From Mesostigma viride (taxonomy: Eukaryota > Streptophyta > Mesostigmatophyceae > Mesostigmatales > Mesostigmataceae): DNA of 64,000 nt. The DNA lies in the NCBI GenBank assembly GCA_009746045.1, contig RPFO01000026.1, forward strand, positions 1,635,109 to 1,699,108. The letters run 5' to 3'. The translations under genes and the position numbers were made by a program. The first letter of the stretch is position 1. Each line of letters starts with the position of its first letter. This document shows positions 1-64,000 of this stretch, one piece after another. The notes under the pieces were generated by a model. That model was not told the DNA's origin and did no database searches. It saw only the letters and a program-made list of their open reading frames with translations.

Positions 1-938
1 TACTAACTGCCGACGTGCTAACTACTGCCGCCGAGCTTCCGCGGTTGTCGCCTTGTCGGCAATTATGAGTTATGATGACTGAAGCCCTCTTCACCTGTTG
101 ACTTGGACCACTCATCATTCATCAACACCCGCAGTCGACATCCTGGGCAGTGTTGTTGTTGTTGTTGTTGTTGTTGCTGCTGCTGCCTGGGCACAGTGGA
201 GCTACAGTCCTGCTGGGCACTGGGCACTGGGCAGTGTGTTTGTCAAAGCTCCACCAAGAGCTCACAACTGTACTAGTAGTATTGGCCACTCCGACTCCGC
301 TCTTATCAGCAGCTGACCGTTGTTAAACACGTGGCGACTCCTGGCCCCCCATGTGTCGTTCAGGGGGCAGAAGCGCCTATCCCGGAACAGTTTTCGCGCC
401 ATGACGTGTCCGTTGCTTGTGACGCCTTCCCTCGCAATTCATATTTTGCCGCGCCTTCCCCAATTGCTGCCAGGTGCCAACTGCCCGGCGCCCCCAAATC
501 TGTCGGAGCAAAATATACAACGTCCGAAATCATTGAACCCCGGCGGCATGGTGGTTATGGAATAATGGCGATCTGGCGAGCTCATCAGCTGTGCCCTGTC
601 CTCTATGAAATTCTTTCGCCGTCACCCATTTACCTGAACAATCCCCGACGTGAGAGACATCTAGGGAGGTTGGGAAGGAGGCGCAGGCAAAACATCTCGG
701 CAATTCTCGATCACGAAACACCTCAGGTTACCGTCGTACACCGGGACGAAGGGGTTTGGTCAACCAGCAAAGAAGCCGGTTTTAAACTCTCTTCGGCCCC
801 AAGTATCAGTAAATGGCTTCCGCTACCCGACAACTTGCTGTTAGGGTAGGTCAATGGGATGCCTATTTCATGCTGGGGCGCGTGCGTTATGTGGCAAGAT
901 TTAGGCTAGCCTTCCATCGACCCTTCCAATAACTCAAA
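1..938. other. Upstream region with (TTG)n microsatellite
   Basis: No recognisable gene. A TTG/TGC triplet run lies at about 151-186. An open frame at 331-849 has no family resemblance I can see. The stretch may carry the promoter and 5' untranslated region of the gene starting at 939. Confidence 0.5.
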
Positions 939-3883
939 ATGTCATTGAAAGCATACACAAAAGGATTCCTCGACGCTGACAGTTTTGCGCTCATCCCCCG
1001 CCTTGTATACATGGAATCCACCAGCTCGGTCGTCCGCCTTATCGCGACCCAAGAGGTGCCGCTTCTCCCCGTCGTTCGCTTCGCCGAAAAGACGGTGCCC
1101 ACGCCCGTTGCCCTCAGCTTAGTGGTTGGGTTGATGGCGGCGCTGTCCGTCGTCATGACCAAGGCCCTGGGTCTTCGTAAGCTGGCGAGCTCAGGACATG
1201 GGAAGCAGGTAAGCAGGGCCATCAAATCATTTAGCATTCTACGTGTCATGACTGGATCGATAGTCCACGTGCCATGAGTGTATGGGTGAAGTTCTCCAAC
1301 GTACTGGGGGCAGAAGGCCTGTTTGGGCCGTTCGGCGTCGGTGCTGTTAAGGTGGCTCACGAAAAGCAATTTTGTTCATGATACAGAGCCGCTGTGCTGC
1401 TAATTTTTAGTGCTGGGTGTCATACCATGGTGAGCGGACATCATGATGCCGACTACTCGCTGTTCTAGGACAAAGCCCCCGCTAGACATTTGAGGTTGTG
1501 TACCTTTTCCTTTATCTGGATGTATTATACATCATTCTCACTGTATATCTGGCTTGCCTCTATCTGGCTCTTACAAGATCTGCTTTCTGAAACAGCGGCA
1601 CCTATTACTGTAATTTCTATGACTGCATCCATGTGCATGCATGTTTTGTCGGCGTGCAGCATCCTGCCCCCCCTCCCCAGTCTCCCCAATGTTCTGATGG
1701 ATTCCCTAAACAGTTCCCAAGACTAGCCCACTGCAACTGACCCCGCTAACTCCCTTGTCTTTCTTCTCCTTGGTTTTCACTTCCGTCCCGTTTACTTCCC
1801 TCTCACTTCCTGCCCTCCCACTTCTTTGCCTCTCGCTTCCTTCTCACCTGCTCCCCTCTCGTTTGTTTTTCACTCCCCTCCCTTTGTCTTCCTTCCCTCT
1901 CACCTCTCACCTTGCCGTCTCCCCCCCCCTCACAACCCCGGCCTCTCTCAGGGCGCAAACGGGTCGGCATCGTCGGACGCTGTCCGCCGCAACCGCTCCT
2001 CCCTCCGCCTCGAGCGGATGCTCGAAGAAGAGTCCCAGAGGCTGGCGGCATCGCGCACGCAATGGGGCCCTACCCAAGCCTCAGACGAAACGGAAGCAGC
2101 GGATGACGACGAGTGGGATGGGAGCGACAGCCTGAGGATGCCGAGCCGCGGTTCTTATGGAGAGGATGACGAGGAGGATGGGATCGAATGGGATGAAGAG
2201 CTGGTGACCCTCAGGGGGCTGACCCCCCGAGGAGGTGACATCATATCGCGCCACATGGGCGGATGGGTGGGGGAGCGAGGCGCGGTGACGGATGGTGGCC
2301 ATTGGCAAGAGCGGTCATGGCCAGTCTCCTCGTCCTCCTCCTCGTCGTTGTCACCCTCATTGTCATCGGTGTCATCATCCTCGTGGCAAGGACAGCTGGC
2401 AGGCAATGGTGGCAAGGACGGGGGGAAAGAGCGGGGGGTCGCCCAACGGGGGGAGGAATGGGAGGACCGGTGGCAGGGGGGGCAACAGCGGTCGTGGCAA
2501 CGGTCACAGTGGAGGCGGAGGGACGAGACGGAGGAGGAGAGGGAGAGGCGATGGGCGCGGCTGGCGGACGTGGCAGCGGGGCGTGACGGGCTCAAGCAGG
2601 CCGTTGCGTTCATCCAACGATCATCTCCCACCGTTCCTCCCCCCACCGATCAAGGCACATCGGACCGTGGTTCTTCCTTGAGCGTTGACGGGGGTAGTGA
2701 AGCGGTCGGAAGGGGTGGTCAGGGGGGCGTTGGAAGCACATCGCAATGGGGTGCGGCGGGGGGGCGGGTATCGACGGGACGGGACGAGGGTCAGCAGGCA
2801 CCACTGGCCAAAGTGCGTACGATCAAGCAGGCGGCATTAGATGCCAGTCGTGATGACGGCGGGGAAGATGGCAGGGATGGACACGTGGGTGGACGTAGTG
2901 GCACCTCCGTGGAAGCGGGCGTTTGTGGGTTGCTAGACTCTGCAGTCGGTGGATTGTCACCCGTGGTGAAGGGTGCGATGTCGGATGATTCGAGTCGCAA
3001 CGGGGAGGAACCACTGCTGGGACAGGGAGCGGCGACGCAAGGGCCGGCCAGGGGAAGTGCAGATGGGGAAGTGCCAAGTGGCGTGATATCCCGCGTCTTG
3101 GAGGAGAGGTCACGCGGGACGGTGGGAGGGGTTTTGCATGTTAACCACATCGACCGCGGGTCTGCGGGAGCGGAGCTGGGTGAAGAAGGCCGCATCCTGG
3201 CAGGTGGCGGCAAACGCTCTGCCCAAGAAGCCGGTGGTATTGTGGATGCAGGTATCGCGGATTCTGCCGGTGCTATCGTGGATGCCAGCAGTCCTGTGGA
3301 TGCTGGCGGTATGAATGCTGGCGGTATGATAGATGCAGGCGTCGTGGATGCCGGCGATGTCATGGACATGAAGGACCTATCAAAGACGGGTTCGAGGACC
3401 GGCAGCGACATGATTCACACCAGCAGGAGCCGCAGCGACAAGAGCGACCATCGCAGTGACGGCGGTGGTGGCCGTGGCGGCGATAGCAGCAGCGACGTCG
3501 ACAGCCGGGCAGAAGAAGGCAAGGTGAGCGCTGGTGTTCCCGCTCCCTCCGGTGATCACCAGGGCGGCATCTCTGCGAGCAATTTACTCCCTAGCAGCGT
3601 GGCGGAGACAGTGGTTACTGCGGGGGTGGGTCTCAGCGCGGCAGCGGTCGCGGCGGCCCAAGCCGGCGCGACCATGAGCCTGTTGGATTTGTCGGCAGCC
3701 GCGTTCTTGCCGGCAGCCGAGGCGCTGGTCGCCGGCACCGCGGTGGTGTACGCCACACACAAGCTGCTGTCGGGAAAGGGGCACGCGAGGGACAGCATGT
3801 CATCGGAGCATGAGGGCAAGAAGGCAGTTGCTGGTGGTGTGGGGTCGGAGGTCATGGATCCGAAGGAGAAGACCTCTTATTGA
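939..3883 (+). CDS. Two-exon gene, Ser/Gly/Asp-rich putative membrane protein of unknown function
   Basis: Exon 1 is 939-1,208 (90 codons) and ends at a CAG|GTAAGC donor. Exon 2 is 1,952-3,883 and follows a pyrimidine-rich tract ending CTCTCTCAG. Both sides are phase 0, so the join gives 733 residues. Exon 1 encodes a hydrophobic segment near residues 53-78 (PVALSLVVGLMAALSVVM), a likely membrane anchor. The middle is low complexity and hydrophilic: an acidic stretch (ADDDEWDG, EDDEEDGIEWDEE), poly-Ser, Arg-rich and Gly-rich parts, and a VDAG/IVDA-like run at 3,238-3,363. An Ala-rich hydrophobic region at about residues 639-698 (3,598-3,777) could be one or two further membrane segments. No known family is recognised. 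It lies tail to tail with GPN3. The splice join is inferred from frame and consensus; an additional upstream exon is possible. Confidence 0.65.
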
Positions 3884-4350
3884 TTATCCCAAAAGCTCAA
3901 ACCCGCGCACTTAAACTTTATAACCTGGCACTTTCAGGTAGTCATTCATCCCATCCGTGCTCAAGCAATGGCTGGCAGCTGCAGACATGGACTCTAGCGG
4001 TCGTGAGGCCAAAAGGTTTGTGAGGCCATGTTATAATGGTGGATCTAGGTGGAGTAGTCAAGCCCTTGATGGCAAGTATATCTCCCTGTTTTTCATATGG
4101 GTAGCTAGTGCACACTTGTCAATACATGTATATAATATTTCTGCGGAATTCTTACGCGTGTGCATGTTATTTTGTGCAACATACAGTATCATGTCATATT
4201 AGTGAACAGAGCAAATAATGAAATTACATCAATGCTGCCAACATGCTTATAATTCGTTGCATGCATGGAAACGCGAAAATATGCAAAAACTCATCATATA
4301 TAGCTCTAGAGCTCGTTTTGAACTCTAGCTAGGAATCCTGGCCGGCATAT

Positions 4351-4394
4351 AATTAAATAAGCATGCTCGATCCCGTTCGGGAGTCACGGAGCAC
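4351..4394 (-). repeat. LINE 3' stem-loop tail, second copy
   Basis: Reverse complement reads GGTGCTCCGTGACTCCCGAA then CGGGATCGAG and an AT-rich TTATTTAATT tail. It matches the tail of the ORF1-only element with a few changes. No body of a LINE is recognisable next to it. Confidence 0.65.
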
Positions 4395-4518
4395 CAGCTA
4401 GTGCCCGGCCTGAGTGTACGTAGCGGCCGGCCGGGCAGGGCCACGGCATATACGTACCGTATACATTACGTACCGTATACATTAGTCGATAGACTAAGTA
4501 CAGTATATCAATGCTGTG

Positions 4519-4750
4519 CAAGCACGCCAGCCCCTGTGGGCAAGCCCCCCCCCCCCCCCCAAGAGGAAGGAGCGCTTTGCTGAGTAGAATTATAGTTAGG
4601 GTTCTCTAGATTAGATTAGATTAGATTAGATTAGATTAGAGTTAGATTAGCTAGTCCGGTTTCGCGGCTTCGCCCACCTCCATCCATCCAGCAAGGGAAT
4701 ATGTGCTACATGATATCCTAACGGAGTCATGTTATAATTTAGTTTAATTT
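4519..4750 (-). repeat. Dispersed repeat, inverted copy of 55,697-55,940
   Basis: The reverse complement of this stretch matches 55,697-55,940 in order: an ATTAAATT-type tail, TAACATGACTCCGTT, a CATGTA-GCAC block, a (AGATT)/ATCTAATCTA block, and then a CTCAG-AAAGCG-CCTTCCTC block followed by a C/G run and a CTTGCCCAC block. It is a divergent copy of a dispersed element whose AT-rich end resembles a non-LTR retrotransposon tail. A related stem (CTACATATACTCCCAACGGA) is at 5,259-5,278. Confidence 0.55.
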
Positions 4751-6602
4751 TAATGCTGTGCATAAATTTAAAAAACAGGTGCATGCTTGGATATAGTACT
4801 ACTAGATATACGCACACATAGCATTCCACACATGATTCCATCCAAATTGATGCAGGTAGTGAACGGCATGCATGTGCACAGTCTCATGAGCATACATGCA
4901 TCCCAGGCGATTGTCGATGAGATGGACAACCAGCTGATTCACGAGCATTATTTAGCCATGTACATGTGTGCCTACGATGTGCCACACTCCAGATGATGCC
5001 TAGCTTTATTTAATTATATGCAGTGCCCATGCAGGGAGTCACTCTCTGCTGAGAAGCCATGCCCTAGCTCTTGTATAGCCATGCTGATCTTCCCCTCCCA
5101 TGACGGGATCCCCTTCGCTGGGTTGAACCCGAGACTCTGGGGCCGGGGCGCAGGTGCCCTTGAAGCACCTAGAGCAAGTGTCGTTTACATTCCCACCCTT
5201 GCAGGAAGTAGCTTAGAATGTATTATAAGCCATATGCCCCTTCTCTGGGCTATGTGCTACATATACTCCCAACGGAGTTATTCTGATCAGACACTCCGCA
5301 AAGGTGAAAACCTTTGCGTTCAGTGCCAGGCCGCGGAAAACGCGGAAAACGCGATCTGCAAATGAATCCGACCGGAATCGAACTGGGGACCTCTCGCACC
5401 AATTTTGCTGACTATAGGACGGACGTCTCCGGTTACCATGGCATCGCCAACTTACACCTACAGTCATCCGCAAAAGTTCTCCTGTCCGGGGAGTGATGCA
5501 AGCCTTTCGGATTTGGTACTAGATAAATCACTCGAGAGTTATGTTCCTAATTAACATGTTAATTAATTAATGGACAACCACTTATTGTCGAGGCCAGCAA
5601 CACGCAAATAGGAAACTAAGTGCTGCCGAGCGCCGACAACAACTTAACTTGTAATGATCGGAACAATTCAAAGGTTATCGCTAGCTGGATACGTTGAACA
5701 AAGCCAGCTGAGCTAGTACGTCTCACTTAAAGTAATATATAAAGAACGACATTGAGGACGTACTAGATAGTGCTACATGACAGTAGACCCCAATTTAAAA
5801 TAGCGAGCTGTGGCATCAAATCTTGACCCATGGTTACTGTGCACATCTTGACATTCACAACGAGAGTAAGTACGTCTATCCCTGCGCAGCTGTCCAGATC
5901 CATGCAGAGCACCACAGCATGGCTTCCCGAACAGCTTGGTCAGCAGCTGGGCTACCCACTAATTACAAACTGCGCCGAGTTTCATCGTTACATGCCTTGT
6001 CAAGATATGGAAGGGATGAACGTGCTGGACATGTGGGCACCTCATTACTGATACATTCCATGTCTTAGGTAGCCGTGCCTCATGACGCCCCATGGGCCTT
6101 GCTGCACGTAATGTATTCCCCTGGGCCAGCTTCACATGGGGCTTTTGTGAAGGGGTTCATGCATCAGTGCGAGGGGTCTACGGGGGCCCCGGGTGTTACC
6201 CTTGCGGAGTGCTGATTAATGAATGCTGATGCGCACCCACATGATGGGGAGCGCTGATGCTGCGCACGCGATGCCCAGCAGAACATGGGGGGAGGTGGGC
6301 CCTGGATGCAGAACTCAACAACGGCCAAGGTTTTTCAAAGCCGTTTCAGTTCAGTCGTACGACTATATGTTGGGCGCCCAACAGCCTCATTCAAATGCAC
6401 CGCACGTACGTCCCATTTGGTGAAAGGTAAGCAGGCCCAATCGCACAAATTTGCGTCCTCCCACAAAATTGTGTGCTCTCCAAAATGCACTTGAGCTATG
6501 TACATCAGTCATATGAATAGCTACATTAGTATGAGACTATGAGTCATATGAATAGAGATAGCCATGTAGTATCAGTCATATGAAGATATATCATATATAG
6601 AA

Positions 6603-8115
6603 TCAATCGTATGAAGACATATCCAGCTCATTCTCAGCCTCCAGTTGCCGATCCAACTTGGAAGTGTTTACGTCCGCATCCTCCCCAAACTGGATCGCGT
6701 TGTCGATATGTGACAGCACATAAGCGATGCTGTGTGGGAAAAAAAGAGGGAAGTGAGAGGCAAGAGCATGAATACGCATCATTTAGTCAAAATGGTCTGC
6801 ACATGTGTTGTCATGCGAGGATGGAACAAATAGACAATGCTGCAAACGGCCATGCTGTTTTGATCATTTGGATCACATGTCACTTGAGAATGAATAAAGC
6901 AGTGGTGGCTTAGTTGACAGCACATGTGTTATGAGGCGAGGAACGGGACAAGGCATGAGGGACTCATCCATACATGAGAAAACTCATGTATGCAGCGGTC
7001 GCGTGCTTTCTAATTGAACGCATTTGATCTAAGGCATGCACGTAGTGAGGCGAGCTCAGCGGGTAAAACAACGTAGATGCCAGCATTTTGTGTTGAGGGC
7101 GAATAGCACAGCAAACGTGCGAATACGCAAGGTCAGTCCTCGCAAAACCTGGAGAAAGAAAGACTCACATTGTCCTGATACTTTCTTTGATATACTTTTC
7201 CACGACCAACACTTGCATCAGCAACCAGAAGAGTTTTGCCACAAAATGTTGGCTAAAATCCAACTAACAACTCGATCATTGAATTCTAACGCGTGCAAAC
7301 TTCAGGAGCTAGCTAAATTCTCGTCACCTTGCGCCTCCGTTCACTAACAAATGGAATGGCTATATAAAAGATCCCACCACTATTCACTGCTGCCATTTGC
7401 CAACTAGTACCTGTGTGAAATAGCTCAGAAAGGTGACCGCCTTGTGTACCGTACGCTAGCTGCAAAACCAACAGATTTCTAGTGTGTCCATTACCATTTC
7501 TGTTATACATGTGATCATCAACCGTAGTTTCTACCATATTCCTTGTTCCTATTACGCCCACACGTTTTTTCCTATTAATTTGACCCTCACTTACGGTTTC
7601 TATCAGCTCAAGAGACAAAATAAAGTAATAGCCGTCGTGCAGAAATCGTGCCATCCATCACCCATGAAGCACCCACCTGTCCTCACTGCTGATGTCGAAG
7701 GGAAGGAAGCTAACCATGTTGTAGTCCTCGAGCTGCCAGGCATGTGTGCAACACAAGGCTCCAAAGGAATGGCAGATATCGCGAAAATAAGACCGATAGT
7801 AATGATAGGATTAACACGATGACCACGATGCTTTTCTCTAGCTGTGGCCAGGCATGCACATGACAGAATTCAGTTCACGTGCATAGCATGGCCCTATTAC
7901 GGAGCATGGCCACAGCTGACATGGTTACTGATGGACAGATGTTGATAAAAATGTAGACGCATCGGCTGGTGTTGGCCACCTGTTACTGGTGGAGTATGGG
8001 GATGCACGCTGGCTATGTGGCTACGTGGCATCCTTATTCCCACCTGTTACCGGTGGAGCTTAGGGATGCACGCAGTGCCGTGGGGATACGGGTGCTCCTC
8101 ATCATCACATGCACC

Positions 8116-8147
<32 letters not shown>

Positions 8148-11100
8148 GAGGCACATAGACACACGCAGAGTCGTGGGGCACACCGACGATACGACTGCCT
8201 GGTCAAGCGTGGTGATGCACACAGGAACATCTATAAACAAGCATCTATAAACAAGGGTGTTGCTGCCTCAATCCGATACACAGGACCACCAGCAAGGGTT
8301 TGGTCTGCTTGAGCTTGGTGATGCGAGCAATAATGCACAAACGTACTATAGTACACAAACGTACTATGATATACAAACGGTCTATAATGCACAAACGTAC
8401 TATACCTGCCCAGTACAACAAGGCCATTGCGTTGAGCTCACACGGTTCCTTTGACCCACCAGCGACGCGATGGCCTGGTTGAGCTTGGAATATCGGGGAC
8501 CCATCTCCTTGTGCATGTGCTCCAGCAGCAGGCCCGTGTCGGGTGTCAGGAACCTGCGGGGGGTGCCAGACACATCGGGCAAGTTGGCGCAGGAGCAACG
8601 CAGGGCAAGTTGGCGCAGGAGCAGCACATGATGGATTGGCGCAGAAGCAGCACAGGAAGAAAGAAGGTAGAAGCAGGAGTATCATTGAGCTTGACGCAGG
8701 AGGAAGGACAAGACGTGCTCACACCAGAGGCGGCATTATGGAGGCATCGCGTGTCCAAACGTGAATCAATCACGGGTCAACGTGGGTCAGCGTGGTCGGA
8801 AAGCAGCCGCGCGAGCCGTACGTGTCTATAGTTACAGATCACTGGGAGTTGCTCCACTAGGGGACCTTCCCGAAACATCCGACGAGTTGACAACGACGCA
8901 CCTTTCAAGAGGTGGGCAGCATGTGCCCATCATTAAATGTCAGAGTAACGCCAACCATGGGTCGACGTGAAGTGGTGCAGAGTTAGTGGGTCACCAGAGT
9001 GCCTGACTTATCGTGAGTTGTTATTTACGATAGGCTCTTATTACGTACTACTACTATGATGACATACTATAGACTCTTATTTACAGACTTACATGTTGAT
9101 GGTCTTCTTGTCCAATTAATTGCCCACCATATACAGGATGCTTCCTACCAGACATGCTCTATTATTACTCCCATCCGCATACTTACTATAGACTTCCTAA
9201 TTACAGACTCACATGTCGATGGTCGCCTTCTTGTCGACCTTATCCATCTTGGACAGGATGCTGACATGTGGGAGCTCGAGCTTGACCATCGCCGCCAGGC
9301 ACGCCATGCTGCCCGCGATGAACTTGGAAACGTCGGACATGAACTGGGAGTCGAGCACGTAGACTGCACAGAGCGCAAAGTCCCACGCCCGCAGCTGGTC
9401 CACGAAGATGCGCAGCACGGGGATGTGCGAGTAGAGCTCGATTTGGCCTGGAGGAGGGCATGTAGGGGGGGGGTGTATACATGGTGTGGGGGGGAGAGTA
9501 AGATGGGATATTAATATGCGAGGCACGGGGATGTGCGAGTAGAGCTCGATTTGGCCTGGAGGAGGGCATGTAGGGGGGGGGTGTATACATGGTGTGTGGG
9601 GGGGAGAGTAAGATGGGATATTAATATGCGAGGCACGGGGATGTGAGAGTAGAGCTCGATTTGCCCTGGAGGGGACATAGAGGGATGGCATATGGGTGTG
9701 TGGGGGAAGGGGGGATGTGGGGGGGAAGGGGGGAGGGAAAGCGCGAGCCACCTGTACCCCATATAAAGTGGTAGAGCGTGGGCACATGGCACCTGTACCG
9801 TGACGGGTGGTGGAACATATTTTTGGGCCCATCGATACACCTGAACAGTGATGGATGGACATTTTTTGTACCTGGGCAGTGACAGGTGACGGTGGGCAAT
9901 ATGCACTTGGGCACCTACCCACGCAGTGACACGTGATGGCCTACCTGGGCAGTCGAAGATCACATAGTCGTCGTCGATGAAGTCGTCCAGCTGCTCCTTT
10001 AGCCAGTCGTCAAGGTTTTCCACCAAGAAACTGCCGTACCAGACAAAAGGTGTAGGGAATAGGCCATGAAAGGCCGTAAAGGGAAAGCAAGGACCGAGGT
10101 GCCCAAGAGGGGGAGGATGGGGTAGGGCAGGTGTTGGTCGGTTGTTGGTTGATGGGGGGATGCATGTCGGTGTGGGTGGGTGTGTATGTGTGTGTGTTTA
10201 TCGGGGGGGGGGGGGAGGGGAGATGCGGGGCGGGGGGGAGGGGGGAGATAAGGGAGGCGGGCGGACGGGCGGCCAGGTGGGTGGGTTGATGGGAAAACGC
10301 GCAGGATGATGTTGTTGGGGAGGCAGGTCGACCGATTGATGGAAGCAGGTCAAGGCAAATCTCCAAGGACGCAATAAAAGTAGGCACCACCATAAAAAGT
10401 AGGTATCCATGTGTAGTTGTGCTCGCATGCAGAAACATCGGCAAGACCAGAAGCATGTTTCCATTCTCATATGGCAACGAATCGAAAGCTAGAAGATCAC
10501 CAAACTGACAGCGATACCCCATTTGCACATCTCCACAAGGCGGATGAACTGGTTTGAACCTATGCATTAAATATACCAGCAACGCGATGACAAGCGCGGT
10601 GCAAACCATGAGAGCAGCGCAGACAAGGATACTCCATGCAGTAGACCAGGCCCCCGTTGGGCCCCAGGTTGAGCTCTTCCATGACATCTTGCAACGACAC
10701 CAACTCCCGGATATCTGCACCACCCGACAGCTCACCACCCACAGAGCATCCACCGCCAAACGGTAGGCGAGCCAGACAGTTCCTTAGACGAACAGCGCAG
10801 GAGAAAAATTCGTGATAAAGATATTGATATTATTATTATTATTACCGTTATTATAATTATTATTACTGGGGATGTCCACAGCACCCGGTGCCCAGTAGTA
10901 GGACAGCCAGAGGCATCCATAGCACAGTGGCACAGGCGTATGAATTCACATGAGTAAGATTATTGGGGATATATGCAGCACCCGATAGTGAAACCGCCAG
11001 ACGCATCCATTAGCAAGAAAGCACAGGTGCAACTATCAAGGAGACAACCAGGTATATATGTGCAACTATATTCATCGCGAATGTGCAACTATATTCATCG

Positions 11101-12689
11101 CGAATGTGCAACTATATTCATCGCGAATGTGCAACTATATTCATCGCGAATGTGCAACTATATTCATCGCGAATGAATATATGTTGTAAGTGACAGCGGC
11201 ACTAGAAGCAAAGTGTCGAAACAGGCAACAGACTAGCAAGTAACGACAGCCAGCCAACATGGGGTACATATGATGGCAAGGACCATAGGCAGCCGCGCCA
11301 TGGCGAGAGTTAATCGTGTGCTTCGGAGCACACAGTCATGATAAAAAGATATGTAATAAAGACTAGATGGTATGTATTTCAACCCCTTATATCACGATCT
11401 TGCCACAGAAAAAAAAAAGAGGGGGTTGGGGTTTGGGGGGGGGAGGGCGGCAGGGGGGCATGTATGTGGGGAGTGGGGAGTGTGCTGCTAGTCATGTAGG
11501 TGGCAAGGCATGGGGAGAAATGGCGAAATTTGGGTGCTACAGGAGCACAATTTGAAGATAGTTGTCTAACCTACTTGATCCCAGAAAACTACAGAAAGCT
11601 CGTAGTTTTAAGCTCGAGAAATGAAACACTGCTAGTAGCCACATGAATTTTCAGTGAAAATGCACTGCTGACACCGAGAAGGCAGATATGTAAGTGTTTT
11701 TATTCGCTAGAAATGTTCCTAGTCTGCGATTCATTCATGTTGCCGTTTTCAATACCCATGGCATATAATTTCCATGAATATTTAGGCCAAACCTTTAAGC
11801 ACATATCGACATACACCCTAGTAGAGGTACGTTGAAGTTTCATAGTGCCAGATCTTTTGTCTGTTAGCAGAACTGGAACTTAATACATTGGACTCCATCG
11901 GCCTGGCTTGGAATGCCAAGGCCGCCACGTGGCAGAGATGCCTGACGCTTGTTCGGACACACAACCGCTGCACAAGAGCGCTCACTTGTATTATCCTTCG
12001 GGGCAGACAAAGCTCACCGTCAGCCGGGTCACAGTAACACCGATAGCAATTACCCGGGTATCCAGCGGACTAGCGTGAACACGTAGGGAGGGGCGCGGTG
12101 ATAAAAGTATTTCCGCTTATAATATACCGCCGGCAACGTAACAAATGCTACGAACGTGTAGAGTATGCCCTCTATGTCCACGCACGCTCCTATAGCTACA
12201 TATGCACTTTAATTCCGTTGAATTCGGAGATAAGGAAAACCTGGCAAAATTGTAGGGTGATTTGACGGCGCTACGCATCAGACAGAGGAAAATCGTTGCG
12301 ACTTACCCACAGACACCGGATAATGAAATTCCTCTGCAGCCGGATCCAAGTTGACTATGTGCACCACTCGACCTACGCTCTGACAATGCTGGTAGATGGC
12401 GTTACAGTAGGTGGACTGGGATGGGGAAGGGCCGGTAGAATGCAGACGTACAAAGAAACGGGCAGGTTCAGTGCGAAACGGCGGTGTGCATGTAAGGAAC
12501 AAACGCCTTTGGAACCAGAAATCGATAGTGTGGCGACTACCAAAGTGGCCATCCCCAGGAAAAAAATAGCAATAACTTTGACTGTGCTGATAAGCTAGCC
12601 CGTTTTCCACGCCACACGCGTTCTGCACCCAATATGCCTACCTTGCCACTTCCGGCAGGGCCGATTACCAGCTGAGCGAACCTAGGCAT
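6603..12689 (-). CDS. GPN3: GPN-loop GTPase 3
   Basis: GPN3 is a dimeric cytoplasmic GTPase needed with GPN1 for RNA polymerase II assembly and nuclear import. Eight exons were traced by hand: 12,642-12,689; 12,307-12,415; 10,633-10,714; 9,945-10,030; 9,213-9,447; 8,460-8,553; 7,677-7,732; 6,603-6,729. Every donor is GT, every acceptor AG, and all phases close to 837 nt (278 residues), near the roughly 280 usual for the family. Exon 1 encodes [16 protein letters not shown] (Walker A, G1). Exon 2 holds NLDPAAE, exon 3 [10 protein letters not shown] (the GPN insertion), exon 4 YVIFDCPGQ (G3), exon 5 [14 protein letters not shown]-type sequence (residues seen: KFIAGS) and SKMD (G4), exon 6 FLTPDTG, exon 7 [10 protein letters not shown], and exon 8 [14 protein letters not shown] and the acidic tail. 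The last intron-exon boundaries are all canonical. Introns are up to about 2 kb and full of repeats. Identification is secure; splice sites are predicted. Confidence 0.93.
8110..8147. repeat. (CA)n microsatellite in GPN3 intron
   Basis: A CCCA/CACA dinucleotide run lies in the intron between exons 6 and 7. Just to the right, at 8,336-8,400, a roughly 20-bp unit containing ACAAACGTACTAT repeats about four times. Confidence 0.8.
9065..9145 (-). repeat. Partial copy of GPN3 exon 5 end with its donor
   Basis: 9,065-9,145 is a diverged copy of 9,183-9,262. It repeats the minus-strand coding end of exon 5 (GACAAGAAG..ACCATC..ACATGT) and a GTAAGT-type donor. The copy carries a deletion that removes codons, so it is probably not used. 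Confidence 0.6.
9415..9740 (-). repeat. About 109-bp tandem triplication spanning the exon 5 acceptor of GPN3
   Basis: GCACGGGGATGTG recurs at 9,415, 9,523 and 9,633. Each copy contains, on the minus strand, a polypyrimidine tract, a CCAG acceptor and the first codons of exon 5 ([10 protein letters not shown]). Copy 1 continues into the true exon. Copies 2 and 3 lie in the intron and read IPVPRI before diverging. G-runs separate the copies. Confidence 0.8.
10201..10270 (+). repeat. G-rich low-complexity tract
   Basis: Several runs of five or more G occur within 70 bp in the intron between GPN3 exons 3 and 4. On the transcribed GPN3 RNA this is a C-rich tract. Confidence 0.7.
11059..11174 (+). 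repeat. 23-bp tandem repeat, five copies
   Basis: The unit TGCAACTATATTCATCGCGA plus AATG-type spacer begins at 11,061, 11,084, 11,107, 11,130 and 11,153, an exact 23-bp period. It lies in the intron between GPN3 exons 2 and 3. Confidence 0.9.
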
Positions 12690-14636
12690 TTTCCCGACCT
12701 AAATTAACAGGCTACACATCGAATGCGGGATAATCAAAAAAATTCGCGATATTCACCATCCTTGAAAGCAACTTTGCATGCAGGATTCTGTCCGGTTTGC
12801 CCATCCTACCAGCTCGGCCTCCATCGCCCCGCCACGTTTTGCCTCGCCAATAATTGCCAGCATTGCACGTCGCACGTACTTCATCAGTCCCCTACAGACT
12901 CTGTGTATACACCCCCCGCATTGGTAAGAATACTAAATAATTGTGAGGCTGGGCGCCGGCCAGCTGCAAACGATAAATAAAACAAAAGAATTTTAATTAA
13001 CACTCCGTCTGTAATTACGGGCGTGGCCCGTATTACGGGCGTGGCCCGTAATGGAGGCATGGTTACTCTATTGGTGGTTACTACTGAACTAATTGTCAGA
13101 ATGCGCTTTTTATTGGATAGGATGAAAGCTGACTTCAAGGCCTAAAAGAATATCTAATTTTCACGGCCACCCCATGTCAGATGCTCCGTGGCCACCCCAT
13201 GGAAAAAGGTGCTTTTTTGGACTTTCTTGGGCTTGCAATCGGACCGCCGAATGCCAACAACGGTGCAGATGCAGGCAAATGCTAGCAACGTCGGCTGCAG
13301 AAGGAGACTGTCTTTTCGTCACGACTGCTTCGGTCGCGATGTCGTTCTAGTATGCCGAGGTATCCTCGGGTGCTCCTAATCTTGGCACTGGCGATGAACT
13401 GTCCGCAGTCCTTGATGGTTGGGCTGTGAGCCTCGGCTTTAAATCAGGATTTTTGGCGGCCGTGTTGGGCGATTGATTGATCAAGACAACTTTATCACGT
13501 AGGGTCCTGCTTGGTCGAAGGAGCAAGGAGCAGCAAGGAATTCAGATTTCACTCGAGGCGATGGGTAGCGAACCTTACGTAGTGGGAGAAGACCTCGCCC
13601 GGCCAGGCAGTGTCGCTGAGGTTATGTACTTCATGCTCAAGAAAAGGTGGCCCGTGGAGGACGGGACCTTCAGTAGCTAGTGCGCGCTTCATGATTCCGG
13701 GTGTCGAGGCGTGTGAAGATTACCTGCATCCGGCTGGGAGAAGGTTTATGGCAACTTTTGGTTTGTAAATCTGCCAGTTTTTATCACATGTGATCACGGC
13801 ACATGGCCGGTGTGACTTCAAGGCAGGTTACTGCATAATGCTAAGCTCTGCGCGCGGCTGCGCCCCGTTGCGTAAACGTGGGTGCTTTCTCTAAGATGCA
13901 TGACAGTTCCGGCTGCTACGTTGCCCATGTCACAAGCAAGCCTTGCAAGACGGTCCCCCAAAGCGAGGTAGGGGTTTAGAGAACTGGGTATGGGTGTCCA
14001 TTCATGCTTGTATACATATCTTGCCTGATGCTAGCTATTCATGTGCTACCTTAACAGCAACACCTTGTCATAAACTCTGATAATTGAATAGGTATTTGGG
14101 CATGGTTTGCGAAGTTAAGCGCTTGGAAGTTCACAACTGTCATTATAATGCATGAACCGCTTGCGTGTTTGTATATAGAGGCTGTGGATTCCTCGTAGTA
14201 ACATGCAATACCCATGGCAGGCTATTACTGCCTGCAGTGCTTTGCGACAGCCCCAGCCGTGCATGTGTGTGTGCGGTCCCTTGGGGAGCATGCCGTGCCT
14301 TGCCATGCTAACCGTATCGCGGGCAAACCTCGCAAGGCCCGAAAGATACTTGCGGTTAATCGATGTTCCCGGACATTCATGGTATGCACGTGGCCATGAG
14401 TTTCTCAGGCTATATTGTTGCGTCGTATGCGTTTGCCTGCCAGACAGGCACATACGATGATTAGGATGATGATATGGCGATGCCTTTCTTTTCAACATTT
14501 TCAGAATGTGGACTTGCACCACGTCGTGGATTTACATGTGTTGCCGTCTTATGCATTGACAGTTGTGCTGGACGACGAGCGGTGGGTTATTATCTATGCA
14601 TTTGTTTATATAGCATGGTGCATGCTATGAGCTGGC
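12690..14636. other. GPN3 upstream region and unassigned ORFs
   Basis: This holds the presumptive GPN3 promoter immediately right of 12,689. A block at 12,905-13,010 (CACCCCCCGCATTGG, AATAATT, AAACAAAAGAATTTTAATTAA) belongs to the dispersed family at 20,538-21,180. Plus-strand open frames at 13,188-13,379, 13,477-13,680 and 14,203-14,460 could be exons of an unidentified gene; none is recognised with confidence. Confidence 0.4.
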
Positions 14637-14975
14637 CCCTCATAACAAGTGCCCTATATTTGATAGCTTTAGTAATCATATTTCTTGTAAAATAGCATCA
14701 TCGTATGTGTCCATTTGAACACCATATCATTTCAAAATAGAGAGGATGTGCCATGACACCATACTAGACGGCCATGCCACATGCACGGCGCATTTGACCC
14801 ATAGCATGGTGCACCTATGGGTTGAACCCTCATTGTGCCCTACATTTGATAGCTTTAGTAAAATATTTCTTGTGCAAAAGCATGTCCTATGTGCCCATTT
14901 CATCACCATATCATCCTCTAATGAGAGGATGTGCCATGGTACCACAGATGGCCATGCCACATGAATGGCACACCC
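14637..14975 (+). repeat. Two diverged tandem copies, about 190 bp each
   Basis: The block CCCTCAT..GCCCTA.ATTTGATAGCTTTAGTA followed by GAGAGGATGTGCCATG and GGCCATGCCACATG occurs at 14,637-14,795 and 14,828-14,975. The copies differ by substitutions and small indels. Confidence 0.75.
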
Positions 14976-15289
14976 AAACACAACGGTATGAAAGTGCCAA
15001 AAACCTACCTTATAAGCCCTACATGGAACAGATTAAGTCCAAACATGCTAGATATGTGCAGGCAGCATGTTTGGGACACCAATAGAAGGAATTGAACTTA
15101 ATTCCAGATTTTTCTGACCTCGGTTGGTCTATTTTTGGCACATCTATTTTTAGCAAAATTGCAGGTTTTATAATAAACAAATCCCGTATAATATGCAAAT
15201 AAAGAGCTCCTGGCCTGGCTGCTTGCAAGGAGACTGATGCTCATGACTACCAACTGTGCAGCAGGTCCCATGGTCATCTGACCCCATTT

Positions 15290-15995
15290 AGTGACAAACT
15301 GCCACCAAATGCTAGCAAAAACGCGCGTTTTTCACGTTTTTCATCAATTAATGTTGCAGTTTCCATACAAGATGTGCCCAGTTGAGGCTGGATCTCTGCA
15401 TGCATGCTAAACAGCATTATTTTAGACATTGTGAAAAAATTCAGGTCCTTAACACTGTGTTTGGTGACATTTTGCTGACAAATGCTAGCAAAAACGCACG
15501 TTTTTCACCTTTTTCACCACAATTCATTGAAGTTTTCATACAAGGTGTGAACAATTGAGGCTGGAAATTTGCAGGCAGACTTGAAATTGCTAGTTTAGCC
15601 AATGCACAAAAATCCAGGTCAACCAGGTGTCATTTGATGGCAGTTTGTCAGCAAATGTTACCAAAAGTGCGCGATTTTCGCCTTTTTCCCCACAGTTCAT
15701 CGCAGTTTTCATAGAAGGTGTGAACAATTGAGGCTGGAAATTTGCAGGCAGATTTAAAATCGCTAGTTTAGCCAATGCACAAAAATCCAGGTCAACCAGG
15801 TGTCATTTGATGGCAGTTTGTAAGCAAATGTTACCAAAAGTGCGCGATTTTCGCCATTTTCACCACAACTCATTGCAGTTTTCATAGAAGGTGTGCTCAG
15901 TTGAGGTTGGAACTTTGCAGGCAGGCTTTAAATCGCTAGTTGAGACAATGCACAAAAATCCAGGTCAATTAGGTGTCATTTGGTTGAGTAATACA
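15290..15995 (+). repeat. About 173-bp tandem repeat, four copies
   Basis: The anchor AATGCTAGCAAAAACGC, or its variant AATGTTACCAAAAGTGC, begins at 15,308, 15,481, 15,653 and 15,827. Each unit also holds TTTTCATA-AAGGTGTG, TTGAGGCTGGAA, TTTGCAGGCA and CACAAAAATCCAGGTCAA. The unit length is near nucleosome size, as seen in many satellites. Confidence 0.9.
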
Positions 15996-17841
15996 TGCAA
16001 TACATGTCAGTTTCGGTTCTAAGACGCTCACTGATTGAGCAAACCTCCTAAGTGAAATATGGCAAACTCCCATTTATATGGCTTGCTAACTATAAAATCC
16101 TTTCATCCATTATGTAATACGACTTTTGTGACATACAAATAAAATTTTGTTCATCTAAACATTGGCTGGACCCAGCTGGCTGTATGCCCAAGTGGCCACG
16201 CTGAGGCGATTCCTATTGAGGGGCTTGCTGAAAATACCACTCGCAGCTGTCACAGGGGCTAGAAGGTCTATTCTACACCCACAGCATGCAAAGTAGACCT
16301 AAACCCAACCTGGATATACAGCAATCATCACGTACCAGCCGTGAGGGTTGAAAGTCACTCGGCAGGCGGCATGGCGACGATGCGTTTGCGCACCTTTGTT
16401 GTGGAGTCGTTAAGTGTAAGTAGTGGTATATCCAGGTTGACAAGGCCTGCCTGCCTGACCTTGTCACACCTCATCCCCCATTCCTCAACTTGCATACCTC
16501 ATGCGCCTGCCTAGACTCTCAGCCTGGGCCTGCCTTGCTGGCCACGCAGCTTCCATGTTGGACGTCCAACTTCTCAGCCAGCATGGTGGCATTGAGTAGC
16601 CACTGACAAATCAAGCCCCGCCCCCTGTTGCTGCCTCAAGGTTTGCCCTAAGCAACTAAATAAACTTGGCCACTATCATACCTAGCATGAAGTGACCACT
16701 GCACAATATCAGTCAGCTGCCTGGCCACAGGCGTACCACAGTCCACATTAACACATGCTGCATGAGGCCAACTCTCCATAGCCTTTTCTCATTGTGGTCT
16801 TGCTCTTGCCCTTGCCCTTACGCTTGCCAACTGTCAGTCATCCTTGTACCTTGTGCCATGCTTCTCCCAGCCATCCTTGACTGTCTCCCAACTACTGCAC
16901 TTCCTCAGCTAAACTGTCAAACTAGGTCGTGCCTCATCCCATCTCTCATTGCCATAAGGACCCGAAGTCTGGCTTGCATCTCAGCAATGGTTCCTATGTG
17001 TGCCTGTCTTTCTGGGTGAGTGGCAGTGGCCTTGGAGTAAGAGGCATTGAGCATGTGCATGTGTCTGTGGTTCTCTTGGCAATTGAACCCTTGCACCCCG
17101 CTGGCATTGTGGATGTATGGCCATGCACACTGCCGTAATGTCGCCAAAATTCTGCCAACATGCATCATAGGAAAATCAGGAGTTGCTGGTAGGCCACAAG
17201 AAATGAGAAACCAAGTTGCACATACCTATCTGAAGGGCAGGTTTTGGGTTTCTTCATTGGCGCCGGTGGCAGCGTGCGTAGTAATTGGCTCATTTACTCG
17301 TGCCCTTCGCCAGCACGCACAGCCTGAACTGCATGAACGTTGGCGTCCATGATGACGCCCTCGGCTCATCAGTCATGATGTCACCGTGGGTGATGAAGGC
17401 AGCTTGGGTGCTGGCATGGAAGGCATCATGTGCACTAGGCCGCCATGTGGCCGCAGCACAGGTAGCAGACCTAGCCCAGCAATTGACTCTCTCCCTGCTC
17501 TCATGGCATCACACCCGCTCCACAAACCATGATGAATAGTTTTCATGTACAGGCATGTCCTACACATGCGTCAGGGTAGATGCTTTGTTGATGCGTAAGA
17601 GGAATGGCGTGCATGTATGCAATGGGTTGGATGGACTCATCAAAGCACGCGCTGCCATCAACCGTTAAAGGAGGCCACCCATACCTCTGGGGTTGCCATC
17701 AACATTCTTTCATTTCTTTGCCACTTAAGGGTCAGCCATGCCATGCAAGAAAACTGCCCATATTTTGTACCACGCACAACCATATATAACAAAGCAGCAG
17801 CTTTGTTATCCATAGCCTTGACTGCGTCGACATCAATGTTG
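15996..17841. other. Unassigned region
   Basis: I recognise no gene. A 13-bp inverted repeat (CAACCTGGATATA at 16,306-16,318 and its complement at 16,427-16,439) brackets about 108 bp. The rest has scattered short open frames without a known motif. Confidence 0.4.
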
Positions 17842-18616
17842 TCATCGGCGGCAATGGCCAGCCAGCCGGCAATAGCTTGCACGCAACCCAGCACGGCCTC
17901 TCCCTAACATCCGTGTGAAGAATTGCTTCTTGATATCCCTAGTCTCTAAACTAGGCTGCACATCGCTCGTGTGAGGAAACAGCTCGCCATCAAACTGTCG
18001 CTCGCTGAATGGCGCACTTCCCGTAAAATAGGAGTACGATGACACAAAGGGACTCAGAAGACGGGGAACTGGTACAACATTCATCCGCGAAAGGCAAGGG
18101 CTTCGTCAAGGAGTAAATTGGCACCTATATATGAATATGAGAACGTACCGCTAGTCGATAACCATGACTCTCTTGCATTTGAGGTCGGTTTCGCACACCC
18201 CGCAGCAGAAATTCGTTGCGGCATGCACCTGCTGGCATGCAGGTTGTGCATGTCGGGAGGTTAATAACAACCCCGACGCCGTGGGCGTCGTTAGTGCCAA
18301 GAAAGCCTGCATTAAACATGACGTTTGGGGCAAACGCGAATATATATGGATTATCGGTTTGCCAAGCCTGACGCAGCCTTGAAATTGGTCGGAAATATGC
18401 GGTAGCTCGAGAAAAACAAATTGCAGCGGTATTGAAAAAAGTCGTTCGGTCAAAGTCTTTAGAATTAAAAAATGCGTCGTTTATGATCATAAACTCGATC
18501 TTAGGGCGCACTTCATCGGGAAATTTTTTTGCTGCAGTCAGGTGGGGTCGAGAGAAAATCTGCGACCAAACAGGCACCCACCCGTGAATGACGCAATATG
18601 CTGTTCGATTCCGCAA
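17842..18616 (-). other. Possible decayed gene, unidentified
   Basis: Two minus-strand open frames (18,125-18,616 and 17,842-18,084) are rich in ordinary protein-like sequence such as FSRPHLTAAKKFPDEV and FFTRMLGRG. A third overlapping frame holds a CCGVCETDLKC cysteine cluster near 18,170-18,200. They are interrupted and do not match a family I know. They could be exons or a transposase remnant. Confidence 0.25.
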
Positions 18617-18875
18617 AGTTTCTGCCGAAAAAAAAATACTGGTGGACCAAATAACTCCTTAGGAGGATGATCGTAAAATTTCAGCCTTGATAATGCCTTT
18701 TTACGCGCTCAACATCGCCTGCCAGACCGCCATGCCTGTCGCCCGGAATTCGGTCACCGTCGTGCACCCGCACACCAAAATTTGCATTTGGCGCCACTTT
18801 TCGGGTACCGCTTACGAGGTCGGACTTTGGCGCGGCTCGTACCGTTGTGAAGGCTAGAATGGAGCATTCTAGTTC

Positions 18876-19118
18876 TTATCTGGCGGAGCCAATTTTCGGA
18901 AGAACCGTTAGGTTCGCCAGAATTGGCGAAGCTTATAAGGCCGTACACGTGAGAAAACATAGGAATAGGGGATGAAAATCCGTCAATCCATCCATCCATA
19001 CATACATACATCCACCGAATTTGTCCCGAATTTGCAAGCATAAGGGTGAGGTTCTTCCGAAAATTGGCTCCGCCGTAGAGTTTCAACGGGCAAGTTGCAA
19101 ACACGCACGTTACTTGAT
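18876..19118 (+). mobile_element. 243-bp inverted-repeat element, copy 1 (MITE-like)
   Basis: It begins TTATCTGGCGGAGCC and ends GTTACTTGAT. CTGGCGGAGCCAATTTTCGG at the left has its reverse complement at about 19,051-19,075, so most of the unit is a stem-bordered module with a further 40 bp outside the right stem. It also contains a CATCCATC/CATACATA microsatellite. An identical copy is at 19,502-19,744. It is too short to encode a protein. Confidence 0.8.
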
Positions 19119-19501
19119 TACGGGTGTCACCCGTAATGGTTTGAGTGCCTAGATATTTGGAAGCTTGTGCATGATTGATGCTGAATTTCTCACCAAGCGT
19201 CCATTATGTAGTGTACTTTTGGGTTTAGGAGGTTTTTGGTGCCCTCAACTTTATCATCATACCCCAATTTTAGAACCATCTCATCACCCCTTTTTTGTTA
19301 ACGTTTGTAGCCAAACCCCCTCAGATGGCAACGTGCAATTCACCAATATTTGTTATCCAAAAAAAATATTTAAAATATATTCAAATAGCCCAGCATTGGA
19401 TCTCGGATCCCATCGAACCGTTTTTCCAGATTCGGCGCGACGCTCCGGCGCCCGCATTTGGCGCGATTCTGCATTCTACGAAAAATTACGGGCCACACCC
19501 G

Positions 19502-19744
19502 TTATCTGGCGGAGCCAATTTTCGGAAGAACCGTTAGGTTCGCCAGAATTGGCGAAGCTTATAAGGCCGTACACGTGAGAAAACATAGGAATAGGGGATG
19601 AAAATCCGTCAATCCATCCATCCATACATACATACATCCACCGAATTTGTCCCGAATTTGCAAGCATAAGGGTGAGGTTCTTCCGAAAATTGGCTCCGCC
19701 GTAGAGTTTCAACGGGCAAGTTGCAAACACGCACGTTACTTGAT
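19502..19744 (+). mobile_element. 243-bp inverted-repeat element, copy 2 (MITE-like)
   Basis: Same length and, by eye, the same sequence as 18,876-19,118 with different flanks. A diverged half-copy (GGTTCTTCCGAAAATGGGCT) is at 38,399-38,418, close to a related AAACGCACGTTACTT at 38,159-38,173, so the family is dispersed. Confidence 0.8.
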
Positions 19745-19758
19745 AAGTTCACAGACGG

Positions 19759-20167
19759 AGTGGTCAAAATCACTTTGCGACAAACCTACTTTGCGACCCA
19801 AAAAAAGGGTGAAATTTATAGTTTGCGACCCAAAATGAAGGCAAAGTTTTAGGTTTGCGAGCCCATCGACTTGTTTATGGTCAGTGGCAACTGGCAGGTA
19901 CTCGATGTTGTAAATTTATAGGCCAGCAGGCTTGACTGCCTGCTGGCCTGCCGGCCTCCCCGCCTAAACCTTTGGCTTTCGCATGACAAGTGACAAAAGG
20001 CGCGAAAGTTTCAGTGGCGCCACGCGTTCGTTCTACCTGTCTGCGTGCGGCACGGCGCAGGCGCGACGCGGTAAGTTTTGAACTTTGCGACCCAAAATGA
20101 AGCCCATGAAAAGTAGTTTGCGAGGTCGATTCGCAAAGAGGTTTGTCGCAAAGTGATTTTGACCACT
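19759..20167. mobile_element. 409-bp terminal-inverted-repeat element with 4-bp target duplication
   Basis: AGTGGTCAAAATCACTTTGC... at 19,759-19,787 is the exact reverse complement of 20,139-20,167 (29 bp). ACGG directly flanks both ends, consistent with a 4-bp target-site duplication. Internally TTTGCGACC and its variants recur as subterminal repeats. No coding capacity: a non-autonomous DNA transposon. Confidence 0.85.
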
Positions 20168-21240
20168 ACGGTAATTCCCGAGTGTAGTCAACTGTAGTTT
20201 TTGAAGCTACCAAACAAACAAAGAAAGTGTAAATAAATATTATTTTCCTGTCACGTGTGCAGCTTTCTCGCTAACAAACAAAGAAATATTAAATCTCTGG
20301 CTGAAAAAATGCTTTTCCTAGCCGTAAGAGCAGTGCGGCATCCGGCTGGGTTATACATAACAAAGTCAACAAACAAAGAATTATTAAATTTCGCAGCCAG
20401 TTCAACGGTTGTTCGGTAACCAAACAAACAAACTAACAATTAATTAATTGGGCGGGCACAGTACCACTTTCAACCGCCAATAAAACGCTAATGTCAAATT
20501 CCGAAGGGTCTTTCGGCTGAGGGGAATTAAAACTACCAATGCGGGGGGTGTAAGGGCAGCGCATACACCGCCCGCATTGGAAGTTCTAACTAAATAATTA
20601 GCTTCTGGAAAATGTTCTGGCTGAAAACCATAAAAAAAACAAAAGAAAATTAATTAATTAACTCCGGGGGCTGAGGACTGGACTCAACAAACAAACAAAC
20701 AAAATTAATTAATTAACTCATGTGGGCTCTGGGTATCACTGACCTCCACTGACTCTAGCCTATGGCCGCCGAAGGGGGGCCGCCGGGCCGGATTGCCGGC
20801 CGAATTGGGGACGGCGTGTACGATATCTACCAAACAAACAAAAGAAATTTATTAATTAAATAAGTACCCATGTGCCTTGAACGGCTGTAGGACAAACAAA
20901 CAAACAAAAGGTTTTAATTAAATAATAAAAACCCGGGACTCTAACTGGCTCCCCAACAAACAATCCAGGGTTATTCGTAATGCAAATACGGCAAAAATTG
21001 ACCCATAATAACAAACTTCCAATGCGGAGGGTGTACACCGTCCGCATTGGAAGTTTTAAATAAATAATTAGCTTCTGGAAAATGTTCTGGCTGAAAACCA
21101 TAAAAAAACAAAAGAAAATTAATTAATTAACTCCGGGGGCTGAGGACTGGACTCAACAAACAAACAAACAAAATTAATTAAATGTGGGCACGGGGTCGTC
21201 GCCCTGTGAGAAAACAAACAACTGAAACACTTTATATTAT
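20168..21240. repeat. CAAACAAACAAA / TTAATTAA repeat mosaic with internal duplication
   Basis: 20,538-20,718 and 21,016-21,180 are near-identical. They share CCGCATTGGAAGTT, TAAATAATTAGCTTCTGGAA, GGCTGAGGACTGGACTCAAC and an (AAAC)n-AATTAATTAA end. GC hairpins (CAATGCGG..CCGCATTGG) recur. No coding sequence is seen. Confidence 0.75.
20735..21037 (+). repeat. Segmental repeat shared with 37,670-37,966
   Basis: The run from GTATCACTGACC through GGGGGGCCGCCGGGCCGG, AAGTACCCA.GTGCCTTGAA, AAACCCGGGACTCTAACTGG and GGGTTATTCGTAATGCAAAT to AACTTCCAATGCGGA is nearly identical to 37,670-37,966. The copies differ by small indels in the first 80 bp. Confidence 0.85.
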
Positions 21241-21930
21241 CAACTATATTATAAACCATCGGGCATCCTGTGGCGGATCTCCGTACGTTTCCGGTCTTTT
21301 TCAGGGGTCCTCGTGGTCGACGCCTGTCCTTAGCGCCGTTTCCCGTTGGGCGCAAGTCGACGGAATTTGGAGATCGTACAGACTTCGGTGCGTGGTTGGA
21401 CCGAAGACGCTGTATCTCGGGCATCGGACGGAGTGCTTTGGTGAAGTGGGATACGATTGGCGTTCACTCGCTGGCATCTTTAATGGCTTTAAAGTCGTCT
21501 CGCGACATTTTGACGTTAGCGACGTGATCCAGTTCGACTGGCGAGTAGTTGGTCGAACTTTTGCGACTAGCCACCTGTCGGCTCACCGAAACTGGGTCGC
21601 CTACTAGAGTGACGGTCAGCTTGACGGCTTTCGCCTTTTCGCCGTTGCTCTCGCCGTGCTCGACTTATTAGTAGTGGTCTCGACCCAGTTTCGGTCAGCC
21701 AACCTACGACGATTGTCGTAGGTTGGTACATGGCTAGCGGCCACGTTCTGGTCTGAGCACGGTTGCGAAATCCTAAACCGCGACTTTCGACGACTTAGAA
21801 AGGTTGGTCAGTTTCAAACCGAATGTCTATTGGTGCCTCTACTAGAGTGACGGTCAGCTTAACGGCCTTCGCCTTTTCGCCGTTGCTCTCGCCGTGCTCG
21901 ACTTATTAGTAGTGGTCTCGACATCAGCGC
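21241..21930 (+). repeat. Dispersed repeat region with CTACTAGAGT motif
   Basis: GGCATCCTGTGGCGGATCT through TTTTTCAGGGGTCCTCGTGG (about 21,267-21,320) recurs at about 25,467-25,525. ACTAGAGTGACGGTCAGCTT and the following 80 bp occur at both 21,604 and 21,840. No reliable gene. Confidence 0.65.
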
Positions 21931-22917
21931 ATGATCGATGAATATCGATGCAATGATGTGAATAATCTGATGCTTTGCTTGACGAAATGGCCGATATGGA
22001 CGAACTGGATTACTGAGATGAAGCTGCGTGTAACGGATGAGGCTAGAGAAAATCGTTACGTATCAATTAAGTATGAATTACTGGGTTTACCAGGTATCAA
22101 CGAACTGAATTACTGGGATGAAGTACTTTTAGTTCCATAATGCGTGAAAACGTATGGGTACGCAATGGATGAGGCTAGAGAAAACCGGAGATTCCGCCTG
22201 CAAGAAAGGAGGAATTCGAGACAACGGATCCAAACGGAATTGCTAGCAAGAGTAAGACGGAGACAGAGACAAAGCCGGGCAGAACAGCTTCGACAGCATC
22301 GTCACACTGCGATTGAACGTGCAAGCAGGTGAGAATCTTTTGAATAATCTTCTTTCCTCTACGTATACGCCCTCGATATTGCTTTCAACGATCAGTCAGC
22401 CGGGTGGTCGTCGACCTTCGGAGACGGCTGTTTGACCACGGGCAACTCGGCGTAGCCATCAGCCGAGTCCTGGGCAGTCGTGACGGCCTCCTGCTACTCG
22501 TGGACCCGTCTCAGATCGAGCCCGACGGCCGAGTGCGCACGCAGATATCGTGTTCCAGGAGCTTCTACTCCCACGCGCGACGGACAGCCACCCACGATCG
22601 CCACAGCCGGCGAGACTGTACCGCCGGCGCCAACTACGTCAACCGACGCGACGGCACCCAACCATGACACGACGCGCCCCGACGAAGAAACGCACTGCGT
22701 CATCTGTCTCACCCCCGTCGACGACGATGACGGCAGGGAGGTACTGGCGTGTGGCAGCTTTATGTGGCGGGATTGCGATCACTGGAAGAACGTCCACCTC
22801 GCGTGCCTGCGCCGATGGGCCACGACATGCAGAATAGACGACGTGCATTGCATGCTCTGCCGGCGCCACATTGTGTCCATGTTCCCAAGAAAAGTCCTTA
22901 TTTTAGGACCAGTTTGA
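21931..22917 (+). pseudogene. Helitron Rep/helicase remnant joined to a RING-type finger
   Basis: Three plus-strand frames lie in sequence. 22,144-22,332 encodes an Arg/Gln-rich charged stretch (RRNSRQRIQTELLARVRRRQ), as found in N-terminal parts of Helitron proteins. 22,397-about 22,555 encodes VVVDLRRRLFDHGQLGVAIS followed by RVLGSRDGLLLLVDP, which fits motif VI and the C-terminal end of the PIF1-like helicase of Helitrons. 22,545-22,917, one frame over, encodes CVICLTPVDDDD..LACG, then DCDHWKNVHLACLRRW, then CMLC, a RING/RINGv-like Cys-His array. Most of the Rep and helicase is missing, so this is a decayed or internally deleted copy. The helicase call is good; whether the RING belongs to the element or was captured is open. 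Confidence 0.6.
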
Positions 22918-24592
22918 ATTAAAAAATATATGTGCAAACATCAAATTTTGACCCTGGCATTTTTACCACTGACAGATAACACACTTTTTGAATTTTGGAC
23001 AAAAACCTGGGTTCAAATAATTACATTTAGTGCCTGAATGGACCCTGGCCCATGGCAGGCCTCAAACCGCGAATTTGGTCAAAATGAGAATTTAGGACCA
23101 ATAGGACCAATTAGTGTCAACGCATGACCATGCTATCCACACGGTCCCTTGAGCATCTTACAAGCGCTAGGGGACCCTACGAGGCCTTGGGATGGCGGGG
23201 CAGCGTATAACAAGGCCATACCCTGCTGTGGCTGCCTCTATATATACGCGTGCTTAACGGTGTCACAGATGGTGCAGGTAATGCAATATACGGTTGCATG
23301 GTTGCTGAGGTTGCCCGGCTTGAACATGGCCCACCCCTTGCGGTAAACTTTCTCTAAGCATATGCCAAACCTTCTTTGACATCACGGACATGCTGGCCAC
23401 CACCCAGCGATGAAAAAACATTGCATTTGCATTGCAACTAACACATGAATGCAGCCAAATCAAGTTACAGAACAACGTTGTGCTAACATGCAACGCTTTG
23501 TGAGCGAATTCAGGGTGCATGTAACACGTAAACCATATTGTATATACTGTCTGAGAACACCCTGAACGACTGCAGGCCATAGGACCATGGTTTATAACTA
23601 ACACATGAGTAAAACTGCTCTTACGCATGTGTGTTTTAGCTGCAGCGGACGACGAAGATAGAGACGTAAAAAATTGTATGACGTAAACCAACTATGTGTG
23701 ACAGTTATGTGCACAGAGAGCGTCCCCTCTTTTTAGGCATAGCTTACTGACTCAAAACACCACGACAGCGTTGCCAGTTACACTCATGATCTAGGGCACC
23801 CCGGCACGTACCTGCTACTTACGTCGCCTCATTCCAGATGGTTGCAAAAAAGTCGCTGAAATCCGCAGCGAGGTCAGCTTTCCGAGAGCTGAGCGCACCA
23901 AAGCTGGCCAACCGGTTCGAAAATGATATAAACCACGCTTGTGCTGCGTTCTAGGTCCAAGAAATACCGAAAGTGAAGACCTATAAGGTGCGCTCGCTGC
24001 CCAGCCTGAACGTCCCTAAAACATGGTCGACAATGGAAATCGGGCAAGAATATCACGGCCCAGGCGCTCCCATGTCAAATACTCCGTTTATAAACTCCAG
24101 ACTATAATCAAAATCGTCCACAAAAATTTCCTGGCTTGATTCGCACCACCATTGCTAATACACTAACATGTTTGTGCCAAAATCGACCCTCCGCGAGCAG
24201 GCGATCTGCGACCCATTTGTGTTGTGCCGCTGTGCTACAGCGCTACACATAAAAACTTGCGCAGAAAATTTCACAGCCTTTAAGCATAACTAACGACCTT
24301 TCGTTTTTGCTACTGGGCGCCCGAAATGATAAACGCACGTGAAAAAGCCGGCCACGATTGTCAGGTCGCCATATCCACCTCAGATCATTCCCGCACCCAC
24401 TTTTTCGCTCCAAAATCGGTTATATTTTTGGTCGAGGTACCTACTTTCCCGCCATTATACCCGGTACCCGGGTACGGAATCCGGGTACCATGTGCCGGTA
24501 CCACGGGTCGGGTACATCATGCCGGGTACGGTCCACATGGGGTACGGTCCATATAGTGACCCCCCCCCCCGGTACCTCGGTTATAGTAAATT
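22918..24592. other. Unassigned region
   Basis: No gene is recognised. It contains TTAGGACCA-type repeats near 22,900 and 23,090, and a GGTAC-rich stretch at 24,438-24,580. Open frames at 23,149-23,346 and 23,263-23,691 show no family resemblance. Confidence 0.4.
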
Positions 24593-24629
24593 GGTCCTTA
24601 ATTTAGGACAAAGTCCTAAATTAAGGACC
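24593..24629. repeat. Perfect 17-bp hairpin
   Basis: GGTCCTTAATTTAGGAC, a three-base AAA loop and the exact complement. TCCTTATTTTAGGACCA at 22,896-22,912 carries a related short form of the same palindrome. Confidence 0.9.
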
Positions 24630-24949
24630 GTGGGAGGCTTAACAATTGGCGTCGGCCGTCGACCCATGCAAGATCACGAGCGTAATTGCGTCGTACCTCC
24701 ACATGGAAGTTGCATGACATGCGATGGGACTTGGCAGATGCCCAGTATGTCTCACCTGTGAATTAAAGTTGTAATAGATCTATCCTTCTATCGGATGCCC
24801 AGTATCAAGGAGACAACCATTACAATGCCCAGTATGTCTAATATTACTACTCAGCGTACACTAGAATTAGCATTAGTACCATCATTGGACATACATGATT
24901 TTAGCTTACATGCAAACTAATTAATTGATTGACTAACTAGCTAACTCAC

Positions 24950-25750
24950 CAACTTGGACTACAAATCAACTATGAACCGAGACAACTATGCCTGGACGAC
25001 CTCGCCTCACTGGGGCGTCTCACTGAGGCGACGAATGGCCTCCGAGTGGGTGGGAACTGGGAAGAGCGGACCGACCGACTGCGGTGTTTCAGGCCCACAC
25101 AGCATGTCGTTATTTGTCCTTTCTTCAGCCCCCTTCATAAGCTTCAGTTGACTCGAATCGAGTTGCCACCCATCGGCAGACGAATCCAATCTCGACTACT
25201 AGAGTTACGGTCGGGGGGGGGGGAGGGGGAGGGGGGGGGGGGGGGGGGGGGGGGAACTCCGGGTGGGTGGGGGGCGGGGTGGGCGGGGTGGGCGGGGGAA
25301 CCCGCAGACTCTGGCGTCTTGCAGCTGAGGAGGGCGGGGGGCCCTGCGACCTCGCCCGGCCGGGCGGACCGTCTTACTGTCCTGGGGGGGGGGAGGCGGG
25401 GGAACCTCCGGGTGGCGGGTGGGGGGCGCGGGGGCCTTGCGACCTCGCCGTCTCACTCAGGTGGGGAGGCATCCTGTGGCGGATCTTCATACTTTTCCGG
25501 TCTTTTTCAGGGGTCCTCGTGGTCGATGCATGTCCTTCGCGCCACGCCTTTTCGCCGGGGGGCGGCCGGGGGGGCGCATCATGCCGGCTGGCTGAGGGGG
25601 GAGGGCGGGGGGGGGGGGGGGGTACCGACCTCCGGGTGGGTGGGGGGGCGCGGGGGGCGGGGGATTCCGCTGTTATCCGCGTACTATGACGTCTCGCTGA
25701 GGGGGGAGGGGGGTTGCGACCTCGCCTAGGGCGGGGCGTCTTACTAAGCG
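24950..25750 (+). repeat. G-rich dispersed repeat left of the Gypsy element
   Basis: 25,025-25,210 matches 37,130-37,325 on the other side of the Gypsy element (GTGGGAACTGGGAA, GACTGCGGTGTTTCAGGCCC, CAGCCCCCTTCATAAGCTTC, CGACTACTAGAGT.ACGGTCG). From 25,211 the sequence is dominated by G-runs up to about 20 bases, with strong G-quadruplex potential. The retrotransposon seems to have inserted into a tandem or nested array of this repeat. Confidence 0.7.
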
Positions 25751-26577
25751 TGTAACGACTAAAAATGTTGTGTTTGCAACAGCCTCAGTTTCAACATTGA
25801 TATGAAAAGATCTTTATACCTGGGTTGGAGTCGCGACAGATAACTTCACGTCCAGAGAAGCAATGAAGATGGATCTTCAACAGTTAAGGGAATGAGTCCC
25901 CACCCTTGTTAGACACAACAGACAATGTTATATCCAAGTCGACTATCTGTTGAAGTTATAGTTGACTTTTAGCGAGGGTTGTTTGATTGATGAAACAAGG
26001 AATCCCTTGAATTACACCATAGCTTTAGCTTTCTTACACGCGCACGTTTCCAGCCGCCACAAACTGCATAAAAATCATCATGCACGCAGGGTCGGCTCAG
26101 CCCTAACTCGGAAGGACCAATCAAAAGTGAGAATCACTCAAGATAAGATCTTAGCTTCCAAATCTTCAACACAACACAAAGCCAGCACATACAGAATCTC
26201 CATGACCTGGAACCAGATCCACCAGGTGCAACGGTATTAATGAGAATCTATGACTGACTGAACACAACCATGCAAAGTACCCTACGTGGATCAGGCCACG
26301 ACCAATGAGGGTAGAACAATAATATCTGCAGATCTCAGCAGGCACACTATCTATCAGACGTCGCAGCCTCCTAACTTCCCAAGGAGAAAAATGAACGTTC
26401 TGAAAAACGAAAATGGCTGACGGCGGTATGGCTGACGGCGGAGTTCAGATCTTTTGCGTCTGAGCCCCAAATTCGGTCAGACCACTTGCATTCGATGCGC
26501 CTTTCTAAGACGCACTTGCCAGTATAAACGGTTACGGCTGCCACGCAGTATAGACAAAGTTACGCACGTGACCAGCT

Positions 26578-27969
26578 ATGACGACTACCAAAGCAAAACG
26601 AGGGCTGGAAAAGGAGCTGGCACAGCTTCCCAGCGCCCAGCCCAACCCTCTCGCCCTCGCCATTGTTCAGCCGCCAGGCTTACCCGCCAACCAGCCGTCT
26701 GGGCCTGCCAACCCACCGCCAGCAAACCCATCGCCCAGCGCCTCGCCTGAGCCCAAGAAACCCTGCCACGCTCGCAAATGGATACAGTTCCTCCCCGGCG
26801 ACCGAGGATTCTCCCTCACCGGGTGGCAAGAATTGTCGCCGCAGGAATGCATTGAGGTTCTCCAGTTCCTCGAACAGGAGCGGAAGCTCTTCGTGAAGGG
26901 GGCGGCTATTGACTACAATGGAGACATGTCCTGGCTCTATGCTATGAACGAAGCACAACAACGCCTGGCTATCTTGACCAGCCATTTCCAGCTCCGCCTC
27001 ATCGACATCACCCGCACGCTCCGCACCCCAGCCCCCGCACAGCCGGCAGCCCCATCGGCTTCCTCCCTCTGCAAGGATGACATCCGCGCAGTGCTGGAGG
27101 AGCACGTGACCTGGCCGCTGGCCGAGCAGCTGACAACGCTGAACACCACGCTCAACACGGTCGAGGCCCGGGTCTCCAACGTGGAAACCAAGGTCGTCCA
27201 CAAGCTCCAGCCCCAGTTCACGACGCTGCACACCGCGGCGCAAGCTTCGGAAACGCATGCGGCACTTGTCTCTCGCCTTAACCAGGTGGAGGGCAAGTGT
27301 GGCGTGCTCCTGAAGAAGCTTGAGGCCATCACCGCCCACACCGAGGCCCTGGCCAGACAGGTCCCCAAGATAGCGGAGCAGACGGCCACCATTGCATCCC
27401 AGCCACCCCGGCAGGATGCTGGCGACCTCCCGCCGCTCTCCTACGCGGATCTGCTGCGGTCAGCGACCGCCTCCACCACCGACGCCATCGCCACAAAGCT
27501 CCAGGAGCTGGAGGACCACCGCCAGGCCCAGCAACGGGAGGTCACCGACCGCGCCCGCCGCGAGTGCCGAGTGGTGCTACGTCGCTTCCCCCAGAAGCCA
27601 GGTGAGACGTCAACCTCTCTTGCTGACGAGCTCAAGAACCAGCTTCTTACCCTCATGGGCCTGGTAGGTGAGGTAGAACTGCGTGGGTGCCACCGCCTTC
27701 CCCACTCACGGGACAAGGCGGCTCCCCCACCAGTCCTACTCACCTTCTCCTCCCCTGAGGATAAGCAGCGGTTCCTCTCTCGTCGCAAGCGGTTGCACGA
27801 CCTCACCTGGACGCTGGATGACGACCTCACCCCCGCTCAGCAACAGCAGCGACGCGACCTGTGGCCGGAATACCTCCGCCATAAGCAGGACCCCCAGAAG
27901 CCCAAGGTGTACTGGAGGGGCGGGGACCTGATGATCAACCACAAGATGTGGACGCCCCCAGCGGGCTAG
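26578..27969 (+). CDS. L1-type ORF1 protein (RNA-binding, coiled-coil)
   Basis: 463 residues. A Pro/Ala-rich N-terminus and a 70-100 region (FLPGDRGFSLTGWQELSPQE) are followed by a predicted coiled coil around residues 170-265 (LNTTLNTVEARVSNVETKV, VSRLNQVEGKCGVLLKKLEA). Then comes an RRM-like and C-terminal part: RRECRVVLRRFPQKPGE, VELRGCHRLPH, PPVLLTFSSPEDKQRFLSRR and PKVYWRGGDLMINHK. That order is the ORF1p plan of L1-clade LINEs, which trimerise and chaperone RNA. The frame is fully open. Confidence 0.82.
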   Translation: MTTTKAKRGLEKELAQLPSAQPNPLALAIVQPPGLPANQPSGPANPPPANPSPSASPEPKKPCHARKWIQFLPGDRGFSLTGWQELSPQECIEVLQFLEQERKLFVKGAAIDYNGDMSWLYAMNEAQQRLAILTSHFQLRLIDITRTLRTPAPAQPAAPSASSLCKDDIRAVLEEHVTWPLAEQLTTLNTTLNTVEARVSNVETKVVHKLQPQFTTLHTAAQASETHAALVSRLNQVEGKCGVLLKKLEAITAHTEALARQVPKIAEQTATIASQPPRQDAGDLPPLSYADLLRSATASTTDAIATKLQELEDHRQAQQREVTDRARRECRVVLRRFPQKPGETSTSLADELKNQLLTLMGLVGEVELRGCHRLPHSRDKAAPPPVLLTFSSPEDKQRFLSRRKRLHDLTWTLDDDLTPAQQQQRRDLWPEYLRHKQDPQKPKVYWRGGDLMINHKMWTPPAG

Positions 27970-28324
27970 AATAGCAATAGCCCTAGCTTGTAACCATTGG
28001 CGTCACTGCCGCTAAGGCAGCCATGCCTAGAATGTTGCCTAGCTGTGCCAACACACCTAGTCACGTGCCGCCAACGCACGGTACACTTGACCAGCCATAG
28101 CCTAGTCCTAGTACAGCCATGCTACGCCCTGGCTATGTTCAGATTACTTGCCCACGCTCCTTGCTATGATATGCTCACATGGGTCTTATTGCACCCACAG
28201 TTTGCCGGATCGTTAGCCTGTCCTTTTAGCTAGCCGCGCCCGATTGCAGCTGTGGCATGCCTTTGGCATGAAGGAGACTGGGGGTCTCTGCCCTTTCTCC
28301 TGTAGTGCACACACAGGGATTAAA

Positions 28325-28382
28325 AGCACTTCGGTGCTCCGTGACTCCCCAACGGGAGCACGAGTTTAATTAATTAATTAAT
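28325..28382 (+). repeat. LINE 3' stem-loop and TTAA tail
   Basis: GTGCTCC pairs with GGAGCAC around a loop containing GTGACTCCCCAAC, followed by (TTAA)n. Related copies are at 56,314-56,375 and 4,351-4,394, both minus strand. Such stem-loops are what some LINE reverse transcriptases recognise. Confidence 0.75.
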
Positions 28383-28465
28383 TAACTTCCCAAATAATTG
28401 TCCTAAAGAACTCATAATCAGATAAATCAGTAGGAAAACTTTGGATGTAACATTTGGTTGTTACA

Positions 28466-28480
28466 TATCTCCCCCTCAAA
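28466..28480 (-). promoter_or_regulatory. Polypurine tract
   Basis: Minus-strand TTTTGAGGGGGAGATA abuts the start of the 3' LTR. This is where plus-strand DNA synthesis would be primed. Confidence 0.8.
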
Positions 28481-28849
28481 ACAGGAACTCCCAGTTCCTA
28501 GAAGCCAAGAAGAATAAAACAACAACCTCTACAAAACAACACAACAATAAACAGGAAGTCCACCACCTCTTGGGACAAGCAAGTGGGTTTTTACATCCCC
28601 AAAGGGGCCTCCTATCTCATTATCATCTGATCATGGTCAATCCTGAATAAGACAATTTCACCCACTGATGAATTGTTATCAAGTGACTAACACACACAGG
28701 CAACCATGCCTGGATAATACAACTGCAAGACTGTCAGGAACTCAGAACTGTCATTACTGGAAATCTGGACTGGACATCAGAACTGGCCTCCTCCATTCTG
28801 GATCCCCACCTCACTCCACAGCCCCATCTCCAACCATCCTGGAAACCCT

Positions 28850-30040
28850 TCACAAAGTGAACCAATCCCCCTTCTTCGTGTCCTTCCCCCTCGTTCCAAA
28901 CACTGGGAAATGCTCCACCATGGACACCAGATCTGGCCAGTTCCTGCTGACCTGGATAGCCATGCAGGTCTCAGCAGCCTTGCCCAACTCAGCTGAAAAC
29001 CTACTGCACTGGGCAGGATAGGCCAGAGTAACCACAGCCTGTCGGAGGGGGTCGAAGACCCAGCCACTGGCAGTCTTATGGCGACATAGCCAGCTGCTGT
29101 AGGCCCACCACAGCTGTAGAAAGGCCTTGATAGGCCCCCACCTGGCCCCCAAGATGGGTACCAGCACTCTCAAGGGTGTGAGCCTGGCTCTCAGCTCGTT
29201 AGGGAACTTTGGTAACTGCAGCCCCACGAAAACTGTGCTGTCCTTGTGTGGAAAACATGACATCACAGAGCAGCTGGACGACGGAGTCATGTCAAACTCT
29301 CCCTGCTGAACAGCTTGCTCTAACAGCTCAGTATAGGTCTGGGAGTAACCCACTGGCTGGAGCTCTGCAAAGGCGAGTCTCAGATCACTGGGCAGAGCTG
29401 CCATCAGGTCCTGGCCCTCCACCGGCCTCATGTCAAACGAAGGCCACGGGTACACTGCAAAGACGGTGTGCATAATATAAGCCACCATGGGTGAACCAAT
29501 CTCACAAAGACTGGGGGGCAGACAGTCCAGGGCCAACTCTACCATACCCTCGGGTACTAGTTCACCCTCCTCCACCACTGTCTGGTCGAGGGCCTTCATG
29601 GCTGTGTACAAGGATTTACACCACTCGCACTGTTCAGGGGTACATTTACGGTGGTCCAAGTACTGCTCCACCTGTTTCGTTGGGACAACAGACCTGGGCA
29701 AGTGTACCACCACCTTAGAGGGCGGAGGAGCCTCCGTAGGGGAGGGGACTGAGGTCACCATGGTGGGTATAACCTCCTGAGCTACCTGGGCCTCCAAGGC
29801 TGCAGGCCTATCAGAACCCACCAGTGGAAGGTGCCCCGCCCTCAAATGTGCTGCCATCTGGGTCACCAAATCCTCCACATGAATCAACCTGGAGATAAGG
29901 GCCCCGTGTCGCTGCTCGTGTCGCTGCTGGTCATGGACCATCCGCTGGAATAGGTTGAGAAAATGGCCCTCCACGAATCCAGGGTCTTCCTGGAGTGGGG
30001 CAGGTGGCCTGGGTGGCCCCTCAGGATGGGAGTCTGCCAT
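28850..30040 (-). CDS. Extra ORF downstream of pol, unknown function
   Basis: 396 residues from the first ATG (MADSHPEGPPRPP), starting 49 bp after the pol stop and in the same orientation, open to 28,850. A Pro-rich start is followed by a His/Arg/Gln-rich helical part (DQQRHEQRHGALISRLIHVE) and a globular-looking remainder with many Pro, Trp and Cys. I see no signal peptide, membrane segment or known envelope motif. It is intact while gag and pol are broken. The layout suits an accessory ORF, perhaps translated by reinitiation or from a spliced RNA. Confidence 0.7.
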   Translation of the reverse strand: MADSHPEGPPRPPAPLQEDPGFVEGHFLNLFQRMVHDQQRHEQRHGALISRLIHVEDLVTQMAAHLRAGHLPLVGSDRPAALEAQVAQEVIPTMVTSVPSPTEAPPPSKVVVHLPRSVVPTKQVEQYLDHRKCTPEQCEWCKSLYTAMKALDQTVVEEGELVPEGMVELALDCLPPSLCEIGSPMVAYIMHTVFAVYPWPSFDMRPVEGQDLMAALPSDLRLAFAELQPVGYSQTYTELLEQAVQQGEFDMTPSSSCSVMSCFPHKDSTVFVGLQLPKFPNELRARLTPLRVLVPILGARWGPIKAFLQLWWAYSSWLCRHKTASGWVFDPLRQAVVTLAYPAQCSRFSAELGKAAETCMAIQVSRNWPDLVSMVEHFPVFGTRGKDTKKGDWFTL

Positions 30041-30089
30041 GGCTGGCAACCACAGACACACAGCACCAAAAAGGAGGCGTTAGCAGTGC

Positions 30090-32396
30090 TCACTGGGAGC
30101 TATGAAGGGGAGCACTCTGCTCAGAGCCCATGACGTACCACTCAGGCAAGGTGATCCCATGACGCTGACAGTAATCTAGTACAGCAGAGTGACTATTGGT
30201 GAGATCAGACAGCCACAGCCACGTAGCAGTCACCTCTAGCTCTCCCTTCCAGTGTACCTTAAACTGCAGCTGTTTAGTACGACCTTTCCCCTTCACCCTG
30301 TGAGCCAACAACCGCTCCACTTCATAGATCTTCTCCCCCTCTGAATCCAACTCATAAGGCAAGGGGGCAGACAATCTGCCTGGCAAGGTGTTACGCTTGT
30401 ACAGTTTCAGCTGTGCTAGGTGGAAAATATTATTCCTGAGCTTCCAGTGAGAAGGCACCTGGACCTGAACCACGGTACCATAGTGAAAGGTGGCCAACAC
30501 TGGGTAAGGACCCAACCAGAGTGGTTGCAGTTTCCTGCATTGCTCCTTCTCAGGCAGCACTCTGTTGGCTTCCAACAACACCAAGTCCCCAGGAGCTACA
30601 AAGGAATGACTGGCCACTGTTTGCTGCCAGGCGTTAGTCAGGTACTTGTCCTGTGTCCTCAACAGCTGGGTAGCCACAATGCTGTGAGCCTCCTGGAAGG
30701 AAGCCAACAACTGCTGGACTGAACCAAGACGTCGCTGGAAAGGGCCTTCAGCGTCTCTGTCAGGCAGTTCCAAGTCGAATGGTGTCAAGGGGCACTGGCC
30801 ATTGCAGATCACGAAGGGGGACATCTGGTGAGGAGCCAGAGGAGAGTTGTTGATTGCGAACTCTATGAAAGGTATCTTCTTGTCCCAGTCCTTGTTGTCG
30901 TGTGTACAATAGTGCTTTTGACACTCCCTGACAATTCTGTTCATCCTCTCCACCGCCCCAGTACTGGCACACCTGTAGGCCACACCGAATGCCAGCTTAG
31001 TGTCTAGGATGTCAAAGAATGACTTCCAAAACCCTGACAGCCAGAGGGGGTCCTGATCAGTGATGATCACTCTAGGCATGCCGTGCAGACGGTAGATCTC
31101 CTTCATAAACAAATCCACACACTGTGCAGCGGTGAGATGAGTATTGCAAGGAATCAGGTGGCACATCCTGGACAGCCTGTCCATGACTACTAGGATCCTG
31201 TCATTGCCACCATCTGACATGGGAAGACCACAGATAAAATCCATAGTCACACTGATCCAAGGGCGCAGGGGTATCGGCATAGCCATGGGAAAGATGGGCG
31301 TGGCTTGGTTCCTGACCTTATTTCTCTGGCAGGAGTCACAGGAATCCACATAGGCCTTAACATCCTGATAAAGGCCAGGCCACCAAAACCTCTGCTGCAC
31401 CTCATGAAGTAGCTTAGCATAACCAGGATGACATGCAGTTACATCGTCATGGAAACAATGTAACACTGTGGGAATGGCCATCTCAGGCACATACACTTTT
31501 CTAGTCACCGTGTGCTCTGCATCATGAGTGTGAACATACAGAACGCCCTCCCAGTATTCTACAGGTCTATTGCCAAAGTTGCCCCTCTGGATAGCTGCAG
31601 TAGCCATGTCCTCCGTCTTGGTGAAGGCCTTGATGACGTCCAGCAGGGAAATATTTAAAGGATTAGGCAACACCAGGTCCTTGTCAGGTCCCAGGGGCTG
31701 CATCTGCATCTCCTCTTCCTGCCCAGGGCTAGCCACCAACTGCTTGGATGAGACAGTAGTAGCTATAGGCCCTTTTGACCTTGCCATCACCTGAGAGGCC
31801 AACACCTTGGACCGGCCTACCAACACAGGGTCCATGACCCACTTCCTGGGTCTACCTCTGCTGCGCCTAGCAGGGTCTCCCTCACCTGGCTGCACTGTGG
31901 GAGTGGGCACCACACCTTCAGGAATTCTCCTAAGACTGTCAGACAGTGACTGGACACCCTCCTGGACGCCTGTCAACTCTGGGACAGAGCCCTGGTCGAT
32001 GAGCATCACGGGACCACCGTTATTCCCTACAGGTGGTGTCAACAGTTGAGAAACCTTCTGGTTGTTGGCCTGAGCTCTAGTCAAGGCTCCACACTCTACC
32101 ACAGAAATCAGGGCAGCACAGATGTCCAAGTCCTCATGAAAACTCCCCATCAAATCCCTCCTCCTGGACAGGGCGTCAGGCACCACATTCTGCGTACCAG
32201 GAATGTACCTCACAGAGAAAGGTCCAAACCCCCCCAGGAACTCCATCCATCCAGCCATCCTCTTACTCATCCGGGTCTGTTCCAACACATGTACCAAGGG
32301 CCTGTGATCAGTCATCAGGTAATAGACTCGTTGCCCTGCCCATCCCTGGCGCTGCTGGCCACAGAAAACTGAGCCCCCTTCAGTAGGTGTTCCCAC
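30090..32396 (-). CDS. pol: Gypsy RNase H end, integrase, GPY/F and chromodomain
   Basis: 768 open codons. The start is the end of RNase H (YYLMTDHRPLVHVLEQ). The HHCC zinc finger is seen as LHCFHDD, ACHPGY and CDSCQRNK. The DDE core has D in TMDFICGLP, D in IITDQDPLWLSG and E in GAVERMNR. A GPY/F-like LWLGPYPVLATF and then a chromodomain (YEVERLLAHR, FKVHWKGELEVTATWLW) finish the protein. The chromodomain is thought to direct integration to heterochromatin. The frame is a fragment of the larger pol. Confidence 0.9.
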   Translation of the reverse strand: MGTPTEGGSVFCGQQRQGWAGQRVYYLMTDHRPLVHVLEQTRMSKRMAGWMEFLGGFGPFSVRYIPGTQNVVPDALSRRRDLMGSFHEDLDICAALISVVECGALTRAQANNQKVSQLLTPPVGNNGGPVMLIDQGSVPELTGVQEGVQSLSDSLRRIPEGVVPTPTVQPGEGDPARRSRGRPRKWVMDPVLVGRSKVLASQVMARSKGPIATTVSSKQLVASPGQEEEMQMQPLGPDKDLVLPNPLNISLLDVIKAFTKTEDMATAAIQRGNFGNRPVEYWEGVLYVHTHDAEHTVTRKVYVPEMAIPTVLHCFHDDVTACHPGYAKLLHEVQQRFWWPGLYQDVKAYVDSCDSCQRNKVRNQATPIFPMAMPIPLRPWISVTMDFICGLPMSDGGNDRILVVMDRLSRMCHLIPCNTHLTAAQCVDLFMKEIYRLHGMPRVIITDQDPLWLSGFWKSFFDILDTKLAFGVAYRCASTGAVERMNRIVRECQKHYCTHDNKDWDKKIPFIEFAINNSPLAPHQMSPFVICNGQCPLTPFDLELPDRDAEGPFQRRLGSVQQLLASFQEAHSIVATQLLRTQDKYLTNAWQQTVASHSFVAPGDLVLLEANRVLPEKEQCRKLQPLWLGPYPVLATFHYGTVVQVQVPSHWKLRNNIFHLAQLKLYKRNTLPGRLSAPLPYELDSEGEKIYEVERLLAHRVKGKGRTKQLQFKVHWKGELEVTATWLWLSDLTNSHSAVLDYCQRHGITLPEWYVMGSEQSAPLHSSQ

Positions 32397-33852
32397 TTGT
32401 GACAGGCCACCACCAACCCCAGCAGCTCCTGCTCATGAACAGGGTAGTTACGTTCTGCAGACGTCATACTCCTGGACATGTATTCCACTGGTTGAGGGCC
32501 ATTACCATGATCTTGCATTAGTACTGCACCAATAGCACCCTGTGAGGCATCAGACCTAACCTGGTATGGCAAGTCTGGGTTGGGGCCCACCAGTAAGGGA
32601 GCAGTGGTAAGCTTCTGCTTCAACACATCAAAAGCTTGCTGGCATGCTGCAGTCCACTCAAAGGGAACATCCTTCTTGAGCAGGGCTAACAGGGGACCAG
32701 AGATGGCCGCCATGTCAGGGATGAACCGTCGGTACCAGCCCACCAGGCCCAGAAAGGATCTGACATCCTGAACTGACTTCAACACAGGCCACTCCAAAAC
32801 AGCAGAGACCTTGCTGGCCTCAGGAGTCATACCTGCAGCGCTCAGCTGGTAGCCCAGAAACTTCACCTCTTGGCCCCACTCCACCTTGGACCTCTTCACC
32901 GACAGATGATACTGCTGGATCACCTTAAGGACCTCTTCCACGTTCTCCAGATGCTCCCTGAAGGTACGAGAGTGTACCAGAATGTCGTCCAGGTAGACGA
33001 CCACACAAGTCCTGAAGACCACCCTGGTAGTGTCACACAAGTGGGCAATGTCCTTGAACCTGGGGTTGCGAAGGTCAGGTGAGATCTGGGAAGGGCATTT
33101 CCAGTCAGGTGGCCAAAGATGGCATTGACAAACATCTGCATGGTGGCAGGACTGTTAGAGGCACCCATGGGCATTACTGTCCACTGGAACTGTCCCCATG
33201 GGGTAGAAAAGGCCGTCTTGGGGATGTCCTCAGTAGCCACCCTGATCTGCCAGAAAGCATGCCTGAGGTCAAACTTGGTAAAGAAGGCAGCTCCTGCAGT
33301 CCTCTCCAGCAACTCATCAATTCTGGGCAGAGGGTACCTGGACTTGACAGTCACCTTGTTCAGTCCCCTCAGGTCAATGCACAACCTCCACCCCCCATCA
33401 TGCTTGGGTACAAGCAAACACCCAGAACTGAAAGGGCTGTTAGCTGGGAGGATCAGACCAGCCTCCAACAGGCCAATAAGTATGGTCTTCAGCTCTGCCA
33501 TCTCTGCAGGGCCCATCCTATACATAGGCACAAAAGGAGGACGAGCACCCTCTACCAACTTGATGACATGTGTGATGGGTCCCTCAGGAGGATACTGGGG
33601 CATCTTGTCCTCAAAGATGGCTCCATACCTGTCCAACAAGGCATCATGCTGTTGTTGTTGCTCAGTGGTGACAGTAGAGCTGACAGCATTGACAGAATGA
33701 CCACTAGCAGACTCAGGTTCATTAGGCACCAAATGCAGGAAAAAGATGTGTTCCACTGGATAGGTGGCCAAATAAGACAGAGTATGCTTGGCAGACCACA
33801 CATGCTTCAGTAGGGCAGCCCGTTTCTCCTCCAAAGTCGGCTCTTGATCCAC
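32315..33852 (-). pseudogene. pol: Gypsy reverse transcriptase and RNase H, frameshifted
   Basis: RT blocks are clear: FVPMYRMGPAEMAELK, LLVPKHDGGWRLCIDLRGLN, YPLPRIDELLE, FFTKFDLRHAFWQI, MPMGASNSPATMQMFVN, and then in the next frame VVYLDDILVHS with the YLDD active site. RNase H follows (LPYQVRSDASQGAIGAVL, NYPVHEQELLGLV). The frame changes between 33,040 and 32,920 and again near 32,396-32,315. Confidence 0.88.
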
Positions 33853-34424
33853 CCTTTCGCACCTGCTTCCCCTCCCTTGCCATCATTGACAGCTGTCTGT
33901 GAGGAACAGCACTCAGTGGCTGTTCTTCTCCCCCCTGGCAACACACAGGTAGCATCCCACACGGCCCCATCCTTGAACTGGACCACCCTGTCAGGCCAAG
34001 AAATAGCAGGATTGGTGTCAGACAACCATGGGATCCCCAAAATCACATCTGCTGCCGTGAGGGGAATGACATCTGCTGTCACTTCCAAAGTCTGGGATGA
34101 ACAAACTTGGAAGATGAGCTGCACATAGCCAGGTGAGCAGCTTCTCCTGCCATCAGAATACTGCACCATGACAGGTGTGGGGTGGGCCAACACAGGCAAC
34201 TTCAACTCCTGCACCAAGGATGCAGCAATATAATTACTGCCAGCACCAGAATCAATCATAAACAAGCAAGCTGGTTGAGCCAAGGGAACTGGCACGTTGA
34301 GGAGCCTAGCCTGAAACTTGAGTAAGTGACCTGGTACAGGAGGACCCACAGGGACAGCAGGGTCAGAAGCACCCACAGTGTTCACTGGCCTAACGTCAAC
34401 AGCAGGCAGGTCAGACCTGGCCAT
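33807..34424 (-). pseudogene. pol: Gypsy aspartic protease segment
   Basis: The retropepsin motif LFMIDSGAGSNYIAA carries the DSG catalytic triad, followed by DVILGIPWL, the usual second conserved block. It sits in a different frame from gag (overlap 34,411-34,424) and from the RT (overlap 33,807-33,852). The gag-pro shift could be programmed; the pro-RT shift is unusual and more likely damage. Confidence 0.82.
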
Positions 34425-36198
34425 GACAGAAGGATGACCTGGGGACCCAACTAGTTTTTTGACTCAGGTGGGTCTGGGAGTGCTCCACTGCTTGATGGTG
34501 GAAGCTGCTCAGGTGGTGCTGGAGGCTCATCCTCGTCCCCCCATCCTCCTCATCTGCCAGCAGCTGCATGAGAGCGTTCACCATCCTACGCTTATCCTGT
34601 CTGCTGAAGGGTCGAGCGCGGGACTGGAACCTCCCAGAGGGCTGGAAGTTGGGCTGGAACCCTGGCTGCATCCGGTGATCGCCAGCAGGAACGCCAGGAG
34701 GAAGGCTGGGTGGCCTGGGAGATGGCAAGGCGCCAAAAGGTCCTCTCGTGGCAGGGGGAAACTGGTCCCGTCTAGGGCAGTCCCGTGCAAAGTGACCTGG
34801 CTGGTTGCAGATAAAACAGTTACCCTGGGTGGGATCCAAGGCATTGAGCTCCCCCAGGAGGTCATCCAGCTGGTTCAGGGACTTCTTGATGGGTGGCACT
34901 GGCGTGGCCACAGGCTCCCACTTGACAGAAAAAGCAGGCACACGACAGAGGGTGAGCACATAAGACAACACCTTGTCCCATTGCCAGTCCACGTAGTCGA
35001 ACTGGGAGAAGTGCTTGTCCACATCCAGTCGCACGTGGGGAGCCATGCCATGCAGTAGTCTGTGAAGCGCCTCTGCGTCAGAGCATTGGGGAATCTTGGC
35101 TCTAAGGTTGGTGAATTGCTCCACGAACTGTGGCAGCGTCAAACCAGCCTGTGTACAGTTAGCCAGTGCGTCCCGATCCATGCGAAGCTGATCCTGGGGT
35201 AACAGAAACCGGCGAAAGCCCAATAGGAGAGAGGGAGGTCGGTACACGCACGTCCAGCCACAGAACGCAAAAACTCATCAAAACGGTCGCTGGCACTGTC
35301 GCTCATCCGCTGCCTAACCATTCTCTTCTGGATGTCCATCGTGAGACGTTCCTCTGCCTTGGGCCCGTAGTTGGCGAAGTGAATAGCGAAGACATCCTGA
35401 AACTTGGTGGAGAAATGGTCGAAGCTGCGATGGGTAAGGTTGGTCAGCGATAGCTTGTCTACCGACTCCACCTTGGGAAAGGAACAGTACGAGGATACAA
35501 AGACGTGAGCTCCATCACTGGGGCGTGTGGTGCATTCTGACTCCCGGCAATGTCGCAGCCACCGAGAGCCGTGGAGGCTCATGCCCCTGTGCATCTGTCC
35601 CTTCATCAACAAAAGGAGCGTCAGCCGCATATACCCTTCGTATACCCAGTGTTGGAGACGGTTGATCCACGAAAACAGACTCTCCATCGCCCGCCTGCCC
35701 TTGCGACTCAAGTTGCTGCACACGCGCAATAGTCCTACCCACACTCTTCTCCAGCGCTTCCGCCACACTTCTAGCTCTCGCAGCTTCCTCACGTTCATGT
35801 TGTAATCGAATTTTCTCCGCTGTCAGCTCGTCAGCCGCTAGCCGAGTGCCGTCTCGCCCCGGCACCGTGTTGTAGCCAAAACGAATAGCCGAACCGTATT
35901 CGGGTGCTGGCGAACGCGTGTCCTCCACGTTGGAGAACCGTGGTCCACCTCTACCAGTGCCACGCAAGGAGGGCTCGCCTGGTTGCACACCGAGGGGCAA
36001 GATGGAGAACTTTGGGCCGACCGACAGCGAATATCTGCGGGAAGCAGACATTAAGGTGGTATCTCCAAATAGTTGACGTCTGGGAGTAGATGATGAAACC
36101 CTTTCATCACCGGTCGTCCGTTGAGCTGCTAAAGATGTGGTTGCATCTTCAACTCTCTTACTTGATAACGGTGGTTGTGTCTCCGGGTTACTCATCAC
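34411..36198 (-). pseudogene. gag: Gypsy gag (frameshifted)
   Basis: The structural protein is spread over three frame segments. 36,198-35,515 holds a Ser/Pro-rich start and a charged coiled-coil-like part (EKIRLQHEREEAARARSVAE). About 35,514-35,200 holds a capsid-like stretch (RSFDHFSTKFQDVFAIHF). 35,247-34,411 holds LPQFVEQFTNLRAKIP and the zinc knuckle CFICNQPGHFARDC (CX2CX4HX4C). Two single-base frame changes break it; they may be mutations or assembly indels. Confidence 0.8.
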
Positions 36199-36403
36199 TC
36201 CATGGGTCGCGCATGCCGGACTGGGGAAACGTTAGAGACTTGTAGCTCAAAGCAGCTCTCAGAGCAAGACTGTCACATAAGGATGAGTCACACTCTAAAA
36301 ACTGTCCGAACACACAGCATAACGTACCCTCTCTGGGTCAGGCAAGAATTCCATTGTTAACCGTGAACTAATACTATCAAGACAACCAACACCGAGGTAG
36401 AAA

Positions 36404-36415
36404 CCTCCGATACCA
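36404..36415 (-). promoter_or_regulatory. Primer binding site, initiator tRNA-Met type
   Basis: Read on the minus strand, one base inside the 5' LTR is TGGTATCGGAGG. The usual plant-type PBS complementary to initiator tRNA-Met is TGGTATCAGAGC, so 10 of 12 positions agree. Confidence 0.8.
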
Positions 36416-36416
36416 A

Positions 36417-37119
36417 TGTAACGACTAAAAATGTTGTGTTTGCAACAGCCTCAGTTTCAACATTGATGTGAAAAGATCTTTATACCTGGGTTGGAGTCGC
36501 GACAGATAACTTCACGTCCAGAGAAGCAATGAAGATGGATCTTCAACAGTTAAGGGAATGAGTCCCCACCCTTGTTAGACACAACAGACAATGTTATATC
36601 CAAGTCGACTATCTGTTGAAGTTATAGTTGACTTTTAGCGAGGGTTGTTTGATTGATGAAACAAGGAATCCCTTGAATTACACCATAGCTTTAGCTTTCT
36701 TACACGCACACGTTTCCAGCCGCCACAAACTGGATAAAATCATCATGCACGCAGGGTCGGCTCAGCCCTAACTCGGAAGGACCAATCAAAAGTGAGAATC
36801 ACTCAAGATAAGATCTTAGCTTCCAAATCTTCAACACAACACAAAGCCAGCACATACAGAATCTCCATGACCTGGAACCAGATCCACCAGGTGCAACGGT
36901 ATTAATGAGAATCTATGACTGACTGAACACAACCATGCAAAGTACCCTACGTGGATCAGGCCACGACCAATGAGGGTAGAACAATAATATCTGCAGATCT
37001 CAGCAGGCACACTATCTATCAGACGTCGCAGCCTCCTAACTTCCCAAATAATTGTCCTAAAGAACTCATAATCAGATAAATCAGTAGGAAAACTTTGGAT
37101 GTAACATTTGGTTGTTACA
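36417..37119 (-). repeat. 5' LTR of the Gypsy element
   Basis: 703 bp, intact, TG...CA ends in element sense. It differs from the other LTR by about two or three substitutions and two short indels (for example TTGATGTG here, TTGATATG there). Confidence 0.92.
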
Positions 37120-39990
37120 AAGCGGCAGCGAATGGCCCTCCGGGTAGGTGGGAACTGGGAATGAGGGCGGACCGACTGCGGTGTTTCAGGCCCGCACAGC
37201 GTGTCGTTATTTGTCTCCCGACTTTTTCCTTTTTTCAGCCCCCTTCATAAGCTTCTGTTGACTGAAATCGAGTTGCCATGTGTCGGCGGACGGATCGAAA
37301 CTCGACTACTAGAGTCACGGTCGGCTTTGCGCCTTCTTTTGGCCGGGGGGGGATGCGAAGCATCCCCCCCCCCTTAAGCTTGTATAATATAAAGTACATA
37401 AAACCTTCGAAATTACCTTGGACAGGCGGGGAACATGAAATATCGTGAAAATAAAAAAAAAAAACGCGAGACGCAGGCCGAGCGCGGGGTGAGGCGCGAA
37501 CCAAGTGAACCGCTTTTGCATCCAGCAATCCACTACGCTCTACAGTACTGCCTCGGCAGGGCACGTCGGTCGGTACTCAGTAGAGGCTGAGGCCTGAGCG
37601 TGTCTACAGATGTACATGTAAGATGTACTACTCATGTGCGATACTTATGGGCCTTGAGCAATTAATTAGGGTATCACTGACCTGAGACCTCCACTGACTA
37701 TAGCCTGTGGCCGCCGAAAGGGGGGCCGCCGGGCCGGGTTGGGGACGGCGTGTACCATATCTACCAAACAAACAAAAGAAATTTAATTAAATAAGTACCC
37801 ACGTGCCTTGAACGGCTGCAGGACAAACAAACAAACAAAAGGTTTTAATTAAATAATAAAAACCCGGGACTCTAACTGGCTCCCCAACAAACAATCCAGG
37901 GTTATTCGTAATGCAAATACGGCAAAAATTGACCCATAATAACAAACTTCCAATGCGGACGGTGTAATTTGGCCCTGATGACACAAACTCTAGTGCGGGG
38001 GTGAGTGCGGGGTTCCGGGACACCACCGCACTAAGTCCGACGCGCCTGCCCAGGCCACGCCGCGCCGGCCCGGCACACGAGTTACGCGGGAAAAAAGGGC
38101 CTGCCGCGCCAATTAGGACTATGGGCTCCGCCGACGCAAGTTTTAACGTGAAGGTTGTAAACGCACGTTACTTAAACTTTTTAATGAAAGATGGGTTACA
38201 GTTTGGAGCCAGTTATTACAGTTTGGGTCCCAAAAACCCTTGAAACCTTTTCTTTCGTACCATCTTGGCTGCAGATTCAAAGTGTTTGCGTACATTATCG
38301 CCGTCCAAGCACTTTGTGCCAATGGAAATGCTCAAATTGCGTACCCCCTTCACGCACCTCTCCAAATAAATTTGCTTCGCCCTTTTCTTCGAACCTTTGG
38401 TTCTTCCGAAAATGGGCTCCTCCCAGGATTTTACCCCAAAAAACGTCCATAGCCGTATCACGGAGGTTGGCCGATGCGTTTTCCTGAGAGTATCAGACTC
38501 CGTTTTTCGACGCAGGAGGGTTCTATGACGCAGGAGCAAATTGAGAGGCAGCAGTGATTGAAGGGCTTTGACAGCAGTCTAGGCGCAGGAGCAAATTGAG
38601 AGGCAGCAGTGATTGAAGGGCTTTGACAGCAGTCTAGGCGGCTTTCTGACGAATCAGATTGCATGGCGTGTGAGAATCTTACTCCTTTTAGCGTCCTTAT
38701 CCAATTATTTTTATAATTATTCTTATCCAATTATTTTTCGCGTCCTTATCCAAGAATGCATGTAGACTCGTTGCGCGACGTCTGGTGTTATTATCTCTTT
38801 GTCGGTTATCCCAGTATACTGTGTTGGAATGTCAAACTACTAGTAGTGACGCAAAGGTTGACATTCAAGCATCTTAGCTTGGTTTCGGATCGCGTTTGGC
38901 GTCCCCGTCTAACAGGGTGCTCAGGCGCAGGAAGATGCAAGTTGTTCCCTATAAGAGGGTGCTGCGCAACACCTGGTCTTTGTCTGTTTCGGATAGTTGG
39001 CTCGGCCACTTTTGCGCAAGTACGTGCGTTCTCAGACTTCTGCTTCCTGCGAAAAAAAGGTATGACCAATCAACCACTTGGCGTGCTTCTTTTAGAGATC
39101 CATGCATTTCTTTTAGAGATCCATGCATTTCTTTTAGAGATCCATGCATTAACCTGCCGTTCCTTTCTAGTTGGTCATATTCACAATTCGAGGCTCGTGA
39201 GATTCGAGAGCCCGATGTGCTCAAATTCCCCAGCAATATCAACTAACCCTACTTCTCTGGCTGCGTTTATGTGCTTTTACTTTGTTTGTGTGCACGGCCG
39301 CTTCTGTGCAGTGTGCAATCATCTAGGCAAACCATGTAAGTTTCAATCAACGTTTTGCTCAGTAAATGGTTGTGCAAAGCAGTTGAGACCACCTGCATAG
39401 TCTTCGTATCTTGCTTTGTATACCAGGCCTGATTCATGAAACAATTACGACCTCCTCTAGACTATGTTAAGTTCCATGTTCTTCCAAAAGCATTCCCTGC
39501 CAAGCGCAATCCCGGGCTTTTGCACAGCTTCAGGATCATGTACCCTTCTTATGCTCATTCAAGTCTATGGCTTGGAACCATCCCTAGGCATCTACACATC
39601 ACCCTGGATAGGAATGTGATTGCAAGTGGAGCGTGCTGAGTAGTACAAATTTGCGTATGCCGCATTTCGATACTTTCGGGTTGGTTGCGTTGAATTCTGG
39701 CCTTGTTGGCCGGGTCCATTTTTGTCTTTGTAATTTGGTTTTAAAATATTTTACTCGTCTCGTTGTAAAGCTGTGCGGGCCCCCTCCCTGGTGCCATCCT
39801 GCTATCTCACCTCAGGCGCGCTGGGCGCTGGCCCCCTCCTGCAATCTCGTCCAATCCTGAACGACCACCTCATTTGGGACATCATCACCTTGGCGAAAAG
39901 TGAAAACACGTCATATTGGTTGCTTTTCTAAATGTCCATCCTATTTCTCCATCTTTGTCGCATCGTTGTTCCACACTGCAGCCGGCTGTG
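37120..39990. other. Repeat-rich region between the Gypsy element and the CTDC-repeat gene
   Basis: 37,130-37,325 pairs with 25,025-25,210. 37,670-37,966 pairs with 20,735-21,037. A 57-bp tandem duplication (AGCAAATTGAGAGGCAGCAG...) is at 38,529-38,641. A 21-bp unit (TTTTAGAGATCCATGCATTTC) repeats three times at 39,087-39,150. The open frame at 38,756-39,400 is low-value because it spans these repeats. No gene is recognised. Confidence 0.6.
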
Positions 39991-42900
39991 ATGAAGAATC
40001 TCTGGCCCTGCCTGCCGCTGCTGGCGGCATGGCTCATGATAGCCACGTACCCTGCCGTTGCCGTGACGACCTCTTGCTTCCGGGTAATGGGATTGTGGAG
40101 CCTGCAGTTGTCTGTTCGCGTGTTTTCCAGTACAACGTGTCAAGGACCTCGTGCTTCATTGTAATGGGATTGTGGAGGCTGCATCTGCCTGTTCGCGTGT
40201 GTGATATGTTGTGGAACCTGCAGTTGTTTGTTAGTGTGTTTTTCAATACGCATCCCTATGTATTTCCTTTCTGTAATGGTCCTCAAATTATCATTAACAG
40301 CGCTCATTGATAAGCCTCGCAAAGACATCGTCAAGCCACTTACGCATCCCAACAACTATTCCTGTTTGTTGTCTCAAGTGTCGGTGTGTGTGCCTGTGTG
40401 GGGTGTTTGGGAGACTTAAGTGTCCGCCTATGTAATCGGAAAAGCTGCATATACCCGTTTCCACGTTATCAGCTTGAAGCTCCTTCATCCTGTGCGTAGG
40501 TACAGACTCCTCCTCCTGTGCACAGGTTCAACCAATCAAGAACGGGGCGCCATGTTCCATTCGGTAGCGCCCCTGCTTGCGCCAACTGTACCTTGGTACC
40601 CTATTCCTGGCCTGCTCTTGTACCAGGACACTAGCAGCGGCCAGGTCGTCTCATCTTGCCGGCCATGTGCTGTCCTAACCCTTGCAGAAACAATGCACCG
40701 CTAACGACATCAGGGTGGGGCAGCTGGTCAACGTTGACACAGGAAGCGATAGGTGCGAGAGCGCCACAGACACCGTCACCTTCACTGCCGACTGGGTGAT
40801 TACTAAGGGCCCCGATTCAATCCGCTACGACGTCGGCGTGTGGATCTCGAACGATGGCATAAACCTGGGTGAGTCATGCAGGAGGAACCGGTCAGAAACT
40901 CCGTTCAAAGCTTACCATATATCTGCGCGGGTTCCTCGCCATGCACCTTGAAATCCAACAAGTGCGATGGAATGGCTGCCACTGACGTGGATTACTTCAT
41001 GGCGGGTAGCGCCGTGGGTGACGCCTGGCTATTGATTGAGCAAAGGGGATTTGTAAGTAGATCATTCGTAAGTAAATAAACTGGTTTCTTACGTAACACT
41101 TTCGTATCTGCGAGGGGCAACTCGCTTTGTCTGTGGGTATGCAACCTTTGCTCTTTATTCTCTACTATCGCTACAGCCTACGTCCCAAACTTTAGATTCT
41201 GTATCCCCTATCTGCTAGGGAGTACGAGGGCCAAGGAAGTAGGTCGGGGTGTGTGTGGCATTGAACTCCATAATCTTAACAGTAATGTAATTTTTGTGAA
41301 ATTATTATTATTTTCCTACTCTTCCATGGGCAGGTCACGCTGCGTGTGGGTCCATGGTCATGCTGGGCTGGCAGCGCGTCTCCCTAGTCATGGCTAGCGC
41401 CTAGCTCATACGGACATATCTCTAATGCAAATTACGTGTATGTCATCATGCAGCATGGCACATCGTATTTTTTTGGTAGATATTTTGGGGTTCAAGCTGA
41501 CAGTAATAACTTATTATGGGCTACTTGTCCCTTCTACCCCCCTCCCATACAACTTTCCCCGTCCTATTTTCCAAACTCTCTCTTGCGGGTTTTGCTGCAA
41601 AATCAGCGCGTGTTCTGGTCATTGTCAATGGTTTTGCACTACAGGCGACCTGCAAGTTTGTGTTGGTGGCGAGGATATCTTTGCATTGAAATTAATCATC
41701 AGGAACACGATTACTAGAAGGTACGAGAGCCAAGAAATAAGGAGTTTATTACAAATATGAATTTTCATGGTCGGGGTTTCCACATGCGGTGTACACAAAC
41801 CATAGTTGTTTATTACATTGCTGTCATCATCGCAAACTTTCCCATGCGTGTCGCTTCCACACGTGTATTGTGTTCTCTGCAGCAAAGTTGCATCCCATGT
41901 TGCCGGCATTTCTGGGTGCCACTCCTTTCTGGCAGGTCCTAATCCATTCACTACGTCATTGCCACCTTACTTTTCATGCCAAATGGTACAAATTTCCTAC
42001 TGTCCCCAGATACATGCTCGAGCTGTGGCCAATGCTCCGTCTTCGCGCTGCCCAGCACGACTCCTGATGGTGACTCCTGCGGGGACCTTCTGGAAGAATC
42101 CAAAGGGCAAACCGAAACGATATACGGGGTCGGTCAAAATAACAGTAATGCTAGCGTGTCCCAATAGCAGCGTACGTGACACCTGCCTGCTGAACAGGGA
42201 GATCTTAAGTGTGAAACAGTTAGGAAGTTGCATAAACGTGCTTGTTTTGTCCCGAGGGGAGCCCTTGCATGGTACACTTGTTATAGAAAGAGTAGAAATA
42301 GGGAGATGTGTGGGACACTGCATCCAATACCATGATGGCTTATTGAGCTTGCTAAGAACATGCAGTGGTCCTGGAAATTTGGTCTGCATGCAATGACGGT
42401 CCACGTTCTCAACCTCAGCACCTCCTCTGTTCATCGTTCCCCCACCCTAGGCAGATGCAACAAGTGGTGAGACATGGCCAGAGGTGCATAGTGGACAGGT
42501 GGCTGTATGCATGACCGAAACCACCAGCGTGGGTAGCTTGAGTAGCACATCCTTTAAGCCGGCAACTCGTGATGCTTGCAGTAACATGTCCTGTTGAGGT
42601 GTCACGGTTGTTGTGAATACAAAGGTGTTGTGTTTGCCCTCACAAACCGACCCCAACAGAACATTATCGTTAGACAAAGCAGCGTATGCCCAACTGGCAC
42701 TGTCTATAATAAACATTCTAACGTAACCCGCTTGGTATCCTCCTCTGATTATCTATGTCCTTGCCTTTGCTATGTATGGCAAGCGTGTGCTACGTCTGTA
42801 TTTTTTTTATCGAACATGATGCTATGTGCTTAGAAGCGCAGCAAAGCGCGCGATCCCTACAGGCCACCCGCGTGTCTAGAATGTAGTCATTGGATCATGT

Positions 42901-45900
42901 TGCCTGTGATTTGGGTCTGTTTTCGTTAGAAATCGCATAACCGATGACTTCACCGTCGCAATTTGAGGCAGAAGGCCTCATTATCAATGTGTGGAACCCA
43001 TGGAACGACCGCAGTCCTTAACCCAATTTCTTGGCCTGCTTGCCTTGTTTATTGTACACTTGTCCCTATGTGCTCCCGTTGCATGGGTGGGCCGGTGGGG
43101 GGGGGGGGGGCGAGACTTTCCTGTGCAGATGACTTTGACCAACATCCCGTGTACGGCCGATGCGAACAACAACCTTAAGCTGTACTACTGCACCAGCTGG
43201 AGCCAACCCGGGGGTAATGAAGTCTGCAATGGTCCCGCCGACACCCTTCCGGGAACCCCGTCCAAGTGCGAGTGCGATTTTATCTCTGTGCCAGAGATCC
43301 CCATAGGTATGTCCTCTGCTGTCCTTAACACGCCCCTGTCAAGCCTCCCTCATATGGGCCTTTGGGTGGACTCTTCACGTGGCCGCCCAATTGCACATGT
43401 CTCATAAGCTTGCCTATGTCTCAATATGCGAAGTGCGACCAAAACTTGGATACGCTTTCTCCCTGTTCTAGTATCGGAGTGCTTTTTGTAGGTAGTCCAA
43501 TGGCTAGCATTCATCTATTTTGTGAGATGATGGAGGCGTGCGGCAGATACTGGCACGCAAGGTTTCTTTAGCAGAAACTGGGTTTATTTGGTAGTGCACA
43601 CATGGGCTTTAATAACTTCGAGAGATAAAATCGCACTCGCACTTGGACGGGGTTCCCGGAAGGGTGTCGGCGGGACCATTGCAGACTTATGACAATTTAC
43701 CCATCCTTTCTGCGTGCGCTCCCTTGCTTTTGCTTTTTATCCCCATCTTCTTTTTAACCCCATGTTCTTTTAGGAATCCCATTTACCATGCGAATGAATC
43801 CTCACCACCTCTCCCCCCCCTTTTCCTTGACATCCTGCCCAGTGCCCAATGCCCATCACAGTGGCCGGCCCCCTTGGCCCTGGCTATCATGTTGTGTTGC
43901 GGCGCGTTTTGTCTCACCACCACTACCACCACCATGTCCAGCCGATAGTGCCCAGCCAGCTCATCGATGTTCGGCTGTGTAACCCGGAGTCCCCCCGTAG
44001 GCCAACACCCAGACTACTCATTAACCCACCCAACCCTCTTTATGCACCCATTGTCCTATCCCCATTCCATTTCCCCCTTTCTGCCACTAGACCATCCAGG
44101 ATTCACATCAATCGCTGGCCATGAGGACAAACTTTTCATTTTGTCCATTGTGTTGTCATCGCATGCATACACTTGGTAATTCAATAAAATACATATATAT
44201 ATTTTTTAATATAGTTGATACCATCTATTTATTTCTTGAAGAATGTCCAACTGTCTTCCATGACATGTTCAATAATGATCGACTCCCACAGTGTACCTCT
44301 TCACTTCTTCATGTATGGCGCTGTATATATTTTGCTGTGTTTCTCACGTTCCTCCTTAGAGAAATCGTCGTTCTGGGTTGTCTGGCTCTTCTGTTTGGAT
44401 CGCGTTGGCAGGGTGTCCTGGAGGCTGCGACGATGGTTTCAGCTGTACTGTCGATGCGTGCAACCCTGGTGCTGAGGGCGCCGACGAAGATGGGTGCGTT
44501 CACACCCCCAACGCCGGCAACTGCAACGACGATGTCCCCTGCACGGACGATGCGTGCAACCCTGGTGCTGAGGGCGCCGAGGAAGATGGGTGCGTTCACA
44601 CCCCCAACGCCGGCAACTGCAACGACGATGTCCCCTGCACGGACGATGTGTGCAACCCTGGTGCTGAGGGCGCCGAGGAAGATGGGTGCGTTCACACCCC
44701 CAACGCCGGCAACTGCAACGACGATGTCCCCTGCACGGACGATGCGTGCAACCCTGGTGCTGAGGGCGCCGAGGAAGATGGGTGCGTTCACACCCCCAAC
44801 GCCGGCAACTGCAACGACGATGTCCCCTGCACGGACGATGTGTGCAACCCTGGTGCGTTGCAGTTGCCGGCGTTGGGGGTGTGAACGCACCCATCTTCCT
44901 CGGCGCCCTCAGCACCAGGGTTGCACGCATCGTCCGTGCAGGGGACATCGTCGTTGCAGTTGCCGGCGTTGGGGGTGTGAACGCACCCATCTTCCTCGGC
45001 GCCCTCAGCACCAGGGTTGCACGCATCGTCCGTGCAGGGGACATCGTCGTTGCAGTTGCCGGCGTTGGGGGTGTGAACGCACCCATCTTCCTCGGCGCCC
45101 TCAGCACCAGGGTTGCACGCATCGTCCGTGCAGGGGACATCGTCGTTGCAGTTGCCGGCGTTGGGGGTGTGAACGCACCCATCTTCCTCGGCGCCCTCAG
45201 CACCAGGGTTGCACGCATCGTCCGTGCAGGGGACATCGTCGTTGCAGTTGCCGGCGTTGGGGGTGTGAACGCACCCATCTTCCTCGGCGCCCTCAGCACC
45301 AGGGTTGCACACATCCGTCGTGCAGGGGACATCGTCGTTGCAGTTGCCGGCGTTGGGGGTGTGAACGCACCCATCTTCCTCGGCGCCCTCAGCACCAGGG
45401 TTGCACGCATCGTCCGTGCAGGGGACATCGTCGTTGCAGTTGCCGGCGTTGGGGTGTGAACGCACCCATCTTCCTCGGCGCCCTCAGCACCAGGGTTGCA
45501 CGCATCGTCCCAGCAGGGGACATCGTCGTTGCAGTTGCCGGCGTTGGGGGTGTGAACGCACCCATCTTCCTCGGCGCCCTCAGCACCAGGGTTGCACGCA
45601 TCGTCCGTGCAGGGGACATCGTCGTTGCAGTTGCCGGCGTTGGGGGTGTGAACGCACCCATCTTCCTCGGCGCCCTCAGCACCAGGGTTGCACGCATCGT
45701 CCGTGCAGGGGACATCGTCGTTGCAGTTGCCGGCGTTGGGGGTGTGAACGCACCCATCTTCCTCGGCGCCCTCAGCACCAGGGTTGCACGCATCGTCCGT
45801 GCAGGGGACATCGTCGTTGCAGTTGCCGGCGTTGGGGGTGTGAACGCACCCATCTTCCTCGGCGCCCTCAGCACCAGGGTTGCACGCATCGTCCGTGCAG

Positions 45901-48900
45901 GGGACATCGTCGTTGCAGTTGCCGGCGTTGGGGGTGTGAACGCACCCATCTTCCTCGGCGCCCTCAGCACCAGGGTTGCACACATCGTCCGTGCAGGGGA
46001 CATCGTCGTTGCAGTTGCCGGCGTTGGGGGTGTGAACGCACCCATCTTCCTCGGCGCCCTCAGCACCAGGGTTGCACACATCGTCCGTGCAGGGGACATC
46101 GTCGTTGCAGTTGCCGGCGTTGGGGGTGTGAACGCACCCATCTTCCTCGGCGCCCTCAGCACCAGGGTTGCACGCATCGTCCGTGCAGGGGACATCGTCG
46201 TTGCAGTTGCCGGCGTTGGGGGTGTGAACGCACCCATCTTCCTCGGCGCCCTCAGCACCAGGGTTGCACGCATCGTCCGTGCAGGGGACATCGTCGTTGC
46301 AGTTGCCGGCGTTGGGGGTGTGAACGCACCCATCTTCCTCGGCGCCCTCAGCACCAGGGTTGCACGCATCGTCCGTGCAGGGGACATCGTCGTTGCAGTT
46401 GCCGGCGTTGGGGGTGTGAACGCACCCATCTTCCTCGGCGCCCTCAGCACCAGGGTTGCACGCATCGTCCGTGCAGGGGACATCGTCGTTGCAGTTGCCG
46501 GCGTTGGGGGTGTGAACGCACCCATCTTCCTCGGCGCCCTCAGCACCAGGGTTGCACACATCGTCCGTGCAGGGGACATCGTCGTTGCAGTTGCCGGCGT
46601 TGGGGGTGTGAACGCACCCATCTTCCTCGGCGCCCTCAGCACCAGGGTTGCACACATCGTCCGTGCAGGGGACATCGTCGTTGCAGTTGCCGGCGTTGGG
46701 GGTGTGAACGCACCCATCTTCCTCGGCGCCCTCAGCACCAGGGTTGCACGCATCGTCCGTGCAGGGGACATCGTCGTTGCAGTTGCCGGCGTTGGGGGTG
46801 TGAACGCACCCATCTTCCTCGGCGCCCTCAGCACCAGGGTTGCACGCATCGTCCGTGCAGGGGACATCGTCGTTGCAGTTGCCGGCGTTGGGGGTGTGAA
46901 CGCACCCATCTTCCTCGGCGCCCTCAGCACCAGGGTTGCACGCATCGTCCGTGCAGGGGACATCGTCGTTGCAGTTGCCGGCGTTGGGGGTGTGAACGCA
47001 CCCATCTTCCTCGGCGCCCTCAGCACCAGGGTTGCACACATCGTCCGTGCAGGGGACATCGTCGTTGCAGTTGCCGGCGTTGGGGGTGTGAACGCACCCA
47101 TCTTCCTCGGCGCCCTCAGCACCAGGGTTGCACGCATCGTCCGTGCAGGGGACATCGTCGTTGCAGTTGCCGGCGTTGGGGGTGTGAACGCACCCATCTT
47201 CCTCGGCGCCCTCAGCACCAGGGTTGCACACATCGTCCGTGCAGGGGACATCGTCGTTGCAGTTGCCGGCGTTGGGGGTGTGAACGCACCCATCTTCCTC
47301 GGCGCCCTCAGCACCAGGGTTGCACGCATCGTCCGTGCAGGGGACATCGTCGTTGCAGTTGCCGGCGTTGGGGGTGTGAACGCACCCATCTTCGTCGGCG
47401 CCCTCAGCACCAGGGTTGCACGCATCGACAGTACAGCTGAAACCATCGTCGCAGCCTCCAGGACACCCTGCCAACGCGATCCAAACAGAAGAGCCAGACA
47501 ACCCAGAACGACGATTTCTCTAAGGAGGAACGTGAGAAACACAGCAAAATATATACAGCGCCATACATGAAGAAGTGAAGAGGTACACTGTGGGAGTCGA
47601 TCATTATTGAACATGTCATGGAAGACAGTTGGACATTCTTCAAGAAATAAATAGATGGTATCAACTATATTAAAAAATATATATATGTATTTTATTGAAT
47701 TACCAAGTGTATGCATGCGATGACAACACAATGGACAAAATGAAAAGTTTGTCCTCATGGCCAGCGATTGATGTGAATCCTGGATGGTCTAGTGGCAGAA
47801 AGGGGGAAATGGAATGGGGATAGGACAATGGGTGCATAAAGAGGGTTGGGTGGGTTAATGAGTAGTCTGGGTGTTGGCCTACGGGGGGACTCCGGGTTAC
47901 ACAGCCGAACATCGATGAGCTGGCTGGGCACTATCGGCTGGACATGGTGGTGGTAGTGGTGGTGAGACAAAACGCGCCGCAACACAACATGATAGCCAGG
48001 GCCAAGGGGGGCCGGCCACTGTGATGGGCATTGGGCACTGGGCAGGATGTCAAGGAAAAGGGGGGGGGAGAGGTGGTGAGGATTCATTCGCATGGTAAAT
48101 GGGATTCCTAAAAGAACATGGGGTTAAAAAGAAGATGGGGATAAAAAGCAAAAGCAAGGGAGCGCACGCAGAAAGGATGGGTAAATTGTCATAAGTCTGC
48201 AATGGTCCCGCCGACACCCTTCCGGGAACCCCGTCCAAGTGCGAGTGCGATTTTATCTCTCGAAGTTATTAAAGCCCATGTGTGCACTACCAAATAAACC
48301 CAGTTTCTGCTAAAGAAACCTTGCGTGCCAGTATCTGCCGCACGCCTCCATCATCTCACAAAATAGATGAATGCTAGCCATTGGACTACCTACAAAAAGC
48401 ACTCCGATACTAGAACAGGGAGAAAGCGTATCCAAGTTTTGGTCGCACTTCGCATATTGAGACATAGGGCAAGCTTATGAGACATGTGCAATTGGGCGGC
48501 CACGTGAAGAGTCCACCCAAAGGCCCATATGAGGGAGGCTTGACAGGGGCGTGTTAAGGACAGCAGAGGACATACCTATGGGGATCTCTGGCACAGAGAT
48601 AAAATCGCACTCGCACTTGGACGGGGTTCCCGGAAGGGTGTCGGCGGGACCATTGCAGACTTCATTACCCCCGGGTTGGCTCCAGCTGGTGCAGTAGTAC
48701 AGCTTAAGGTTGTTGTTCGCATCGGCCGTACACGGGATGTTGGTCAAAGTCATCTGCACAGGAAAGTCTCGCCCCCCCCCCCCCACCGGCCCACCCATGC
48801 AACGGGAGCACATAGGGACAAGTGTACAATAAACAAGGCAAGCAGGCCAAGAAATTGGGTTAAGGACTGCGGTCGTTCCATGGGTTCCACACATTGATAA

Positions 48901-51900
48901 TGAGGCCTTCTGCCTCAAATTGCGACGGTGAAGTCATCGGTTATGCGATTTCTAACGAAAACAGACCCAAATCACAGGCAACATGATCCAATGACTACAT
49001 TCTAGACACGCGGGTGGCCTGTAGGGATCGCGCGCTTTGCTGCGCTTCTAAGCACATAGCATCATGTTCGATAAAAAAAATACAGACGTAGCACACGCTT
49101 GCCATACATAGCAAAGGCAAGGACATAGATAATCAGAGGAGGATACCAAGCGGGTTACGTTAGAATGTTTATTATAGACAGTGCCAGTTGGGCATACGCT
49201 GCTTTGTCTAACGATAATGTTCTGTTGGGGTCGGTTTGTGAGGGCAAACACAACACCTTTGTATTCACAACAACCGTGACACCTCAACAGGACATGTTAC
49301 TGCAAGCATCACGAGTTGCCGGCTTAAAGGATGTGCTACTCAAGCTACCCACGCTGGTGGTTTCGGTCATGCATACAGCCACCTGTCCACTATGCACCTC
49401 TGGCCATGTCTCACCACTTGTTGCATCTGCCTAGGGTGGGGGAACGATGAACAGAGGAGGTGCTGAGGTTGAGAACGTGGACCGTCATTGCATGCAGACC
49501 AAATTTCCAGGACCACTGCATGTTCTTAGCAAGCTCAATAAGCCATCATGGTATTGGATGCAGTGTCCCACACATCTCCCTATTTCTACTCTTTCTATAA
49601 CAAGTGTACCATGCAAGGGCTCCCCTCGGGACAAAACAAGCACGTTTATGCAACTTCCTAACTGTTTCACACTTAAGATCTCCCTGTTCAGCAGGCAGGT
49701 GTCACGTACGCTGCTATTGGGACACGCTAGCATTACTGTTATTTTGACCGACCCCGTATATCGTTTCGGTTTGCCCTTTGGATTCTTCCAGAAGGTCCCC
49801 GCAGGAGTCACCATCAGGAGTCGTGCTGGGCAGCGCGAAGACGGAGCATTGGCCACAGCTCGAGCATGTATCTGGGGACAGTAGGAAATTTGTACCATTT
49901 GGCATGAAAAGTAAGGTGGCAATGACGTAGTGAATGGATTAGGACCTGCCAGAAAGGAGTGGCACCCAGAAATGCCGGCAACATGGGATGCAACTTTGCT
50001 GCAGAGAACACAATACACGTGTGGAAGCGACACGCATGGGAAAGTTTGCGATGATGACAGCAATGTAATAAACAACTATGGTTTGTGTACACCGCATGTG
50101 GAAACCCCGACCATGAAAATTCATATTTGTAATAAACTCCTTATTTCTTGGCTCTCGTACCTTCTAGTAATCGTGTTCCTGATGATTAATTTCAATGCAA
50201 AGATATCCTCGCCACCAACACAAACTTGCAGGTCGCCTGTAGTGCAAAACCATTGACAATGACCAGAACACGCGCTGATTTTGCAGCAAAACCCGCAAGA
50301 GAGAGTTTGGAAAATAGGACGGGGAAAGTTGTATGGGAGGGGGGTAGAAGGGACAAGTAGCCCATAATAAGTTATTACTGTCAGCTTGAACCCCAAAATA
50401 TCTACCAAAAAAATACGATGTGCCATGCTGCATGATGACATACACGTAATTTGCATTAGAGATATGTCCGTATGAGCTAGGCGCTAGCCATGACTAGGGA
50501 GACGCGCTGCCAGCCCAGCATGACCATGGACCCACACGCAGCGTGACCTGCCCATGGAAGAGTAGGAAAATAATAATAATTTCACAAAAATTACATTACT
50601 GTTAAGATTATGGAGTTCAATGCCACACACACCCCGACCTACTTCCTTGGCCCTCGTACTCCCTAGCAGATAGGGGATACAGAATCTAAAGTTTGGGACG
50701 TAGGCTGTAGCGATAGTAGAGAATAAAGAGCAAAGGTTGCATACCCACAGACAAAGCGAGTTGCCCCTCGCAGATACGAAAGTGTTACGTAAGAAACCAG
50801 TTTATTTACTTACGAATGATCTACTTACAAATCCCCTTTGCTCAATCAATAGCCAGGCGTCACCCACGGCGCTACCCGCCATGAAGTAATCCACGTCAGT
50901 GGCAGCCATTCCATCGCACTTGTTGGATTTCAAGGTGCATGGCGAGGAACCCGCACAGATATATGGTAAGCTTTGAACGGAGTTTCTGACCGGTTCCTCC
51001 TGCATGACTCACCCAGGTTTATGCCATCGTTCGAGATCCACACGCCGACGTCGTAGCGGATTGAATCGGGGCCCTTAGTAATCACCCAGTCGGCAGTGAA
51101 GGTGACGGTGTCTGTGGCGCTCTCGCACCTATCGCTTCCTGTGTCAACGTTGACCAGCTGCCCCACCCTGATGTCGTTAGCGGTGCATTGTTTCTGCAAG
51201 GGTTAGGACAGCACATGGCCGGCAAGATGAGACGACCTGGCCGCTGCTAGTGTCCTGGTACAAGAGCAGGCCAGGAAGATGGGTGCGTTCACACCCCCAA
51301 CGCCGGCAACTGCAACGACGATGTCCCCTGCACGGACGATGCGTGCAACCCTGGTGCTGAGGGCGCCGAGGAAGATGGGTGCGTTCACACCCCCAACGCC
51401 GGCAACTGCAACGACGATGTCCCCTGCACGGACGATGCGTGCAACCCTGGTGCTGAGGGCGCCGAGGAAGATGGGTGCGTTCACACCCCCAACGCCGGCA
51501 ACTGCAACGACGATGTCCCCTGCACGGACGATGCGTGCAACCCTGGTGCTGAGGGCGCCGAGGAAGATGGGTGCGTTCACACCCCCAACGCCGGCAACTG
51601 CAACGACGATGTCCCCTGCACGGACGATGTGTGCAACCCTGGTGCTGAGGGCGCCGAGGAAGATGGGTGCGTTCACACCCCCAACGCCGGCAACTGCAAC
51701 GACGATGTCCCCTGCACGGACGATGTGTGCAACCCTGGTGCTGAGGGCGCCGAGGAAGATGGGTGCGTTCACACCCCCAACGCCGGCAACTGCAACGACG
51801 ATGTCCCCTGCACGGACGATGCGTGCAACCCTGGTGCTGAGGGCGCCGAGGAAGATGGGTGCGTTCACACCCCCAACGCCGGCAACTGCAACGACGATGT

Positions 51901-54346
51901 CCCCTGCACGGACGATGCGTGCAACCCTGGTGCTGAGGGCGCCGAGGAAGATGGGTGCGTTCACACCCCCAACGCCGGCAACTGCAACGACGATGTCCCC
52001 TGCACGGACGATGCGTGCAACCCTGGTGCTGAGGGCGCCGAGGAAGATGGGTGCGTTCACACCCCCAACGCCGGCAACTGCAACGACGATGTCCCCTGCA
52101 CGGACGATGCGTGCAACCCTGGTGCTGAGGGCGCCGAGGAAGATGGGTGCGTTCACACCCCCAACGCCGGCAACTGCAACGACGATGTCCCCTGCACGGA
52201 CGATGTGTGCAACCCTGGTGCTGAGGGCGCCGAGGAAGATGGGTGCGTTCACACCCCCAACGCCGGCAACTGCAACGACGATGTCCCCTGCACGGACGAT
52301 GTGTGCAACCCTGGTGCTGAGGGCGCCGAGGAAGATGGGTGCGTTCACACCCCCAACGCCGGCAACTGCAACGACGATGTCCCCTGCACGGACGATGCGT
52401 GCAACCCTGGTGCTGAGGGCGCCGAGGAAGATGGGTGCGTTCACACCCCCAACGCCGGCAACTGCAACGACGATGTCCCCTGCACGGACGATGCGTGCAA
52501 CCCTGGTGCTGAGGGCGCCGAGGAAGATGGGTGCGTTCACACCCCCAACGCCGGCAACTGCAACGACGATGTCCCCTGCACGGACGATGCGTGCAACCCT
52601 GGTGCTGAGGGCGCCGAGGAAGATGGGTGCGTTCACACCCCCAACGCCGGCAACTGCAACGACGATGTCCCCTGCACGGACGATGCGTGCAACCCTGGTG
52701 CTGAGGGCGCCGAGGAAGATGGGTGCGTTCACACCCCCAACGCCGGCAACTGCAACGACGATGTCCCCTGCTGGGACGATGCGTGCAACCCTGGTGCTGA
52801 GGGCGCCGAGGAAGATGGGTGCGTTCACACCCCCAACGCCGGCAACTGCAACGACGATGTCCCCTGCACGGACGATGCGTGCAACCCTGGTGCTGAGGGC
52901 GCCGAGGAAGATGGGTGCGTTCACACCCCCAACGCCGGCAACTGCAACGACGATGTCCCCTGCACGACGGATGTGTGCAACCCTGGTGCTGAGGGCGCCG
53001 AGGAAGATGGGTGCGTTCACACCCCCAACGCCGGCAACTGCAACGACGATGTCCCCTGCACGGACGATGCGTGCAACCCTGGTGCTGAGGGCGCCGAGGA
53101 AGATGGGTGCGTTCACACCCCCAACGCCGGCAACTGCAACGACGATGTCCCCTGCACGGACGATGCGTGCAACCCTGGTGCTGAGGGCGCCGAGGAAGAT
53201 GGGTGCGTTCACACCCCCAACGCCGGCAACTGCAACGACGATGTCCCCTGCACGGACGATGCGTGCAACCCTGGTGCTGAGGGCGCCGAGGAAGATGGGT
53301 GCGTTCACACCCCCAACGCCGGCAACTGCAACGACGATGTCCCCTGCACGGACGATGCGTGCAACCCTGGTGCTGAGGGCGCCGAGGAAGATGGGTGCGT
53401 TCACACCCCCAACGCCGGCAACTGCAACGACGATGTCCCCTGCACGGACGATGCGTGCAACCCTGGTGCTGAGGGCGCCGAGGAAGATGGGTGCGTTCAC
53501 ACCCCCAACGCCGGCAACTGCAACGACGATGTCCCCTGCACGGACGATGCGTGCAACCCTGGTGCTGAGGGCGCCGAGGAAGATGGGTGCGTTCACACCC
53601 CCAACGCCGGCAACTGCAACGACGATGTCCCCTGCACGGACGATGTGTGCAACCCTGGTGCTGAGGGCGCCGAGGAAGATGGGTGCGTTCACACCCCCAA
53701 CGCCGGCAACTGCAACGACGATGTCCCCTGCACGGACGATGCGTGCAACCCTGGTGCTGAGGGCGCCGAGGAAGATGGGTGCGTTCACACCCCCAACGCC
53801 GGCAACTGCAACGACGATGTCCCCTGCACGACGGATGCGTGCAACCCTGGTGCTGAGGGCGCCGACGAAGATGGGTGCGTTCACACCCCAGTTGACAGCT
53901 TCTGCAACGATGGCGACAAGTGCACGTCCGACACGTGCAATCGCTCAGCTGGCTGCGTGAACGCCCCCATCTGCCAAAGTGAGGCGTGCTGCTGTCCAGA
54001 TGGTACCTGCGTGCCCAAGATCCCGGGCGTGGATTGCGACTTCACCTGTTCTAATGCGGCGTGCTCCGCGAAAGGCACCGCAAACATCAAGTGCAAGTGC
54101 ATCAAGGACTGCAAAGGCAACACGTGCAGCAGCGTGCTCGGCAACCCCTGCCGCTCCAACGGCGTATGCTGCTGCGCGATTGGTACCAGTACTTCCAACC
54201 CGCCGAATCCGAACTCCAAGTACATTCAGAACTGCGTCGACTGCTCCCAGCCCTGCGGCTCTCGCCCAAATCAAGTATGCTTGGGCAACTATTATCACGG
54301 CACGATCCCCCAGCTGAAGGATGTCTGCGATGAGGCCATCTTCTAA
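39991..54346 (+). CDS. Secreted cysteine-rich CTDC-repeat protein (interrupted by inverted insertion)
   Basis: Exon 1 (39,991-40,083) encodes a signal peptide, MKNLWPCLPLLAAWLMIA. Exon 2 (40,688-40,868) encodes KQCTANDIRVGQLVNVDT and VGVWISNDGINL. A likely exon from 42,010 encodes DTCSSCGQCSVFALPSTTPD then GDSCGDL; its donor is unresolved. An exon at 43,129-43,306 encodes MTLTNIPCTADANNN and CKCEC-like PSKCECDF. The last exon starts at 44,412 with CPGGCDDGFSCTVDAC, then 32-residue repeats (CNPGAEGAEEDGCVHTPNAG, NCNDDVPCTDDA), and ends at 53,890-54,346 with a Cys-rich tail. The phases 1/1 and the 43,306-to-44,412 join agree. The repeat fits the Dicty_CTDC type known from Dictyostelium matrix proteins. 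A 6.4-kb inverted copy at 44,858-51,273 interrupts it. Function as an extracellular matrix or wall protein is inferred. Confidence 0.75.
43621..43688 (-). repeat. 68-bp inverted copy of exon sequence inside the next intron
   Basis: This is the perfect reverse complement of coding positions 43,220-43,287 of the upstream exon. Both arms of the large palindrome carry it (second copy at about 48,193-48,260), so it predates the large inverted copy. Confidence 0.93.
44461..44857 (+). repeat. CTDC array segment 1 (forward, about 4 units)
   Basis: The 96-bp period is exact: CAACCCTGG starts at 44,461, 44,557, 44,653 and so on. The variants at the last alpha position read A, V, A, V in order. The segment breaks off in unit 5 after CCCTGGTGC. 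Confidence 0.92.
44858..47430 (-). repeat. CTDC array segment 2 (inverted, about 26.5 units)
   Basis: The same 96-bp unit in reverse orientation. Read on the minus strand from 47,430, the variant order is A, V, A, V, A, A, A, V, V, four A, V, V, four A, a unique PCWDDAC unit, A, PCTTDVC, and four A. A single base is missing in one CCCCC run near 45,452, which shifts the frame inside this copy only. Confidence 0.92.
44858..51273 (-). pseudogene. Inverted partial copy of the CTDC-repeat gene
   Basis: 47,023-51,277 mirrors 40,604-44,856 (coordinate sums 91,879 to 91,881), so the arms are about 4.25 kb. The copy carries exon 2, the intermediate exons, the 5' part of the last exon and about 26 repeat units, but not exon 1. 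The arms differ by homopolymer lengths (for example the G-run at 43,097 against the C-run at 48,776) and at least one substitution (C at 40,925 in CTGCGCGGG, against CTGTGCGGG in the other arm). Confidence 0.88.
51274..53890 (+). repeat. CTDC array segment 3 (forward, about 27 units)
   Basis: The variant order is A, A, A, V, V, four A, V, V, four A, PCWDDAC, A, PCTTDVC, six A, V, A, PCTTDAC, then the unique tail. It starts exactly where segment 1 stops (unit 5), apart from about 12 bp. Confidence 0.92.
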
Positions 54347-55483
54347 GTCAGCCTTAGATGGGTGGATGGTTTGGCACTTCCTAGGATGCATTGAGTCAGC
54401 GGACCATAGGGTGAATGCATATGCTCATTCGTTGTACATAGCTTTGGAAGAGAGTTCTTTTGCCTGGTGGATCGAGCCGCAGCAGTCGATTTGATCCCCT
54501 TTGCATGTGTGCGATATGCAAAAATGTGTTTTGTTGCGTTCTACATTTGTTCTTTCCTAAGAAGCTTACGTCTTGTGGCCGGTCTACGCCGCATAAGCAC
54601 CGGACAATTGTTCTAGCTGTCTTTTTGAGTGTGTGTGCACGCTTTTTCCTTTCTGGACTTTGTCTCATGCCCTTCTTGGGATGTGGCAACTTCTTCAGTG
54701 CTTGTCATTTGCCTTGGTCCAGCCTGCGTGGGTCACTTTCCATGCACGTGCGTAGATCTAGCTTCCAGTGCTCCGTCTCTCTTGAGACGGTGTTGTGGAC
54801 TGAAGAAGGAAGCAGCTATGATTGGTAAAGACAAGGGGATAAAATTCTGTATAATAAGTTTGTTTGTGTGTGATGATATTGTGGACTGCCAGGGAAATAT
54901 CTATTAGATTCTATATCATTGGCCGGAATGAACTATAATAACCAATTACTTTGACCTTGCAAAGCACTCTATGGCACTTTAAAGCACAGGCATTCCCTTA
55001 GCTCCCTCGCCCTGGCTCGCACACACGCACTCTTAATAAGTAAGATGCCTTCGGATAGGAAGACTCGCACAGCTGCAACATTTCATGCCAAAGATCCTGT
55101 GTTCGATCCCTTGCTGGTAGCTACTAAGTTTGTCTTATTTTCTGTGTTTTTCCGCGGAATCTCAGATTTGGCAGCGCTGGCGGTTTCACATTTGTTGCTA
55201 GTTCTGATGACGATATAAAATTAGTTGATATTAGTTAGTATCGGCTATGTCCTCTAGGTTGGTACGTCAAATTACTAAGAACCAGATTTTAGCCGTGATC
55301 AACCTGCCTGCTTTCAGCGCTATACACTAGAATATCGTGTAGGTCCGTGCGTCAGTACTCCTGCGCACTAGCTCTAGTGGTGAGTAATCCACTATAGATG
55401 CATGGCAATATCGGATCGACATAGCCATATTAGCCTACGCGCTGGCCTACCTCTTGATTGCACCTCAGATACAGCGTCCGCTA

Positions 55484-55684
55484 AATGCGTCCGCCCACCA
55501 CCTTGTTGTATTGCACCCACAGCTGGGCGTGCACCATGATGCAGAGAGAGTCCTCAATCTGTGGCCTGCCCTCCAGTGGTAGTGAGAGAACCAGGGCGCC
55601 CTCCCTCCTTCTCGTTGTGTCAGTAACAGGGTTGAAGGTCCCTTTATTGGTACCCACGTGACGCAGTCGCGTGTCATTAATCAA
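55484..55684 (-). other. Protein-like fragment with a diverged second copy
   Basis: An open minus frame reads RRREGALVLSLPLEGRPQIE then SLCIMVHAQLWVQYNKVVGG and stops. The plus strand at 57,688-57,850 holds a diverged copy (CGTCACGTGGGTGCCAAT.., GGAGGGAGGGCGCCCT.., GTGGGTGCAA). Two copies in opposite orientation beside AT-rich tails suggest a transposon ORF end. Family not recognised. Confidence 0.35.
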
Positions 55685-56313
55685 TCGGGGGGTTAAATAT
55701 TGAATTAAATTAAATTAAATTAAATTATAACATGACTCCGTTGGGAGATCATGTACTGAGCACGTATTCCGTTGCTGGTGGGTGGGGGTGAGCGGAGCCA
55801 AGAAAAACGAGCTAAGCTACTAATCTAGTTGTCTCACTTCATCTAATCTAGGCTACGAAAATCCTTACTACTCTACTCAGTAAAGCGCCCCTTCCTCCTG
55901 ATGGGAGGGGGCGCTTGCCCACCGGGGCTGGGCTGGCGTGTGGGCATGGAAAATGGTCTGCCATCTCTTCTTGTCCTGCATGGCAGTCCAAGCTAGAGAG
56001 AGGGAGGAAATGCGATGTTCAATCGGGGGGTAGCATGCAACCTACCCCCACACGGTCCGTCATCATGGCCGAGCGTATAGTCATCTTGGAAAGTCCGGTT
56101 GACGCGGAGTTGCTATCAAGGAGACAACCAGCGCAGGCCAGAAATCGGGAGAATCCGGACCATCTCTGACTCCAGACCTCCAGGGGCTCGAACTCGTGAG
56201 TCGTGCCACTTGCCTTCGCAGGTGAAGTATCCGCGCAGAAATTAAAGTGCCTCATCGGGTACTCCGTGCCATGCCTTCAGTGCATGTTCACGCACTTAAA
56301 CTTACCTAGGTAC

Positions 56314-56375
56314 TTAATTAATTAATTAATTAATTTGACTCGATCGTGCTCCCGTTGGGGAGTCACGGAGCATTA
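56314..56375 (-). repeat. LINE 3' stem-loop tail, third copy
   Basis: Reverse complement reads AATGCTCCGTGACTCCCCAA then CGGGAGCACG and a long (TTAA)n run. It is nearly identical to 28,333-28,360. Confidence 0.75.
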
Positions 56376-57507
56376 ACCCCGATGGATGGATGGGTGGGTG
56401 CAAACAGTCCTACCGGTCTAAGCTATCTACATCAGCATTACCTACTTAACCTGCGTTGATTGTCTCTTGGACAAATGCCCGCAGCCATTATTTAGTATAT
56501 CATCTGCTCGATCGATCCCTCCCGTCCGGCAAGAAGGATCATGGACTGCACGATTGATTGATCATCTTTGACTAGAGCTCTGCTGGGCACCGCGTCAGTC
56601 GCATTGATGATCGAAAAGCGATCCGATTGGCGGTTTGTTGGCCAGCCAAAAAATTTCCAACTACGTACTTTGGCGACATATGCACTACACGAGCTAGCTG
56701 GTGGTCATGCATGCACCTCCAAGATTGGTTGGCAACTGCAGCACTTTGCTTGGTTGATTGTGCGCATGCCCAGTCCTGATCACCTGATTGAATGTAGTTC
56801 TCAAATTGACCAATAATTTTCAGATGAAATGTAGACATTGAGGGTAATGTAAATTCTCTGAACTCCCAATCCCGAAGCCCTGAACAAAGACAGTTTATCG
56901 CTTCCAAATAGAATACTAAACTAATTGCATCCATGCATAACCAAGGTAAAGTATTCCGAGGCATGCCCTTCCAAGAATGCATGCAAGCGTCTCCATGGAA
57001 CCACTTCTTCTTACGCCCACCACATGATTATCAGCAACAGGCGAATGTGAATTGGCATGTGCATATCAATGAGACAAGGTCAGCACAGGCCAGAAATCTG
57101 GAGAATTCGGACCATGGCAGCTCGAGCCTGCAGAAGTCCATTTCCAAATGCAGCTGGTACTGAAGTAGCTCATGCCGACACGATGAAAGAGTAGCGATGC
57201 TGATTCGATCAAGCTTGAGGACGCCGTCGTAATGAACTTGAAACCGCTACAGGCAAATTGTCAAGCTTGCTTTTAACAGCGGGGCAATTGCCTGCTTCCA
57301 ACAACCAGCTCTTATCATCGGGCTGTGCCTGATTGTTAAGTGCTAGAGCTGTCAGGAAAATGACCATTGACATGATGGAGGATGTCTCTAACCACTAACG
57401 GCATATTCACCATATATGCAGATAAATCAATGCGAAATAGAAGTCAAGACACTGGGTCAAGACCATCCTCATTTACAAGGGAGATAGTAACACAACTCCT
57501 CGCAACC

Positions 57508-58257
57508 TCACATCCCCGCCGCAGGTGCCATCTCTTCGTGCCAAATTGGCACATCCTTGCCCCGTATAATCCGGCGCTCAACCCCACTCTTGGTGATCTG
57601 GGAAGGCAAAATATAGAAACCGAGCAAACACGCAAAGCATACAGAATTAATTAATTGATTAATTAATTGATTGATTAATTAACACGTGTCTGCGTCACGT
57701 GGGTGCCAATACGAAGTAATGGGACCTTAAACCCCTATAAACAACGAGGAGGGAGGGCGCCCTAGCTTCTCTCACTGCCACAAGTGGGCAGGCCACAGAG
57801 CGCACTATCCGCAACATGGTCCCGGGGCGCACTACTGTGGGTGCAAGACAACCATGCAATACCATAGGTAGGCTGACGCATAGCGTGTGCTATAAAAAGG
57901 TCAGGCGGGATCAAGAGCATATTGGGGAAATGAGGTTGGGTTGGGTTGGGCTTGGTTGGGTAGGCTTGGGTCTCTAGTCTCAAAGACATGAGTCCCATTC
58001 AAGTCGTGGACAAACACAGGCACACCATGTGGCCACTAGCCCCCGCCACTGCCCTCAACGATACAAAACTTGCCACCGTTGTGACGACACCCAGCACTCT
58101 CAGACCCCCAACGAACCTGGCACGAGGTCACTATAACCTGGAATGAGGACACTGTACCAGTAGTTACAACCCGGCCGCGCACCTTAACGATGCGGATCAT
58201 GCCACCCGACCCCGAGTCGCGCGCCATGGCCAGCGCGATGCCCTTGACCACAAACGC
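57508..58257 (-). CDS. PSMB6: Proteasome subunit beta-1 (3' two exons only)
   Basis: The penultimate exon 58,183-58,257 encodes AFVVKGIALAMARDSGSGGM then IRIVK. The last exon 57,508-57,597 encodes ITKSGVERRIIRGKDVPIWH then EEMAPAAGM and the stop. Both are phase 0 with CAG acceptors and an AAG|GTGCGC donor. The ALAMARD-SGG-IR and GVERR blocks are those of the 20S core beta-1 (caspase-like) subunit, called PBA1 in plants. The N-terminal exons with the catalytic threonine are not visible up to 64,000, so they either lie beyond the DIRS element or are lost. A G-rich intron start follows at 58,268-58,350. Confidence 0.85.
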
Positions 58258-58854
58258 CTGGTGGGGGTGGGAATGGTGCGGGGGGGGGCGGGGTTATTGG
58301 GGGGGAGGGGGGGAAGGGGGACCAAAGGGGGGGAGGTGGGAAGGGGCGAGGGGGTGGCAGCCGCAATGTCACGCACAATCTGAGCTCACCAGGGAGCAAG
58401 GAAAGCCAGATAGACCTCCAATAAAATCTCGACTATAAAAAATTGTCATCCAATTAAATGCGCCCAATGCACATTGTCATCATTTCTTATCATCAGTGAC
58501 TCCAGCAGGTTAAGCAGCTGCCCTCGACGATTGCGAGGGGAAAAGTCTTGGGCAAAGCCAGACTTGCGGCCATGGGCAAGCCACTGTGGCCCGGGTTTTG
58601 CCAGCCTTGCGAGCTGGGCACTCGATGGGCAACCAGTCAGCCATCGAACAAGTAAACACAGAGGCTCTAACAGATCTAGCCGTGGGTGGCCCCGACGCAA
58701 AAACGTGCAGCACGCGTGGAAAGAAAGCCCTGCCCATTGGAGCTGCAGGTGATGGAGGCCAGCAGAGGGGCATGAGGAGTTCACCCTTGTCGGGGGACCA
58801 CAATATCGCAGGCAAATCCAAGGGGCAATAGTAACAACAATAACAACAACAATA
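58258..58854. other. Probable intron of the proteasome gene with G-rich tract
   Basis: 58,268-58,350 is dominated by G-runs. The remaining 500 bp has no recognisable exon on the minus strand. It ends at the DIRS element boundary in an (AAC)n run. Confidence 0.45.
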
Positions 58855-58993
58855 ATTCTATTAACCGTGGAACTCCAGGGTAACCAGGCTCTTTATAAAA
58901 ACAATAGAGTGGAGCACATACAAAAGGCAGGCCACATCCCGGCCGCCGATGCTCATGGGAACACTTATTGCTTGGCAAAGGCTAGCCTTACCC
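58855..58993 (-). repeat. DIRS split direct repeat B2
   Basis: Same as B1 with an extra AGCACATACAAAAGGCAGGC block. It marks the 3' terminus of the element. Confidence 0.88.
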
Positions 58994-59015
58994 CCAAACA
59001 CGCAGGGAGGGTGGG

Positions 59016-59449
59016 CGTGAAAAGAAAAGAGGCCGACCTTAGCTAGGTGGGTTTGTTTTTGTCCTTTTTTGCGTGTCATGCGGCCTTGGCCCGGACACCA
59101 TTTTTTCGCCACGCAAATGTTGCGTCTGAACAAATGACGCAATGTGGCGTTCTAATTGCCGGCAGCTTACGTAAGGCTGCCGGGGCTATTAGGTCACATA
59201 TTGCGTGAGAGAAAGAATCTAGATCTAGTTAATCACTACGCCATCAGCCAAGAAACCTAGACAGTGGCAGGTTTATATCTCAACGTAGCTCCTGCCACCT
59301 GGCCAAGAAAAACTGGCCAAAGTTTTGGCCACGACTGATCCGGATCAGGCCGCACCGGCCTCAAAAGGTATGTCACGTGAACCCAATAACCTAGCTATAG
59401 CGGCTACCCTTCCATCTCACTATAAAGAAACTATGTTCAGAGAACCACG
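59016..59449 (-). repeat. DIRS split direct repeat A2
   Basis: The first 103 bp match A1. How far the match extends to the right cannot be seen because A1 runs off the window. It contains a hairpin GCCGGCAGC..GCTGCCGG at about 59,157-59,182. Confidence 0.75.
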
Positions 59450-59572
59450 ATTCTATTAACCGTGGAACTCCAGGGTAACCAGGCTCTTTATTAAAACAAT
59501 GAGTGGACATCCCGGCCGCCGATGCTCATGGGAACACTTATTGCTTGGCAAAGGCTAGCCTTACCCTTATAT
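59450..59572 (-). repeat. DIRS split direct repeat B1
   Basis: ATTCTATTAACCGTGGAACT through GCTAGCCTTACCC, matching B2 except for a deletion of about 20 bp and a few changes near 59,490-59,505. Confidence 0.88.
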
Positions 59573-59638
59573 CCCTCCCTGGCGATCCATGCCAGGGGCA
59601 AAGAACCTAGCATAATGACATAGAAATGAACAACCAAA

Positions 59639-62600
59639 TTAGGTGGAGGGCAATTTCAAAATAGCCCGCCAGGCCCGAGGGGGGCAGGCGGCCATGGCCC
59701 GAAGAATAACCTCAGGCAGCTGCACCTCCAAACTGCGGTGCAAGCCCACATAATGGGCAACCGTGGAGCTGCTAAGCCAGCGCCCCCGGCCCTGGATGTC
59801 CCCCATGCTGCGACCCGCGAGGAAATCGTGAGTGGCACCTCCATGCCGCAGCCCGTGAATGGTGAAAATCTGGGCGACCCCCAAGGCCTGACTCGCAGCC
59901 TGCCAAATGCGCCGGAATTGCGGGTAGGTGAAAGGGAACACGGCCTCCCAAGCGTGCTTACCCGCGATGCAGTGACGGAGGATGGTTTCAGACATCACAT
60001 CTTCTACCACCACTGACTGAGTCTTGCCCTTAGAGGTCTTGGTAGACCTCAGCAGTAGGGCGCCCCGTTGAGCCGGCCCAAGCCGAACGTCAGGCTGGAG
60101 GCGCACATGGCCAACACGGAGGTTCAGCGCCTCCGAGATTCGCAGGTAATGGCGGAACACGATGACAACCAGCAGGCCCGCAAGGCGCTGACCTTGCATG
60201 ACCATCGTGCTGGCAAGTGCAAACGCCGCCTCCCATGGAATGGGAGGAGGGGCACGGGGGGGCACAAGTGTTTTCCACCCAGCGAGGACGCCACGGGCCA
60301 AGTCCCACCGCTTCACCATACCGGGATAATAAAGTTGCAACCCCATCAAGGCATTGACACACACTTGGCGGCTGTACCCCCGAAAATGAGCCCAGGCGAC
60401 ATACGCACAAAATGTCTCCTCAAGGGTGTCAGCTCGTGACGATGACCCGTCCGCCCGCCCACCAGCCTCCCACCAAGTCAAGAGGGAATCAAGACCACGA
60501 CGGTAGGCCAGCAAAGTAGCCGGCTTTACTTTCCCCTCTAGCAATGGAAGGTAGCTAACAGGTGCAGGGGGCCCCGGGTTAGGATGGATGCCTTCCGCGG
60601 TCAGGTCGCGCACCCAGCCTGCCAAGAAAGTCGCCATGGATTGGCCGCGAGAAACGCCATCGGCTGGTTGAAGTGCACTCGGCGTCCACACCCACTGGGA
60701 ACGACTCCCCGTGGCGAGGGTCAGCGCGCACAAGCGGCGGCACTGCTTGTTGAGCTTGTGGGATGAGGACCGCCCCTTAGCCAAGCAGCCCAACGCCGCG
60801 GTGGAGTCCACCAACCTCACCACCCGCTTGCCTCGGTTTGCCAAGCTGCGCGCACTCCTCTCCACGCCCTTCACTGCAGCCCGCACCTCCTTCTCGTTGA
60901 TGTGCATCCCCGGATCCCGCCAACGACTCCGGACCCCAACCCGCCATTGCTGGCTAGTGATTGCTTGTTGCGCCCGCGCGCTCAGTGGCCTAGGGCCAGC
61001 GTAGGCCACCTCACTTGGTATGAGCAAAGTCGGGTACCCCCGCACCTCTCGTGCCCTCGCCAGCTCCGTCACATCGCCCGGCTCCATGGTTGCGTACACG
61101 ACACCTTGCCCGTAGGTGGACGCGTCAGATGCAACCACCTCACGGGCCAAAGGTGCGCTTCGGTCAACCCTTAGCATGGGAGCCAAGGCCAGGGCACACT
61201 CTAACTCCTCCCGCACCCCGGCCCACAGCACCCAGGATCGCTGCCCCCACCCTTGCAGGCTGATGAATTTGAAACATTGCTGCCAAATGGACAAGCAGCT
61301 GCGGCTTAACATCTGCAGCCACAACCACCGCCCCAAGACGGCAGCCAGCCCCTCGGCCGTAGCTCGGCCTCGAGTGAGTATAGCCTGCGTGTGGGCGATC
61401 ACAAGGTTGAGCTGCTTGACCGTTGGTTCCAGCACGCCGTTCCGTCGGTGCACCACCCCTAGGGCTTCTAGCTCGTCCCCTTCCAGGCTCGCCATCTTAG
61501 TCTTCTCCTTAGACGGCACAAGGTTGTTAGGGAGGTAGCCTTCCTCAATAGCGCGCGTGATGAGCTGGTTCACCGCCTCGCAGGTCCGCCCGTTGCTGGC
61601 CACCAAGTCATCAATGGTGATGGACAGCATGGGGGCAGGGGGGTTTTCCAGGTCAATCTGAAGCTCCCCGGCGCGCTCCTCCTTGTACTCGATGGCCAAG
61701 CGCAGTGGCTGGCCACACTCGTCGCGCACCAAGGTGAGCTCACCTGCGCTTGAGAGGTAGTTGACCTGGCGCCTCGGATCCAGGGCACCGGTCATGTAGA
61801 GCACCATCTCATGGATGGCCTCCCCCAGCGCCACCGCATGGGAATGTCCCATGGCCAGCACCTTGAGCACGGGCCACACCTTCCGCCTGGGCCCTGCCAG
61901 ACCTACGCTAGTCGACCACACACTAGGAAGCCCTTGGTAGTCCCACCACCACTCGGGCACCTCGATGGAATAGTAGTATGACACGAGGTCGCTCTTGGCG
62001 CAGTAGCACCAGCCTTTGATGTAGACCTCCACGAGGATGCCCAGGTGGGGTAGCAGGATCTTGGGGGGGTCCACCCACAGCAGGTTGCCCAGCTTCCTGT
62101 TGACGATGAACCGAAGCTCACCCACCCCCTTGGCCACTCCAAAGCAGCCATCCACCCACTTGGGCCGCCTCTCCCGGAACGCCACCATGCCCACGCCCGC
62201 TGCCCGGCTCATGAGCTTGCCCCATTCAGCCATGGAGCATCCCCGGCTGGGCTTGGGCACATTCCAATACTTTGCGCTCGCCACGACCGCTGGCTTGATG
62301 CAGTTCTCTTCGCTGGCATATATCTCCCGCCAGCTCGGCCGCATAGCCAACAGGTCGAGCAGCCGTGCCTTCCCCGCCACCTCCGCCTTTGGTAGACTCA
62401 CCGCGTCCGCGCGCAGTTGTTCATACTTATTCTGCTTCCCATATATTGCATCAGCACCTTCTTGCTCCTGGCCTGTCGCAACGCCCCCTACGCGGCGACT
62501 GTGCCAGGTGCAGTGCCTCTTGACCCTCGCAAGGGCCTCCTCCCTCCCCTTAGAGCACGCCCCTCTAGGGTTAGGAGGAGGGTCTTGCCCCCCTCCCCAC

Positions 62601-63352
62601 AGCCAATTAAGCCAACGCACTACCTTGCATTGCAGTGTGTACTCGCGGTGGCGGCGCGTGGCACGCTGTCGCCGGCGTGCCGATCTCACCCTGCCCCACG
62701 CGGTGTACGCTGGCCTAAGTGGGTATGGCAGCGGGAAAAGGGAGCGGTCCCGCTGGGATTCTATTTCCCTACTTGTTGAGCCTTGCTGAGCTTGTCCAAG
62801 AGGATGGCAGTTTGGAGAGCTGCCTTGACAGCCGGGGTGGCTGACAGTGCAGCCTCCTCCCCCAATGGCAGGAGGTGGCTGGCCACCTTCCACCCCCCCC
62901 TCCTTGCCCTCCACCTGCAGCAAGGCCGCCACCACCCTCATTAGGTACTCCATGCCCACAAGCTCCCCGGCTGCTGAGCCCAGCTCCTTGAGAAGGGTGT
63001 CCATGGCCAATGCAATGTTCATGACAATTTTCCTGTTCTCCATGTTCCGCCAATTTCCAGGCTTTACCGTCATGACCCACGACCGGATTCCCATCCCATT
63101 GTCGCTGGCGTCCTCCAACACCCCCGGCAGCACCCGCTCCGAAACCCGATATTTCACGCTCTTGGCTCGGCTTGGCAGCGCCACCCCTTTCGAGGCCTTG
63201 AAGTGGCTTCCCGCCCCCTCCATTCCTCCCAGCGCTGCCTTCAAACCTTGCATGAATTTCTCGGCTGCGACCTCCCCCTCCTCGTCCTCCTCGTCGTCCT
63301 GATTTTCGGTTTCCGGAGGTGCCCCAACGAATGTCGCCAACCTCGCCCTCAT
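59639..63352 (-). CDS. DIRS reverse transcriptase, RNase H and tyrosine recombinase polyprotein
   Basis: 1,237 uninterrupted residues. RT: LRFIVNRKLGNLLWVDPP, CAKSDLVSYYYSIEV, and the active site LSITIDDLVAS near residue 574 (IDD in place of the commoner YxDD). RNase H: VASDASTYGQGV near 742, INEKEVRAAV near 820, RLVDSTAALG and LQPADGVSRG. Tyrosine recombinase: FRHYLRISEALNLR near 1,067 (first Arg), HGLRHGGATHDF near 1,170 (HxxR) and VAHYVGL near 1,198 (nucleophile Tyr). All catalytic residues expected for RT, RNase H and recombinase appear present. No methyltransferase domain is visible. Residues about 170-270 are of lower complexity and might include an unspliced insertion. Confidence 0.9.
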   Translation of the reverse strand: MRARLATFVGAPPETENQDDEEDEEGEVAAEKFMQGLKAALGGMEGAGSHFKASKGVALPSRAKSVKYRVSERVLPGVLEDASDNGMGIRSWVMTVKPGNWRNMENRKIVMNIALAMDTLLKELGSAAGELVGMEYLMRVVAALLQVEGKEGGVEGGQPPPAIGGGGCTVSHPGCQGSSPNCHPLGQAQQGSTSREIESQRDRSLFPLPYPLRPAYTAWGRVRSARRRQRATRRHREYTLQCKVVRWLNWLWGGGQDPPPNPRGACSKGREEALARVKRHCTWHSRRVGGVATGQEQEGADAIYGKQNKYEQLRADAVSLPKAEVAGKARLLDLLAMRPSWREIYASEENCIKPAVVASAKYWNVPKPSRGCSMAEWGKLMSRAAGVGMVAFRERRPKWVDGCFGVAKGVGELRFIVNRKLGNLLWVDPPKILLPHLGILVEVYIKGWCYCAKSDLVSYYYSIEVPEWWWDYQGLPSVWSTSVGLAGPRRKVWPVLKVLAMGHSHAVALGEAIHEMVLYMTGALDPRRQVNYLSSAGELTLVRDECGQPLRLAIEYKEERAGELQIDLENPPAPMLSITIDDLVASNGRTCEAVNQLITRAIEEGYLPNNLVPSKEKTKMASLEGDELEALGVVHRRNGVLEPTVKQLNLVIAHTQAILTRGRATAEGLAAVLGRWLWLQMLSRSCLSIWQQCFKFISLQGWGQRSWVLWAGVREELECALALAPMLRVDRSAPLAREVVASDASTYGQGVVYATMEPGDVTELARAREVRGYPTLLIPSEVAYAGPRPLSARAQQAITSQQWRVGVRSRWRDPGMHINEKEVRAAVKGVERSARSLANRGKRVVRLVDSTAALGCLAKGRSSSHKLNKQCRRLCALTLATGSRSQWVWTPSALQPADGVSRGQSMATFLAGWVRDLTAEGIHPNPGPPAPVSYLPLLEGKVKPATLLAYRRGLDSLLTWWEAGGRADGSSSRADTLEETFCAYVAWAHFRGYSRQVCVNALMGLQLYYPGMVKRWDLARGVLAGWKTLVPPRAPPPIPWEAAFALASTMVMQGQRLAGLLVVIVFRHYLRISEALNLRVGHVRLQPDVRLGPAQRGALLLRSTKTSKGKTQSVVVEDVMSETILRHCIAGKHAWEAVFPFTYPQFRRIWQAASQALGVAQIFTIHGLRHGGATHDFLAGRSMGDIQGRGRWLSSSTVAHYVGLHRSLEVQLPEVILRAMAACPPRAWRAILKLPST

Positions 63353-63813
63353 TTCCTTTCCGACAGCCCCCCACCTGCCGAAACCTTGGCCGCGCCTTTC
63401 GGCTTGGCCATTTTTCGCTGCGCAGGTGTCGTTGGTGGCAGCGCCTGATCCTCCTCCTCGTCCGCCGCGAGATCTGCCACGGCCAGCAGTTTTGCCACCA
63501 ACGTTCCGTTTGGGTCACGTGCGTCCAACACGTCGCCAACATCAACGTGATCGGCCAGCAACTGCACGACAGACTTCAGCTGGCTCGAGCTCCACGAGCT
63601 GGCGTCCGTCACCCAGTCCTCGGCACCGAAGACCTGCTCGACTGCCCCCACCGCCTCTGCGGGGCTGATGCACTTGGCGAGCAGAGTGGCGAGCTGCTTC
63701 TTTTTGGCGCTGAAGGCGACTGGCGCGTGACTGGCGGCAGCAGCCCGCGGTGTGGGCGTCCCGTCCTCCCCGCGCGCTGCCTGCCCTCCTGTAGCTTTGC
63801 GCCCCTTCGGCAT
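63349..63813 (-). CDS. DIRS ORF1, gag-like
   Basis: 154 residues starting MPKGRKATGGQAARG. Basic ends surround an acidic/helical middle (KKKQLATLLAKCISPAEAV, LKSVVQLLADHVDVGDVLD). No zinc knuckle. By position it is the first ORF, comparable to the Gag-like ORF of DIRS elements. Its TGA stop overlaps the ATG of the next ORF in ATGA. Confidence 0.7.
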   Translation of the reverse strand: MPKGRKATGGQAARGEDGTPTPRAAAASHAPVAFSAKKKQLATLLAKCISPAEAVGAVEQVFGAEDWVTDASSWSSSQLKSVVQLLADHVDVGDVLDARDPNGTLVAKLLAVADLAADEEEDQALPPTTPAQRKMAKPKGAAKVSAGGGLSERK

Positions 63814-63897
63814 TGCTGCTCAGGGCCAAAAATGGCTCCGACAGTACAGGTTCGTCAAACCAGAGGTTCGTTTCCCCTGGCTTGCTGTCGCCGCCCT

Positions 63898-64000
63898 CGT
63901 GAAAAGAAAAGAGGCCGACCTTAGCTAGGTGGGTTTGTTTTTGTCCTTTTTTGCGTGTCATGCGGCCTTGGCCCGGACACCATTTTTTCGCCACGCAAAT
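63898..64000 (-). repeat. DIRS split direct repeat A1 (partial)
   Basis: CGTGAAAAGAAAAGAGGCCG through CCATTTTTTCGCCACGCAAA is identical to 59,016-59,118 in the same orientation. It continues past the window edge. Confidence 0.9.

Follow-up and report, generated by a model that had tools for sequence, protein, structure and literature searches.

How a gene comes to be broken by an inverted copy of its own middle part, and whether this happened in the cell or in the making of the assembly, are the questions raised by a locus of the streptophyte Mesostigma viride. The locus lies in a stretch of 64,000 nucleotides (the window, positions 1,635,109 to 1,699,108 of contig RPFO01000026.1), and in the assembled sequence its cysteine-rich repeat gene is interrupted by a 6.4-kb inverted copy of this kind. 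We favour, at slightly better than an even chance, a very recent in vivo templated inverted insertion, produced by an accident of repair or replication, over an artefact of library or assembly. The artefact, in which a chimera, be it a molecule or a read, or else the reversal of a read within the tandem array, would disguise a true gene with one uninterrupted array, is a serious contender that we put somewhat below even.

The gene is read on the plus strand. Its predicted first coding exon (39991..40049, 3' end approximate) is suggested by an open frame and by a tblastx match of 39966-40049 to a paralog, and its methionine at 39991 would begin a sequence that, read by eye, resembles a signal peptide; positions 40014-40043 share 93% DNA identity with the paralog. 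Two exons with AG/GT borders and homologues in the paralog lie at 40688..40868 and 43129..43306. The array is a G+C-rich coding minisatellite of 96-bp units encoding 32 residues that include cysteine, and it is followed by a cysteine-rich 3' coding part (53890..54346), with its homologue in the same order in the paralog. Along 51273-53889 unit variants recur every six units (units 8, 9 and 14, 15 carry the same change), which looks like a sign of block-wise array growth. The Pfam family Dicty_CTDC (PF00526) matches one stretch near the array end at 38.2 bits, against a curated cut-off of 27, and 53837-54343 at 29.9 bits; none of the repeated units scores above the cut-off when taken one at a time. 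Three of the four exon pieces have no Pfam match, and the four pieces searched in NCBIfam gave no family. The 3' part of the protein has eight matches at 32-48% identity, with none among phage records, and the window yielded neither tRNA genes nor Rfam families.

The paralog, traced through a 99-bp match at 77%, lies on the minus strand of another contig (C1106:4711177-4731176). It matches window positions 39966-40049, 40694-40882, 43126-43326, the array, 53978-54193 and 54221-54262, all in the same order and on one strand, and it has no inversion. Its array is different (a 159-bp unit in 5.5 copies, unrelated to the 96-bp array), as though the flanking exons had been kept and the repeat exchanged. 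Weaker tblastx matches, such as that of 40419-40475, fall out of order and we take them as chance. Our view of the ancestral layout is drawn from this one diverged paralog, which is colinear and uninterrupted; an orthologue was not found.

Self-comparison identifies the insert (44857..51272, 6,416 bp, minus strand) as a single unbroken parental stretch that corresponds to 40604/40609-44856, 11 bp absent from the direct strand, and 51273-53428. The 5' source arm stands in direct orientation at 40604..44856, where it runs from intron 1 to position 14 of array unit 5, and inverted at 47023..51277, of which the last five bases (51273-51277) are common with the array beyond; the arms 40604-44856 and 47023-51277 are 99.88% identical. 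The other part, 44857-47011, is the reverse complement of about 51273-53428 with zero mismatches and one 1-base gap. Read unit by unit, array segment 1 (44459..44856, plus strand) holds units 1-4 and 14 bp of unit 5, the inverted array part (44857..47022, minus strand) runs from unit 27 to unit 5, and segment 3 (51273..53889, plus strand) goes from position 26 of unit 5 through units 6-31 into the start of a degenerate unit 32. On the minus strand the insert thus carries units 1 to 26, among them a complete unit 5, and a portion of unit 27. The reading frame that enters from segment 1 stops at 44882, 26 bases beyond the left junction, and that of segment 3 is open only from 51251.

An earlier note on this DNA had segment 1 end and segment 3 restart within unit 5, and the unit-by-unit reading agrees. 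The loss it placed there is real, with a measured size of 11 bp in place of its "about 12 bp": the direct strand is without TGAGGGCGCCG (11 bp, unit 5 positions 15-25), and the same bases are kept in the insert at 47012-47022. If the common AGGAA is assigned to the insert, the loss grows to up to 16 bp. The same five bases, being common to both sides, allow the source end to lie anywhere in 40604-40609, so the proposed extent from about unit 27 back to 40,604 holds with that latitude. The source end probably falls in intron 1 as we predict it, and the inverted copy would then be without the predicted start codon, exon 1 and the upstream region. The description of the insert as an inverted copy of the gene's own 5' half therefore stands as to the inversion and not as to a whole half, since the copied part begins in intron 1.

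The variants of the units fix the register. Unit n of segment 3 corresponds to insert unit n+5 with 0 of 21 compared units differing (for this count insert unit 21, which is one C short, was swapped for the consensus), and each of the other 17 of the 18 shifts tested gives at least four differing units, the nearest 4 of 15. Between segment 1 and insert units 1-4 there are 0 differences in 4. That the insert is unbroken, retains the 11 bp lost at the target and has a unique register argues for an insertion in the cell. The earlier proposal that the gene without its insert is one continuous array of roughly 31 units is supported as to continuity by the colinear, uninterrupted paralog, and its count becomes 31 full units and a degenerate 32nd. 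An uninterrupted paralog also suits an artefact, as does a site within a tandem array. Against an artefact, a search with 3,901 source bases returned, among the best candidates scored, no further uninterrupted copy in the 2,243 contigs (439.9 Mb) of the assembly.

The differences between the copies bear on age. Over ~6.4 kb these amount to one C/T change at a CpG (40926) and five 1-base homopolymer indels, three of the five in runs of only 2-6 bases; unit 21, one C short in the insert, has its frame broken on the insert side only. The comparison set was drawn from the joined 264-kb neighbourhood less 48,929 bases and consists of repeat pairs that reach 400 bp and 93% identity, excluding the repeat-gene locus itself, a 54-bp array and overlapping tandem copies. 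Its 15 rows, of which three are nested and some have copies in common, contain 218 substitutions and 28 indels, and short homopolymer indels make up 3 of these 246 differences. The locus departs strongly from this set, with Fisher p values of 1.6e-4 and 4e-8, which are optimistic as rows share copies. In our reading, sequencing errors that remained account for the differences at the locus and the copies have hardly diverged; with a true divergence near zero the insert is either very young or an artefact. This near-zero divergence and the homopolymer type of the differences are points for an artefact. They weigh correspondingly against the in vivo insertion, as five homopolymer indels in six differences would also fit a copy built from few reads, and the indel in unit 21 disrupts the frame of the insert alone. 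A young real insert with arms that are hard to polish predicts the same differences, so they do not decide.

At the left junction (44856..44857), position 14 of unit 5 meets position 69 of the inverted unit 27 with 1 bp in common; at the right one (51273..51277) the microhomology is AGGAA. Both homologies had been noticed before and both were found again. When positions near 40604 are paired with all array phases, at least 5 bp of homology is found at only 0.5% of the pairs, which speaks for the in vivo reading, and by the same chance distribution at least 1 bp, as on the left, occurs at 44% of pairs, which speaks against it. The left join is 55 of 96 bases off the array phase, and no fold at one point accounts for it, even with slippage by whole units. 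The right junction connects intron 1 with unit 5, that is, its source side lies outside the array. As the array is not self-complementary and the joins are off phase, an overlap of reads does not explain the junctions. These features count for the in vivo insertion and against an artefact, above all in its form of palindromic reads, which the earlier note had offered and which fits poorly with a left join of unit position 14 to inverted position 69 and a right join of intron 1 to unit 5. We also rejected the idea that the left junction arose from a fold-back or a hairpin, given the off-phase join and a stem of only 6 bp; an array joined to its own inverse would yield at least 42 bp in 31% of phase pairs. 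Stems of 6 bp, present at both junctions, are expected by chance in ~5-8% of joins, a further point on which the in vivo reading gains no significant support. Of 200 shuffles, 22 fold as well as the hairpin at 40604 and 25 as well as that at the right junction, neither being significant, and strong self-structure of the array unit was not found (z 0.80 and 0.68).

According to the sections of PMC1855051 that treat them, 85% of amplification chimeras were inverted (406/475) and most joined sequences less than 10 kb apart, a geometry that the insert shares; inverted duplications also entered an assembly of amplified DNA, as the relevant part of PMC6218980 describes. These reports favour an artefact and weaken the case for an event in the cell. 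On the other hand, 93.5% of the inverted chimeras below 10 kb in the same sections of PMC1855051 had at least 2 bp of complementarity, while our left junction has 1 bp. Moreover, it is awkward for an artefact that the second junction brings the sequence back to within 11 bp of the first and that one of the two has 5 bp of microhomology, and a departure-return gap of this size is that of break repair or a local switch. Contigs of megabase size (5.27 Mb for the contig of the insert, C887, and 12.1 Mb for C1106) likewise suggest that the library was not strongly amplified.

A second, smaller inversion lies in the same gene. Positions 43220..43287 (plus strand), within the exon 43129..43306, recur as a perfect 68-bp inverted copy at 43621..43688 in the following intron, and the corresponding stretch of the paralog has no inverted repeat. 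Both 68-bp copies are carried inside the 6.4-kb insert as well, so that, in the sequence as assembled, the 68-bp event is the older one. It points to a similar process at the same gene and to that extent supports the in vivo reading. We make no claim that it is unique: outside the region, the unmasked neighbourhood has 14 more rows of inverted pairs (at least 28 bp, 93% identity, within 6 kb, low-complexity pairs dropped), some of which match further copies or are simple repeats.

Upstream of the window, C887 ~1619179-1628724 is a 9.5-kb tandem array of a ~54-bp unit with ~97% identity between shifted copies, and at ~1570080-1571412 and 1574053-1575382 of the same contig stands an inverted pair with 1.3-kb arms that are 99.3% identical and 2.6 kb apart; unlike the 6.4-kb insert, this pair shows six mismatches and three gap letters. 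Within the window, the minus strand at ~30090-33852 encodes reverse transcriptase, RNase H, integrase and chromodomain in adjacent frames, an element that we take to be Ty3-like, and at 59639-63352 a 1,237-aa open frame ends in a tyrosine-recombinase (Phage_integrase) domain, presumably that of an element perhaps DIRS-like. The retroelement domains, together with the GT-AG borders of the exons, indicate eukaryotic DNA. A near-perfect palindrome of 44 bp is found at 21013-21056.

The anatomy, the register, the homologies at the junctions, the stop of the frame and the layout of the paralog can be read from the sequence; that the insertion took place in the cell, by which steps, from which template and with which enzymes, is what we infer. 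A fork or a break end in unit 5 would have primed on the opposite strand at unit 27 with almost no homology, using as template a second, intact copy, namely the sister chromatid or the homologue. Synthesis would then have run backwards for some 6.4 kb, from unit 27 to unit 1, across the upstream exons and into intron 1, before the strand rejoined the other end via the 5-bp AGGAA, 11 bp past the point of departure. The product would be a self-nested inverted insertion with the reading frame cut off in unit 5. In four-point notation the order is 3-1-4-2, with points 1 and 4 just 11 bp apart, and as point 2 lies ahead of point 1 the switch would be an inter-strand one by the rule given in the relevant part of PMC7954356. 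The two template switches proposed in the earlier note fit both junctions. So does break repair: a break in unit 5 would lose 11 bp and capture one inverted strand copied from the intact sister or homologue.

Could the insert instead be maintained for a function, for example in silencing the gene family through hairpin RNA or in serving as a switchable segment? We consider this very improbable. In its favour, RNA transcribed through 44857 should, from the sequence, pair with itself across array units, the locus has long inverted repeats, and the gene has one paralog or more. However, the insert is of near-zero age, its ends have no sign of a recombinase site or of a target duplication, 11 bp being lost instead, the frame is truncated at 44882, and the copy is without the predicted exon 1. 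A broader idea, which we hold to be unlikely though less so, is that the insertion is real, that inverted template switching has a hot spot in this coding-minisatellite gene and that its product could supply hairpin RNA for silencing the family. If the hot-spot idea were true, the perfect 68-bp event and the self-spanning 6.4-kb 3-1-4-2 event would show one process at work over a hundred-fold range of size.

Whether accident or artefact, the locus represents no new kind of system; the kind of event is already known, and the locus is a good example of it for its size, its self-spanning layout and its unit markers. A real insertion would be a fresh and fully readable inverted template-switch event on the kilobase scale, in which unit-by-unit markers show an intact template and fix all four switch points, and it would also illustrate how a gene can be broken by the coding minisatellite that it contains. 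An artefact would be a warning that megabase contigs can contain gene-breaking inverted copies that are no simple palindromes and would slip past palindrome filters.

Among known artefacts are fold-back reads, defined in the pertinent passage of PMC12870357 as reads that come back on the opposite strand at a distance of up to 200 bp; like them, the insert is an inverted copy of neighbouring sequence, but neither of its junctions comes back so close, even when shifts by whole repeat units are allowed for. Chimeras of multiple displacement amplification are also inverted, less than 10 kb apart and of small complementarity, but those described in the portion of PMC1855051 concerned join two sequences, whereas the insert has a pair of junctions with a return to within 11 bp and stands in a contig of 5.27 Mb. 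Small inverted triplications, which the excerpted account in PMC13334657 attributes to replication error, similarly place a local inverted copy between direct copies, but they are duplicate-inverted-duplicate structures of about 150 bp; ours is kilobases long and, setting aside the mutual similarity of array units, has each arm twice and the 11 bp once, so we rejected this class. In yeast, according to the relevant text of PMC11724301, hybrids of microhomology-primed synthesis and end joining occur at far smaller size. Local insertions there measure 2 to about 150 bp and are fold-back primed, unlike the present 6.4 kb with no fold-back, but the templated inverted insertions at double-strand breaks share with ours the loss at the break, the nearby inverted source and 0-5 bp of microhomology at the other end. 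Finally, the four-point template-switch model, in the part of PMC7954356 that sets it out, has templates within tens to hundreds of nucleotides. A template of 6.4 kb spanning its own insertion site is outside the class as studied there, but the insert has the same hallmarks, being the reverse complement of a nearby continuous template with a return close to the departure, at 11 bp.
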